The notes under the pieces are model-generated. The model was given only the letters and a program-made list of their open reading frames with translations, had not been told where the DNA came from and did no database searches. From NCBI GenBank assembly GCA_037447655.1, contig JBBHKE010000384.1:1-64000 (forward strand): DNA of 64,000 bases, in the 5' to 3' direction. The DNA comes from Zygnema cylindricum (Eukaryota; Streptophyta; Zygnematophyceae; Zygnematales; Zygnemataceae). Position numbers and translations under genes: made by a program. Shown piece after piece: positions 1 through 64,000 of this stretch (the first letter of the stretch is position 1; every line of letters starts with the position of its first letter).

Positions 1-609
1 GAACATTATCTCGCATGAAACAAATGAATCAGACATGTGTTTCGATGACCGACATTTAATCTCAGATTTAATCCGACGGCGTATATCACTGCCGAGATCG
101 CGGATTTGTCACTTTGGCGTTTATGTACGTGGCATAACGTGGCGCCACGTGGAGGGATAACATTTAGTCGCAGAAATTCCAGGGAACATAAGGACGAGTT
201 AAAAGTGGACACGCGTCCACTCAATGGCCTTGTCGTACACATGTTGTTCAAAAAGTACATTGGCCGCAGTATCTTTCTGTACTCTACAATCATTTGATAA
301 GTTCGTACGTCAGTAGATAGGGGTTGTGAGAGAGTTTAGGACTTAAAGAATTTGGTAGGTAGTGACCTCTCTCCCTTTGAGAGTTTGTATAAACTTTGCA
401 TCTTTGCCACTTTATAATTGATCGGTTCGTTGGCCGTTTTCAGTGATTCCTTTTGCCACGGACTCAAGGGAGTCCAAGTTACACAGGGGTGCAGTCAAAC
501 TGTCAGTTTTCTTGCTTGGGCAGCAGTGGTTGTGGCTTGAAGTGGGTTAGTCAAAAACTATCTAGAGGCTTTCTCAATTCTGTAGTCCAGTGGAGAACAC
601 AAAATTGCA
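1..609 (+). repeat. Copia LTR fragment (3' part), plus orientation
   Basis: This stretch is the reverse complement of most of the LTR at 3043-4065. Shared blocks include the acgcgtccactcaatggcc region and the run ending in attgca at 609, which corresponds to the start of the other LTR (tgcaattatg). It is therefore the 3' part of a plus-oriented LTR of the same family whose element lies left of the window. It abuts minus-strand pol sequence at 610, so it is not the partner LTR of the internal region that follows. No TSD can be checked because the other end is outside the window. Confidence 0.75.
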
Positions 610-1560
610 TCTCAGACTCTTATCTGATTATTATCTTCTTGGTTTATTTAAAGGGGTCAAATGACTTCCCTTCATCTATCACAACTAGATGTTTCCCCAA
701 AATTATATCTCTCTTTGCTAAGTCATAGACCCTATATCCCTTCATATCCTCATCATATCCTACAAAGTATCCAAGTTTTCCCTTAGCATCTAGTTTCCAG
801 TTTTTCCTATCCGTGTCAATACTATAATCTTGGCTACCGAATACTTTAAGGTGAGATATATCAGGTTTCCTTCGCACCCATTTCTCATAAGGTGTCATTC
901 CCTTTACAGTTGAAGTAAGGACTCTATTTTTAATGTAGTTTGCTCAGTTCATGGCCTCTGCCCAAAATCTCTTTGCTATTTTCTTTTCGGCCAACATACT
1001 ACATGCATTATCTCGTAGTCTTCCGTTCAACCTCTTAGCTACCCCATTTTCATCCGGGTTATAGGGTACGGTTTTCTGGTGTTTAACTCTTTTATTACTC
1101 TTGTATTCCTCAAACTGGTTAGAGGTATATTCCCCCCTATTGTCACTTCTTATTCTCTTAATGGGGGGTATATGCAACTTCTCACTCCAGGCTTTATATT
1201 CTTTGAAGTAAGTTGATGTTTCACACTTTGTTTTTAGGAAATAGACTCTAGAGTATTTAATCCAGTCCTCGGTTATTGTCAATATAAACCTCTCTCCTCC
1301 AACCAAAGAAACTTTTGCAGATCCCCAGATATTCGTGTGGACTAGATCTGTACTTTCTCACCTCTATATGTGGCTGCTTTAGGAAAGGGAAGTCTGTGAG
1401 CCTTACCTTGAGCACAGCCACTACAATCATTCATCATTTTATTATCTCCAAATTGAATTCCTTCTACAACCCCAAGTTTTTTCATGTCCTCAACCTATCA
1501 AAATGCACATGCCCCAACCGCTTATGCCAACTCATCAATTTACAAAAGCCAACATAGTAA
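610..1560 (-). pseudogene. Copia-1 pol remnant: GAG-pre-integrase, integrase core and linker
   Basis: The minus strand encodes broken Ty1/copia pol. Positions 1306-944 hold the integrase core: TITEDW around the first Asp, RSDNRGEY around the second Asp, then NGVAKRLN where the family has NGVAERxN. The catalytic Glu is thus Lys, so the integrase would be inactive even without the stops. Positions 898-644 hold the post-integrase stretch (SHLKVFGSQ, GYFVGYDEDMKGYRVYD). The region 1310-1560 still shows the pre-integrase zinc-binding segment in broken frames. Reverse transcriptase and RNase H are missing because the left LTR fragment cuts in at 610. The nearest relatives in the window are Copia-8 and the fragment at 32531-33598. 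Confidence 0.85.
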
Positions 1561-1601
1561 GCATTCTTCTTTTCATTACCTAAGTTAAGCCTGAACATTC
1601 C

Positions 1602-3042
1602 TTAGCTATCCATATCTGCTGTGCAGTAAACTTCATCCCCATACTTAGCTGTAAAGACTCCCTTTCTAGTGAAGGTATCAAACACTTTGTCATCTAACAC
1701 AAACGTAGAGACAAGATTTTTACTCAGCTGAGGAATGTAGAGTACATCTGAGAATGTGAGTATATAAGTCTTACCCTCCACTAAGACTTTCAAATCTATT
1801 GACCCCACTAGATCTGTAGTAACCACTCTCCCATCCCCATACTCTATCTCCACAATTGAGATCTTTTTTAGCTTAGTGAAGAGTTCCTCATCACGACACA
1901 TATGCATGGATGCACCTGAGTCGATGATCCATCCTTCCTGTAGAGCTTGTTGAATTGCTCAAAGGGCACACTTTTGTCTTCGAGGGATCTCCTTCTCCTC
2001 CGGACTCTCGTCAAGAAGAAGCTCTCCATCCTCCTCAGCGGACTCGTCCTCGGTTTCTCTTGACACTTTTGTAACCACAAGTGTCTTTTTCTTCCCTCCG
2101 GAAAAACCCCCTCCATGGTTCTCTTAGAGCCTCAGCTTGGATAGCTTGACACAATCCGCGATAAAGTGTCCGGCTTTTTGCACAAATTACAAAGGCCCTT
2201 TGGGGGCCTTGGTCCTGCAGACTGATCTCTTTCCCCTTTGTACGGTTTCTTTGGGTCCTTCCCCCAACGGTTTCCTCTTGCACCTAGAGCTTGATTGCTC
2301 TTTCCTCCTCTCCTAATCTCCATGGTGTTTTCCTGCACAAGTATCATCTGGACCACTGTATTCTATTTCCATAAACTATCAGTCATTTCCTGTACTCGGT
2401 ACACTATGTTCTCGTACTCGTCTGGTAGCTTCATGATGAGAGTGTTAACTTTCATCTTCATTCTACCTGTCCATTCGGCACTTTCCATCTCCATATACAA
2501 ACAAGAAATATCAGTACAATAATCTAACATCTTTCCTTCTTTGTAAGTATAACTCGCTAGCTTTTGCTCAGCCAACTGGAGCTCTTGAATAGTACCAGCT
2601 CTATAGATCTCCACCAAACTCACCCACAACTCCTCGGCCTTGTAAATGTGAAGGTGAGGGGTGGCCAAAGCTTGAGTGAATTGCCTTAAAATGAAGTTCT
2701 TGGCAGCCATGTTTACGAATTCCCACATTTTAGTATTGTTCTTCACGGTTACACGGCCGACGCTCCCGGTGTCGTGGTAATACAAGTGAGGGGTGTCTCC
2801 TTCCCTTTCCCATTTTCGGACACATTGATGTCCCTATCATCTGCCTCCTCCGCTGAAGTAGTCGCTACTGTAGGAAACCTTACTCCTAGAAATCTTGGTG
2901 GAATTCCTGAAGGTGGACGTTTCACTTATCCAGTGACGATAACCGAATATCGTTTTTCGCACAAAGCCCCCATTATCATGGCTCCCAATAGATGAACCCA
3001 AACCCATGGAAGGTGGGCACCGTAGAGGGTGTGCCCATAACC
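1602..3042 (-). pseudogene. Copia-1 gag and protease remnant
   Basis: Read on minus from the LTR inward, 2785-2363 encodes a copia gag domain (UBN2-like, e.g. YKEGKMLDYC and LIMKLPDEYENIV). A CCHC knuckle follows near 2190 (CNLCKK then a frameshift). A retropepsin active site IIDSGASMHMC lies near 1930 and runs into a protease-like stretch at 1907-1602. Several frameshifts and stops separate the blocks. The gag start would lie inside the neighbouring LTR: an ATG at about 3065-3063 is in frame with codons crossing the primer-binding site, though a TAA follows four codons later. This is a decayed, non-functional gag. Confidence 0.8.
3031..3042 (-). other. Primer-binding site of Copia-1 (half-tRNA type)
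   Basis: Directly inside the LTR, the minus strand reads GGTTATGGGCACACC. This matches 14 of 15 bases of the complement of the anticodon arm of plant initiator tRNA-Met (GGTTATGGGCCCACC), not its CCA end. The placement is the same as in Copia-6 and Copia-8. Confidence 0.6.
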
Positions 3043-4065
3043 TGCAATTATGTGTCCTCCATTGGACTACTGAATTTAGAAAGCCTATAGATAGTTGTTA
3101 ACTAACCCACTTTCAATGGCAACCACTGCTGCCCAAGCACACAAGTTGACAATTTGACTATACCCCTGTGCAGCGTGGACGCTCTTGAGTCGGTAGAAAA
3201 AAGAATCTTTGAAAACAGCCAACCAGCCGAATAGTTTTGAGGTGGCAAAGATGCCAAATATATACAAACCCTCAAAGGGAGAGAGTTCAATATTTACCAA
3301 ATTCTCTAAGTCTTAAACCCCTCTCACAACCCATATCTATTGATGTACGAACCAATCAAATAACTGTAGGGTACAGAAAGGTACTATAGTTGATGTACTT
3401 TCTGTACGACATGTGTAGAGCAAGGCCATTGAGTGGACGCGTGTCCACTTTTAACTCGTCGTTATGTTCCCTAAAATTTCTACGACCAAGTGTTTTCCCT
3501 CCATGTGGCGCTACGTCATGCCACGTCCATAAACGCCAAAGTGACAAATCTGCGATCTCGGCAGTGAAATACGCCGTCGGATTAAATCTGAGATTAAATG
3601 TCGGTTGTCGAAACACTTGTCTGAATCATTTTTTTCGTGCGAGATATTGTTTGCGCACTCTATAACACTTGGTTCTATGTTCTTGTGTTCGTCATTCCGT
3701 TAATCGAATTCATGGTCTTAACATAGTTTAAATAATTATCAAACCTAGACTTCTACGACAGACTGGTTAGAGCTAACGGCTACGCTGCGCTCTTCCGGTC
3801 AGAGGTTCGAGTTCTGCCGAACTCAACCTTTTTTTTGAGAGTGACATAAGTCACTCTTTAGTCTTGCCTGCAGAGCTAGGACAGCCATGTCTCAACCACC
3901 CTCTCTATCCCTCAGTGACTACAACAAGTATGGTGGGTAGAGAGAGGAGGTGGAGGCAGGCTGTCCAGCTTTTTCCTTTTCCTATTTGTACTGAACTATT
4001 TAGACCTAGAAAATACCATATAAATCTAATAATTTGAACACATTTCAAGACCATTTATCCCCACA
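3043..4065 (-). repeat. Copia-1 5' LTR
   Basis: The LTR belongs to the minus-oriented element: on minus it runs from TGTGGGGATAAATGG (4065) to TAATTGCA (3043) and is followed at once by the primer-binding site. Its layout parallels the Copia-8 LTRs: a gagtcggtagaaaaaag block, a gtactttctgtacgacatg block, a cgcgatctcg-like block, a tRNA-like block, then agacctagaaaata near the outer end. Length is about 1.02 kb. The expected partner LTR on the left is absent. The flank to the right begins tccac. Confidence 0.75.
3763..3830 (+). other. tRNA-like segment inside the Copia-1 LTR
   Basis: The plus strand, antisense to the element, contains ctggttagagc, which resembles a tRNA D-arm/A box. About 40 bases on it has gaggttcgagttctg, which matches the B-box consensus GGTTCGANTCC at 10 of 11 positions. 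It does not fold into a complete tRNA and lacks a clear acceptor stem. The same place in the related LTRs at 12504-13962, 48744-49797, 56787-57851 and 62204-63009 keeps a B-box-like ggatcaaatcctgg. Either a chance resemblance kept by descent or an internal pol III promoter. Confidence 0.35.
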
Positions 4066-7000
4066 TCCACTTGGTGTTTCAAGAAAAAAGGGTTGTGAGG
4101 CAGTTGTCTAATGCTTGCGAGTTCGTTCGGATCTTCATCCGGGTTAGGTGATTATTCCAATGGATGTGGCTAACGCTATCAACAAAATTGATTGTAATGT
4201 TGGTTTTGAAAAACTAAGACGTACCCCTTCACGTATAAAAACCAACTCTTCTCTTTTGTTCGATTTTTCTATTTTAGGCCTAACTCGTTAATGTTTTCTC
4301 TTGGGGGTCTTTTAGGTGATGTCGCCACCTTGAAGTCTAAAACTCTCACTCATTTAGGTGGTCCTTTAGGGTCACCTATCCTTGCTTTAGCCCACCATCA
4401 ACCAATAGGACCATCAATGACAACCTTCTCAAATTGCTTATCCTTTTCAATCTTAAATGACACGCATATCTTCGGTCCGTGCAACCAAGTTTTTGTAATT
4501 TCTCTCATTTTGGGGACCATTTTCTTAATGACTTTGTTACACCATCTAAGTGTGTGGCCTTGTGCTTGCGTGGTTTCTCATAAAACGGTCACCTCCTCAC
4601 ATATTTTTGTAGTGTATCTTCAAATGAGGGTATGAAGGCTTTAGGTTCCCACAAGAGCCCCTTCTTTTGTCAACCTGGTAAATGGCGATGCATTTTTTGA
4701 AGACCTTTTTCATAGTTGAAACCTTCCCAGACTTTTGAACAAAAAGGAGGCTTTATGGGTATAATCCGTTGTTTTTCTCGACGACCTGTCTTTCTTGTAC
4801 GAACTTTGCAAGAACGACTTTTTCTTTGTCTTCCCTTAAAGAATTTGACAACAATCTTTTGGGTGTACTTCACCATCTTGTTGGACATACGGATTTTGAT
4901 GGTTTGGAGAGGTTTTTCGTTCTTCAATAAGTTAGCCTCCGAATTTCAAACGACGCTTTTATATTTGATTTTTGAAGCCATTATTTCTCGTTTAATTGTT
5001 GATGATGTCCCTTTTTTAGCTGAAGTTGTCCATACGTTGGAGGGATGTCTGGGACAATTTGAAATAGCCCCCTTTTCAGCTCGTAAAATACTACCCTACA
5101 ACGCTTAAAACAGAGTTCCACCTTTTCAATCTTTAGCTCTTGACAACAACTTCGAAGTACAATGACGCAATTTTTAGGTAGTAGTCGTCGTTAAATTTGA
5201 AAACCTCTTAAAAACACTACCTTTCACTCACTCCCGTGCTCGTTTATGTTCATGTTATGAGCCTAGGTCTAGTGCGTGGCAACATGCCACACAAACCTTT
5301 CGACACTTTATTAGTCGTCTGCTTATTTGCATCTTCTTTAAACATACCTTTGGGTTTACATCACCCTTTTCTTCTGATGGGGGGGGCATTTTTTCTAAAA
5401 CTAATATATTGATATAAAAAGACTACATTTATATTGTTGCTCACATGGTGGGGAACGTACTCTCATGCATGATTTGGTGCGTGATGTCATTGTTGTCGTT
5501 GGCGTTGAGGTGAGCTAGATAACCAAACGAAAGGGTTCTCATATACTCTCCCCCCAACCTAGTCTAAGGATTTCTAAAGCCCTCGTGTTTTATTAGTTTT
5601 CCTCAATAGTGTAGGGAGAACCTTAGGTGGTGACACACGTTTCATCCACCTCACCTTTGCATACAAGTGTGGCCGCTTGGGACGTATTTGCTAGCTACCA
5701 ATAGGACTACGTTCATGAAGACGTGTCAAATTAATTTGTCCCAATTGCATAAGATATTTTTGGATTGTTACACAAGTCATTTGACGACTTCCTAACTCCA
5801 AGGGCCTAGAGAGTCAATTGTCGAGCCTTTGAGTGCATCCTGTTGTCAATGTGAATCAATTGCCCTTCGACGATCCCAAATAGCGACTTCCCTTCTGCAA
5901 AGCACAATGGCACATGACAGGCTGGGTCTTGCTGATCTTCCACCGAAAGACTTAGTCAAAATTTATATTCTCTGCGGTTGTGTACCTTAACATGTTTATA
6001 TACAGACTTGTTTGTGTTATTTTCTTGTTGTAAAAGGTCCACTTCCGTATTTATGTTTTTTATATTTGTTTTTATTAATATTGTATTGTTTGTTTTAATC
6101 TTTTAGACGTAGGGTAAATTCTTGTGAGTCTTGTAGTCTTTCAATGTTTTCTCAATTTAACCCCTTTTGTACACAAATGGTTTTACCTTCACAATTTTTG
6201 CAATAAAGCCTTATTCTTTTGTTCAACAAAATAGTGACATTGAGATATGTGATATGACCTCTTAATCAAAAATATATATGTTAAAACAATTTGTTTTCTA
6301 CTTTGTGATATGTCGTTGGCACTCGCCCCTCGATATTGAACCCATTGAGATTGAAAAATTAACGAGACAAAACACTACACTACACACCATTGTTGAAGTT
6401 AAACATTTTTGAGGAGTCAAAGTTTATTTTTTTTGTCAAATACTTTTACGATATTCAATCGTGATATCGTGTTAATTATCTTTCAATAATCCAACGGTCC
6501 CTCGCAGAGTTACGCTTTTGATTGCACTGAAATGTTTGACTCTAATAACAATGGGCAGTATAACCATATGCGTTTTAACACTAATAACGATACGCACTGT
6601 ATTATTTTAAATGAGTACAACGCTTGTGAACAAAAATAGGATCGTACTATTTCCTCAGCATGGAAAATATTTTTGTGTAGTAAGTTAGTCACAATAAAAA
6701 TACATTTTTTTGGTGCAACGTCGGCCTCACACATCGCTTCTAGCGCTGTACTCTACGGGAATATCGCACTGAAATCGGTAGGAATTTTCTGGTAATGAAT
6801 TTCGAAATAAAGAAATAATTAAATGTTTAGAAACAAATAGTGTTATGAACTGTATTTTGGGTTAAAGGGTGAAACGCCAACAAAAAATATTGTTAAGTTT
6901 CACATCTAACTCTTATTTGGAAAAAAATTCTTAGTGTTATATATTGATTGTATTTTGACGATAACTGATATGCCCATTTTTTTCCCCTACGGTTAATCGA

Positions 7001-7915
7001 AAAACTAGAGTGATACATAGGTATCGGTGTTTTCAAGATAAAAAATTGCGATAACATCGGTTTGATAACTCTCGACGATAATTATACTGTTCATACTGTA
7101 CAGTTGTACGATATATTTTGATGGGAAGAAATTATGTTCTTCCGTTATACAGAGTGTAGAATAGATTGTCATATGTGGCATGCCACGTTATATGTTGTGA
7201 AAAATATAATACTGTACATTACAAAGTACTATTATATAGCGTAGTTTGTTTTTTTCAACTTGCCGATAAAGATTATGTTGGTCTCGGAGTGATGTATCGA
7301 GACTCCTCACTGTTCGATAATTGATAAATATTGGTATTGGTTTTATCGCAATTTTTTTTTCCGTTGCACAACACCTCAAATTCTCATATTGTAATCGATA
7401 TGTTTGTGTTTACATAATGGGCATTGACCATGTCAAATTGTTCACGCGATTTGTCCCGGGCTTCATTATTTGGAACCAGAATTGAGAGCAATTTCCCATA
7501 TATAAGCACTCATTTTCATGTGTCGACGCCATTATCGACTTTGTACAAAAGAACGAGCTGTTTTAGCACGTAATGAGACAAGTCGTTCACTACACTATTA
7601 AAAAACAGTCCTTGTTAGGATAATTGACACTGTTTAAAATGAACATATATTAGTGTACAGAAAAAAATATAATTATCAATTATATCTCAGGTTCGAGGGT
7701 CAAAATTTAGGGGCGCCGAATTAGAGTTATAAATACTAATAACGCTTCACGGTGTAGCGCATTTAGAAAGGCAGATGAATAAAGCTCTACGATATAAAGC
7801 CCTGCAATACGACACGATACAGCATAGCGATATTTTTAAAGAGAGAATGACAGCGATACGATGCGAGTAACAAAATTCGTTTGACTTTCTTTGACTTTCT
7901 TTGACAGGAGTACAG
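4066..7915. other. AT-rich intergenic region, no supportable gene
   Basis: I see no conserved domain on either strand. The longest open stretches (130 aa at 4716-5108 plus, 85 aa at 4927-4670 minus) overlap each other, use unremarkable composition and lack recognisable motifs. Decayed transposon sequence is likely. Notable text includes a run of eight g at about 5380 and several short inverted stretches between 6500 and 7650 that I could not resolve into an element. Confidence 0.5.
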
Positions 7916-7917
7916 TA

Positions 7918-8132
7918 CACCGCCAATCGTTATTAGCGTTGTGTACGCTAATTCCGTCCCGCTTTTTTTTTTTTTATTCTCAAATAGAGTTATCCACACT
8001 ATTTAAAAAAACCCTAATTCCTAATTAGAATAGACGATTTCTTCGAAAATTTCCAAATTCCCAATTAGCGTAAACCACGCTAATTATTCGTGCACGCTAA
8101 AAAAACTTACACGCTAATAACGATTGGCGGTG
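7918..8132. mobile_element. MITE-like element, copy 1, flanked by TA
   Basis: The element starts caccgccaatcgttattagc and ends with its inverse, gctaataacgattggcggtg. It is flanked on both sides by TA (7916-7917 and 8133-8134). It is 215 bp, AT-rich inside, with a T-tract at about 7963-7974 and no ORF, so it is non-autonomous. A second copy in opposite orientation lies at 11863-12424. The TA duplication is what Tc1/mariner-type transposases leave. The family assignment is inferred from that alone. Confidence 0.8.
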
Positions 8133-8796
8133 TAGTTCAAGACTCCTGCACGTGGGAACTTTCCAGTTATCCACGTCAGCGAGAGGAGCTTATCTGACAT
8201 TGTGACGGGTTGCAACTGGATATAGCGTCAGCTGTGAGATTTGTCACGCATAAAGTATACGAAGATACCGTACGTGACGTATTTAAAACACTTCACACTG
8301 CCCGGAGCCCGCAGAGTGGTCCAAATATTGAGAAATGTGTGAAAAAAATAAAAAATGTTCGGTGGACAAAAGTGGAAACATGGGGGAAAAAAAAAAAAAA
8401 ACAGCATCAAATTTCAAAAGCAATCCAATATTGGAAAAGCTCTCATGCAAGTCGACACGCGTCAGATCGCATATTTTCGATGACAGCTCAGATTCAGGTG
8501 ATTTCGGACAGATGGAATCTAGCGTGACGTGATATAACGGATTAGCAGAAACGCCAAAAGTAAACGACGTGACGGCATACTGAAGTACAATAAATCCGTA
8601 CAGTTTTGAGAAAGTACATCGAATTGCAGAAAAGTCGCGCCGTCGGTCAATTTTTTCAAAAATGTGAACCATTTTTTTTTTTTTGGCCGATTTCGGAGGC
8701 GATTTTCTGAAAAAAAAACAAAAAAAGATGTAAAGAGGGAAAAAAAATATAAAAAAAAATAGTCTCAGCTTCTTTTTTTCAAGTTTTGATATTTTT
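8133..8796. other. Upstream region of the 8832 candidate gene
   Basis: No gene is recognised here. A G-box-like gcacgtggg occurs at about 8149 and acgtca/tgacgt elements at about 8175 and 8525. Long A and T runs follow (8388-8402, 8671-8684, 8709-8760). Shadow ORFs on both strands run through these homopolymers and look spurious. Confidence 0.4.
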
Positions 8797-8798
8797 TG

Positions 8799-8806
8799 GT
8801 TATATA
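8799..8806 (+). promoter_or_regulatory. TATA-box candidate
   Basis: tatataaa sits 26 bases before the ATG at 8832. A transcription start about 30 bases downstream would fall on or just before that ATG, leaving almost no leader. That weakens either the box or the chosen start codon. Confidence 0.35.
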
Positions 8807-8831
8807 AATCTGCGTTTTTTTTCCGTTTTTG

Positions 8832-9049
8832 ATGGAGTCGGTGGACGAACACAAGCCGATTTCATCAGCCAATCAGAGCGCAGCAGCTGGAGGGGTTTTA
8901 GCTGCCCAAGGAGAAAGCGAAATTTTTTGGGATAAATTAAAGGAATCTATGAAAGAAAATATGGAAAAGGCAAGGGCCGATTATCATGAAGAATGGGGAA
9001 AATTCACTCATCCATTGGAAAGGAAAGGATTTTTTTTTTTTTTTGTTAG
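8832..9049 (+). CDS. Possible first exon of an unrecognised small protein
   Basis: From the ATG at 8832 the frame encodes about 65 residues of soluble, protein-like sequence: an acidic start (MESVDEHKP), an Ala/Gly-rich stretch, then a charged, probably helical segment (FWDKLKESMKENMEKARADY) and HEEWGKFTHPLERK. The frame then runs into a T-tract coding for Phe. No GT occurs in the second half of the exon before gttagc at about 9044, so the donor is either that site or lost in the homopolymer. I do not recognise the family. A matching terminal exon candidate lies at 11007-11109. It could equally be an isolated open stretch. Confidence 0.35.
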
Positions 9050-9164
9050 CTACTATTATATTTAGGTTCTACTATGAATTATTTTCCGTCTGCTGGATTT
9101 TTTGGGTCTGTTATTATTGTTGATTTAGGGAATTTTTTAGAAAAACATTGTGAGGAATTTTGCG

Positions 9165-9430
9165 ATTAAACATGCGGTTGTCGTTCCTTTTTTTTTTTTT
9201 TTTTCATGATTTGATTGAAAGAGTGGTTATTATTTCTTCCGATTGTTTTTTTTTTTTTTAATGGTAAATGTATTATTTGAAATTTCTGTTTTTGAAGCCG
9301 TGGGAAAGGGAACCTTTTAAACTGTTTTTTTTTTTTTTTGCTGTTGTTGTTTTGAAAATTTATTTTCTGTTTGGAGTTTTTCTTTAAAGTATCTAAAGTA
9401 AAAATGGTTTTTTTTTTTTTTTTTGTATGT
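9165..9430 (+). repeat. Cluster of long T-tracts
   Basis: Several runs of 13 or more T lie within about 400 bases (about 9026-9043, 9188-9204, 9246-9259, 9325-9339, 9408-9424). They are spaced roughly 60-90 bases apart and separated by ordinary AT-rich text. There is no coding signal. This fits intronic or decayed repeat DNA and will be error-prone for length. Confidence 0.6.
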
Positions 9431-9614
9431 CAATGTTTTTCTTGACGTTGATGTCAAATTTTTTTAAATGAAAATGTGAACATTGGCACCTGAATAAGTG
9501 TTAAAAATGTTGAAAATTTGATCATTATTTTTGATGGGTCAACAACGAGAACTAAATATAAGTGTTGTATTTTATGTATTTCAGTTTAGTATAGAAATTT
9601 GTGTGAATTTTTGT

Positions 9615-10390
9615 TGCTCTTAAATCGATGCCTTACGTTGGTATGGGTTTCGATGAGGTCATACTGGTGATACCGATATTGATACCGATCTAGATGTTGA
9701 TGTCAATGTCTAGACCTTGATGTCTTTTTTGATGTCCATGTCCATGTGAATGCTGATGTGGATGTGGATGTAAATGTCGTTGTCAATGTCTATATCTTTT
9801 GTTATATTGATGTTGATGTCAATGTCTCTCTTTTATTATGTTGATGTTGATGTGGATGTGGATGTAGATGTGGATGTAAATGTCAATGTCTATGTCTTTT
9901 GTTTTATTGATGTGATGTTGATGTGGATGTTGATGTCAATGCCCATGTCAACTTTCATATCTTTTTGATGTCCATATCGATCTCGATGTTGATGTCGATG
10001 TCGACTTTAATGTTTATTTTGATGTCTATGTCCATGTGGATGTCGATATGGATGTGGTATAGATATCGATGTAAGTGTCGATATCTCTGTCTGTTATTAT
10101 GTTGATATGGATGTGGATGTTGATGTCAATGTCGATGTCAATTTTGATATCTTTTCATGTTATTTTTACTGTCGATGTTGATGATCGATGTTGATGACGA
10201 TGTTGTTTTTGATGTCCTTTTTTATGTCCTTGTCAATATTGATTTTGATGGAGTTGGGTGTTGATGTTTTATCGATGTTTATGTCAAGATTTTTTTATGG
10301 CAATGTGGATTCCAATGCCAAAATTGATCTCGATGGCGATTTCAATATTGTAACCGATATCGACTTAAGCTGGTCTTGATGGATGTGGAC
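9615..10390 (+). repeat. Imperfect hexamer array, GATGTN
   Basis: The plus strand is built from gatgt(c/t/g) hexamers with interspersed catgt/aatgt variants. It is readable as runs of Asp-Val or Met-Ser in two frames. The best-preserved stretch is 9841-9890 (gatgttgatgtggatgtgga). The hexamer keeps the frame open without any coding role being likely. It lies between the two exon candidates at 8832 and 11007. Confidence 0.8.
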
Positions 10391-10450
10391 TTCATTAAAG
10401 TTCAGTAATGTTACTATGCTGATTTTTGTATCTAATTTTTTAACGTTTAC

Positions 10451-10684
10451 TTGAAAGTTGTTCCTCAAAATTTCAACAACGAAGTCTTCAAATGTACTGA
10501 TTCCAATATGTTGACGGTCATACGCAGGCAGCCACAGAAGAGAGCCTCGGATCAGAAGGCAAGTTGTTTAACTGCCAAACGCAACCAGGAGCGACGTGAC
10601 GAGCTTCACAAAACGACACGTGGCGTGATTGAGAAGGGAGAAAATTCGAGTTCGGGAGCTCACCCTAACACGGGGACGTTCTAG
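10451..10684 (+). other. Open stretch of uncertain nature (possible middle exon)
   Basis: A basic, Lys/Arg/Gln-rich reading frame of about 77 codons ends at the TAG at 10682. An acceptor-like ...cagccacag precedes aagagagcc at about 10537, and a good donor, cagg/gtgagaat, lies at about 10689 but beyond the stop in this frame. The composition changes sharply from the hexamer array. I cannot join it in frame to either neighbour, so it may be unrelated. Confidence 0.2.
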
Positions 10685-11006
10685 TCAGGGTGAGAATCTT
10701 TGGAGTTTATGGGGTTTTTGGCACTGTTGTTAGGGTTTTGTTTACATTTTATAAGGTTTTCTGTCTTTTAAGTATCAGGGTTATATACCCAGGGTACAAG
10801 GTCAGAGTAGGTTCGTATATAAGATGTTTAAGATTCTTGAGTTCCTAGTGGTTGATGTTCTTGTTTTATTTTGTTTCGTTTCGCGTCTGAGCAATCGGTG
10901 TAATTTTTCTCAAGCAAATAAAACCTTTTCTCTTAGCATTTTTGTGCACCTATCAACATTAATGTGTATTTGTTTGTTTGTCTTTATATTTTTTCATTTT
11001 TTCCAG

Positions 11007-11109
11007 AGGAGGTGGGTCGGGAGATGTAGGCTTGAGCAAATTTGAACCAGGAGAACCAGAAGATATATTTAGGGTTATGGAGCAAGTAAACAACGACAAA
11101 AATAATTGA
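11007..11109 (+). CDS. Possible terminal exon of the 8832 candidate gene
   Basis: A T-rich tract and acceptor (ttttttccag, ending 11006) lead into an open frame of about 34 codons: Gly-rich start, then SKFEPGEPEDIFRVMEQVNN, then TGA at 11107. The first base completes a codon, so the preceding exon must end after two bases. An aataaa motif at 10918 lies upstream and so does not serve this exon. The link to 8832 is inference from shared strand, proximity and protein-like composition only. Confidence 0.3.
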
Positions 11110-11862
11110 TTTTCCATTTTTTTTAGATTTTCTGTTTGTTTTCTTTTTTTTGAGAACCTCATAGACCTTTTCTGTACTTGTTTGCATATGGGTGTTTTTT
11201 TGTTTTCTCGTAGCTTGAATTTTTGAATATGACAATTACTTGTTTTTTTTTTTTTCAATTTTTTTTGGATAAATTGTGAAAATGTATCTGTTACTAACTT
11301 CTCAAAAGATTTAAGAAAATTGGTGAGTGATGATGGTCATTTGTTTTTGGGTAATGATTTTTACATGCTACTTCTATTTTCTTTGTGTGTTCTTTTTCAT
11401 TTTTACATGGGTTATTTAAGATTTACAAGGTTTTCCACCTAAGATTTTGTAAAATTGTGAAAGGATCTTCGCACACCAGAAGAAAATAATAATAGTAATA
11501 ATAATAAATATAATAATAATAATTGCACATTGCACCGCCATGAAAAAGGGAGAAACGGCAAAAATATCAATATATTCAAACTGAAATTATACAAGGCTTC
11601 CTCTCTCATTCTCTTTCTTTCCTTCTTCCACAAGCCACATTCAAAACGGACTGTACTATCTACCGATACTTCCTCCATACTTAAGCAAGCCAAATAGGGG
11701 GCGACACGTGCGAACGTAACCCACGTGCGAAAGTGCGCCGCCAGGAAACCTCCAGAAACCTTGCCTGTCGACCTAAAACACTAGAACACTATTTCTAGAC
11801 GAAGGACCAAAGAATGCAAAACGACAAGCGAAACTAAACTAGACGTACGTAAAGTACAGGTA
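11110..11862. other. Intergenic, AT-rich, with an AAT microsatellite
   Basis: No gene is seen. A short (aat)n/(taa)n microsatellite occupies about 11486-11522 and T-runs occur at 11132-11150 and 11243-11268. The minus-strand ORFs across it are low complexity. Confidence 0.5.
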
Positions 11863-12424
11863 AACCGCCAATCGTTATTAGCGTAGAAGTTTCTTTAGCG
11901 TACATGAAAAACGACCTTGGTTTACGCTAATTAAGAATTTGAAAATTTTGAAAAAAACATACATTCTAATTGTTTAATAATTCTAATTTGGGTATTTGAA
12001 AAAAATTAATGTCGGTCGCAAACATGCTTACACTAATATAGGTATTTGTACAAAATCTGACAAATCGTACACAAATCGTACGTTGACACAGTCGAAACGT
12101 GGTTGCTGGACGAATATGTGCGAACGTGATACTTGACAACCTGATTAGACCCCCTTTTTAGAGCGCACATTCTCATGCGTCCGCGGCTACTAAAACTCAT
12201 TAATTATACGTTTTCACTTAAAAAGATACAATTTTGTACGGTCGAACACAATCTGTACATCAAACTAATTGACTGGTGGCGTACTTCCATTTTGTATAGT
12301 ACTAAAAAATTAACCCTAAATAGACTAAAGAAAAAAATAGAATGAACTACGCTTTATAGAGAATAATAATAAAAAAAAAGCGAGACGGAATTAGCATACA
12401 CAACGCTAATAACGATTGGCTGTG
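11863..12424. mobile_element. MITE-like element, copy 2, flanked by TA
   Basis: It begins aaccgccaatcgttattagc and ends gctaataacgattggctgtg, with TA on both sides (11861-11862 and 12425-12426). The right end, read in reverse complement, matches the left end of copy 1 well beyond the inverted repeat (ttgtgta(t/c)gctaattccgt, then a T-tract), so the two copies lie in opposite orientation. At 562 bp it is longer than copy 1. It has no transposase and is non-autonomous. Confidence 0.75.
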
Positions 12425-12503
12425 TACTAAACGCGAAACAAAATTAACAAAACTGACGCGAAATCGCACATGAAAGTACCGATGCAAAATCTAACCGATT
12501 TCC

Positions 12504-13962
12504 TGAAATTCTATGGGCTCCATTCCCACACAGAATTCGCAGATCCAAAGAAGCTAATCTAGATAGTGCCGACTGCAAGTTTATATAAACCCAAATGATT
12601 GACCCCTTGACAATCAGAACTCCATTATAGCTTCACCCCTGTGAAATAAGAATGTTTGTGTGCTCAGTCAAGACTTTCTGTGTGCTCAGTTCCACCACAA
12701 AATGCAAAGTTAGAATATGAGCTTTGGATAACATTCCCCACTTTGACTTTCCCTTAAATATGCAGCCAACCTGGCAAGAAAAACTCTGACCGACTACACC
12801 CTTGTGTAGGGTGGACTCCCTCGAGTCCGCATCAACAAGAATCACTGAAAATGATCAAGTAAATTGATAGTTATGGCTGACCAAAATTTGCCTTTTATAC
12901 AGGATGCTCTTTGGGAGAGGCGGCTACCTACCAAAAATATTCAAAGTCTTAAAACCAACTCAAAACCCCTCTAGACCAATAAAATTGCAGCACACTACAT
13001 AAAGTACATTTAAAGTACGGTATCCGCTGTACTTTATGTACGGAAATATTCGGCACTACTCTTGGTCTGCCACTTGGCGAATAAGTCGTCGCCGTTCTGT
13101 CATTTTTCTTCTCCGAGCATCCTATAGGATGATGCCGCGTGTCACTTTGACTCACCGAACTAATATCTGTTGACCATTGAATTTCAACGGTCGTCGTTCC
13201 GCGTTGACCGTTGAAATCCGCGTCAACATGGAACCAGTTGAAGTACGGACCAATCATGTCTGTACCATACATGAAAGTACATGTGCCAGAGTACTTTCTG
13301 TACGACCAATGTACGACAGCGTCATACTGTGACATTTGTCACACCCGGATTTGTCATCTCGCATTCCAGAAATCCCGCAATCCTGCAGTAACCTGCCACG
13401 TGTCATCCGAGGTGGCGGTGCCCGAAAACGTCACGTCGCCCACTCCGAAATCCAGGCTCGCACCACGGACCTCGATTCAGATCAAATATTCCATCCGGAG
13501 TGTCGAAATGAAGTGCCATTTTGTTAATTCCGTGCGGTCCGAATTACGTGCGGTCTAATTCTTTTCCAAGTATATTCTGTTCCGTATTTTGTTAAATGAA
13601 ACATACTACTTGGTAATGTTTATATCTTTATCGTACCCTATATGATCTAGCATTAGTCCTAGACTATAGGATAAAGCTAACGGTAATTTGAAGTTTGACT
13701 AGCGGCAGGCACCAGGATCAAATCTTGGGTCTGTCAAATCCCATTTTAGTAAATCTACCAATTTCAACTCCTGTTTCTCTAAAAGGCCAAGGTAATTTCA
13801 ACTCTTGTTTCTCTAAAAGGCCTAGGCAGCCATGGTTCTAGCTCCCTGTCTAGCCTTCAGTGACTACAGCAAGTGTGGGGGTATAAAGAAGGGAGTTAGA
13901 GGCAGACTGCCTCTACCTTTGATATCCTTTATAAAGATCTAGAAAATACACAAATATCAACA
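12504..13962 (-). repeat. Solo copia LTR (about 1.46 kb)
   Basis: The segment has the block order of the Copia-1/Copia-8 LTRs: tgaaattctatgggctcc at the inner end, a cccttgtgtagggtggactc block, paired gtactttatgtacgg motifs, a ggatcaaatcttgg B-box-like block, and gatctagaaaatac before the outer end (TGTTGATATTTG on minus, from 13962). No internal region or second LTR adjoins it. Flanks are tttcc on the left and ttccc on the right, an imperfect duplication. A short direct repeat (aatttcaactcctgtttctc and its variant) occupies 13768-13829. Confidence 0.65.
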
Positions 13963-14398
13963 TTCCCAATCCAGAAAGTACACCTTGTATCGTTATAGTT
14001 ATTAATGTTTTTCTTGCCGCTTAAAACACATTTTCTTCGTACAACCTTGTCGGATTATGGATCTGACGGTTGTGACTGGAAGCCAAGATTCTAAGCTTTC
14101 AATTGGCGTTCTCCATTTGAAAATCCGAAAAGTGTGTACGTAGAAAATATGTTTTTAAGGGTGCGTCTCTATGTACTTAAAACTTAGAGAATTTTCTTTG
14201 TTTTTTAGCGCGGATCCGGCGGACCCGGGTTTCGGGTGTCCCTATATGTACCAAACGAGGTTGTCACTGAAGGGCGTGACGATTGTATACGTCGACAATG
14301 CCCGTGACGGCTGTCGACAGTGTACAATTTGTGATGACGCACCAAATTGTAAAAATATGCCCTTAGAACGTAGCGAGAATGCAAGGCTGCGTGAGAAA
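13963..14398. other. Intergenic spacer
   Basis: No gene is supported. Overlapping short ORFs on both strands at 14171-14434 run into the LTR at 14399 and are probably spurious. The last five bases (agaaa) are the left target-site duplication of Copia-2. Confidence 0.4.
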
Positions 14399-15047
14399 TG
14401 TAGGATCTTAAGCAAAATACATTCACTCAAATAAATTCACAAAACATAAAACATTACACAGCGAAAGCTCATAATAAATAAGAGGAATATTCAGCCAAAA
14501 ATATTTATAAGTGTTCTTGGCCGAAGCCTCTTTGCATCATCTCTTTTCTCTCTTCTCTCTCTTCTCTCTCTTCTTTAAATAATCTCTTACTCCAAGATTA
14601 ATCCTCTAAGATTTAATCATGTAAGATACAATACTCTGCACATGTACATTGTTGCCTATATACTCGCTACTCTGCACTAAGAGACAACAAGGTAAGACAA
14701 GCAGAACTTAGCGTAGCGACGAAGTCTGTCCCTAGCTGACTGTGCACACTGCAATGACGTTTCCACAAAGAAAGTAGCACAAGATTTCTTCCTTCGAAAC
14801 GACTAACTCCAAGCGTCGACTTAAACACGTGTCGTCACAAGAAAACACCTGCACGCAAAATGTGACACCTACGCACGAAAACATAAAGTGACGCGAAACG
14901 AAATAGTACATTTCGTTCGCGGATAACAAAAGTACCGCCGCGAAACGACGTCGTACATTTTGTATGATGACGTGATACTTCACGTCTAACAAATAAATGT
15001 TAGTATATCGCTTCGCGAAAATACCACGAAATGACAATAACCCAACA
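14399..15047 (-). repeat. Copia-2 3' LTR
   Basis: On minus it starts TGTTGGGTTATTGTC and ends TAAGATCCTACA. It includes the ttctctctcttc microsatellite (about 14543-14575) and tacatttcgttcgcgg motifs. It is preceded on minus by the purine tract GAGGGGGAT at 15048-15056. Confidence 0.9.
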
Positions 15048-15056
15048 ATCCCCCTC
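15048..15056 (-). other. Copia-2 polypurine tract
   Basis: atccccctc on plus reads GAGGGGGAT on minus and directly adjoins the TG start of the 3' LTR. This is the expected plus-strand priming site. The same tract precedes the Copia-5 LTR at 45932. Confidence 0.8.
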
Positions 15057-15222
15057 TTATTGTCGGAATCCCGAAACTCTTCAAAATAATCCAAGTTTTG
15101 GTCGCCCCCTTTCAAATACATCATGTGTGGCAGCCTTCGTCAACAAATCAACCGCCTCCTCTTTTGTCGGTACGTACGGAAAATACAATCTCGTTCGCCG
15201 TAACCAAATCTCTTACAAAATG

Positions 15223-16420
15223 TCATTGGATCCTGATGTGTTTCTTCCTCTTGTGAAACACTGGATTTTTCACCAACGCCATCGAACTCATGTTGTCACA
15301 ATAAATTGTCATACAACTAATAGGAATGCTCAACTCGCGTAACATCTCCTTAATCCAAATCGAAGCCTTAGATGCATGACACGCAGCCATACACTCAAAT
15401 TCAGTGGAACTCAACGCAACGGTAGGTTGTAGCCTAGAACTCCACGAGATCACGGCTCCTCCAATAATAAATGCGTACCCATTTAAAAACGCAGTTTCCA
15501 CGTCCATTTGATGGACGTACTTCTTCCCCATCGCTACAAGAGCAATAATAATCCGTAGTGAGTCGAACTTCACCACGGGAGCATAAGTCCCTGAAAATCG
15601 ATTCCCTCACATTGTTGGAATCCCTTACAAACAAGCCTCGCCTTGTACTTAATAATTTCACCCAAAGCTCCATTCTTCATCTTAAATACCCGCTTTGCAT
15701 ATATCGCCTTTTTCCCCTCGGTAATTTTACTTCCTCAAAAGTTCGATTATCAACCACCGACTTAAATTCTTTCTCCCACGCAGGTTTCCACTTACTCTCC
15801 CAATCCGCCGACCTCCTTGCCTCGACATAAGATTGAGGGTCGCCGGTCATATTTTGCGTAAGTGATTGCTATAAAAGAAACTCCGTCTCCTTAGCATCGG
15901 AAAGAAAATAATCGAATTTGATGCATTTTCCCCTTTTAGATCGTAAGTGAGTTTCTCTGATTTATTCCCCTTTGTACTCCGAGAGATCCATCTAAGAACT
16001 TGCTCCTCCACCTCCTCCTCTTTCTTTTCCTTGGATTCAATTTCAAATTCCTTCTCACGCGATTTTGGACTCGATTTAGAGCTTTGAGATTTCCGAATGT
16101 TCGAAGGCACTCGGGAATCCAAAGATCCGTTGCTCTTTCTTTGAATTTCAATTTAAAATGATTTCCCCAATTTCTTTTTTTGAGTTTTTACATTTGGTTG
16201 TCAATCGGATTCCGAATCCCCAATATACGGAAAATTCTCAATTTCACTCTCATTATATGAATCCAATTTTTTTTCAAATTTCCCAACAAAATTCATGGCG
16301 GATTTGAGATCATCATGAAAATCCACATTCCAAGATACCTCCACGGTGTGACGAGCCGGATCATATACACAGTAAAAATTCCCCTTCGCACTATAACCAA
16401 CAAAAATTCCCAGCTAACAC
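15223..16420 (-). pseudogene. Copia-2 pol remnant: reverse transcriptase fused to RNase H by deletion
   Basis: On minus, 15576 onward encodes the start of the palm region (MVKFDSLRII, QMDVETAFLNG). It then passes in frame straight into RNase H sequence (GGAVISWSSRLQPTVALSST, YCDNMSSMALVKNP). The whole YVDD-containing part of reverse transcriptase and the first part of RNase H are missing, roughly 700 bp compared with the intact plus-strand relative at 33605-35064. Upstream (16122-15847 and beyond) the linker between integrase and reverse transcriptase remains, Glu/Lys/Ser-rich. Stops and frameshifts are present as well. Enzymatically dead. Confidence 0.85.
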
Positions 16421-16429
16421 CTTGGTGCA

Positions 16430-17400
16430 AATTTCCCTTTCCTCTTAAATGATTCCACATCAACCATAGCATGAATCCTCAAATTCTCAAATGATGAACC
16501 GTGGGATTTCTACCACTCCACAACTCCTCCGGTGTTTTACTTCCGGAAACCGAACTGAGTCTTCGGTTACAAATGTAATTTGTCGTAAGAATGGCGTCTC
16601 CCCACAAAAACATCTCTTGGCCGAAGATATAAACCATCGCACGGACCATTTCTTGTAAGTTACGATTCTATTTCTCGGCCACTCCATTTGACTTTGGAGA
16701 ATAAGGCGCTGTGAATTGATACCTTATCCCCCACTCCTTACAATACCCCTCAAAAACAACAAACTCCCCTTCATTGTCCGACCTAAATGGACTTAAGTTT
16801 TTTATCAATTTGCCTCTCGGCCATTACATGCCATTCTTTAAATTTTTCAAATGCATCCGATTTCTTTTTCAATAAATACACCCGTGACTTTTGAGAGAAG
16901 TCATCAACAATCACCAAAGTACACTTATTACCTCTAATTGTCTTGGGTTTAATATGTCTACAAAGATCAATGTGGACAACCTCCAAGGGATTTTGAGCTC
17001 GATGCTTGATGTCTTTATTCAGATGGGATTTCCGAATTTGACGTCCTTTGCTTCATCCTCCGCAGCTGTTCACCTTCTCACCGGATGTAAGGTCCAAACC
17101 TATCACCGAAGAATGACGAATCATCTCCTTCAAACTTACCTCGGATGTGTGACACATCCGGTGATGCCAAAATGTAAGATCACCTTTCAACTCCGAAATT
17201 TGATGTGAAATTCCCTCGGTGGGAACTTTTGATTTCGGTCTCTTCCATAATAGCCCTTTATGATTCGCATTCGTTACAACCCCTTCTCCAATTACATTCT
17301 TGTTCTCATTCCAAATCTCAATAGATTGATCACCTCTCGCAAGTAAGCTTTCACAACTCTTTTGGATTTGTGGAACGCTTAACAAATTAACCGAACCGTC
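16430..17400 (-). pseudogene. Copia-2 integrase and pre-integrase remnant
   Basis: Positions 17385-17053 on minus carry the GAG-pre-integrase domain (LTFWHHRMCHTSEVSLKEMI, zinc-binding HxxxC-type). Positions 16986-16783 carry the integrase start (VIVDDFSQKSRVYLLKKKSD). The rest of the core continues in broken frames towards 16430, including the C-terminal part with WGDAIL-like text. The copy in Copia-5 (48017-47676) is cleaner and shows the same lineage. Confidence 0.82.
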
Positions 17401-17473
17401 AAAAATATAAAGATTATTCTGTAGACGATACTCCGTCGATTTCTCTTTCCCATCATTATCCTATGAAAGGAGA

Positions 17474-18481
17474 TCAAGCCGAACCAAGGGTAAGGTTAAA
17501 ATCCGGAAACTCATCACCAGTTTCATTACCATAGTCAAAGTAATTTTGCGTTACCGTAACCATGGCCGCCACTGGGGCCACCTCTTCGGCTGCCACCTCG
17601 GCCGCCTCTATCACCTCCTCTACCTCCTCTTCCATTTCCGGAATCTCCACTCTTCGCATAACATTGAGGGCTCCTATGCCCCTACTTACCGCAAAAATGA
17701 CATTCCTTGTCCTTATCCTGACAAAAGGAAGACAAATGTCCAAGCCGATTACACCAGTAGCATGTCACATTAGAAAGATCTGAAGGGACCTTCGGTGGAC
17801 GTCCTTGATCCTTCTTGTTGCCTCGGCCGCCACCACCACCTCTCGGGCCGCCTCCTCTACCACCTCCTCTATCGTCGGCATAGCTAAGATCCAAGGTATT
17901 TGGAGTAGTAGAGTTGAGAACTCCTCCTCGAGGAAACGATCAAACACGGAAGAAGTGCAATTTTTCATCAAACTGGTCGTTGCCGCAATATCCTTCAACC
18001 ACCATTGAGCACGTACCTTACTCTTGATTGGCATTTTCTCTTCTCTATTGACAATTCTCCAAAGCTTCTTGAAAATAAGTTGGCCTGAAATAAACTTCTT
18101 CCAAACGGCATAAGTGGTGCCATTAACGGCCACGGATTTCCCCGACATATTATAACTTTCTTCGTTTTCCAATCCTTCGCCAAAATCGAACTTTTCTTCT
18201 CCTATCTTCGCCTTTCCCTTCCTAATGCTCTCTTTTCTCTCACTCTCATTAGCTCCTCCATAGAATGGATCGGTAGCCGGAAAGAAAGTGTTTTCTTTGC
18301 TCTCACTCGGTTGAGTTTGAAAACGGGAATCTACCTATCTCATAAGTTTATCAAACATTTCCTCGAATTTTCTCTCCCGATTCTAGGTTTCCTCAAATTG
18401 AGAACCCGAAAAACTGAACTCTCTTGCTCTCTCCGAAGTCAACATGGGGGAAGGAGTATTTACATTCTTCTTCCTCCCCAT
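17474..18481 (-). pseudogene. Copia-2 gag remnant with CCHC knuckle
   Basis: The likely gag ATG is at 18481 on minus (MGRKKNVNTPSP...), 43 bases inside the LTR end, so gag is wholly outside the LTR in this family. The UBN2-type core (e.g. YAVWKKFISGQLIFKKLW) is frame-broken. A Gly/Arg-rich region (GGGRGGGPRGGGGGRGN) leads to CYWCNRLGHLSSFC, a CX2CX4HX4C nucleic-acid-binding knuckle, at about 17770-17729. At least two frameshifts separate these parts. Confidence 0.8.
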
Positions 18482-18509
18482 GCGCTCTCTCTATATCTCC
18501 GAAGCACTA

Positions 18510-18521
18510 GCTCCGATACCA
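18510..18521 (-). other. Copia-2 primer-binding site (tRNA 3'-end type)
   Basis: On minus, TGGTATCGGAGC follows the LTR end after two bases. It matches the standard plant initiator-Met site TGGTATCAGAGC at 11 of 12 positions. Confidence 0.85.
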
Positions 18522-18523
18522 AT

Positions 18524-19171
18524 TGTAGGATCTTAAGCAAAAGACATTCACTTAAATAAATTCACAAATCTTCAAACATTACACAGCGGAAGCTCATAAT
18601 AAACAAGAGGAATATTCAGCCAAAAAGATTTATAAGTGTTCTTGGCCGAAGCCTCTTTACATCATCTCTCTTCTCTCTTCTCTCTCTTCTCTCTCTTCTT
18701 TAAATAATCTCTTACTCCATGATTAATCCTCTAAGATTTAATCATGTAAGATACAATACTCTGCACATGTACACTGCTGCCTATATACTCGCTACTCTGC
18801 ACTAAGAGACAACAAGGTAAGACAAGCAGAACTTAGCGTAGCGACGAAGTCTGTCCCTAGCTGACTGTGCACACTGCAAGGACGTTTCCACGAAGAAAGT
18901 AGCACGCGCTTTCTTCCTTCGAAACGACTAACTCTAAACGTTGACTTAAACACGTGTCATCACACGAAAACACCTGCACGCAAAATAAAACAACTACGCA
19001 CGCAAACAAATGTGACGCGAAACGAAATAGTACATTTCGTTCACGGATAACAAAAGTATCGCCGCGAAACGACACCGCTCATTTTGTATAATGACGTGAT
19101 ACTTCACGTCTAACAAATAAATGTTAGTATGTCGCTTCGCGAAAATACCGCTAAATGACAAAAACCTAGCA
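18524..19171 (-). repeat. Copia-2 5' LTR
   Basis: It is nearly identical to the left LTR in length and order. On minus it starts TGCTAGGTTTTTGTC (the left copy has TGTTGGGTTATTGTC) and ends ATCCTACA. Small scattered differences show the insertion is not brand new. Confidence 0.9.
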
Positions 19172-20869
19172 AGAAAGGCGGCGTGTGCGACTTATTGGGG
19201 CGCCCTCGGAGATTTCTCACGATTTCGTCAAATGGCATCGGAATTTTCAAAGCCTTAATGGAAAAGTCCGTACCAAACGAAACGCGACAAAATACAACAA
19301 ATACTTTGATGGACGAAAACGGACAAAACATAACGAATAATGTAACTTTCGTCGTCGCTAATTAGTTTGAAATATTTGTAAAAAAAATTACGTGCGAATA
19401 CGTGTTCCTACTTGTTTCTGAAAAATACTTTGTTTTAAAACACATCGGCCGTGTATTTTAAAGAAATTTTTGAAGATGACGTTTTTTGGCCTGGCCGTGG
19501 GTTGAAGAACACAAGACGACAACATGTAGTACATCTTAAATTCGATGATGACACAAAATGTACTTCTCATTTTCTCTATTTTTTTGTACGTTTGAAACTT
19601 AAGCGGTATGGCTCTAAGTTTTACAGGAAACCGACAGAAAATAACCCTTACTTTCGCACACAGAAACGCACCCTAAGTGAACAAAAAAAAAACACTTTCA
19701 AAATCCGTACGAATTGGACAATAAGGGCTCAAACCATTACACTGGCTAAAAACTCCATAAAAGCATAAACACACAAACACGAACCTTGCCCGTGTAACAG
19801 GCTCATTTTGTCTTGTAGGGATAAACGGTGTACATTGCTGCAACCCAACTGGCGCGGCGCGTGAAACGCGCGCCGATAAAGTACCACACACGTCAGAACA
19901 CACAAAGGACCATTCCGAACCACGACTTAAACCGTATCGAACCGTACAATATTCTAGGCAGCCGTACACACAACAAAATATAGAAAGCCCACTTTCGACG
20001 CGAACCAACAGAAGACAACACGCTAAATAGCATGTACGCAAATGGAAACATTGAGATCGTACGAAATAATTAACAAAGATATATTGACGCACGAAACGAA
20101 ACAAATATTTATGGACGCACAAAATGGAAGAAAAAACTTCGGGCGACTTTGGCCGACTGCCGATTCGCACAATATCCGAGATATCCCATGTGATGTCATT
20201 ATTATACATCTTTTTTTTCTGAACTGGTACCAATAACATTGCAAGAAAAAAAACAAGTTGTAGATTGTGTTACATGGATTGTTTGGATTTTTTTCTTCAC
20301 ACAATGTGATGTCATTTTTACAAAATTAAGGAATTTAACTTTTTCCCCTTGTGAACAAGAAAAAGAAAAAATGAAAATCATGATGAAATCGCCAAGCATC
20401 CATTGAGAAAATTTATTAACAAAAAAAGGTTACAAAACCACAAGCTGACAAAAGAATAAGAAAAATAAGGGAAAACAAAACGATGGAGAAAATTTGAAAC
20501 CATTTCTCTCTCTCTCTTTCCATAAGGAGCTCCTTTACATGTGGAAAATAAAAACACAACTTTGAAAAAAATATAAAAATAAATAAAAAAAATGAATTAA
20601 TAAACTACTCCGAAAAAAATGAAACCCAAGAACCCTTTTTTTTTACGCTTTTTTCCTTTTATACATTTAGGGGTATTAAATGCATAAACATGTAAAAACG
20701 TCATTTAATTCGTTTATACATCTTATCTCTTCCTTGAAAGCAAAGAGATATCCATGTAAAAATCGAATTAAAATTCATACCTAGTGTATAAAAGGGCATA
20801 TAAAAATCTAGTTCAAACACACATAACCAAACACTTAGAAACCTTTAACCTAACCCGAACCAATTTTCC
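19172..20869. other. Intergenic region, no supportable gene
   Basis: The longest open stretch (188 aa on minus, 20239-19673) is Cys/Phe/Val-rich, has no motif I recognise and overlaps other frames. I treat it as chance. A GC-rich palindromic patch (ggcgcggcgcgtgaaacgcg) lies at about 19850-19869. From 20400 to 20820 the DNA is A-rich and low complexity. Confidence 0.45.
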
Positions 20870-21312
20870 ACTCTAATTGTACGGCAATTCCAGTACGCTT
20901 CCTTGGGCGTTTCCCAGAGGAAGGCAGAAAATTGCGCGCCCAAACGCCAATTAGAAACCTCACCTAACCCGAACCTATTTTCCACATAAGCCGGACGGCA
21001 ATTCCCGTATGTTCCCTGAGCACTTAACCCACAACGATTTTCCACACCGATTTTACACACCGATTTTACACACCGATTCTCCACACCGAATTACACCGAT
21101 TCTCCACACTAGATCAGCGGCAATTACAGCACGTTCTCCTGAACGTTTCATCGACGGCAGAAAGTTTGCAAGCCGCGTCCAAACCTCATCCGAACCGACG
21201 AAAGAGACGTTAATCCTCATCCGAACCGACTTTCCACTCTAATTAGACGGCAATTCGAGGACGTTTTCCTGGGCGTTTCCCTGGAAGGCGGAGAATTTGC
21301 AGTCGGCGTCCA
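20870..21312. repeat. Degenerate tandem array derived from the Root_cap gene 3' end
   Basis: Four units start near 20880, 20995, 21117 and 21247, about 115-130 bp apart. Each has cggcaatt(c/a)c..acgtt, then a gcgtttc core, then ggcagaa...ttgc..gcgtcca (the second unit is truncated). They are linked by cct(c/a)a(t/c)ccgaacc(g/a)a and (a)ttttccac. The rightmost unit is the coding end of exon 4 and its stop. The others have decayed. A micro-array of ttttacacaccga/ttctccacaccga units interrupts at 21043-21108. Confidence 0.75.
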
Positions 21313-23327
21313 AGATGCCGGACGAAACATAGTCGGTCGGGGAACCGTCAAGAAATCCGCGGCCGCTTTCGCTGTCGGCCGCAATAGGATGCTGAAGGAG
21401 GGCCGTCAGACGCGAGAATTCCACGGCCCGATTTTCGCGCCCTTCCCGATACGTCTGGCCGAGGACTCCGTGGACCGAAGGAGTCGTCTGGAGAGAGGGA
21501 GAAAAGAAAAAACAGGGAAAATGAATGAGAGGAGAGTTGTGGGTCATCATGTGGGAAGTTAAATTGTACTAAATGTGTGACATAGAAAAAAAGAGCTTGT
21601 GAGGAGAAATGAAAGACGTGCGTAAATTTAGAACTCTATGAATGTGAGACTTAATGTGGATAGAGCGCTAGGTTGGGAGACGGTTAAGCTACGACGCGAT
21701 AAGATATGGTATGGAAAATATAAGGAGAGAGAGAAAGAGAGAGAGATATAGAATGTTACCTTAAACCAGTTGATTCCAAGGCTAAAGTGAACCTCGGCAT
21801 CTTCCGGCCTCTGGAGCAATGGGTTCGCGACACGAATACGGACATCCATGTCCAAAAGATCGGCAATTTTGACGCTATAATAGTCCACATCATAAGCTCC
21901 CTTCTTTTCCACATCCTCAAACTTGATGGTCAAACCGCCTTCCATTTTCAATTCATCCCCAACCTGCATTCTTGGAAGATCGTTACCATCTACAGCCGCA
22001 CGTGCCAAAATCCTTCTCCACGAGTAGTTTCCCTTCCCCCACGTGCTACTAAATGGAGGCTATGGCCTTCACCCTCTACAAACCACAAAAGACCCACTTC
22101 CTTGATCCATGTTCGCATAGCTTTTCCGTTCTTTATAACGGTGGCGCTTTCCGTACGGTTGTCCAAGTATCCGGTCATCTTCATGTTGATGTGGAGGTTG
22201 GAGTCCGAAACAAGACAAAAGCTTTTGTCGGGTTCTCCACTAAAATCATAGTGTGTGCCGTGTGCACCGACCAAATGAGGATCGTCGTTTACTGTCGCTT
22301 TGCATTTTCCACCGACTTTTGTCTTGACCAAAACGTTGTTCGTACATTCTGGGCCCTTTCCACCGCGGTACACAAAGCATAGACCTCCATAGGCTCCCCT
22401 GGAAAACACAATTCCAGAAAATCATGGTTAATTTGGTTAATTGGAGTATTTTGAGTTTGTTTGAGTTAATTCGAGTTAATTGGGCTACCGGGAAGTTGAA
22501 TCGCAAAAAAACAAAATTTGAAAATAACAAGATCTTTAAGACATGATGAAATTGAAGAGATAACTATTGGCTTGAATTGATCTTATTCATGTTTTGAAAA
22601 ACAGAGAGGAAGTCGTGGAAGATCGATTTGACATAAGTATGCTATTCATTTGATACAAATTAGAGAATTAAGACTTCCACAATTATCCATAATTATACAT
22701 TGAAGAGTGGAAGGAAATTAAAAGTCGTGGGCAATTAATGAAATTTGATATTATTGCATTCATAGTAAATCACGAGTTCCTTTTTTATCTTATTCTCTTA
22801 AAACTAAAGGTTTGAGGGAAATGTTGTCTCCGTACAAGTTAAGCCATTGCCAAAAAGTACACTTCGACGCATCTTTGCATTTAAGGCAACATTTTTCTGC
22901 GGAACCCTTTTTGAACGCTCGAATATTAGCGTTGACCACCGTGTCATCCGGCAGATCACCCGACAAATAAAACGCGGCCGTTCCGTACCCCACCAGTAAC
23001 GGACAGTCGGAAGGAATCTGTTCACAGAAACAGATATAGAACTCGCTCAACGTCGATCAAACTAAGCTGATTCCCATGCCCTTCATTTAAGCATCATTAT
23101 TTACCACAAAAAACAAATTTTCCCACAAAAAAAAAATAATAATAATAATGATAAATTAAAAATAAAAAATCTGTACTTACCACAAATTTTCCCTTGAGAC
23201 CTCCTTTTTTGCAGGGTCCCGTGTTGCAGCCATTATTGTCGCGGTAATTAGGGCATTGAGCTGTCACGACTACGCCGCCCACGAGAGCAAGGAAGAGGAG
23301 GGAAGAGACCAAGCTGTTTGCCGCCAT
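21239..23327 (-). CDS. Root_cap-family secreted protein (LEA-related), four exons
   Basis: Exons on minus: 23327-23181, 23017-22836, 22398-21760, 21487-21239, about 405 residues. The ATG at 23327 (gctATGgcg) starts a signal peptide (LVSSLLFLALVGGVVV, cleavage near TAQC), so the product should enter the secretory pathway. A Cys-rich segment follows (CCLKCKDASKC). Exon 3 carries the vWD-like core typical of the family (ECTNNVLVKTKVGGKC, DPHLVGAHGTHYDFSG, SFCLVSDSNLHINMKM). Exon 4 has the C-terminal hallmark VHGVLGQTYR and ends GILDADCKF...PSN. Splice sites are GT/AG and phases agree (0, 2, 0), except that exon 3 needs one extra base: the frame shifts at the G5 run near 22036-22040. That fits a homopolymer sequencing error or a recent null allele. 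The molecular function of this family is not established. Confidence 0.85.
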
Positions 23328-23518
23328 AGCTTGCAAGTCTTGGAGGGGAAAAGGGAAAGTGACAGAGAAGGGAATAAATATGGGAGAAGAAAAGAGGAAA
23401 AGAAGTGGGAAAGAGGTGTGGGAAAAAAGTGAGAGGCGAGGGAAACAAGCAGCAAAGAAGAGAGAGGGGGAAGAGAAAGGAGAGACGAGGGAATTGAAAA
23501 TCTTAAACTTGGTTTTTT

Positions 23519-23527
23519 AATTTATAG
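23519..23527 (-). promoter_or_regulatory. TATA-box candidate for the Root_cap gene
   Basis: CTATAAATT on minus lies about 190 bases before the ATG at 23327. The leader between them is strongly pyrimidine-rich on the coding strand (23338-23480), as in plant Y-patch promoters. Confidence 0.5.
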
Positions 23528-23529
23528 TT

Positions 23530-24208
23530 TTCTAGAAAAACGTACGATCCTATGCTGTAATATGGCGGGAGTTAATACGTGTCGGTGATGACGTGGCCGT
23601 ACAAATTGGTTCAGAAAATCAAAGAAAAAGGACGGATATCTGTACGATTGATGTAATTTTGAGAGAATTCGTACATCCTTCATAGCTAGAATCTCCTCCT
23701 GAGATGTCGGTTACATAGTACATACTATAGATGGCCGGTGGCCAGGTGGACCTCAGGAGAAAAAAACACATGTCGTGTTTCTCAGAGTGATGACTGTGAC
23801 GTTATGAACTGGTCAGCAGGTATCCTTTACATGACGACATATTGTATTTTTGTCGACAAAGTTATTGAAATCCTAAAACCAACATAAATTTGTCCGCAAG
23901 TTTGATCGCAGTAACCGACAGACGTATGCGGACAAGAAACGCGTGTTTCCATTGGATACTGAGGCTTCCGTACTGGTGTCCCGAACCAAAAAGTTAACGA
24001 ACCAATTCCTCATTAGTTAACGCGTCAAAGAAACGGAGGGCTCTCGGTTTCCATGGAAACACGCCCTACATGCGGTACCGTAAAAGCCACCCTGGCGAAC
24101 ACAAAATGACAAAATCCTTTCCTTTGAAACCGAGAGCCTTCGGTTACAGTGTTAGGAAAAACCGCGTCATCACAGTAGAACCATAGGTTTACGGTGCGAG
24201 CTCTTACC
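23530..24208. other. Intergenic, with a short foldback element at 24036-24143
   Basis: No gene is seen. At 24036-24143, agggctctcggtttcc is matched by the inverse gaaaccgagagcctt about 70 bases later, giving roughly 15-20 bp arms. This is a MITE-like foldback of about 108 bp. Confidence 0.5.
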
Positions 24209-26432
24209 ATAATACTACAATAGGCAGTTTTGTGCGGACAACACTAAACTGTTAAGTATGCGTACAGTACGCGTTTAGTATTTGGGTGCACCGTGCACGA
24301 AAGATATTTGGCGTCAACCTGTTTGACGTCCTAGTACGGAAATCTCAACGTCACGGGCTCCTGTCTTTTCGTCCAGAGCCCTAGGCATCTTTAAGCGTCA
24401 ACTCTATTTTAAAGTATAAAGTAAAATACCCGATACCCAACATTAATTACTTGACCCTCGGTACTTGAAATATGTTACAGTTGTAGACGTCTACAGAATG
24501 TGAGACAGCCTACGAAACAAAATGTATACGACTACGAAACTTTGTAAAATTGTTGACGTCTAAAAAAATGGAGACAGTTGTCGACGTCGAGGTTTTTGTG
24601 ACATTGTAGATGATTAGGGTTTTGTGACATAGCGAAGTCATGCTACCTTGTGATGTCATGAGTACCTAAACTTTCCGCCACGGCTTCCCGATTTCTTTTT
24701 CTTATCTTTTATCATTCGATATGTCATCAAACTAACACAAAAAACATTCAAAAACAAATAAAAATATATGTCTTTCATTTGATACTATTATTGCTCCATT
24801 TCATTTAGAGAAGAGAGAAAGAGGAGCGGTCGAGTGAGAAAAAGCGGGAGAGACGAGGACGACATAAACTTTTGCGAAGAACTCATGAATGAAAGTGGAG
24901 ATCCGTGACCCCAACAATTTTTTTCTCCGTACATGCTTGTCATTTTCGTACATACAAGCGCGTGATGAGCAATGAAAAAAATAGCGTGTACTCTCCCTCA
25001 TGCAATTTTTTTTAAGACGTCTCATGCGTGCAATCTCGGTTTTCTATTCGTCGATAGGGTATTATTTTAATTAAAAGCATGTCGCGATTTTATTCCAATA
25101 CAAGTGTGAAGATCAGCTGGTGTGACGTGGAAGTTGGTCGAAATGATATTACGCCAAACTAACGTACTATCCAAGTTCCAAGATGACGCAAAATATACTT
25201 TGGTTCTTGCCCGTTTTTCGTACGACGTATGATTTTATCGTTAAAAGTCCCATTTTCTATGAAAACGACAGAAAAAAACCCTTAATTTAACACATGGGCA
25301 AACACCCCTAGGGTACTTTTGCATGTGCTAAAGCTACAATTATGTTTTCTCGTTTTCCTCCATAACTTAGAAATAAATGAGAAAACCCGCAGCCGTATCA
25401 AAAAATTGAAATTACTACCGTACAAGTTGCGTTACCTTGAAACTTTATATGTACAAGAGTTGCGATGCAGTTTGTCCTCTAGCGTGTATTGACCCACTTT
25501 CGCGTCTTTCCAGCTCATCTTTAAATTTTATTTAAAATTACCTCTCGAGGTGATTTTAAATAAAGTTCCATGAAGTAAGCGACTACGCAAATGCTATCAC
25601 ACGTGTCGGAAGTTTTTGACAAATTTTGTGCGCGGAGTATAACAAAAAAAACCCACTGCACGTTTACACTTTACAGCCTGTGCGTGACTTTTTTCCGTGG
25701 GTTTTTTTTCGTACATAGGCCGTAGAGGGGGTCTCGACCAACGGACGCCATTTCGCAAAAGCGAAGTCTGTGAAAGCGCCTCTCTCCCTCCCTCTCCCAC
25801 TACCACGTCTATCTCACAATTCTTGCAATGAAAAACGGTATTAATGATATCGCATGAAAGATATCTAAAAAATATTTATTTTGAATATATTTGGTGGTAT
25901 TTCAATAGCAAGTAGGGTGAGAAAATACTAACAAATAAAATCAGGAAACCATGGCTAAAAGTTTTAAAATTTGTGACATCCACACTGTTATAATTTGAGC
26001 GTGACGTCAAAATGTCACAAACCCTAAACATCTACAATGTCACAAATAGCTAGACGTCTACAACCGTCGATATTTTGTAAACGTCATCAATTGTCGCGGG
26101 TTTGTAGTTGTCTACAACTGTCACACATTACACCCACGTCTACATCCGTCACAATACAAAGTAACGATTTCATTTCTTTACATAAGAATGATCTGAAAGC
26201 AGTACCGAGAATCTTTGCAAAAAACAAAGTTACAAGACTAAAGTTTCGGTTACATGCGAAGTACCCTTAGTAAAGACAAATTTGTACACCGATGTACATA
26301 AAATTTATAATCGACGTTTAACATTTCTGAACCAGGACGTCCCAAAAAACAAAAGAATGACCTAATTTGCAAATTTCATTGGTTGTACTGTACATGGCTA
26401 CGCTATGACCAAACCTTAATTGACGTCATTAA
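24209..26432. repeat. Large direct repeat, copy 1 (about 2.2 kb)
   Basis: This block recurs in the same orientation at 29336-31498. Shared anchors include taggcagttttgtgcggaca, cgtccagagccctaggcatc, aaatatactttggt(t/g)cttgc and gcaaatttcattggttgta. Inside each copy, two arms (about 24474-24660 and 25985-26160) are inverse to each other, built on gtagacgtc and gtgacattgtaga...tagggttt. The unit itself therefore looks like a long-TIR element. No transposase or other protein is recognisable. Confidence 0.75.
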
Positions 26433-26464
26433 GCTCTCACATTTGAATATCTTAGGCCTCTATT

Positions 26465-27085
26465 CCACTAGGCGGTCCCAGTAAACATGCGGAGACGTCT
26501 ATCTGCAGTGTTTACAGGCACGACGTTCTATTATGTTGTACTAGTAAACATTGTTTTTCAATTATGATTGCCCCCGCGTAGGTTAGTTTATTGATTCTTA
26601 AAATTAAAAATATTCTTCAAACTGAAAATTTGTACGTAATATTTGTACGAGCGGAGGTAGTTAATGATTCGTACGAAAATTTTGCGACCAAATTTTAACC
26701 TTGAAATTGGAAATCAAAATTTCGAAACGGAATGGCAAAAAGGCGCCGCAAACTTTGAAGGCCAGTGGATGTCAAAAGTAGCGTGCGAATATTTTTCGGT
26801 CGACCTGTATACAGCGTGGCGGAAGGCACATGGTGTGTAAGACGTGTTTGTTTCTCATCGCTTGTTTGTGGTGGATGTTTGTTTTACTTTGCACGTGTAC
26901 CAATGGTACGCTACCTGTGTGAATAAACTCTCCTCCCCGAGGAGAGTTCTCTTCACACTAGACGATTTGCGCGATTGCTTCGCGAATCTAAAAAAGTGAA
27001 ACATCAAACGGTCGATACTTACGCCTATAATATTGGAGCCATCTTATGAGCATGTTTCGTCTAAAAAAATAAAAAATGATACGAA
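26465..27085. repeat. Repeat R, copy 1
   Basis: It begins ggcggtcccagtaaacatgc and continues through cagtgtttacaggcacgac, gtaatatttgtacg, aaatttcgaaacggaatggc and gcctataatattggagccat. The same order recurs at 28390-29025 and partly at 27945-28375. All three lie between the two large direct repeats. The ends carry gtaaac/gtttac inverted motifs, suggesting a DNA-transposon origin. Confidence 0.7.
26916..26961. other. Conserved hairpin in repeat R
   Basis: gtgtgaataaactctcctcc followed by gaggagagttctcttcacac folds into a near-perfect stem of about 18-20 bp with a very short loop. The counterpart at 28850-28892 keeps the stem with compensating changes in places. Confidence 0.6.
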
Positions 27086-27103
27086 TATGTACGAAATAGT
27101 ACG

Positions 27104-27193
27104 GCGTCAGTAAACAACCCCACTTTTCTTCTAATGGAAGTTCACCCTTTGGGTAAGGTTCCATTATGGGAAAAATGTCGTTGTTTACTGAAA
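27104..27193. mobile_element. Short foldback element
   Basis: cagtaaacaac at the left is matched by gttgtttactg at the right. Inside, ctaatggaa is matched by ttccatta. The whole folds on itself over about 90 bp. The outer motif is the same gtaaac/gtttac pair seen at the ends of repeat R. No coding potential. Confidence 0.5.
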
Positions 27194-27796
27194 TCCGTAC
27201 GTTTTCGTTTAGTGTTGTATCGAAACAAATAAAATGTCAAAAAAACAAGCCTACTCAATGAGGGATTTGATTCTCCACGTTTATGGGCGTAAACGTGGAC
27301 CGTTGGATGGATAATCGGATACGCAATCATCTGACTCTTTCAATTCGCAACAAGTGACCCGGAATAGGTCAATTTTAAGCGCCTGAACGAATAAGATTGT
27401 GCCTCGTGGAAAAGTGAACAAAAATCCACGACGACCGGGCGATCAGGTTGGTACACGTCGCTCATGACATGTGCCTTTCGCTAGGGAGGATGCGAGGTCA
27501 GCGGAAGCCACAAGAAAATCTTTGACGGAGGATATTGTTTCACGCTTTTGTTGCCATCCGCTAACCATTCTAACATTTGTACGCTTTTCAAAATCTTAAG
27601 TTTCGTCCGCCCGTACAGATTTTATTCAATACGGCGTACGAGTCACTTTTTACCTTCGTTGGTACAAATATGTGGTCACAATTTGCTGACAGAGATTCTT
27701 TGAAGATTTCTAAAATCGGATTTACATATTACGTGGACCAATGAAAGTGTGTCACGCAAAAATAATGTCGGTTACTAACTCGACACAATGGAACGA

Positions 27797-27850
27797 TGGC
27801 TCCAGTAAACGAATTTTGGATGTTTACTGGGACCTCCTAATGGAACAACG
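27797..27850. mobile_element. Very short foldback with GTTTACTGGGACC arms
   Basis: ggctccagtaaac at the left and gtttactgggacc at the right enclose about 20 bases. The right arm plus tcctaatgg is the inverse of the ccattaggcggtcccagtaaac start of repeat R copy 3. It looks like a relic of a transposon end. Confidence 0.45.
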
Positions 27851-27944
27851 CTCTTATATAGCAAAATGTCTATCACCGACATTCCTAAAAAACTTAATAC
27901 ATGAAAAGAGAATTAAAAAAAAAAAAAATAACATTCCATTAGGT

Positions 27945-28375
27945 GGTCCCTGTAAACGTACGGAAACGTCATTAGGTGGTCTCAGTAAACGTACGGAAAT
28001 GTCTAATGACAGGGTTTACTGGCAGTTCGCTTCATTGTGGGTCAGTAAGCAACCTTTCGAAAGTATGATTGGTGCCACGTCGTTAGTGTTCACATATTGA
28101 AAACATAAAAATATTCTTTAAAATAATCTGAATGATAAAATCTGTACCATCGGAGGTAGTCAATAAATTGTACGAAAAGTATACGGCCACATTATAATTT
28201 TGAAAATGGAAATCAAAATTTCGAAATGGAATGGCTTAAAGACGCCGCAAACTTTGAAGGTCGGTGGATGTCAGATGGAGCGTGCGAGGATACTTTCGGT
28301 TGACTTGCATCCAGCGTGGCAGGCGGCACATGGCTTGTACTACGTGTAGGCTTGTGATCGCCGAAGTATATATTT
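27945..28375. repeat. Repeat R, copy 2 (partial)
   Basis: It opens with two close copies of ttaggtggtc(c/t)c(t/a)gtaaacg and acggaaa(c/t)gtc. It keeps the gggtttactggcag, caaaatttcgaaatggaatg and gtggcaggcggcacatgg blocks of copies 1 and 3, but lacks the hairpin and the 3' third. Confidence 0.55.
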
Positions 28376-28389
28376 TTTTGCTTAAGGCA

Positions 28390-29025
28390 CGTTCTCCATT
28401 AGGCGGTCCCAGTAAACATGCGGATACGTCTATTTCTAGTGTTTACTGGCACGGCCTTCCATTATGTCGTGCCAGTAGACATCGTTTCTCAATTATGGTT
28501 GGCGCCACGTAGGTTAGTTTTCAGATTCTTAAAATCTAGAAATATTCTTCAAGCTGAAAATCTGTACGTAATATTTGTACGGGTAGAGGTAGTTAATGAC
28601 TCGTACGAAAATTTTGCGACCAGATTTTAATTTTTGAAATTGAAAATCAAAATTTCGGAACGGAATGTCAAAAAGGCGCCGCAAACTTTTAAAGTCAGCG
28701 GATGTCAGAAGGAGCGTGCGAAGATATTTCGGTTGACCTTCATACACCGTGGCGGAAGGCACATGGCGTGTACGACGTGTTCGATTCACATTGCCTGTTC
28801 GTGGTGGATTTTTTTTCTAATTTTCAAGTGTACCAATGTTACGCGACCAGTGTGAAGAAACTCTCCTCCCGAGGAGGGTCTCTTCACACTGAACGATGTG
28901 CGTGATTGCTTCGCGAATCTAAAGAAGTGAAAAATCCAACGGTCGACATTTACGCCTATAATATTGGAGCCATCCAGTAGACATGTTTCGTCTGACAAAA
29001 AAATAAAATTGGTACGAATCTGTAT
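28390..29025. repeat. Repeat R, copy 3, ending at an assembly gap
   Basis: Same block order as copy 1, including the hairpin at 28850-28892. An additional inverted pair, gtttactggcacg with cgtgccagtagac, lies at 28439-28474. The copy stops at the 10-N gap, so its right end is unknown. Confidence 0.7.
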
Positions 29026-29035
29026 NNNNNNNNNN
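29026..29035. other. Assembly gap (10 N)
   Basis: Ten Ns, the same length as the gap at 48042, so a placeholder rather than a measured size. To its right, about 29040-29260 holds two copies of gttcagtttaccggacagaa roughly 120 bases apart. Confidence 0.95.
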
Positions 29036-29335
29036 ATTTGAGTTTTTCGTCATAGTTTGTACAATGTTGGTACAATTCCGTACGTTTCCCGTTAAATTTC
29101 TGTTCAGTTTACCGGACAGAAAGTACTACGAAGTGCAACGTATCTTTTAGTCAAATTCCGTACTTTTTGGGTACAAAACCGTACAGTTAATGTATATACC
29201 GTACAGTTCCGTAAATTCTCCGTTCAGTTTACCGGACAGAAAGTACATCGCGTTTTTTTCCGATTTATTCAAAAGTCACGAATTATACGTTTTAATCGGA
29301 AAAAAGGAAAAAATCGCGCGATTTGAACAACTATG

Positions 29336-31498
29336 CATAATACTATAATAGGCAGTTTTGTGCGGACAACACTAAACTGTTAAGTATGCGTACAGTACGA
29401 GTTTAGTATTTGGGTGCCCCGTGCACACAAGATTTTTTGCGTCAACCTGTTTGACGTCTTAGTACGGAAATCTAAACGTCACGTGCTCCTGTCTTTTCGT
29501 CCAGAGCCCTAGGCATCTTTAAGCGTCAACTCTATTTTAAAGTATAAAGTAAAATACACGATACCCAACATTATTTACTTGACCCTCGGTACTTGAAATA
29601 TGTAACAGTTGTAGACGTCTACAAAATGTGAGACAGCCTACGAAACAAAAATGTAGACGACTACTAAACTTTGTAAAATTGTTGACGTCTAAAAAAACGG
29701 AGAGTTGTCGACGTCGAGGTTTTTGTGACATTGTAGCGAAGTCATGCTACATTGTGATGTCATGAGAACGTAAACTTTCCGCCACGGCTTCCCTATTTCT
29801 TTTTCTTATCTTTTGTCATTCGATATGTCATCAAACTAACACAAAAAACATTCAAAAAAAAGAAAAAATGTATATCTTTCATTTGATACTATTATTGTTG
29901 CGTTTCATTTAGACAAGAGAGAAAGAGGAGCGGTCGAGTGAGAAAAAGCGGGAGAAACGAGGACGACATTTTTGCGAAGGACCCATGAATGAAAGTGGAG
30001 GTCCGAGACCCCAACGATATTTTCTTCGTACATGCTTGTCATTTTCGTACATACAAGCGCGTGATGAGCAGTGAAAAAATAGCGTGTACTCTCTCTCGTG
30101 CAATTTTGTTTTGAAGACCTCTCATGCGTGCAAACTCGGTTTTCTATTCGTCAATAAAGTATTATTTTAATAAAAAAAAGGTCGCGATTTGATTCCAGTA
30201 CAAGTGTGAATATGAGCTGGTGTGACATGGAAGTGGGTCGAAATGTTTTTACGCCAAACTGACGTACTATCCAAGTTCCAAGATGACGCAAAATATACTT
30301 TGGTGCTTGCCCGTTTTTCGTACGGCGTAAGATTTTCTCGTTGCAAGTCCCATTTTTTGTGAAAACGACGGAAAAAAAACCCTTACTTGACCACATGGGC
30401 ACACACCCTTAGGGTACTTTTGCATGTGCTAAAACTACGGTTATGTTTTGTCGTTTTCCTCCATAATTTAGAAAAAAACGAGAAAAACCGTACATGTTGC
30501 GTTACCTTAAAACTTTATATGTACCGGAGTTGCGATGCAGTTTGTCGTCTTGCGTGTATCGTTCCACTTTCGCGTCCTTCGAGCTCATCTTCAAACTTTA
30601 TATAAATTCACCTCGCGAGGTGATTTTAAATAAAGTTCCAAGAGGTGAGCGAAAATGCAAATGTTGTCACACGTGTCGTAAGTTTTTGACAATTTTTGTG
30701 CCCGGAGTACAAAAAAAAATCCACTACTCGTTTACACTTTACAGCATGTGCGGAACTTTTTCCCGTGCGTTTTTATTCGTATTGGGGCCGTGGAGGGGGT
30801 CTCGACCAACGGACGCCATTTCGCAAAAGCAAAGTCAATGAAAGCGCCTCTCTCTCTCTCTCCCTCTCGTACTACCACGTATATCTCACAATTCTTATAA
30901 TGAAAAACGGTAATAATGATATTGAATGAAAGATATCTAAAAAATATTTATTTTGAATATATTTGGGCGTATACTAATAGCAAGTAGGGTGAGAAAAGAC
31001 CAAAAAACAAAATCACGAAATCGTGGTTGAAAGTTTTAGAATTTTTGACGTTGACCTTGTCATAATTTGAGCGTGACGTCAAAATGTCACAAACCCTAAA
31101 CATCTACAATGTCACAAGTAGCTAGACGTCTACAACCGTCGATATTTTGTAAACGCCATCAATTGTCGCGGGTTTGTAGTTGTCTACAAATGTCACAAAT
31201 TACACCCACGTCTACATCCGTCACAATATAAAGTAACGATGTCATTTCTTTACATAAGAATGCTCTAAAAGTAGTACGGAGAATTTTTGCAAAAAACAGA
31301 GTTACAAGACTAAAGTTTCGATTACATGCGAAAGTAAAGACAAATTTGAACACCAAAGTACATAAAAATTTATAATCGACGTTCATCATTTAAGAAGCGA
31401 GACATCCCAAAAAACAAAAGAATTACCTAATTTGCAAATTTCATTGGTTGTACCGTACATGGCTGCGCTATGACCTGACCTCACCTAAGGTCACTAAG
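29336..31498. repeat. Large direct repeat, copy 2 (about 2.2 kb)
   Basis: Same orientation as 24209-26432, with scattered substitutions and short indels, and the same internal inverted arms. It ends at the TG of the Ty3-type LTR at 31499, so that LTR inserted at or near the end of this copy. No coding sequence is recognised. Confidence 0.75.
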
Positions 31499-31974
31499 TG
31501 TAACAAAAGAAACAATACAACACAACACGTCACAATGCACAGCGGAAACACCAAGGATCTTCCCGTAGCAACAGTAGGAGCACACAGTACTAACAGACAA
31601 GGTTGCGCTTTATTGCTGGAAAGAGAGTACAAGGTTGCGCTCACTGTATAGGTCTACTTCAGGTCCTCTATTCACAAGGTCTACTCGACCATTTAAACTA
31701 ACTAACTGCTAGTCATCCTAGTACTGTACAGCTGTACACGTGGACCTTCACGGTCAACCGAGAACTATCCAAAACTTCCTTCTAGAACTATACAGCTCAA
31801 CCTACATTCTGCGGCGTTGCTATGCTGCGCTGCTACGTTGCTGCGCTACTAAGTTGCTACGCCGCTAAGTTGCTATGCTGTGCTGGTCTGGAATTACAGC
31901 TGCGCTGCTCTGGGATCGCAACTATAGCAGCCTAGCCCTAGCCATTAAGTACCCAACTCTGTAACCCTGTTATA
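31499..31974 (-). repeat. Ty3-type 3' LTR (about 476 bp)
   Basis: The block runs on plus from tgtaacaaaag to cctgttata, giving inverted ends TATAACA...TGTTACA on minus, so the usual TG start has become TA. It is preceded on minus by a purine tract GTGGGAGGCAC and by the pol stop at 32020. The interior is rich in gctgcgctgcta repeats (31805-31900). Confidence 0.65.
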
Positions 31975-32532
31975 GTGCCTCCCACTAAGGATTCAGCGTC
32001 CCGCTGAACCTTGATTTACTCAAGGAAACTGCAACTGCCGGAGTATGTCGTATGTTTCCTCGCGATACTCCTCGAATTCTTGGCGAAGGGCGTCGAGTTG
32101 ATTTTGGAGCTGTTCACATCGGGTCTCAAGCAACGCAATATGATGATCTGCCGCTGCCAACCGCCTCCGAGTGATTCGCTCTCGAACCAAATCCTCCCGT
32201 TCCTCGGTTACAACTTTGGGTAGTTCGGGTCGCGGCGGAACGATCGCCGATGCAAGCTCCTCGGTTGCCGGAATCCATGGTTCTTCGGGTTCAGCCACTG
32301 GGGGAACTTCCTCCGCTTCTTTTTCCGTCGGTTCCCACCGAGATACCTTCCGTAATTTAAGGACACGTGTTTCCTTGCACTCGGCCCGCTGCAGAGCATT
32401 CTTTCGAGCCAGCTTGAGTGCCCGTACCTCAGGGGTGACCTCCGCTCTAGAGATGATGTCGTGGAGGCGGACATCCCACGGGTGATAATGACGGAGTAAC
32501 CCGGGAACATCAATCTTGTACCTGTAGTTGTC
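31975..32532 (-). pseudogene. C-terminal end of a Ty3-type pol, truncated
   Basis: A minus frame runs from the junction at about 32530 to the stop at 32020. It reads through a WDVRLHDIISRAEV-type segment and a charged stretch into a Pro/Glu-rich part (VAEPEEPWIPATEE), then a coiled-coil tail (ALLETRCEQLQNQLDALRQE). It sits immediately before the polypurine tract and LTR, where the tail of a Ty3 polyprotein belongs. A perfect 7-bp hairpin (ttcagcg/cgctgaa) lies at 31992-32008 between stop and tract. Everything upstream is lost at a junction with copia sequence. Confidence 0.55.
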
Positions 32533-33598
32533 TGAATTCCCAAAATGTACTTTGCTTCGTCGAGATCTTTCATATCAAAACTGCTTCTAAGATCCCGTTT
32601 TAGTTTGTTAATTTTATCTAAGGACTTGCTTAAGACCAACAAATCATCCACATAAATAGCAATAAATATCACTTCTTTCTCATCCTCAAATAAATATATA
32701 GAGTGATCTGAACTAATTCTGATATACCCCAAACCGGTCAGAAATTCGTCTAGCTTTATATTCCACTGTCGCGGGGCTTGCTTAAGCCCATAGAGTGATT
32801 TTATCAGTTTGCAAACTTTGTTTTCTTCCATACTTTCCATGAATCCTTCCGGTTGCCTCATGTAAATTTCTTCTTCCAACTCTCCGTGCAAAAAGGCCGT
32901 TTTGATATCCATCTGGTGGATTTCCATATCCTCCGCTGCGGCTATACTTAAAAGGATTCTAACAAAAGGAAATCTGACTACAGGTGCTAAGGTTTCTTCG
33001 TAATCTATCCCCTCTTTCTGAGTATAACCTTTTGCAACTAACCTAGCTTTGTAACTCTCAATGGTGTTATCCGGGTTTAATTTAAGTTTAAAAACCCACT
33101 TACATCCGATCGGTTTTCGGTCCGGTGGACAATCTACCAACTCCCATTTATTGGCTTCCATGATAGAGGCCATTTCTTCATTTATAGTTGTGATCCACCA
33201 GCTACTTTCTGGAGTGTTTATGGCCTCTTAGTATGTTTGAGGTTCATCTGGGTGAGACATCTTTCTGAGTTGGTTATTTACTTTTGTTTCTTGAAGTCTT
33301 TTACTACTTCTTCTTCCCCCTTCAAAATCGGACGCCGGTATGGAAGGCATCCTTGGGTTTCGTTTAGGGAGATTTTCAGCTCCCCTATCTTCCCATTCTG
33401 GTGTCTCATGAAGTTCCTCATCGGCTTCCACTTCGTATTGTGGCGTTGCCTCGGATGTTGTCCTTTCCTCCTTCTCCTTTGGTAGATCTGCAGATTTTTC
33501 TTTTTCTCCCTCTACCTTCTCTTCATTTTCAAAGTCAAAGTCAGAAAACTGATCCGTTTCAAATCTGATTTTGACTTCCTTATTATATTTGAAGTCAT
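32533..33598 (-). pseudogene. Copia-3 fragment: linker and reverse transcriptase
   Basis: Minus 33598-33174 is the acidic linker (SIPASDFEGGRRSSKRL), interrupted by a TAA at 33228. Minus 33173-32533 is well-preserved copia reverse transcriptase: WELVDCPPDRKPIGCKWVFK, MDIKTAFLHGELEEEIYMRQ, YGLKQAPRQW and the catalytic YVDDLL. It is cut after KYILGIQ at about 32533, where Ty3-type sequence begins in another frame. The other end meets plus-oriented copia DNA at 33598. Closest to Copia-8. Confidence 0.85.
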
Positions 33599-35064
33599 TG
33601 GAATGAAAAGTGGAAACCAGCTTTTGAGAAAGAACTTAAGTCTATTATTGATAATGGAACATTTGAAGAAGTAGTTTTACTAGAGGGAAAAAATGCTATT
33701 GATTGTAAATGGGTATTTGAGACTAAGACGGGTGCATCAAGTGAAATTATCAAATATAAAGAAAGATTAGTCGGTAAAGGTTTTCAGCAAAAAGAAAATA
33801 TAAATTTTACAAAAACATATGTACATGTAGTTAAGTTTGATAGTTTAAGGATGATTATTGCGATTCCTGCTGCTAAGAGAAAGCATATCCACCAAATGGA
33901 TGTGGAAACTGCTTTTCTAAATGGAGAATTGGAAGAAGAAGTTTATATGAAGATTCCAGAAGGAGTTTCGGGCAAACGTGGACATGTGTGGAAGTTGAAG
34001 AAATCTCTCTATGGACTCAAGCATGCACCAAGGACTTGGTATACTCGTCTTTATAAGGTACTTTTGGATTCTGGTTTTGTACGTACATTTTCGGATTTAG
34101 GTGTTTATGTGAAAGGAGAAGGAGTTAATCAAATTATTTTCAGTGTGTATGTTGATGATTTTATTATGATTTCAAATAGTCTTGAAATTGATTCAGGAAT
34201 TAAAATGTTTTCTTAGTAAATTCTTCAAAGTAAATTCTTGGTATTGAGGTGATAAGAGATGAGTTTGGTCCCTTGAAACTTAGTCATGAACAATATTGTA
34301 AGAAAGTCTTAGCTAGGTTTTCTATGTTGAATGCTAAGCCTTTAAGTACACCTTTGGATCCTAGGGTTCATTTGAGTAAAGCAGAAAGTGAGACAACATT
34401 TGATGTACCTTACAAAGAAGCACTTGGTTGTTTGATGTATCTTAGTGTTGGAACTAGACCAGATATCTCAGTTGCTGCTAGTATTGTGAGCAAGTATTGT
34501 CAAGCACTTAAGAAGTGTGATTGGGAGAGTGTTAAAAGGATTTTTAGATATTTAGTTGGAACTTTGAGTTATGGTTTAGTTTATAAGGCGGATTCAGAGT
34601 TAGATTGTTTTGGATATTGCGATTCCGATTGGGGTGGAGATTTCGACACGGGAAAATCAACATCTGGTTACGCTTTCGTATTATGTGGAGGTGCGATTTC
34701 ATGGAGTTCAAGACTTCAACCTACGGTGGCCTTGAGTTCGACGGAGGCCGAATATATGGCGGCTTGCCATGCAGCAAAAGCTTCAATTTGGTTAAGAGAA
34801 ATGTTAAGTGAGTTGGGAATTATTATTAAGTGTATGAAGTTGTTTTCAGATAGTATATCTAGTATTGCATTGGCTAAGAATCCAGTGTTTCATAAGAGGA
34901 CTAAGCACATTAGGATTCAGTGGCATTTTGTTAAGGATTTAATAAATACTGGTGATATTAAGTTCATTTTTGTACCAACGGGTGAAAAAACAGCGGACAT
35001 GTTAACTAAAGCTGCTATGTATGATGTCTTTGTGAGAGGAAGGCCTAAGTTAGGATTGTTTTGA
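33599..35064 (+). pseudogene. Copia-4 fragment: reverse transcriptase and RNase H
   Basis: On plus, an open frame from about 33608 to 34216 encodes reverse transcriptase (CKWVFETKTGASSEIIKYKE, MDVETAFLNGELEEEVYMKI, YVDDFIMISN) and ends at a TAG. After a short deletion the frame resumes at about 34240 (LGIEVIRDEFG) and runs to the natural stop at 35064 with a complete RNase H: STPLDPRVHL, YCDSDWGGDFDTGKSTSGYA, STEAEYMAACHA, KHIRIQWHFV, MLTKA. The 5' half of the element is missing at 33598. Same lineage as Copia-2 and -5, and it shows what they have lost. Confidence 0.88.
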
Positions 35065-35090
35065 GTTTGGTTAAGATTGATTCAACATTG

Positions 35091-35100
35091 AGAAGGGGAT
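35091..35100 (+). other. Copia-4 polypurine tract
   Basis: agaaggggat lies between the RNase H stop and the LTR start (TGTTAGGAC) at 35101. Confidence 0.8.
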
Positions 35101-35718
35101 TGTTAGGACTTACAATGGTCGAATCTTTCTTTACGTAATTTTGGTTCGTAGTTAGTGTGGATATAGATTTGGTCGTGCGTCGGTTCGCGTATTTTGGTTT
35201 TGTTTCGTTTAGTTTTATTTGGTATTTCGTGCGTATACGTTTTGTGTGTACGCGATTTGATTTGATTTGATTTGTCTTTTTTCGTTTGAGTTCTGTACCA
35301 TACGTCAACAAGTTTCGTTTCGCACGACGTGCATCTAGTTGTTTCGTTTCGCGTAAGTTAAGTTTGTCGTACAGGACTTTGTCAAATTTGTTTCTAGTAG
35401 TTTCATTTTGCGTTGTACCATATTTGCGTCTAAGTACATTATGACGCTTCTAAAAATAGTGTTCTAGATTATTTCTGAGGCTAAGCTAAAAAGCCATCGT
35501 GTGAGTGTGGTAGAATCAATTTAAGAAGAAAATTAAGTAAAGTGTAATGTTTATGGATTGAGTTAATATGAGTTTATCTTATTGAGTATTATATTTGCCT
35601 CTATCTTGGATTATGAGCTTTCTATGTGTTATAATGTTTTTTTTTATTTTAATTTCGCTTCCGCGTTATATATTCGAGTGATTATGAGGGCATCCCGATT
35701 TGACTCTTATTCCTATCA
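35101..35718 (+). repeat. Copia-4 3' LTR
   Basis: It runs from TGTTAGGACTTAC to TTCCTATCA, with imperfect inverted ends (TGTTAGGA/TCCTATCA). The interior has gtttcgtttcgcgt motifs and resembles the Copia-2 LTR in layout. The partner LTR is absent. Confidence 0.75.
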
Positions 35719-37085
35719 CATCTGAGAGGTTTCCTCGCGCTCTTGGTACAAAAAGGCAGCCCATCCTTTCATCTACCTAATCATGTCCCAACCATCTTTG
35801 TAGGTTTATTTACTGCTTTATATTCTAGATCTGGTGACGAAACATGGGATGGATTTGACTCTCTATATAGTCTGACCTTCATAAATTGATTCCTTTTTGA
35901 CATAGTCTGACTTTCATAAATTGATTCCTTTTGGACAGATATGGCACCCCTCTTCGGCTATTCTGACATTTTAGCTATGATACTAGCTCTATTTTCTTCT
36001 CAATACAAATTTGACTTCCCTAGTTACCGAACTAAAGCTAACTGCTTGTGTCCTCGGTTACAATTTTATCTCGGTTTCTACTAGAAGCCAAGCTTATTCT
36101 ATATTTTCTTATATGTTCTCTCCCAATAATCCTTCCTTGTTTACTGCAAGTGTATTCCTTACTATAGGTTTCCCTCCCATCCTTCCCACCATTCTTGCAA
36201 CTATCTAATAAGGGAGGACCTGCATAATAAAAAGCAGAAATCGTGAAATAAGAAATAATAAAATTCGGCTCTCTTGCTCTCCATATACAGGCAATTTTCC
36301 CCACTCCAAAAAGTATAACCAGGTACTTCGATTTCTTCCTAATAAGCCCTCCGTATGAGCCTACTCCTCTTAACCCCTAGACTCTTCCCCCCAGTTTGAG
36401 TAAGGTCTTTGAAGTTTTGTGCACGCGCCTTGAGAGACGCACTCTCCTCTTCAAAAGGAAAAATCGTCGCCAACTTGAGTTTCTGTTAAGTTCAAAACTA
36501 AAGCCATGGATTCCAGGTAGGATCAATCACTTGTTGATAGTGGTCTGTCTTCCAATTGCTGTAGATTGTTGTTTTTTTTTTTTGGTTCTTTCGAACGCTC
36601 AAATTGAGCCACATTATAATACAAAATAGTTTCCTTCGAATGTGGAACATAATTCTTGCAAATAAATTAATCGTATTGAAATAATCGGACTATGGAATAT
36701 TTAAGAGGTATACAACTTTTGCAACAAATCGTAGTTATTCAGTGGTTGTCAAATAAACAATGAACCATCAATAATGTGTATTGTGCTATATTCTCTTAAA
36801 AGACAAATTTTTTAATTACTTTTCTAGTGAAATCGACCATGTTTATTGGAATATTATTGAAATGCATTGATGACTATGCTTCTGATGAATTTTCATTAAC
36901 AAAATCACACTAATAGGGGAAAATGGAACTTTGACCGACATTCTTACTTCCGGTTCATGTTTCCAAGGACGCCTTGGAGCGAAGGGCAAGAAGGTTCTTG
37001 ACACATTAAAGGAAGATGGGTTTTGTCTAAGAAGCAGTATATGCAATTTTTTTTATTCTTTTGTACTATGCCAACTTGTCTCACT
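35719..37085. other. Intergenic, AT-rich
   Basis: No gene is supported. A 65-codon plus-strand frame at 36011-36208 is hydrophobic but unrecognised and overlaps a minus frame. A run of T occurs at about 36571-36583. Confidence 0.4.
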
Positions 37086-38455
37086 CTACATGAAAACGTA
37101 CTCAGGCATTAAACAAAATATTTTATCTTTTATAAGCAAAAAATAATCCATAGTTTTTAGCAAAGGTTGTTTTAACTTATCTGGCAAACTACGACCTAAA
37201 AATACTGCAATTAAAGCGATTATACCCGAAACTAAAAATGGCAAAGGTGGATTACCACGCCCAAACGCTACAATAATTGGGGCTAAAAGTCCACCACATT
37301 GTGCTGTTTGAGTTGTCAATCCCAAAGCTACATTTCGAACTACTGTCGGGAATAGTTCTCATGTATAAACATAGGCAATCGCATAACATGAAGAAGCTGC
37401 AAACTTCCCAACGATTGCAAAAATCAATTTTAACGTCGCACAAATCCTCACATCATAATTATTCAGTAGATTGATGTTAGCCATTTTATTTACATTACTA
37501 GAAAATTTCGTAACGGACACACTTAATAGACTTTTTGAGCTTATCGCCATCATACTAATAAATGTTCGTCTTCTACCAAATTTTTAATGAAAATAGAAAA
37601 AGCAAAATAAGCTGGAATTTCAACAAATCACCTTATAAAAGTAGCAAAATAAATATTGGTGCCCAAACTTACGGAACTCAAACTCAAACAATAGTAAGCA
37701 AACCACATGAAAACCATAATTAGAATTCTTTTTCTCGTTTCAGGTACCAAAAAAATGTCGATGAGGTTCCCACGTATTTTTCTTCTCCGCTTACTTGAAT
37801 ATTAACATGATTTTTACCTTCAGAACTATGTTGTGCTTTTGAATGAAAAATGAGGCCAGCCTTAGAAGGCAAAGTTTCCATCTTGCGGTCATTGGAATCA
37901 ATTTTTTGCAGTTCTATTAGATCATTTAAAATTGACTTATTGTCTTCTTTGACATCCAATTCGGTGACCAGATTAATCCCTTTCTGTAAACTTCGTCCTT
38001 TTCCTTCGACAAATTGACGAAAAACCTCGAGGCTTTTTCTGTTTTCCCATGAACTAAAAGCCATCGAGGCGATTCTTTCGCCCAAGTCAAAACTAAAAGA
38101 CAAAAAATAAGTGTGGGAACTGTGGACGCCAGGTAGAGTGCTTGCAGTCGCGGATAAAATAAACCATAATAGACATGAGGATAATTCCTAACCAAAAATA
38201 ACACTTTGATCTCATAACAACTCGACCCCGTAAAGTGGGGCCCACGGGTTCAGTTGCGAGAACAAATGCGACTAAACCGATCCCCCGGGATCTAAAACTG
38301 GTACAAGCTCGTAAGATAATGTAGATCTAAAAATTTGGCGTCAAACTCGTTAAAATTTTCAAAAATAACCGCTAAAGATGAAGCCATAAGAAGAGTGTAT
38401 TTTCGTCTAAGGAATCCATTGGATAATGAACCATACATAGAGGCACCTGGAAGAT
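37086..38455 (-). pseudogene. Organic cation/carnitine transporter-like pseudogene (MFS)
   Basis: Minus-strand fragments line up in order with plant OCT-type major-facilitator transporters. They are ASMYGSLSNGFLRRKYTLLM (TM2/loop 2-3, about 38445-38385), GIGLVAFVLATEPVGPTLRG (about 38290), LIFCLLVLTWAKESPRWLL with GKTEKA (about 38130-38030), a long polar loop, ILIMVFMWFAYYCLSL and NIYFATFIR-stop-FVEIPAYF (about 37720-37600), SCYAIAYVYT-stop-ELFPTVVRNVALG (about 37390-37340), and QCGGLLAPIIVAFGRGNPPL with GRSLPDKLKQPL (37290-37160). I count at least three stops and three frameshifts. An acceptor-like tatcttccag before the first block suggests a decayed genomic copy, not a processed one. The N-terminal part is not found. 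Confidence 0.82.
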
Positions 38456-39409
38456 AAATGATGTTTACGTCAGTTCTCTTATTTTGGAAAATTTTATTTA
38501 TTTAACTTTCGAGTTAAAGGGGGCGAAAACGGAGTTTTTAGATGGTAATGTTTGTCGAAAAATAAAGGATTCTCCAAGGAGAGAAAAGTAATGGATCCAA
38601 TGGAAAAAAAAAAAGATCAAGAAGGATCACTTGTTAAGGTTCGTAGAAACGAATCATGAATGATGGAATTTTTCTAGGGTGACGTGGTATGGGGAGGGAG
38701 AGGAGGTGGAGGGGGATAGGAGGAGAAGGAGAGGGGGAGGGGAAGGAGAGAAGGGAAGGTGGAGGACAAGGCGGAATGTGAGAGAGGGAGTGAAAAGTGA
38801 ATATCTAAGAGGCTGATTAAGTGACAGAAAGGAGTGGAAAGTGGAAGAGAGCTAGCAAGGAATAGGAAGATAAACAATAGCATCATAACCAATAAGGTCC
38901 TGGAGAGGGAGAGCTTAAGGGAATAAAATAGGGAGAGACCGGGAAAGGTGTGGAGGGAGGAGACTCACTGATGAGATATCCTAAGAAGAATGCGGCCCTT
39001 GATAGCCCCACCTACCACTCCACCCTACAGTCCATTCCAAAGGCCCTCATTGTGGAGGCCTCCTTTCCCTCCACCCACTCCCACTACCCCTTTTGTAGCC
39101 TGCACCGCCGTACCCTCAACCCACACGCTGGATACGACAAGTATTCCTCAGAAAACGACAATTTACCACCAGAAAAGGAAGAATTCCCAGCATGGTAGGA
39201 CGAATTCCCAGCATGGTACGACGAATTCCCAGCATGGTACGACGAATTCCCAGCGAGAACCGTCGAATTGATGGGAAAGAGAGATGAATTCTGGGATGGA
39301 ACGGAAAGATTATGGGCAAAAAAAGGTAAATGAGAAGAGGAAGTTGTGCAGCGCCACGCGGGTTCTCGATCTGCGATTTCGTGGGAACAAAAATATATAA
39401 TTTTGAAAT
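38456..39409. other. Intergenic with purine-rich and tandem-repeat patches
   Basis: About 38690-38780 is nearly pure G/A on plus (gggagggagaggaggtggag and similar), with several GGG runs that could form quadruplex or triplex DNA. The rest shows no gene. A tandem repeat lies at 39181-39251. Confidence 0.5.
39181..39251. repeat. 21-bp tandem repeat, about 3.4 copies
   Basis: The unit is gaattcccagcatggtacga plus c, repeated with one substitution in the first copy (ggtagg). On minus it reads in frame as AGNSSYH repeats inside an open stretch (39416-39084) that is otherwise unrecognised. Confidence 0.8.
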
Positions 39410-39723
39410 GGAACATGGAAAATAAACATAAAATATTCAGCCAAAAAGATTTATAAATGTTCTTGGCCGAAGCCTCTTTACATCATCTCTCTTCTCTCTT
39501 CTCTCTCTCCTCTCTGTTCTCTCTTCTTTAAATAATCTCTTACTCCAAGATTAATCACCTAAGATAGATTGATTAAAATATTATACTCTACAGCATACAC
39601 TGTTGCCTATATACTTGCTACTTTGCACTAAGAGACAACAAGGTAAGAGAAGCATGAATTAGCATAACGACAAGCTCTGTCCCTAGCTAATTGTCAAACA
39701 ATGTAATGAAAGTTCCACAAAGG
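39410..39723 (-). repeat. Copia-5 3' LTR, left part
   Basis: From about 39415 (aatattcagccaaaaagatt at 39435) this matches the Copia-2 LTR. It is interrupted at 39723 by Copia-6 and continues at 45655-45931. The outermost 70 or so bases are missing or unrecognisable. The last five bases, aaagg, are the left target duplication of Copia-6. Confidence 0.75.
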
Positions 39724-40561
39724 TGTTGTTCTACAACCACCGGTGCAGGTGGAGGAGCAGCAGTAGTAGTAGAAGTAGACATGATACACTCTCAGAAGCT
39801 ATCAAGAATCCTACCAACCAGCTGTTCTTAAGTGCTCACCAATTCTTATACAAGCATCCAAACCTCACAAAACTCTATCAGAATATAGAGTAGCATAAAC
39901 ACTGACAACTCCCAAAGTTTCAGCACAATTGACCCAACAACACTCAAGATATAATACTCAGAAGTTTCCCAAAAACTGTTTGCAGTTTTACTACTTGGAA
40001 GTCTGGATACATAAAAATGCTCTAAGTCCTAAGTCTTATACTTTCGGTGTTCTACCGCCGATAACAGTGTACCTGAGAGGTACGTCCAAAATCAACCCAC
40101 CTACTGAGAATACGTGTCCTTGATCGTGCCAACCCAATCTATCATTGTACAGTCAATAATACTCAGAATCTAGATTAAGTGTTTGTACAAATACTTGTCG
40201 GCTAAGTCACTTGTGATACTCTTATGAATCTCGTCCGTTGACTAGATTCATATCAATCGCAGCTGCGTTGTCTCGTACCAGATCACATTTACATCACCCG
40301 CGGCTGCGGTGTCCTGCACCGAATCATATCCAAGATAGTAGCAGCTGCGTTGTCCGTACGGATCTTATCCAAAGTAACCGCAGCTGCGTTTGTCCTGTCT
40401 GTGTCGCAGCTTCGCTGCTGCGCTGCTCTGCTGCTGCGCTGCTGCGCAGCTCTGCTGTATAGCAGCTGCGCTGCTCTTCCGTATCGCAGCTGCGCTGCTG
40501 TCTATATAGTTGCTGCGCTGCTGCACTGCTCTGAGACTGAAAGCTTTCCAAAAAGACAACA
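39724..40561 (-). repeat. Copia-6 3' LTR
   Basis: On minus it starts TGTTGTCTTTTTGGAAAGC and ends GTTGTAGAACAACA. It holds a GC-rich gctgcgctgctctgctgctg tract (about 40405-40525). Because gag starts inside the LTR, this copy also carries the first gag codons (ATG at 39782 on minus) with nothing behind them. Confidence 0.9.
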
Positions 40562-40568
40562 CTCCCCT
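40562..40568 (-). other. Copia-6 polypurine tract
   Basis: On minus, TTTAGGGGAG directly precedes the TG of the 3' LTR. The core AGGGGAG is at 40568-40562. Confidence 0.75.
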
Positions 40569-42329
40569 AAAGCTTTACAATCAGTATACCAGCGCAGCTG
40601 CGGTGATAAACTAGCGTAGTATCGCAGCATAGCAGTATAGCAATTAGCTATTCACTTAATCCCACTGCTTCCCTAAAATACTTCAGCTTAGGAGCAGGAA
40701 GAGCTTTAGTGAGCATATCAGCAATCATTTTTGCATCTGGTAAGTAACATAATTTAATCACTCTAGAGAACACTTTTTCTCTTACAAAGTGTAATCGTAC
40801 ATCCATGTGCTTGCTTTTGAAGTGATGACTGGGGTTAGAAGCAATGGCAATGGCAGCCTGGTTATCACACCAGATCACCTGCGGACCAACTTGCATGTAT
40901 CCTAGTTCTTGTAACATGGATTTTACCCATAAGAGTTCTTTGAGGGCCGAGCTTGCTGCCATATATTCCGACTCCATTGTCGACTGTGCTGTCACCTTTT
41001 GAAGTTTGCTGCTCCAGCAGCAAGTATCGTTCCCAACTTGTAGAATGAATCCCGTGGTAGATTTCCGGCTTGGCATGTCGCCATAGCTTGCATCACTCCA
41101 TGTTTGCAGCTTGACTTCTCCTCCGCCTAGAGTGAGTTTGAGATCTTTAGTTCCTGCCAAATATCTTAAGACTCTCTTTGCTGCATCCAGATCAGATTTT
41201 CTCGGATTTTCTAGACTCCTACTCAGTACCCCGACTGCTGCAGCAATGTCAGGACGGGTACAGTTCATGAAGTATATTAAGCTTCCCACTATCTGTCTAT
41301 AAGGTATTATTGCCATAGGATCATTCTCCCCTGATTCTAAATACTCGCTAACAATGACACCTGGTTCTGTCTCTTCTCCCTCTAACTTCTGCCGAAACTC
41401 CATTGGAGTTAAACATCCTTTTGCCCCCCGCATTCCGTACTCATCTAACATGTTTCCAATTGCCTCTTTTTGAGTCAATTTTATGATTTTCTTATTTGTG
41501 TCCCTCTCTACCTGGATACCCAAAACATATTTTGCCTCACCGAGGTCTTTCATCTCGAACCGTGAGTTTAGAGCAGTTTTGATTTTGTTAATTTCAGCCA
41601 TTGATTTGCTAATTAATAGCAAATCATCTACATATACCGCTATATACATTATCACATTTTCACCCTTTAGAACGTAGACAGAGTGATCAAAACTTATCAT
41701 TTGAAATCCTAGACTAGTCAGGAATTCATCAAGCTTTATATTCCACTGTCTGGGGGGCTGTTTTAGGCCGTTCAAAGATTTTAGCAACTTGCATACTAAG
41801 TGCTCTTTTCCTGGTTCCACATACTTTTCAGGCTGCTGCATGTAAATGGTCTCTTCTAGTTCTCCATGCAAAAAGGTCGTTTTTACATCCATCTGATGAA
41901 TTTCCATATCTTCTATAGCAGCTAGGGACAGCAAAATCCTAACTGTTGGAAATCTTACAACCGGAGAAAATGTTTCTTCAAAATCGATTCCTTCCTTTTG
42001 ATTTTACCCTTTCGCCACAAGTCTAGCCTTATAGCGTTCAATGATGTTATCGGGATTTAACTTCACCTTGAATACCCATTTGCTGCCGATCGCTTTTCGG
42101 TCTGGAGGAAGGTCCACGAGCTCCCATGTTTGAGCCTCCATGATCGACTTCATTTCGTCGTTTGCCGCCTCAATCCAGTGATTCCGCTCTGGTGTTGAGA
42201 AGGCCTCTTGGATGGTCAAGGGCTCCCCTGAGACTGCCGAGTAGGCAAAGTGAGAGCTTGCTTGCAGGCGACTGCTTGATCTTCTTCCCCCCGAAAATTC
42301 TGAGGATGAGATCGTCGGATGCCGCGCAT

Positions 42330-42480
42330 TGCGCTGATTGCGCTGGTTGCGCTTGTTGCGCTGGTTGCGATCCGTGTCTTGCTGATTGCGCTGGTTGCGC
42401 TGGTTGCGATCCGTGTCTTGCTGATTGCGCTGGTTGCGATCCGTGTCTTGCTGATTGCGCTGGTTGCGATCCGTGTGTAT
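42330..42480 (-). repeat. 30-bp minisatellite inside the Copia-6 pol linker
   Basis: On plus the unit is gatccgtgtcttgctgattg followed by cgctggttgc, repeated with 9-bp insertions (cgctggttg). It encodes DRNQRNQQDT-type repeats and stays in frame because unit sizes are multiples of three. Confidence 0.85.
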
Positions 42481-44851
42481 TGACTGATCTTGGTCCGTCT
42501 GGACCCGAAGTTGGTGAGGAAGTTGGAGAGAGTCTGTTTCCGGAGTCATTTCCAGAGTTTGTGGAATCTGCGGGACAATTTCCTGCATGCAATCTAAGAT
42601 GACATACTCCTGTACTTTTTGTTGATTTTGCTGCTCTGTCATGTGAAATAAATCTATGGAGTCTAGTTCATCCTTAACAATGATGTTTCTAGCTACAACT
42701 ATTTTCTGTCTTTCAAACACAAAGACTCTATAACCTTTCGAGTGATCATCATATCCTAACAGAATGCCTGGTAATCCCTTCATTTCCATTTTCCATCTAT
42801 CTGTAGACGTATCCAATATAAAGCATTGACTACCAAAGACCTTGAAATGGCTAACATCTGGTTTGCTACCTGTCCAGATTTCGTAAGGGGTTGTTTCTAC
42901 CGATCTTGATCCTATCCTATTTTTAATATAAACTGCACAATTTAGAGCCTCAACCCAGAATTTCGGATCCACATATTTATCTGCGAGCATAGATCTAGAG
43001 CTTTCCGTGAGAGTTCTATTCAGTCTTTCCGACACCCCATTTTGTTCCGGTGAATATGGAACAGTCAATAGATGACTAATGCCTTCCTCGAGTAAAAAGG
43101 TTTCAAACTCTTTTGATGTATATTCACCACCATTGTCCGATCTGAGCTGCAAAATAGATGAATTATGAAGTTTTTCAGCCCATGCTTTATAGTGTTTGAA
43201 GTGACCAAACACTTCACTCTTCTCCTTCATGAAGTAAACTTTTGTAAACCTTGAGAAATCATCTGTGAAGGTGACCATATATTTCATCCCTCCGGTAGAA
43301 GGAACCTTCGCCGGACCAAAGACATCCGAATGAATTTGTTGTAAAAGTTTCGTCGACCGATGCTTAGACTCCTTAGGAAATGGCAATCTGTGGATTTTGC
43401 CTAAAGCGCAACCATCGCAAGTTTTGACCGGCCCATATGTGAGTGATATACCCTCTATCTTTCCATCAACAACCATTTTCTTCAAACTATCATAGTTGAC
43501 ATGGCCTAATCTTTTATGCCACAACTCATCTGAGTGCAAAACACCGGAGTACAAAACATCATTTTCTTTTGTATTAGCCATATCCATGCGATACATCTTG
43601 CTACTATCTCTAGTACCTGTAACTGCAACCTTGCCGTTTTTGTTTACAACCTGCCGACCGTTTTTCAAACTAACTTCAAAGCCTTTACTCTCAACCAACG
43701 ACGTAGAAAACAGATTTTTCTTAAAGTCAGGCACAAATAAGACATTGTGAAGAGTCCTTTCAATTGCTTTTCCATCCACATCAACTAGCAAGGACACATC
43801 ACCCATTGCACGAGTTTGGACACTCATTCCACAAGCATAATAATTATTTTTCTCCGGCGTTGCTTTCAGATTTTTGAAGATGGCCTTGTTCCAACACATA
43901 TGCGCTGACGCTCCTGTATCCATAATCCAGCCAGGGTCCTTTGCGCCTTCCATTGCTGCCGCCATAGCGAATAGATCCGTGTCGTCCTCCCCAGAAAATG
44001 TCAGAGTTTCGTCTTGGAGTGATGAAGAAGCTGAAAACAGTGCATTTCCACGAGGTGTAGGCTTCGTGAAGCTTTTGTAAAACTGACTTTGTTGCCATCC
44101 CGGCCTGTATAAACCGGAATCGTTAGCTTGTTTAAGTTTAGGACAGAATTTGTATCCATGACCTCTCTCACTACAATAAAAACATGCATTGTTTGATTTT
44201 CTATTTCCCCCCAGATTAAACTGTCTGAATTGGGTAAACTGGTTACTTTGCTGATTAAATTGACCTTTCTTTCCAAATTCTGAATTAAAAGCCTCTACTT
44301 GCTCAACATTGAGGATGTTAGATGTAGCTTCCTCCTCTAATAAAATATTGATCGCTAACTGTAAAGTCCAGCTAGCTTTATCTTTCTGTTTGAGCATGTC
44401 AGATGCTCCTTTCATACTACGAGGGAGACCCCGCATGAGCAATGCTGCCTGTTGAAACTGAGGAAACACCCCACCGGCACAAGCATGTGCATCTACAAGA
44501 ATACGAAATTTGTTAGAATATTCAGCCATTGTACCGCCAGTGTACTTATAGTCCCAAATTTTTCCAGCCAATAGAAGTTCTTCCTAAATATTAGCCTTTT
44601 CATAATCACTTTTAATGGATTTCCAGATATCAATTGCTTTTTTCATTTTTATCCGAGACATAGCTAAGTCCTTAGATATACAAAATTTCAAAATAGAACG
44701 AGCCTGCGTATTTTTCTTAGACCATGACGGATCAGATTCATCCAAAGAACCATCCAATATATCCAAAAGATTGACATTTTCAAAATGTGTCTCCACCATA
44801 TCCGCCCAGTAAACATACTTATCCCCGGAAAAGATAGGAATTCTTGATGAC

Positions 44852-44863
44852 AGGCCCATAACC
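44852..44863 (-). other. Copia-6 primer-binding site (half-tRNA type), inside gag
   Basis: GGTTATGGGCC on minus starts directly after the LTR end (...ACAACA). It is complementary to the anticodon arm of initiator tRNA-Met. It is read as codons for Val-Met-Gly within gag. Confidence 0.65.
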
Positions 44864-45654
44864 TGTTGTTCTACAACCACCGGTGAAGGTGGAGGAGCAG
44901 CAGTAGTAGTAGAAGTAGACATGATACACTCTCAGAAGTTATCAAGAATCCTACCAACCAGCTGTTCTTAAGTGCTCACCAATTCTTATACAAGCATCCA
45001 AACCTCACAAAACTCTATCAGAATATAGAGTAGTATAAACACTGGCAACTCCCAAAGTTTCAGCACAATTGACCTAACAACACTCAAGATATAATACTCA
45101 GAAGTTTCCCAAAAACTGTCTGCAGTTTTATTACTTGGAAGTCTAGATACATAAAAATGCTCTAAGTCCTAAGTCTTATACTTTCGGTGTTCTACCGCCG
45201 ATAACAGTGTACCTGAGAGGTACGTCCAAAATCAACCCACCTACTGAGATCTACGTGTCCTTGATCGTGCCAACCCAATCTATCATTGTACAGTCAATAT
45301 TACTCAGAATCTAGATTAAGTGTTTGTACAAATACTTTTCGGCTAAGTCACTTGTGATACTCTTATGAATCTCGTCCGTTGACTAGATTCATATCAATCG
45401 CAGTTGCGTTGTCTCGTACGGGATCACATTTACATCACCCGCGGCTGCGGTGTCCTGCACCGAATCATATCCAAGATAGTAGCAGCTGCGTTGTCCGTAC
45501 GGATCTCATCCAAAGTAACCGCAGCTACGTTTGTCCTGTCTGTGTCGCAGCTTCGCTGCTGCGTTGCTCTTCCGTATCGCAGCTGCGCTGCTGTCTGTAT
45601 AGTTGCTGCGCTGCTGCACTGCTCTGAGACTGAAAGCTTTCCAAAAAGACAACA
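44864..45654 (-). repeat. Copia-6 5' LTR, containing the gag start codon
   Basis: Same ends as the left copy. The gag ATG (44922) lies 59 bases before the LTR's inner end, so the LTR encodes the first 19-20 residues (Ser/Thr/Pro-rich, MSTSTTTAAPPPSPVVV). Confidence 0.9.
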
Positions 45655-45931
45655 GAAGGAAGGCGCACGCGCTTTCTTTTTTCGAAACGACTTACTCCAA
45701 AGTTGATTTTACACGTGTCACTTCACGAACACATCTGCACGGAAAATGAAACACCTGCGCACGAAAACAAAATTCACACAAAACCAAATGGTACATTTCG
45801 TTCGCGGAAACAAAAAGTACCGTCATGAAACGACGTCGTACATTTTGTATGATGACGTGACACTTCACATCAAACAAATAATTGTTGGTATGACGCTTCG
45901 CGAAATGCCGCGAAACGACAAAATCCCAACA
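45655..45931 (-). repeat. Copia-5 3' LTR, right part
   Basis: It continues the Copia-2-type LTR after the Copia-6 insertion. It ends (on plus) with tcccaaca at 45931, followed by the polypurine tract atccccctc (45932-45940). Confidence 0.85.
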
Positions 45932-47140
45932 ATCCCCCTCTTATTCTGGTAATCGCCAAAACTCCTCAACATAATCCAAGTTTCGGTCGCCCCCTCTCAA
46001 AAACATCATCATACGTGGCAACTTTTGTCAGCAAATCTGTCACCTCCTCTTTTGTTTGTATGTACGAAAATACAATCTCGTTCGACGTAACCAAATCTTT
46101 AACAAAATGCCATTGGATCTTGATGTGTTTCGTCCTCTTGTGAAACTATGGATTTTTTTGCCAACGCCATCGCACTCATAATATTAGAATAAATCGTCAT
46201 ACAACCAATAAAAAAGCTCAACTCGCGTAGCACTACAATCCCCAAAAAAATAGCGTACCTCTCCAAGATCCGTTACTTTGAAATGTAAACGTTTCAACTC
46301 TTTAATGCGCTCCATCTTGTCGCATGCCATCAAGAAATCATCCACATAAATAGAAAAGATGATGTGGTCAACTCCTTCACCTTTCACGTAAACTCCAGAA
46401 TCGGACATAGTCCGTACAAATCCGAATTTCAATAGTACTTGATGAAGTCTCAAATACCATGTGCGCGACGCCTGTTTCAAACCATATAATGACTTTCGCA
46501 AACGCCAAACATTTCTTTCCTGCAAAGGAGACACGCCTTCCGGTACCTTCATGTATACCTCTTCCTTCAACTCACCAGTTAAAAATGCAGTTTCCACGTC
46601 CATTTGATGGACGTGCTTCTTCCCCATCGCTGCAAGTGCAATAATAATCCGTAGTGAGTCGAACTTCACCATGGGAGCATAAGTCTTGTTAAAATCGATT
46701 CCCTCGCGTTGTTGGAATCCTTTACAAACAAGCCTTGCATTGTACTTAATAATTTCACCCGAAGCACCAGTCTTTGTCTTAAATACCCACTTTGTATCTA
46801 TCGCCTTTTTCCCATCCGGTAATTTTACTTCCTCAAAAGTTCGATTATCAACCACCGACTTAAATTCTTTCACCCACGCCGGTTTCCACTTACTCTCCCA
46901 ATTGGCCGACCTCCTAGCCTTGACATAAGATTGAGGGTCGCCGGTCATGTTTTTCCGAAAGTGATTGGTATAAAAGAAACTTTGTCTCCTTAGCATCGGA
47001 AAGAAAATAATGTGAATTCGATGCATTTTCCTCTTTTCGATCGTAAGTGAGCTTCTCCGGTTTCTTTCCCTTTGTAGTCTGAGAGCTCCTCCTTAGAACT
47101 TGTTCTTCCTCCTTTTCCTCTTTGTCTTCCTCGGATTGAA
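45932..47140 (-). pseudogene. Copia-5 reverse transcriptase remnant, RNase H deleted
   Basis: Minus 47026-46184 holds a good reverse transcriptase: FEEVKLPDGKKAIDTKWVFK, MDVETAFLTGELKEEVYMKV, SLYGLKQASRTWY, YVDDFLMA, LHFKVTDLGEVRYFFG. Directly after that it jumps to the end of RNase H (the region matching ELSIPISCMTIY), so most of RNase H, about 470 bp, is missing. The tail with frame breaks runs to 45941. This is the mirror image of the defect in Copia-2. Confidence 0.85.
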
Positions 47141-48041
47141 TTTCAATTTCTTTCTCACTTGATTTAGAACTCGATTTAGAGCTTTGAGATTTCTGAATGT
47201 TCTAAGGCACTCGAGAATCTAAAGATCTGTTACTCTTTCTTTCAAATTCAATTTCAACGGATTTCCGCAATTTCTTTTTCTGAGTTTTCACATTCGGTTC
47301 CTCATTGGATTCCGAATCTCCAATGTAGAAAATATTCTCAATTTCTCTCTCCTCATAATAATCAAAATTCTCTTTAAATTTCCCAGCAGGGTCCATGGCG
47401 GATTTGAGATCCTCATGAAAATCCACATTCCAAGATTCATGCACGGTGTGACGAGCTGGATCATACACTCGGTACAAATTTCCCTTTGCACTATAACCAA
47501 TATAAATTCCCGGCCAACACCTTGGTGCAAATTTCCCTTTCCTCTTAATTGATTATACATAAACCGTAGCATGACTTCCCCAAATTCTCAAATGATGAAT
47601 TGTAGGATTTCTTCCACTCCACAACTCCTCCGGTGTTTTATTCCCCGAAACCGAAATGATTATTCTGTTACAAATTTAATATGCCGTAAGAATCGCATCT
47701 CCCCACAAAAACATCTCTCGTCCGGAGCTATGAACCATCGCACGGACCATTTCTTGTAAGGTATGATTCTTCCTCTCGGCCACTCCATTTGACTCCGGAG
47801 AATAAGGCGCCGTGAATTGATGCCTTATACCCCACTCCTTACAATACCCCTCAAAAACAACAAACTCCCCTCCATTGTCCGAACGAATGGACTTAAGCTT
47901 CTTATCAATTTGCCTTTCGGCCATCATATGCCGTTCTATAAATTTTTCAAATGCATCCGATTTCTTTTGCAATAAATACACCCATGACTTTCGAGAGAAG
48001 TCATCAGCAATCACCAAAGTATACTTGTTACCTCTAATTGT
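47141..48041 (-). pseudogene. Copia-5 integrase and linker
   Basis: Minus 48017-47676 encodes the integrase core with all catalytic acids: VIADDFSRKSW, RSDNGGEF, SNGVAERKN, then FLWGDAIL. Positions 47572-47202 encode the post-integrase region (GYSAKGN-type, YDPARHTVHESWNVDFHED) and the acidic/basic linker. Frame breaks occur near 47660 and 47570. The sequence stops at the gap at 48042. The part matching Copia-2 from about 16941 to 17678 is absent here. Confidence 0.85.
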
Positions 48042-48051
48042 NNNNNNNNNN
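48042..48051. other. Assembly gap (10 N)
   Basis: Placeholder gap between Copia-5 integrase and the anomalous segment at 48052. It probably hides the 5' side of Copia-7 and about 0.7 kb of Copia-5. Confidence 0.95.
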
Positions 48052-48310
48052 GGTTGTCGTTCGGGGTAGTGGGTGTATATTATGTATAGATCTTCACGTA
48101 GAGGAGTAGCCTCGTAGTGGTATTAACCGTAGTGAGTTTCATCACTACAGTCATAAGAGGGGTGGGTTTACGTTGGTATCTAGGGATCAAGGATAGTTTA
48201 TAGATTCCTAAGAGAATCGACAGAGGATTAGGGAGAATCACCCTCGTAAATCTGAAGAAGAGTCGTGAGGATGTCGACGTCGATTTAGGCCGACCCAAGT
48301 TAAGTATTTT
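48052..48310. other. Sequence written in reverse without complementing (mirror segment)
   Basis: Neither strand of this 259-base block matches anything in the window. Read backwards, base for base and without complementing, it matches Copia-8 RNase H DNA (58503-58245, minus) at roughly 90% or better. It then reads PDLAAAVGVL, LNAPTKRD, WLHLGGENTDITT, YGDAP and YVLYVGDGACCW. The first 45 bases (48052-48096) are the exact mirror of 48311-48355. So this is Copia-7 sequence typed in the wrong polarity next to a gap, overlapping the true contig end by 45 bases. Confidence 0.93.
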
Positions 48311-48730
48311 ACTTCTAGATATGTATTATATGTGGGTGATGGGGCTTGCTGTTGGAGTAGCAAACAGCAAAAAGTTATTGCTTAGTCCACCATGGAGGCT
48401 GAGTATATGGCCTCTTGCTCTGCTGTAAAAGAATTGATGTGGGTCAAGTCTTTGCATGGTGAGCTTGGTCACCTTAAGAGTGGTGTGCATAAATTTTTTT
48501 GTGATAATTAGGCTGCAATCGCTATTTCTGCCAATCCTAAACATCATTTTAAAGCCAAACACATGGACATCAGACTCAGCTTTGTTAGAGAGAAAGTAGA
48601 AAACAAAATAATCAGTTTAGAGTACCGACCAGATAGTGAGATGGTAGCAGATATGATGACCAAACCTGTGCCTTCCCCTAAGCTAATTTTCTGCAGGGAG
48701 AAGTGTGGTCTGAAATTAAAGATTGACTAG
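48311..48730 (+). pseudogene. Copia-7 fragment: end of RNase H
   Basis: On plus the frame reads CCWSSKQQKVIA, STMEAEYMASCSAVKELMWV, HLKSGVHKFFCDN, HFKAKHMDIRLSFVREKVEN, EYRPDSEMVADMMTKPVPSP and KLKID before the stop at 48730, with two in-frame stops (after KVIA and FFCDN). It is very close to Copia-8 (58270-57865). The upstream part exists only as the mirrored block. Confidence 0.88.
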
Positions 48731-48743
48731 AAAATAAGGGGAG

Positions 48744-49797
48744 TGTAGAAATTAATGGTCCATTTAAAGTATTTTCTAGGTCTAAATAGAAATATAGAAA
48801 GAAGCCGAGGCAGTCTACCTCTAACTTCTCTCTCCAACTCTCAAACTTGTCGTAGTCACTGAGAAATTGGAGAGGGAGCTAGAGCCATGGCTACCTAGGC
48901 TATCCAGAGGTTTACGGGAAATATATATTAGTTAGGGGTTTATTTACTAAAAGGTATGTGCCGGCCACAGGATTTGATCCTAGTACCTACCGGCTGGCAG
49001 ACAGCCGTTAGCCGGTAGCCTTGGCTGTGAAGTCTAGAACTAGTGTTACGTACTATATAGTTTGATAATAAATTAAACATTATCAGGTAGGATAATTCAT
49101 TTAACTGTAATTAGTTACAGGATACATAGATCCAGTAATGTAAAAGTACGGATTATGGTACGGATAAGAAACCAATACCGCTCATTTATTTCTTTAATGA
49201 AACGAATATCGCGCATGTATTTATTACGGCTACGATTAAATGTGAATTTAATCGGACAGCCGGAATTAACGCCGAGATCGCGAAAGAGGATTTTGGCGGT
49301 TTGTGGTCATCGCCACATCAGATAACACGTGGCGGAATGACATTGGATCGCGGCATCTTTGAGGATTAAGGGAGCGAATCCGGACATACCACGTGTCGAC
49401 ATTTAGGGCATGTCGTATAGTGTCCGTACAGAAAGTACACTGGCAGTTGTACTTTTGTGTACGGTACTGTAATTTGATTGGCTCCGTACATCACTAGATA
49501 GAGTCTGTGAGAGAGATAGGACTTAGAAAAATTAGGAGATAGGACCCTCTCTCCCAGAGAGCTTCTATACAAAGGTCAACTTTGACCCTCCATAACTTAC
49601 TGCTCAGGGGAGCAAATTCAGAGATCTTTTTTGCTATCGACTCAGGGGAGTCTTGCCTTCACAAGGGTGAAGTTGGTCAGAGTTATTGTCTGCCAGGGTG
49701 GCAGTTGTTTTTGCTGAAACACAAAGGGGTCAGGGTTATCCTAGAGGCTTCTTGGAAGCTGTCCACTCTGAGGACTTATGGAGGTCTCGAAGTTTCA
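48744..49797 (+). repeat. Copia-7 3' LTR
   Basis: It is preceded by the purine tract aaataaggggag, starts tgtagaaattaatggtcc and ends aagtttca. It is about 1.05 kb and collinear with the Copia-8 LTRs. The inner end carries the gag start codons (atggaggtctcgaagtttca). After it, cgtat leads straight into Copia-5 gag, so Copia-7 inserted there; the Copia-2 empty site reads cctat. Confidence 0.88.
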
Positions 49798-50640
49798 CGT
49801 ATGCCCGCACTTACCGCAAAAATGACATTGCTTGTCCTTTTCTGGACAAGAGGAAGACAAATGTCTAAGACGGTTACATCGATAGGATGTCACATTGGAA
49901 AGATCAAAGGGACCTTCGGTGGACGACCTTGCTCCTTGTTGCCTCGGCCGCCACCACCACCTCTCGGGCCTCCTCCTCTACCACCCCCTCTTCCACCGGC
50001 ATAATTAAGATACGGGGTTTCGGAAGTAGTAGAGTTAAGAACTCCTCTTCCTCCACTTGAAGAAGTCGTTGGAGTTCCATCCGACATTTTGATAAATTGA
50101 CGGTGAATCCGAAGGTGTTATTCTCCTTAGCTCGTAAAATAGTTTTAAGATGCGAAAGCTTCTCCGGTAAAGCATTAAGAAAAACGCTTAACTTATCCGC
50201 ATCTAAGATAATTTGGCAAATGTTGATTAATTGCTCGAGTACAATATTGAAGCGCTTCACGGCATCGTCCATCGATTCATTTGACTTGATTTTAAAATTC
50301 ATAAAGTCCGTATAAACATATTGACCCTTGTTCTCAACGCCTTTCTCATATAGCTCCTCAAATACTTACCAACACTCATAGGCCGTGCCTTGAGCGAGGA
50401 AATGATCAAGCACGGAAGAAGTGCAATTCTTCATCAAATCGGTCGTTGCAGCAAAATACTTCAACCTCCATTGAGCACGTGCCTTACTCTCAAGTGGCAT
50501 TTTCTCTTCTCCATTGACAATCCTCCAAAGCTTCTTGAGAATAAGCTGGCCTAAAATGAACTTCTTCTAAACGGCATAATTGGTGCCATTAAAAGAGTAT
50601 TTCTATTTTTCTTCTTCCCCATGCGCTCTCTCTCTATCTC
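49798..50640 (-). pseudogene. Copia-5 gag remnant
   Basis: Minus 50302-49904 encodes the UBN2-type gag (SNESMDDAVKRFNIVLEQLI, LNALPEKLSHLKTILRAK). It breaks frame near 50100 and continues through a Gly/Arg-rich region (GGRGGGRGGGPRGGGGGRGN) to the first part of the zinc knuckle region, cut by Copia-7 at 49798 (CHFCGK). Upstream to 50600 the N-terminal gag is frame-broken. Same family as Copia-2 gag. Confidence 0.83.
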
Positions 50641-50650
50641 CAAAGCACTA

Positions 50651-50662
50651 GCTCCGATACCA
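50651..50662 (-). other. Copia-5 primer-binding site (tRNA 3'-end type)
   Basis: TGGTATCGGAGC on minus, two bases inside the LTR end, identical to the Copia-2 site. Confidence 0.85.
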
Positions 50663-50664
50663 AT

Positions 50665-51280
50665 TGGAGGATCTTAAGCAAAAGAAATTCAGTCAAATAA
50701 ATTCACAAATGTTAAATCATTACATAGTGGAAGCTCATAAAAGACAAGTGGAATATTCTGCCAAAAAGATTTATAAGTGTTCTTGGCTGAAGCCTTTTTA
50801 CATCATCTCTCTTCTCTCTTCTCTCTCTCCTCACTCTTCTTTAAATAATATCTTACCCCAAGATTAAATATCTAAGATAGATTGATTGATATATTTTACT
50901 CTACAGCGTACACAATTGCCTATATACTCGCTACTCTGCACTAAGAGACAACAAGGTAAGACAAGCAAGACTTAGCATAGCGACAAACTCTGTCCCTAAC
51001 TAACTCTCCCTAGCTAATCTCGCAAACATTAATGAAAGTTCCACGAAGGAAGGCGCACGCGCTTTTTTCCTTCGAAACGACTAACTCCAAAAGTTAACTT
51101 TACACGTATCACTTCCCGAACACATCTGCACGCAAAAAAAAACACCTCCGCACGAAAACAAAAGTCACGCGAAACGAAATAGTACATTTCGTTCATGGAA
51201 ACCAAAAGTACCGCCACGAAACGACGTCGTACATTTTGTATGATGACGTGACACTTCACGTCCAACAAATAAATATTAGT
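50665..51280 (-). repeat. Copia-5 5' LTR, interrupted
   Basis: It runs on plus from tggaggatcttaagc (Copia-2 has tgtaggatc) to attagt at 51280, where the Ty3-like LTR begins. The final 50 or so bases (tatcgcttcgcg...cccaaca) are missing here and would be expected right of that element, outside the window. Confidence 0.85.
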
Positions 51281-52400
51281 TGTCCGCGCGCACGATATCA
51301 CGCCCGCACGCGCGATATTGGGCGTGCGTGCACAATATAATGCACACAAGCGCGGTATTTCAAATGCACGCACGGTTTAAGGCAAGCGCGCGCGACTTTA
51401 TGCATGCACACGCGATTTCATGCATGCACGGACGATTTGATGCACGCACGTCTAGCTTTTTCGTTCCCACAGGCGAAATTTCGCGTCAGTTCATTTATTT
51501 ATATGTTTGTTGAACCGTACTAATTTCATGCGATACTTTTCATTTCATGCGCAAGTATTTCGATTTCGAGTATTTCGTGCGTTATGCTTTGTTTCGTGCA
51601 ATGCACGCGATTTCGAACTATGGACGCGGAGTATCGTTTGGCGCCGAATTGCGATTTCCGGGAGTATCGGCGACGCTTCGATTCCTTCTATTTATTTAAG
51701 TCGCGAATCCATGCAGGTTCGCGCACACATGTAGTTAGGGAGGGTTTTTACCCTCGGACAGTAGATTTTGTCAGGCGTACGGCAGATGATGTTGGCCGCC
51801 TATTGGCCAACATCTTACGTAGTTTCATGCATGTAAAGTAGGCTAGACGTAGGCTAGTTTTGCTTAGGCCTAGCGTAGCTCCTACTTAGGCTAATTCTCA
51901 GACTTAAAGAATTTTAGCTTTTGGACAAGAATTTTCTCTTGGCGGTTGAGCTTCTCTCTTGCTCTCTCTCACCGATTGCTCACATTTTCTCTCTATTATT
52001 GCTAGCTAGCTGTAGAGGCTAGATAGGTTAAGAACATTTACCTTTGTTTTCTGCCCGCGCTTTTTAATCCACACGGCTCAAAGCTATGTCCGGAAGGTTT
52101 CCCTCCAACTTGCGTCATTTTTGGGAAGTGGTGGAGTGAAGTTCGTGTGGAGAGGCATCCAGATCCAGCTGCGCCTTCTACGGGCAGCGGAACGGTTTGG
52201 AGTGTTTGTGTTTGTTTTGTTTGCATTTCGGTTGGGAGTGGGGAAGTGAATTTTGACCGGATTTTGGGAATTTTCCTTGTTTGGTTGAAATTGTTTATTT
52301 GCTTTGCTGCCTCTTCGAGGTAACTCTTGTAGAGAATACGACAGAGACCCGAGAGCCTAGTGGCTACCTCGTGGCTTAGTATTCTTGTCTAAAAGCTACA
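51281..52400 (+). repeat. Left LTR of the Ty3-like gag-protease element (right end uncertain)
   Basis: From tgtccgcgcgcacgatatca at 51281 the sequence matches 63287-64000 in the same orientation over at least 720 bases. It includes alternating cgcgcg/tgcatgca stretches (51283-51450), a ctcggacagtagattttgtc block and the ggctagacgtaggctag block. Comparison stops because the window ends, so the LTR's right border is a guess. I found no convincing primer-binding site between 52000 and 53500. Confidence 0.7.
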
Positions 52401-54160
52401 CTTTTCAAAATCACATTTTTTTAAAGTCTATTTTTTTTTAAATATATTTTTAAAAATATAAATTTTATTTCATAAAAAAAATATTACTTTTCATATTCAA
52501 TTTTTATTCTTGTTTTTGTCTTTCCATTTTCCATCCACTTTATCTTTCATTTTCAGTTTTGCTTCTCAGTTTGGTATGAAAACAAAAATCTAAAGAAAAT
52601 AAAAATATAAATTACATTATTTTCAATATAAAATCCATCTTTTCATTTCTAAATTTTCTTCCACCTATTTTTGATTTGGTTTTTTCCTTTTGATCCGGAT
52701 TTATCTTTCTACGGGTTTTCCCCCTACTTTCTCTCCATTTTTGCTTTTGCTTTCACTTTTGTCTTGAAAAAAAAAATATTATAAAAATATTTGAATTTAC
52801 AAAATTTATTTAGAAAAAAAAAACACACTGTGTTTTTGTTTTTTTTGCTTTTTTCTCTCTTTCTCTCGATCCTTGCCTCCTATCTTGTTGGCGCTCTATT
52901 TCTAGTCTGCAGATTTGGGTCAGATTTTAGGGTTAATCTGCGGAATTAGGGTTTGACTGTAGATTTAGGGTTTGGGCCGCAGATTTAGGGTTTGGGAGGA
53001 TTTAGGGTTTATTTTTTGAAATTCTTAACCCTAGGCCAGCATATAACCATTCACTGGTGAATTTTTGATTTTTACAGCGTGGAATTAGGGTTTGGGAAAC
53101 CTTTTTGCCCAATTTTACCGTATTTTGTGTTTTATTTAGAAATATTCTCAATTTTCCTCATATTTCTTTCTTTTGGTGCAACTTAATTTGTTAACTAGTG
53201 GATGTTTATTTTGTGTGGGATTCGATATTTTTCTTTCTTTTTCTCTTGTCTAATTTAATCATTCAGAAAACTTAACAAAATAAAAATATATATTCTATAT
53301 ATTAAGATTGCACGAATTATCACCTATAATTATCATCGCTTTATAGTTGGGCATAGCGTGGCATAGCGCCGATACACTTATCCTAGCATGATACTAATTG
53401 CTTTGGTGTTTAGCGGTGGTTCTTGGCACGTTTATTCGGAACCGGAGCGGGTTCGATTCTAAGGAGCTCTACAAAATCCGACTTGCCTCGACCAAGTCCG
53501 GTTCACTTTTAGTACTCACCAAAGTATTAAAGGTGTTTTGTAAGTATCACAATGCCTTGCGGGTGCAAGAGCGTTTCTTTGTAATTTGGACACTCGTGTA
53601 GGGGATCAGTGTGGATTGGTTCTGTTACGAACCTTTCTTTTTTAGCATTTGCATTTTCTTGGCTTTTCTTGCATGTTATCTGGCCGTGAGTGGCCTTGAG
53701 GTTTCCTGTACCTGTCTGGATTGGATTTTGTTTCATAGATCTCGTCGTGGGTAGCACTGTTTAGACAATTTTCTGTTTGTGTCGCTGTAGATCTGTACTG
53801 AAAGGTGTCTGGATAGTTCTTTGTTTGTTTTTATAGATCTGGCCCTTCGGCCTTGCCCCATTGTTTGCAAGGTAGAGGTTTTGGTATTCCAGCTTTTTGC
53901 TAGATCTGACCACCGAGTCTTGCTAGAGCCTTCGTGTGTTCGCTTGTTTTGTGTGGATTGGCCTGTCATTTGACGCACCTCGGTTAGGTCGTTCCAAAAT
54001 TTCCTGTCATAATCGAGGGTTTTCTCTTCGTTTATGCCCACGGATTAAGATAACTTACGTTATCCATCCGGATCTACCCGCGGCGGGATAGTTTTCCGTC
54101 CACTGCAGTTAGATCTTTCTAGTTTACACGAGTGTACGAACGCACTAGTTTCGGTTGAGG
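52401..54160 (+). other. Leader of the Ty3-like element
   Basis: Long AT-rich, T-rich stretch with no coding signal and repeated ttagggttt(g/a) motifs (52928-53010). It would be the untranslated leader before gag. Confidence 0.45.
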
Positions 54161-56786
54161 CCCTTAGATCTCTGTCAGTTCGGTCATTATTGACCACAGT
54201 CTTCTCATTATCATTAGTTTCCTCTAGGTCATACCTAGATAAAACTGAAGAAGACTTTTCAGAAGAAATCTTTTCTCATCCTCTTACATTTCAATTTCCG
54301 GTTAGTCCAAATTTGGAACAACCGGAGCATCCTCCTTTAGACGACATGGCTTCCTCCTCAGAGGGATCCATGGGTAAGATGCAATTTTGTTTTTCCGGAT
54401 TGAATGATATCATGTCATTATCTCATTTCCGCATGCTTTATGACACAAAAATGAGGGATTTAGCCTTCCGATATCAAGACTGGTTCGACCTTAAGGTCGC
54501 TTTCTCTCTCGTCGGTCGATACCTTCGCGGTTTGACTCTCACTTTATGCACACGGAAGTATGAAAGTATTTGTCAAATGAGAGCACTCTCCACCCTTTGC
54601 GGGACTCCCAGCCGTTCCCCGCCAGGTAGAAATTCCCTACCAAGCGGCTGTTCCGGCAGTATTGGATGTTAATGGGGATGAGCTATATCTAGCAATCCCC
54701 GAGATTCCTCAGTTGTATGATATGGTTGCCCGTGCGGCGGTTCCAGCTAGACCGGGAGGATTAATTCTTTTACGTGACCCGTTATCGGTTATGCTCGATC
54801 TTCTCCATGAAGAATACCATATGCAAAATCCAGATCACGTTAAGGAGTTGATGAACTTCAAACGTAGGTCGGGTGAGACCGCTCCTGCTTTACGAGCTCG
54901 AATGGAAACCCTTCGAGAAGCCTTACCGGACCTTATGTCCGATGCAAAGACTGTACAGAAATTCGTGGGACAGTTTCCTCCTCAATCAAAAATATTCATT
55001 CAGATTCATCTCTGTCAAACATACGGGCTGAAATTTACCTTTGAGCAAGCGGCTGAATATGCGGGAAGGTATGAGATGCAATCGTCGTGGTGGGATGCTC
55101 ATGAAAATCCAGAATCTAAAGGAAACCAATATGACCAATACCCACCACCTCCGAGGAACCCGTGGCCTTCTAATAGGCCTCCAAAGACGCGGGCCATAGG
55201 AAACCCGCCATTTAATTCCGGAGACTGATTATGTTTCCGATGTGGAAACACAAGGCACGATGCTCGCATGTGCCAAGATAAGTCGGCTACATGCACCCAT
55301 TGCCAACAGAAAGGGCATTATGTCCACCGTTGTCATGTTAAGGACCCTAATTTTTCGTATCAGAATCAAATTCAGAACGGTGGAATTCCTGCCCGTTTTG
55401 ACAAGCTGGTCACTCCTCTTAGAGAGACCGAGAGAGAGGCGACTCGACCTAAGATTTCTCGACGAGAGAGGGAAAAGGCCGAGTTACAAGTCATGATGGC
55501 CGTCACGATGAAGGAACAATTTGCTGCCTTCACGGCCGAAATGAAACCCTAGTTCACAGGGATGGCAAGGACAGTCGTCCACATGCCATCGTTGGCCGGC
55601 CAAATCCTCCAGGATTCTACTGTCCAACAACGGGCAACTACTTTCAATAAAGGCTCGCCTGACCACAATCATGACGATAAATTACAAAATTCCCGTATTC
55701 CATTTTCTTTCGAGAAAGAATCTCTCTCTCCTCTACCAGACAGAACTTCCTCCATTGTGCTGAAGCTCTCACCATTCTGGATAGTACCATACATGATGCA
55801 CATCGAGTCAGGAACGGCTCAGCATCCTTTCTGCCATGATTGATGAAGCCCCTAAGGTCTCTCCCTTTCTTAATGAGGTTCCCAAAGCCTCTCCCCTTGT
55901 TGATGAGTTCGCTGCAGCCGCCGCTTTGAGGGCGTTGCAGCTGAACCGTAGTCTTTCAGTTATCAGTCGGTTACCGCGGATGAGCGTCGTGACTTTGATC
56001 CTCACATCATTTTCTTGGACAATTCTCAAAAGTCCTTCTCCTTTAATGGTGTTGCTCCTTCTCTCTCTCTCATGGACATTGGAGCCAAACCCGTGATCCT
56101 CGGATCCGGATTTGCGCTCAAGCTTGGTCTGACTGCAGACAAGCTTCAAGCCACGGCTACTCGGCTTCTCACTTCAGCCGGTACCACTAGCCGGTGCTTG
56201 GAATTATCAAGGTTGCGCTCACCTTTCGATTCCAAAACGGAACCGAGAGTGAGTCCGTGGAAGATTTTGTCCGAGCATTGGTCACCAAATGCAGCGACTA
56301 CGAATGCTTAGTGGGATAGGATGTTATCTTTCGAATCGGTGGGGGAGTCAATATGCATGATCAGACCTTCTCCTACCATCCCTCTAATATTCCGGGACGC
56401 AAAATCTGCCTCCCCTTTGTCTCTGCTCGCAAGCCAATGCCCACTATGGCACATTTGGATTCCGCTCTCCCTGTATTTTCCACTATCGACCTTAGGGAAG
56501 ACAATTCCGACTCTCTTTTCCCAAAAATTATCCTTCCAGACACCCCACCATTGCGAGATAGTTTCAGTGAGCCCGCCTTTCTCACCGACTCGCGTCATCT
56601 CTTGGATACTTTCGACGCCAAGGTCGCTCCACACATTCTCCATGTGGTGGATAGCGATACTAACGTGATGTTGAGGTTGCAGAGGGTTTATACATCTACA
56701 GGTGGTGATCAAGGGTTCCACATGGAGTGCCTCTCTCCTCCATTATCTTTCAACCCGGCTGAACATTGCTGCCTTCATATGTGTTC
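54161..56786 (+). pseudogene. Ty3-like Gag-protease polyprotein, no RT or integrase
   Basis: The gag runs 54190-54672, shifts frame, then continues 54662-55228 (SVMLDLLHEEYHMQNPDHVK, KFVGQFPPQSKIFIQIHLCQ, an AGRYE segment, a Pro-rich PPPPRNPWPSN). After a TGA come two CCHC knuckles, CFRCGNTRHDARMC and CTHCQQKGHYVHRC (55231-55340). A further TAG sits at 55550. After more breaks comes a retropepsin-like part with LMDIGAKPVILGSGFALKLG (D-I-G-A in place of the usual D-S/T-G-A), then FRIGGGVNMHDQTFSYHP and a long tail. Copia-8 interrupts at 56786. Beyond it only a few codons and a stop remain before the purine tract. No polymerase or integrase exists, so the element was non-autonomous. Confidence 0.72.
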
Positions 56787-57851
56787 TGAAACTCTGAGAC
56801 CTCCATAAGTCCTCAGAATGGACAGCTTCCAAGAAGCCTCTACCACAACCCTGACCCCTTTGTGTTTCAGCAAGAACAACTGCCACCCTGGCAGACAAAA
56901 ACCTAACCACTTTCACCCCTGTGAAGGCAATACTCCCCTGAGTCGATAGCAAAAAGAATCTCTGAATTTGCTCCCCTGAGCAGTAAGTTATGGAGGGTCA
57001 AAGTTTACCTTTTATACAGAAGCTCTCTCGGAGAGAAGGTCCTATCTCCTAATTTTTCTAAGTCCTATCTCTCTCATAGACTCTATCTACCGATGTACGG
57101 AGCCAATCATATTACACTTCTGTACACTAAAAAACAGCTGCTGGTGTACTTTTTGTACCGACACTGTACGACATGCCCTAAATGTCAACACGTGGTATAT
57201 CCGGATTTGCTCTCTTAATCCTCGGAGATGCCGCAATCCAATGTTATTCTGCCACGTGTCATCTGATGTGGCGATGACCAAAAACCGCCGAAATCCTCTT
57301 TCGCGATCTCGACATTCATTCCGGCCGTCCGATTTAAATGCACATTTAATCGTAGCCGTAATAAATACCTGCGCGGTATTTGTTTCGCTTTTGAAACAAA
57401 TGCGCGGTACATGTTTCTTGTCCGTACCTTGATTCGTACTTTTACATTCCTCGATCTATGTATCCCGTAAACCGTTTAAGTTAAATGAATTATCCTGCGT
57501 GGTAATGTTTAAGTAAATATCAAACCGTATAGTATGTTTCACTAGTTCTAGACTCAACAGATAAGGCTACTAGCTACTGGCTGCTCACCGTCCGGCAGGT
57601 ACTAGGATCAAATCCTGGATGCAGCATATATCCTTTTAGTAAATGAACCTATAACGGTAAATAAACTAATATATTTCACGTAAACCTCTGGAGAGCCTAG
57701 GTACTATGGCTCTAGCTTCCTCTCCAATTTCTCAGTGACTGCGAGAAATTTGAGAGTGGGAGAGAGAAGTTAGAGATAGACTGCCTCGATATCTTTCTAT
57801 ATTTCTATTTAGACCTAGAAAATACTTAGAAACAGACCATTAATTTCTACA
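56787..57851 (-). repeat. Copia-8 3' LTR
   Basis: On minus it starts TGTAGAAATTAATGGTC and ends GAGTTTCA, 1,065 bp. It contains the tRNA-like block near 57550-57612 (aggatcaaatcctgg) and paired gtac motifs. It is preceded on minus by AAATAAGGGGAG (57863-57852). Confidence 0.9.
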
Positions 57852-57863
57852 CTCCCCTTATTT
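57852..57863 (-). other. Copia-8 polypurine tract
   Basis: AAATAAGGGGAG on minus, directly before the 3' LTR. Identical to the tract before the Copia-7 LTR at 48744. Confidence 0.85.
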
Positions 57864-57864
57864 T

Positions 57865-59305
57865 CTAGTCAATCTTTAATTTCAGACCACACTTCTCCCT
57901 GCAGAAAATTAGCTTAGGAAGAGGCACAAGTTTGGTCATCATATTTGCTACCATCTCACTATCTGGTCGGTACTCTAAACTGATTATTTTGTTTACTACT
58001 TTCTCTTTAACAAAGCTGAGTCTAATGTCCATGTGTTTGGCTTTAAAATGATATTTATGATTGGCAGAAATAGCGATTGCTGCCTGATTATCACAAAAAA
58101 AAATCTGCACACCACTCTTAAGGTGACCAAGCTCACCATGCAAAGACTTGACCCACATCAATTGTTTTACAGCAGAACAAGAGGCCATATACTCAGCCTC
58201 CATGGTGGATTGAGCAATAACATTTTGTTGTTTGCTACTCCAACAGCAAGCCCCATCACCCACATATAATACATATCCAGAAGTACATCTCCTTATCGGA
58301 GCATCACCATAACTGGCATCACTCCAAGTAGTGATGTCAGTATTCTCCCCACCCAAATGCAACCATATATCCCTAGTTCCTATCAAATATATAAGGACTC
58401 TCTTACCTGCCTCCCAATCCCTCTTAGTTGGAGCATTTAGACTTCTACTCAGCACTCCTACAGCTGCAGCTAAATCCGGCCGGGTACAATTCATAAAATA
58501 GATTAGACTTCCCACTACTTGCCTGTAAGGAATAGTCTGCATGAACTTCTGTTCTTCAGGAGACAATTCCTCGTCTAAGACTATGACTCCTTCTTCCTCA
58601 CTCCCCTCACTTCCCTTCTTCAATTCCATTCGAGTTGTACAACTATTAGCTTTATCCATTTGAAAATTTTCCAGCATGTTCCCTATTGTTTCATTTTGAG
58701 TCAATCTTATAATTTTTCTTTTTCGGTCTCTCTCTACTTGAATCCCCAAAATATATTTTGCTTCCCCCATATCGTTCATTTCAAACTTCCCCTTAAGATC
58801 GGTTTTCAGTTTATTAATTTTTTTTCCTTGATTTACTTAAAACAAGCAAATCATCAACATAAATTGCAATAAATATAAAACCTTCCTCATCTTCGAAAAC
58901 ATAGATTGAGTGATCTAAGCTGATCCGGATATATCCTAGACCGGTAAGAAACTCATCAAGCTTCTTATTCCACTGTGGAGGCGCCTGTTTCAAACCATAA
59001 AGAGATTTAATCAGCCACCATACCTTACTCTCCTCTCTTTCCTCCACAAACCCTTCGGGTTGTCGCATGAAGATCTCCTCTTCCAATTCTCTATGCAAAA
59101 AGGCTGTCTTGATGTCCATCAGGTGCACTTCCATGTCTTCCACTGCTGCCAAGCTGAGAAGTATGCGGACGGAGGGAAATCTGACCTCCGAGGCAAAGGT
59201 TTCCTCGTAGTCAATTCTCTCTTTTTGTGTAAATCCCTTTGCCACTAATCGGGCATTGTAGTGCTCGATTGTGTTATCTGGGTTCAGTTTTAATTTGAAA
59301 ACCCA
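57865..59305 (-). pseudogene. Copia-8 reverse transcriptase and RNase H
   Basis: Minus 59305-58814 is reverse transcriptase: ARLVAKGFTQKERIDYEETF, MDIKTAFLHRELEEEIFMRQ, YGLKQAPPQW, YVDDLLVLSKS. A frameshift at about 58800 leads to 58779-57865: KYILGIQVERD, YFMNCTRPDLAAAVGVLSRS, WSDASYGDAPIRRCTSGY, STMEAEYMASC, FFCDNQAAIAI, KHMDIRLSF. The final stop is at 57865. The RNase H part is intact and served as reference for the mirrored block at 48052. Confidence 0.9.
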
Positions 59306-60630
59306 CTAACAACCGATTGGTTTTCGGTTAGGTTGACAATCCACCAGCTCCCAAGTATCGGCTGCCATAATTGAGGCCATCTCCTCATTGATGGCTGTCT
59401 TCCACCGGTTCTTTTCTGGACAAGTCATTGCCTCTCCATAAGTTTGAGGTTCATCTTGATGAGATAGTTTAGTTACCTTGTTATTAACATGTTTTTCTTG
59501 CAATCTTTTGCTACTTGTCCTTCCCCCCTCAAAATCTGAGGCCGGAATAGATGGTTCTCGTGGATTCTTTCGAACAATCTCGGCTTCTCCCCTGTCCCTT
59601 GATTCTGAATCAATTTCCACCACGTCTTCCGCTTCGTTTAGAGTTGTCACTGGAGTTTCCACAGCCGAGTCCTTTTCGGTCTGATTTGTACCTGCAAGAA
59701 TGTCATCTTCTCCAAAACCTGGATATTTAGGAAGCTCAAAGTCATCGGAATTTTTTGACTCAAATTTGATTTTTACTGACTTTGTATACTTGAAGGGATC
59801 CACAGACTTTTCTTCATCCATAACTACTAGATGCTTTACTAAGATTATATCTTCCCTTTTTAGATCATAAACTCTATATCCTTTAAGATCCTCATCATAT
59901 CCTAACAAGTATCCCGGTTTTCCTTTATGATCTAGCTTCGAATTAGACCGATGGGTATCTAGACTAAATACTTGAATGCCGAAAACCTTTAAGTGAGATA
60001 TGTTTGGTTTCCGGCCTGTCCATCACTCATAAGGTTTTTGATATTTTATAGTTGAAGTAAGAACTCTATTTTTGAGGTAATTAGCACAGTTCATTGCTTC
60101 TGCCCAAAACCTTTTTCCTATCTTCTTATCTGACAACATACTTCTAGCACTATCACTTAGTGTTCTATTTAACCTTTCAGCTACCCCATTCTGTTCCGGG
60201 TTTTTTGGAACTGTCTTTTGGTGTTGGACCCCATCTTCCCTCAAAAAATCCTCAAACTGGTTAGAAGTATACTCTCCACCATTGTCACTCCTTATTCTCT
60301 TGATTGGAGTTTCATGGAGTTTTTCGCTCCATGCTTTATATTGTCTAAAACAATCCTGAGCTTCGGACTTGTTTTTCAAAAAATACACTCGGGAATACCG
60401 AGACCAATCATCAGTGATAGTCATCATAAATCTCTTCCCCCCCGGTGAGGGCACTTTAGCCGGTCCCCAAATATCTGTGTGTACTAGATCTAGAATTTTT
60501 TCTCCCTTATAGGTGGCTGTTTTAGGAAAGGGTAATCTGTGTGCTTTACCTTGAGCACACCCACTATAATCACTTATATTATCACTCTCACTGAACTGAA
60601 TCCCTTCCACCACTCCCATCTTTTTCATCT
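59306..60630 (-). pseudogene. Copia-8 integrase and linker
   Basis: Minus 60628-60023 carries CAQGKAHRLPFPKTATYKGE (pre-integrase end), TITDDWSRYSRVYFLKN, RSDNGGEYTSNQFEDFL, NPEQNGVAERLNRTL and WAEAMNCANYLKNR: an integrase core with intact catalytic acids. A TGA follows at about 60020. The frame then resumes (SHLKVFG) to 59908-59306, with LGYDEDLKGYRVYDLKREDI and the SIPASDFEGGRTSSKRL linker. A TAG at about 59308 sits where relatives have Lys (PIGCKWVFK). Confidence 0.9.
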
Positions 60631-62223
60631 CTCATAAATTATCTAGATTCACATGCCCAAGCCTCTTATGCCACATCATTTATATCATGAACACCAACAT
60701 AATAAAGTTTCTTTGTTCCATTACTTAAAATCAGCTTAAACATCCCTTGGCTACCTTTCTCAACAATGAAATAGACCTCCTCCTCAAAACTAGCAGTAAA
60801 GACTCCTTCCCTAGTGCTAGTGAAAAAACCCTTATCATCTAATACAGATGTAGAGATGAGGTTTTTGTTCAGCTCCGAAATAAACAATACATCGGAGAAT
60901 GTTATTATGAATGTCTTCCCATCTACTAGCACTTTGAGATCTACCGATCTTACAAGAGTAGTAGTGACTATCATCCCATCCCCGTTCTCTATCTCAACGA
61001 TGGGAATCTTTCTTATCTTAGTGAACAGGTGCCAATCCTTACACATGTGCATAGAGGCACCTAAATCTATAATCTAGCAAGCTTCACCTTTCAATCCACC
61101 GTAAGCACATTTCTGCCTTCGTGGAATTTCGACCTCGTTTTTCGCCTCCAACTCCTCATCCAATAGGAGCTCATCGTCCTCGTCCTCGGATTCCGCCTCA
61201 TGTACCTGTGTGACAAGGGCATTTTTCTTTCCTCTCGGGGTACCATCGGTCCGCCCCTCTTTTAATCGAAGCTTGGTTAGCGTAGTGCACTCTGCCATAT
61301 AGTGCCCAGGTTTCTTACAAAAATGACATAAACCTTTGGGAGACTTGGTCCGAACTCGTCGGTCTAATTTTTCTGCTCCCTCCCCCCATAGTATTGACCG
61401 GTCTTCGAAAATCCTTGTTCCTCCAATCGCTCGCAGCTGCCAAGGCTTGCCCACTCTTTCCTCCCATTCGGATCTCAATAGTATTCCCCCGAACGAAAAT
61501 CATCCCTACCACTGAGTTCCATATCCACCTTGAGTCCGGCAGTCCTGCACACGGTTGACTATGTTCTCGAACTCATCGGGTAACTTCATCAATAAACAGT
61601 TAACCTTTTCTTTTTCACTAAAATCTTTTCCCGCACTCTCTAGCTCCATAAAGAGTGTAACAAGCTCATTGCAAAAATCCAACATCTTCCCCCCTTTGTA
61701 TACATATTTCTTAACTTTCTGATCAGCCAACTGTTGTTGCGGAATCGTACCACTTCGGAACATCTCTATGAGAGCCATCTAAAGATCGGATGCCCTTTCT
61801 ACCTGCAAATGAGGACATGCAAGTCCTTGAGTAAGATGGCGTAGGATGAAGTGCTTTGCCGCCATATTGTTGAAGTCCTAGGTTTCAGTATCATTCTCCT
61901 CGTTCCTCGGAATAGGTGACATGAATGCTGAACCAGTTGCTATTGGTGTGGTCGTCTCCTTCTCCGCTCCTTTGTCCACCACCTCTCCTTCCTTTGTCTC
62001 CTCCGTTGAAGATGGATCTGCTTTCTTTGTGAATCTGCTTCCTCCTAACCCTGAAGGGATTCCAAGACTTGATGGACGCCCCAATTGTCCACTCACTATC
62101 CCCCAAAACCTTTTATTCGCATAGAGCTCCTATCATCATACTTTCCCAGTATATAAAGCCAGTTCCATTGAAGATTGGTACCCTAGAGGGTAGGCCCATA
62201 ACCTGAAACCTTGAGATTTCCAT
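60631..62223 (-). pseudogene. Copia-8 gag and protease
   Basis: The start codon is probably the ATG at 62223 inside the LTR (MEISRFQ then VMGLPSRVPIF across the primer-binding site). The frame shifts near 62100. Gag continues through SGLGGSRFTKKADPSS, VKKYVYKGGKMLDFCNELV (61778-61506) and LMKLPDEFENIVNRVQ, to the knuckle CHFCKKPGHYMAEC (about 61327-61286). The protease active site reads IIDLGASMHMC (about 61065), with Leu where Ser or Thr is expected. The protease region continues to 60666 (VEIENGDGMIVTT, SDVLFISELNKNLISTSV). Stops occur near 61875, 61505 and 61074. Confidence 0.85.
62192..62203 (-). other. Copia-8 primer-binding site (half-tRNA type), inside gag
   Basis: GGTTATGGGCCTACC on minus matches 14 of 15 bases of the complement to the initiator tRNA-Met anticodon arm. 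It starts directly after the LTR end. Confidence 0.7.
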
Positions 62224-63009
62224 AAGTCCTCAGAGTGGACAGCTTCTAAGAAGCCTCTAGGATAACCCTGACCCCTTTGTGTTTTAGCAAGAACAACTGC
62301 CACCCTTGCAAACAAAAACTCTAACCTTCTTCACCCCTATGAAGGCAAGACTCCCTTGAGTCGATAGCAAAAAGAATCTCTGAATTTGCTCCCTTGAGCA
62401 GTAAGTTATGGAGGGTCAAAGTTGACCTTTTGTACAAAAGCTCTTTGGGAGAGAGGTTCCTCCGGCCTTCCGATTTAAATGCACATTTAATCGTAGTGTA
62501 ATAAATACCTGCGCGGTATTCGTTTCGCCATTGAAACAAATGCGCGGTACATGTTTCTTGTCCGTACCTTGATTCGTACTTTTACATTCCTGGATCTACG
62601 TATCCCGTAAACCGTTTAAGTTAAATGAATTATCCTACGTGGTAATGTTTAAGTAAATATCAAACCGTATAGTATGTATCACTAGTTCTAGACTCAACGG
62701 ATAAGGCTACCACCTACCGGCTACTCGCCGTCCGGCAGGTACCAGGATCAAATCCTGGATGCAGCATATATCATTTTAGTAAATAAACCCATTACGGTAA
62801 ATAAACTAATATATTTCCCGTAAACCTCTGGAGAATCTAGGTAGCCATGGCTCTAGCTTCCTCTCCAATTTTGCTTCCTCTCCAATTTCTCAGTAACTGC
62901 GACAAGTTTGAGAGTGGGAGAGAGAAGTTAGAGATAGACTGCCTCGATATCTCTCTATATTTCTATTTAGACCTATAAAATACTTAAAAACGGACCATTA
63001 ATTTCTACA
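62204..63009 (-). repeat. Copia-8 5' LTR with internal deletion
   Basis: Same termini as the left LTR. About 250 bp are missing around 62458-62462, where gagagaggttc joins ctccggccttccg. The lost part contains the paired gtac motifs and TATA-like ttttataca-proximal sequence. The tRNA-like block survives at about 62695-62760. Confidence 0.9.
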
Positions 63010-63286
63010 TGTTCCAGGCCCTCAGCTGTGTTAACCAGCTCCTCAACAGGATAAGGAGCTAGGGGGGGGGGGATTATTAGGTCCACTTCACTATAGGGGT
63101 GTATTCATCCCCTTCTCTTTTTATGTCATTTTCAGCTTTATTCCTTCTCATGGTGTATATATTTTTTGTCTTTTCATATATTTTTTCGCTGGTATATATG
63201 TTTGTGAGCATGACATTGCTGGCTATGATGCATGTTCGCTTGCTTGCCTTTCATGCACGACAACTGTCATGCCGCATCGTGTTGGT
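63010..63286 (+). other. 3' end of the Ty3-like element internal region
   Basis: After the right tgttc duplication, the interrupted reading frame continues for about a dozen codons to a TAA near 63049. The purine tract aggataaggagct followed by eleven g (63048-63071) comes next. The interval to 63287 has no counterpart in the left LTR, so either the LTR begins near 63071-63100 and the left copy is truncated, or this is 3' leader. Confidence 0.5.
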
Positions 63287-64000
63287 TGCCCGCGCGCACG
63301 ATATCACGCCCGCACGCGCGATATTCGGCGTGCGGGCACAATATAATGCGCGCAAGCGTAGTATTTCGCATGCACACACGGTTTTAGGCACGCGCGCGCG
63401 ATTTTATGCATGCACACGCGATTTCATGCATGCACACACGATTTGATGCACGCACGTCTAGCTTTTACGTTCCCACGTGAAATTTCGCGTCAGTTCATTT
63501 ATTTATATGTTTGTTGAACCGTACTAATTTCGTGCGATACTTTTCATTTCATGCGCAGGTATTTCGATTTCGAGTATTTCGTGCAGTATGTTTTGTTTCG
63601 TGCATATGCACGCGATTTGGAACTGTGGAAGCGGAGTATCGTTTGGCGCCGAATTGCGATTTCCAGGATTATCGGCAACGCTTCGATTCCTTCTATTTAT
63701 TTAAGTCGCGAATCCATGTAGGTTCGCGCACACATGTAGTTAGGGAGGGTTTTTACCCTCGGACAATAGATTTTGTCAGGCGTACGGCAAATGATGTTGG
63801 CCGCCTATTGGCCAACATCTTACGTAGTTTCATGCATGTAAAGTAGGCTAGACGTAGGCTAGTTTTGCTTAGGCCTAGCGTAGCTCCTACTTAGGCTAAT
63901 TCTCAGACTTAGAGAATTTTAGCTTTTGGACAAGAATTTTCTCTTGGCGGTTGAGCTTCTCTCTTGCTCTCTCTCACCGATTGCTCACGTTTTCTCTCTC
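63287..64000 (+). repeat. Right LTR of the Ty3-like element, cut by the window end
   Basis: Direct repeat of 51281-51999, with the same alternating purine-pyrimidine start (cgcgcgcacgatatcacgcc) and about 95% similarity by eye. The end lies outside the window. Confidence 0.8.

Follow-up and report, generated by a model that had tools for sequence, protein, structure and literature searches.

Mirror-written Copia DNA beside an assembly gap in Zygnema cylindricum, very probably a misdirected contig extension

What is a stretch of DNA that makes sense only when its letters are read backwards without being complemented, and does it belong to the organism or to the record? We addressed this question for 259 bases beside a 10-N gap in the window, i.e. 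the 64,000 nucleotides analysed here (contig JBBHKE010000384.1, positions 1 to 64,000, of the Z. cylindricum assembly GCA_037447655.1). Read in reverse and not complemented, positions 48052-48310 give 214 bases of Copia DNA and then 45 bases that are identical to 48311-48355 (Table 1). The read-back block aligns with the minus strand of a Copia copy with both LTRs in the same window (element B, 58240-58498) at 244/259 bases and without an indel; taken separately, the extension agrees with B at 200/214 and the overlap at 44/45 bases, likewise without indels. For the contig sequence next to the block (48311-48743) the agreement with B is 411/433 bases; divergence from B is about equal in the block and the adjoining contig, and the block is in register with the contig. 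A preliminary description of this locus, made from the letters alone, had reported a 259-base block written backwards without complementing, whose first 45 bases exactly mirror 48311-48355 and which adjoins the gap, and all three points were borne out by the read-back alignment, by the 45/45 matches of the overlap and by the position of the Ns (48042-48051, block from 48052). Its coordinates for the Copia partner (58245-58503) were off by five positions, and the identity that it put at 'about 90%' is really 94%.

Both mirror searches were run by BLAST against the window with E up to 1e-3 and the low-complexity filter on. The complemented window returned one pair of places, 58240-58499 with 48052-48311 (260 bp, 94.2%, 402 bits, E = 5e-112). 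The reversed window returned the 45-bp mirror as its sole match (82.4 bits); third-order Markov controls derived from the reversed window (n = 20) scored 40.1 bits at best. Of the exact mirror matches at least 14 bases long, 35 passed the complexity filter, and among the best 14 of these 35 the 45-base match is the longest and is followed by matches of 20, 17, and 16 bases, each of which is a stretch matched to itself. Within the window, the written form of the block matches only itself and one 22-bp stretch (E = 0.16), and it lies outside all 26 stop-to-stop ORFs of at least 150 aa; the earlier description had called it invisible to BLAST or ORF scans. The observed-to-expected ratios of GpC and CpG are 0.18 and 1.20 in the block as it stands (0.93 and 0.95 in the window), and reading the block back swaps the two values.

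Table 1 Features at the gap and reference elements, in window coordinates
Feature	Position	Strand	Remarks
Gap, 10 N, nominal size	48042..48051	.	Stands for about 5.2 kb by comparison with the complete copies A and B
Mirror-written block	48052..48310	.	Copia DNA of the putative RNase H region, reversed and not complemented; 214-base extension plus 45-base overlap
Mirror copy of the 45-base overlap	48052..48096	.	At the gap edge; exact mirror of 48311-48355
Mirror copy of the 214-base extension past the contig end	48097..48310	.	200/214 to minus strand 58285-58498
Putative start of the right-hand contig	48311..48355	+	45 bases repeated in the block; 44/45 to minus strand 58240-58284
Element B', end of putative RNase H region and 3' part before the LTR	48311..48743	+	Ordinary orientation; 411/433 to B
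Element B', 3' LTR (TGTAG...TTTCA)	48744..49797	+	Self-comparison and border inspection
CGTAT, putative right target-site duplicate of B'	49798..49802	.	Equivalent to CCTAT at 17673-17677 in A; left twin would be in the gap
Element A', left of the gap	46575..48041	-	Collinear with A 15479-16941, 87.7%
Element A', right of the B' insertion	49798..51284	-	Three pieces, order and orientation as in A
Element B, Copia LTR element, both LTRs	56787..63009	-	TGTTC on both flanks; yardstick for B'
Element A, LTR element, both LTRs	14399..19171	-	AGAAA on both flanks; yardstick for A'
Element C	39724..45654	-	Flanks AAAGG and GAAGG

The surroundings of the gap were mapped by self-comparison of the window (pieces of at least 100 bases, E up to 1e-10) and inspection of element borders. 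Positions 39432-51284 hold a nest of LTR elements, in which C lies within an LTR of A' and B', in opposite orientation, within the body of A'. Element A' is a second copy of A that is split into an LTR part (39432-39722), which is followed by C, a part from about 45655 to 48041, the gap, and a part from 49798 to 51284. The three right-hand pieces correspond to A as 49800-50050 to 17675-17929 (84.7%), 50395-50592 to 17929-18126 (89.4%), and 50592-51284 to 18451-19133 (83.8%); A has no counterpart to about 345 bases between the first and second pieces, and A' lacks about 325 bases of A between the second and third. Since the order and orientation of A are preserved in A' to the left and to the right of the gap, the two contigs look correctly joined. 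Because A' runs on beyond the gap, the remainder of B' is expected inside the gap; B' is assembled only as its 3' end (48311-49797). If both elements resemble their reference copies, the sequence missing at the gap amounts to about 736 bases from A' and 4510 from B', or somewhat more if B' has a 5' LTR as long as its 3' LTR. New here is the identity of the right-hand contig (48311-49797), which, as judged from these alignments, is the 3' end of B', inserted oppositely in A'. Nested repeats of this kind are where short-read contigs end and where gap extension gets tried. The yardstick for B', element B, has LTRs that begin with TG and end with CA and is flanked by a 5-bp target-site duplication (TGTTC); in B' only the 3' LTR and the putative right duplicate are present.

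Element B has Copia (Ty1) order, with the integrase upstream of the reverse transcriptase, as its Pfam domains down the minus strand are rve (60023-60631), SH3_retrovirus (59306-60022), and RVT_2 (58814-59305); in B' this part would fall within the gap. Read in reverse and translated from its second base, the block gives ...TQPDLAAAVGVLRRSLNAPTKRD...YVLYVGDGACCW, with YVLYVGDGACCW at the end, and contains two stop codons, which marks it as a decayed copy. In the comparison ORF in B (57865-58836, minus strand), Pfam listed only the end of RVT_2 (residues 5-70), at the ORF start, and no RNase H family; from Copia domain order, we take the part after RVT_2 to be the RNase H region. A homologue search with this ORF gave 17 of 1069 candidate proteins at E up to 0.001, with a best identity of 39%; two of them bear the name Phytophthora cactorum, one Quercus suber, and one Vitis vinifera. 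A scan of the window for tRNA and Rfam families gave no match.

Mirror order, overlap, adjacency to the Ns, and fit to B are plain features of the record: the block adjoins the N run at 48042-48051 from position 48052 on, its overlap is mirrored at 45/45 positions, and its read-back is the expected neighbour at 244/259. The comparison with B supports the read-back block as the predicted upstream neighbour of 48311 in B'. In our judgement the block is an assembly artefact with high probability, namely a contig-end extension that was inserted in the wrong direction, and we infer that a gap-extension or contig-merging program was the agent and that one of two slips occurred. The contig starting at 48311, inside B' nested in A', would have been extended leftwards by 214 bases from a 45-base overlap, and the extension would have been written the wrong way, either reversed without complementing or as a minus-strand walk that was complemented without reversing. 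Perl's 'reverse' in list context leaves a single string unchanged, which is one way to complement without reversing. The correct form would have been 214 new bases running into 48311; the written form would instead consist of the overlap, the new bases backwards, and the contig with its own overlap. The 45-base overlap would thereby have survived in mirror form beside the gap, presumably untrimmed because this form no longer matches the contig, and the remaining approximately 5 kb would have been recorded as 10 N. A model built from the upstream sequence of copy B and the contig's first 45 bases, as a minus-strand walk that is complemented and not reversed, agrees with the block at 245/259 positions, 45 of them by construction; when these pieces are put together in the correct form, as the reverse complement, or as the complement, the agreement is 62/259, 3/259, and 74/259 positions, respectively. 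The preliminary description had likewise proposed an overlapping contig end put in the wrong direction by a gap-filling tool, which is supported by the contact with the gap, the mirrored 45-base overlap at the outer edge, and the fit as the neighbour of B'. Its wording 'reversed but not complemented' fits and is one of two equivalent accounts, as 'complemented but not reversed' for a walk on the other strand yields the identical string and the two slips are indistinguishable. It had seen a real feature of the record and rightly read it as an artefact. The organism's DNA very probably holds the same letters in ordinary orientation.

The same letters would also result from a manual or downstream editing slip, i.e. 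from record conversion, curation, or sequence handling rather than automatic gap extension, and of the two gaps in the window just one shows the error; yet the 45-base overlap, the position beside the 10 Ns, and the net extension of 214 bases look like a program's contig-end extension, and we consider such a slip improbable. A real mirror duplication in the chromosome, in which some process copied or joined 259 bases with reversed strand polarity, has in its favour that the record reads so, and nothing else. Polymerases and ligases join strands antiparallel, as is established, so that an inversion is a reverse complement, and to our knowledge no polymerase, ligase, or recombinase yields a mirror copy. 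Such a duplication would further need to start exactly at the gap edge, to be identical to the contig start at 45/45 bases in a region that differs by about 5% from B, and to reproduce upstream sequence that is missing from the assembly, and we regard it as extremely improbable. Two further sources of mirrored DNA are more remote still. Natural triplex-forming (H-DNA) mirror repeats would share the mirror symmetry, here across 45 bases, but the prominent H-DNA motifs in the available text of PMC9171763 are polypurine-polypyrimidine, whereas the block is mixed sequence (56% purine, 44% GC) from a Copia coding region and its symmetric stretches lie 214 bases apart. Synthetic mirror-image control DNA (a chiral spike-in) that contaminated the sequencing library is equally negligible: sequences reversed without complementing are made as sequencing controls, but those in the accessible part of PMC6430799 are deliberately synthesised, mirrored human sequence, whereas the block is a diverged, native Copia copy beside a gap whose mirror exactly overlaps its own neighbour, and a spike-in would not join to a contig via a mirrored overlap.

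A misdirected contig extension, our preferred reading, has partial likenesses among known assembly steps. The gap closers GapFiller (PMC3446322) and merauder.pl of Meraculous (PMC3158087) are described, in the portions of these papers that were available, as working into a gap from the contig edges with k-mers and as able to leave gaps open; this contig-edge k-mer extension is the kind of step that could make such an error. GapFiller uses a default overlap of 29 (PMC3446322), and Meraculous, whose program names end in.pl (Perl), starts from flanking k-mers, raises k by 2 after a failed closure, and used 41-mers in its published example (PMC3158087), as against 45 bases here; those portions describe no direction error for either program. 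Meraculous is at most a candidate for the source program. As a matter of general knowledge, an ordinary reverse-orientation misassembly also places a piece in the wrong direction, but such an inversion error is a reverse complement and is found by BLAST, whereas the block is a mirror and is missed by it.

The extent of the error was examined at the other gap, by composition, in other genomes, and in the literature. The window contains two 10-N gaps (29026-29035 and 48042-48051), one of which has a mirror. At 29026-29035, the 500-base flanks, whether reversed or complemented, reached scores of 27 to 30 against the window, with 20 controls each going up to 35, which is no mirror signal in a test that would miss a mirrored piece with neither an overlap nor a relative in the window; positions 29036-29335 have no such relative. 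The reversed left flank of the main gap scored 34 (maximum of 20 controls, 33), which we take as chance. As the other gap shows no mirror, the error does not occur at every gap. That other gap sits in diverged repeats (26464-27091 with 28395-29024, and 24208-26433 with 29336-31498), and is probably caused by repeats too.

Composition was compared forwards and backwards in 1265 windows of 250 bases, using strand-symmetric Markov models of orders 2, 3, and 4. The block scored +2.4, +4.0, and +0.5 bits, respectively (window means: -2.5, -4.0, and -5.2), and 329, 251, and 218 of the 1265 windows were positive. The top backwards-reading window was the same in every order (48901; +10.6, +12.8, and +14.1 bits; area 48801-49200) and lies in the LTR of B', although that LTR and those of B align in ordinary orientation. 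Because of the many positive windows and the top window in an ordinary LTR, composition alone neither detects the block nor can screen gaps. An exact-match search of GTDB genomes (bacteria and archaea) at one site gave 0 matches for a mirrored 16S probe (27F region), whereas the forward probe matched at least 117 stretches, and the mirror error does not look common at this 16S site in bacterial and archaeal genomes. Titles and abstract openings among the matches listed in a literature search describe no gap fill that was reversed and not complemented. Far likelier than a true mirror copy in the chromosome, though in our view slightly less likely than not, is a recurring direction fault in a gap-extension program that would have left mirrored contig ends, which BLAST does not see, at numerous gaps in this assembly and in those of other eukaryotes.

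In sum, what stands at 48052-48310 is very probably an error in the data, one with a precise anatomy, rather than part of the organism's genome. It represents a class of assembly error, the mirrored contig end, that was missed here by BLAST, by the ORF scan, and by the k-mer composition test. Wherever mirrored contig ends recur, they would place false 'unique' sequence beside gaps, hide transposon or coding sequence, and might be mistaken for orphan DNA. Such errors are easily screened for by comparing every gap flank with its own surroundings in reversed, uncomplemented form.

The elements of the window show some further characteristics. The LTRs of B (56787-57851 and 62204-63009) are distinguished by a segment of about 277 bases (57043-57320), which the 5' LTR lacks and the 3' LTRs of B and B' share; a later loss from the 5' LTR would be the simplest cause. 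On the minus strand, immediately inward of the 5' LTR, both B (62190-62206) and C (44850-44866) carry GGTTATGGGCC, which we take to resemble the half-tRNA primer site of Drosophila copia. Element A instead carries TGGTATCGGAGC, which is like the usual site for the 3' end of the initiator tRNA. The ORF of C contains a repetitive stretch (42170-42667) of DRNQRNQQDT repeats between its integrase and reverse transcriptase parts.
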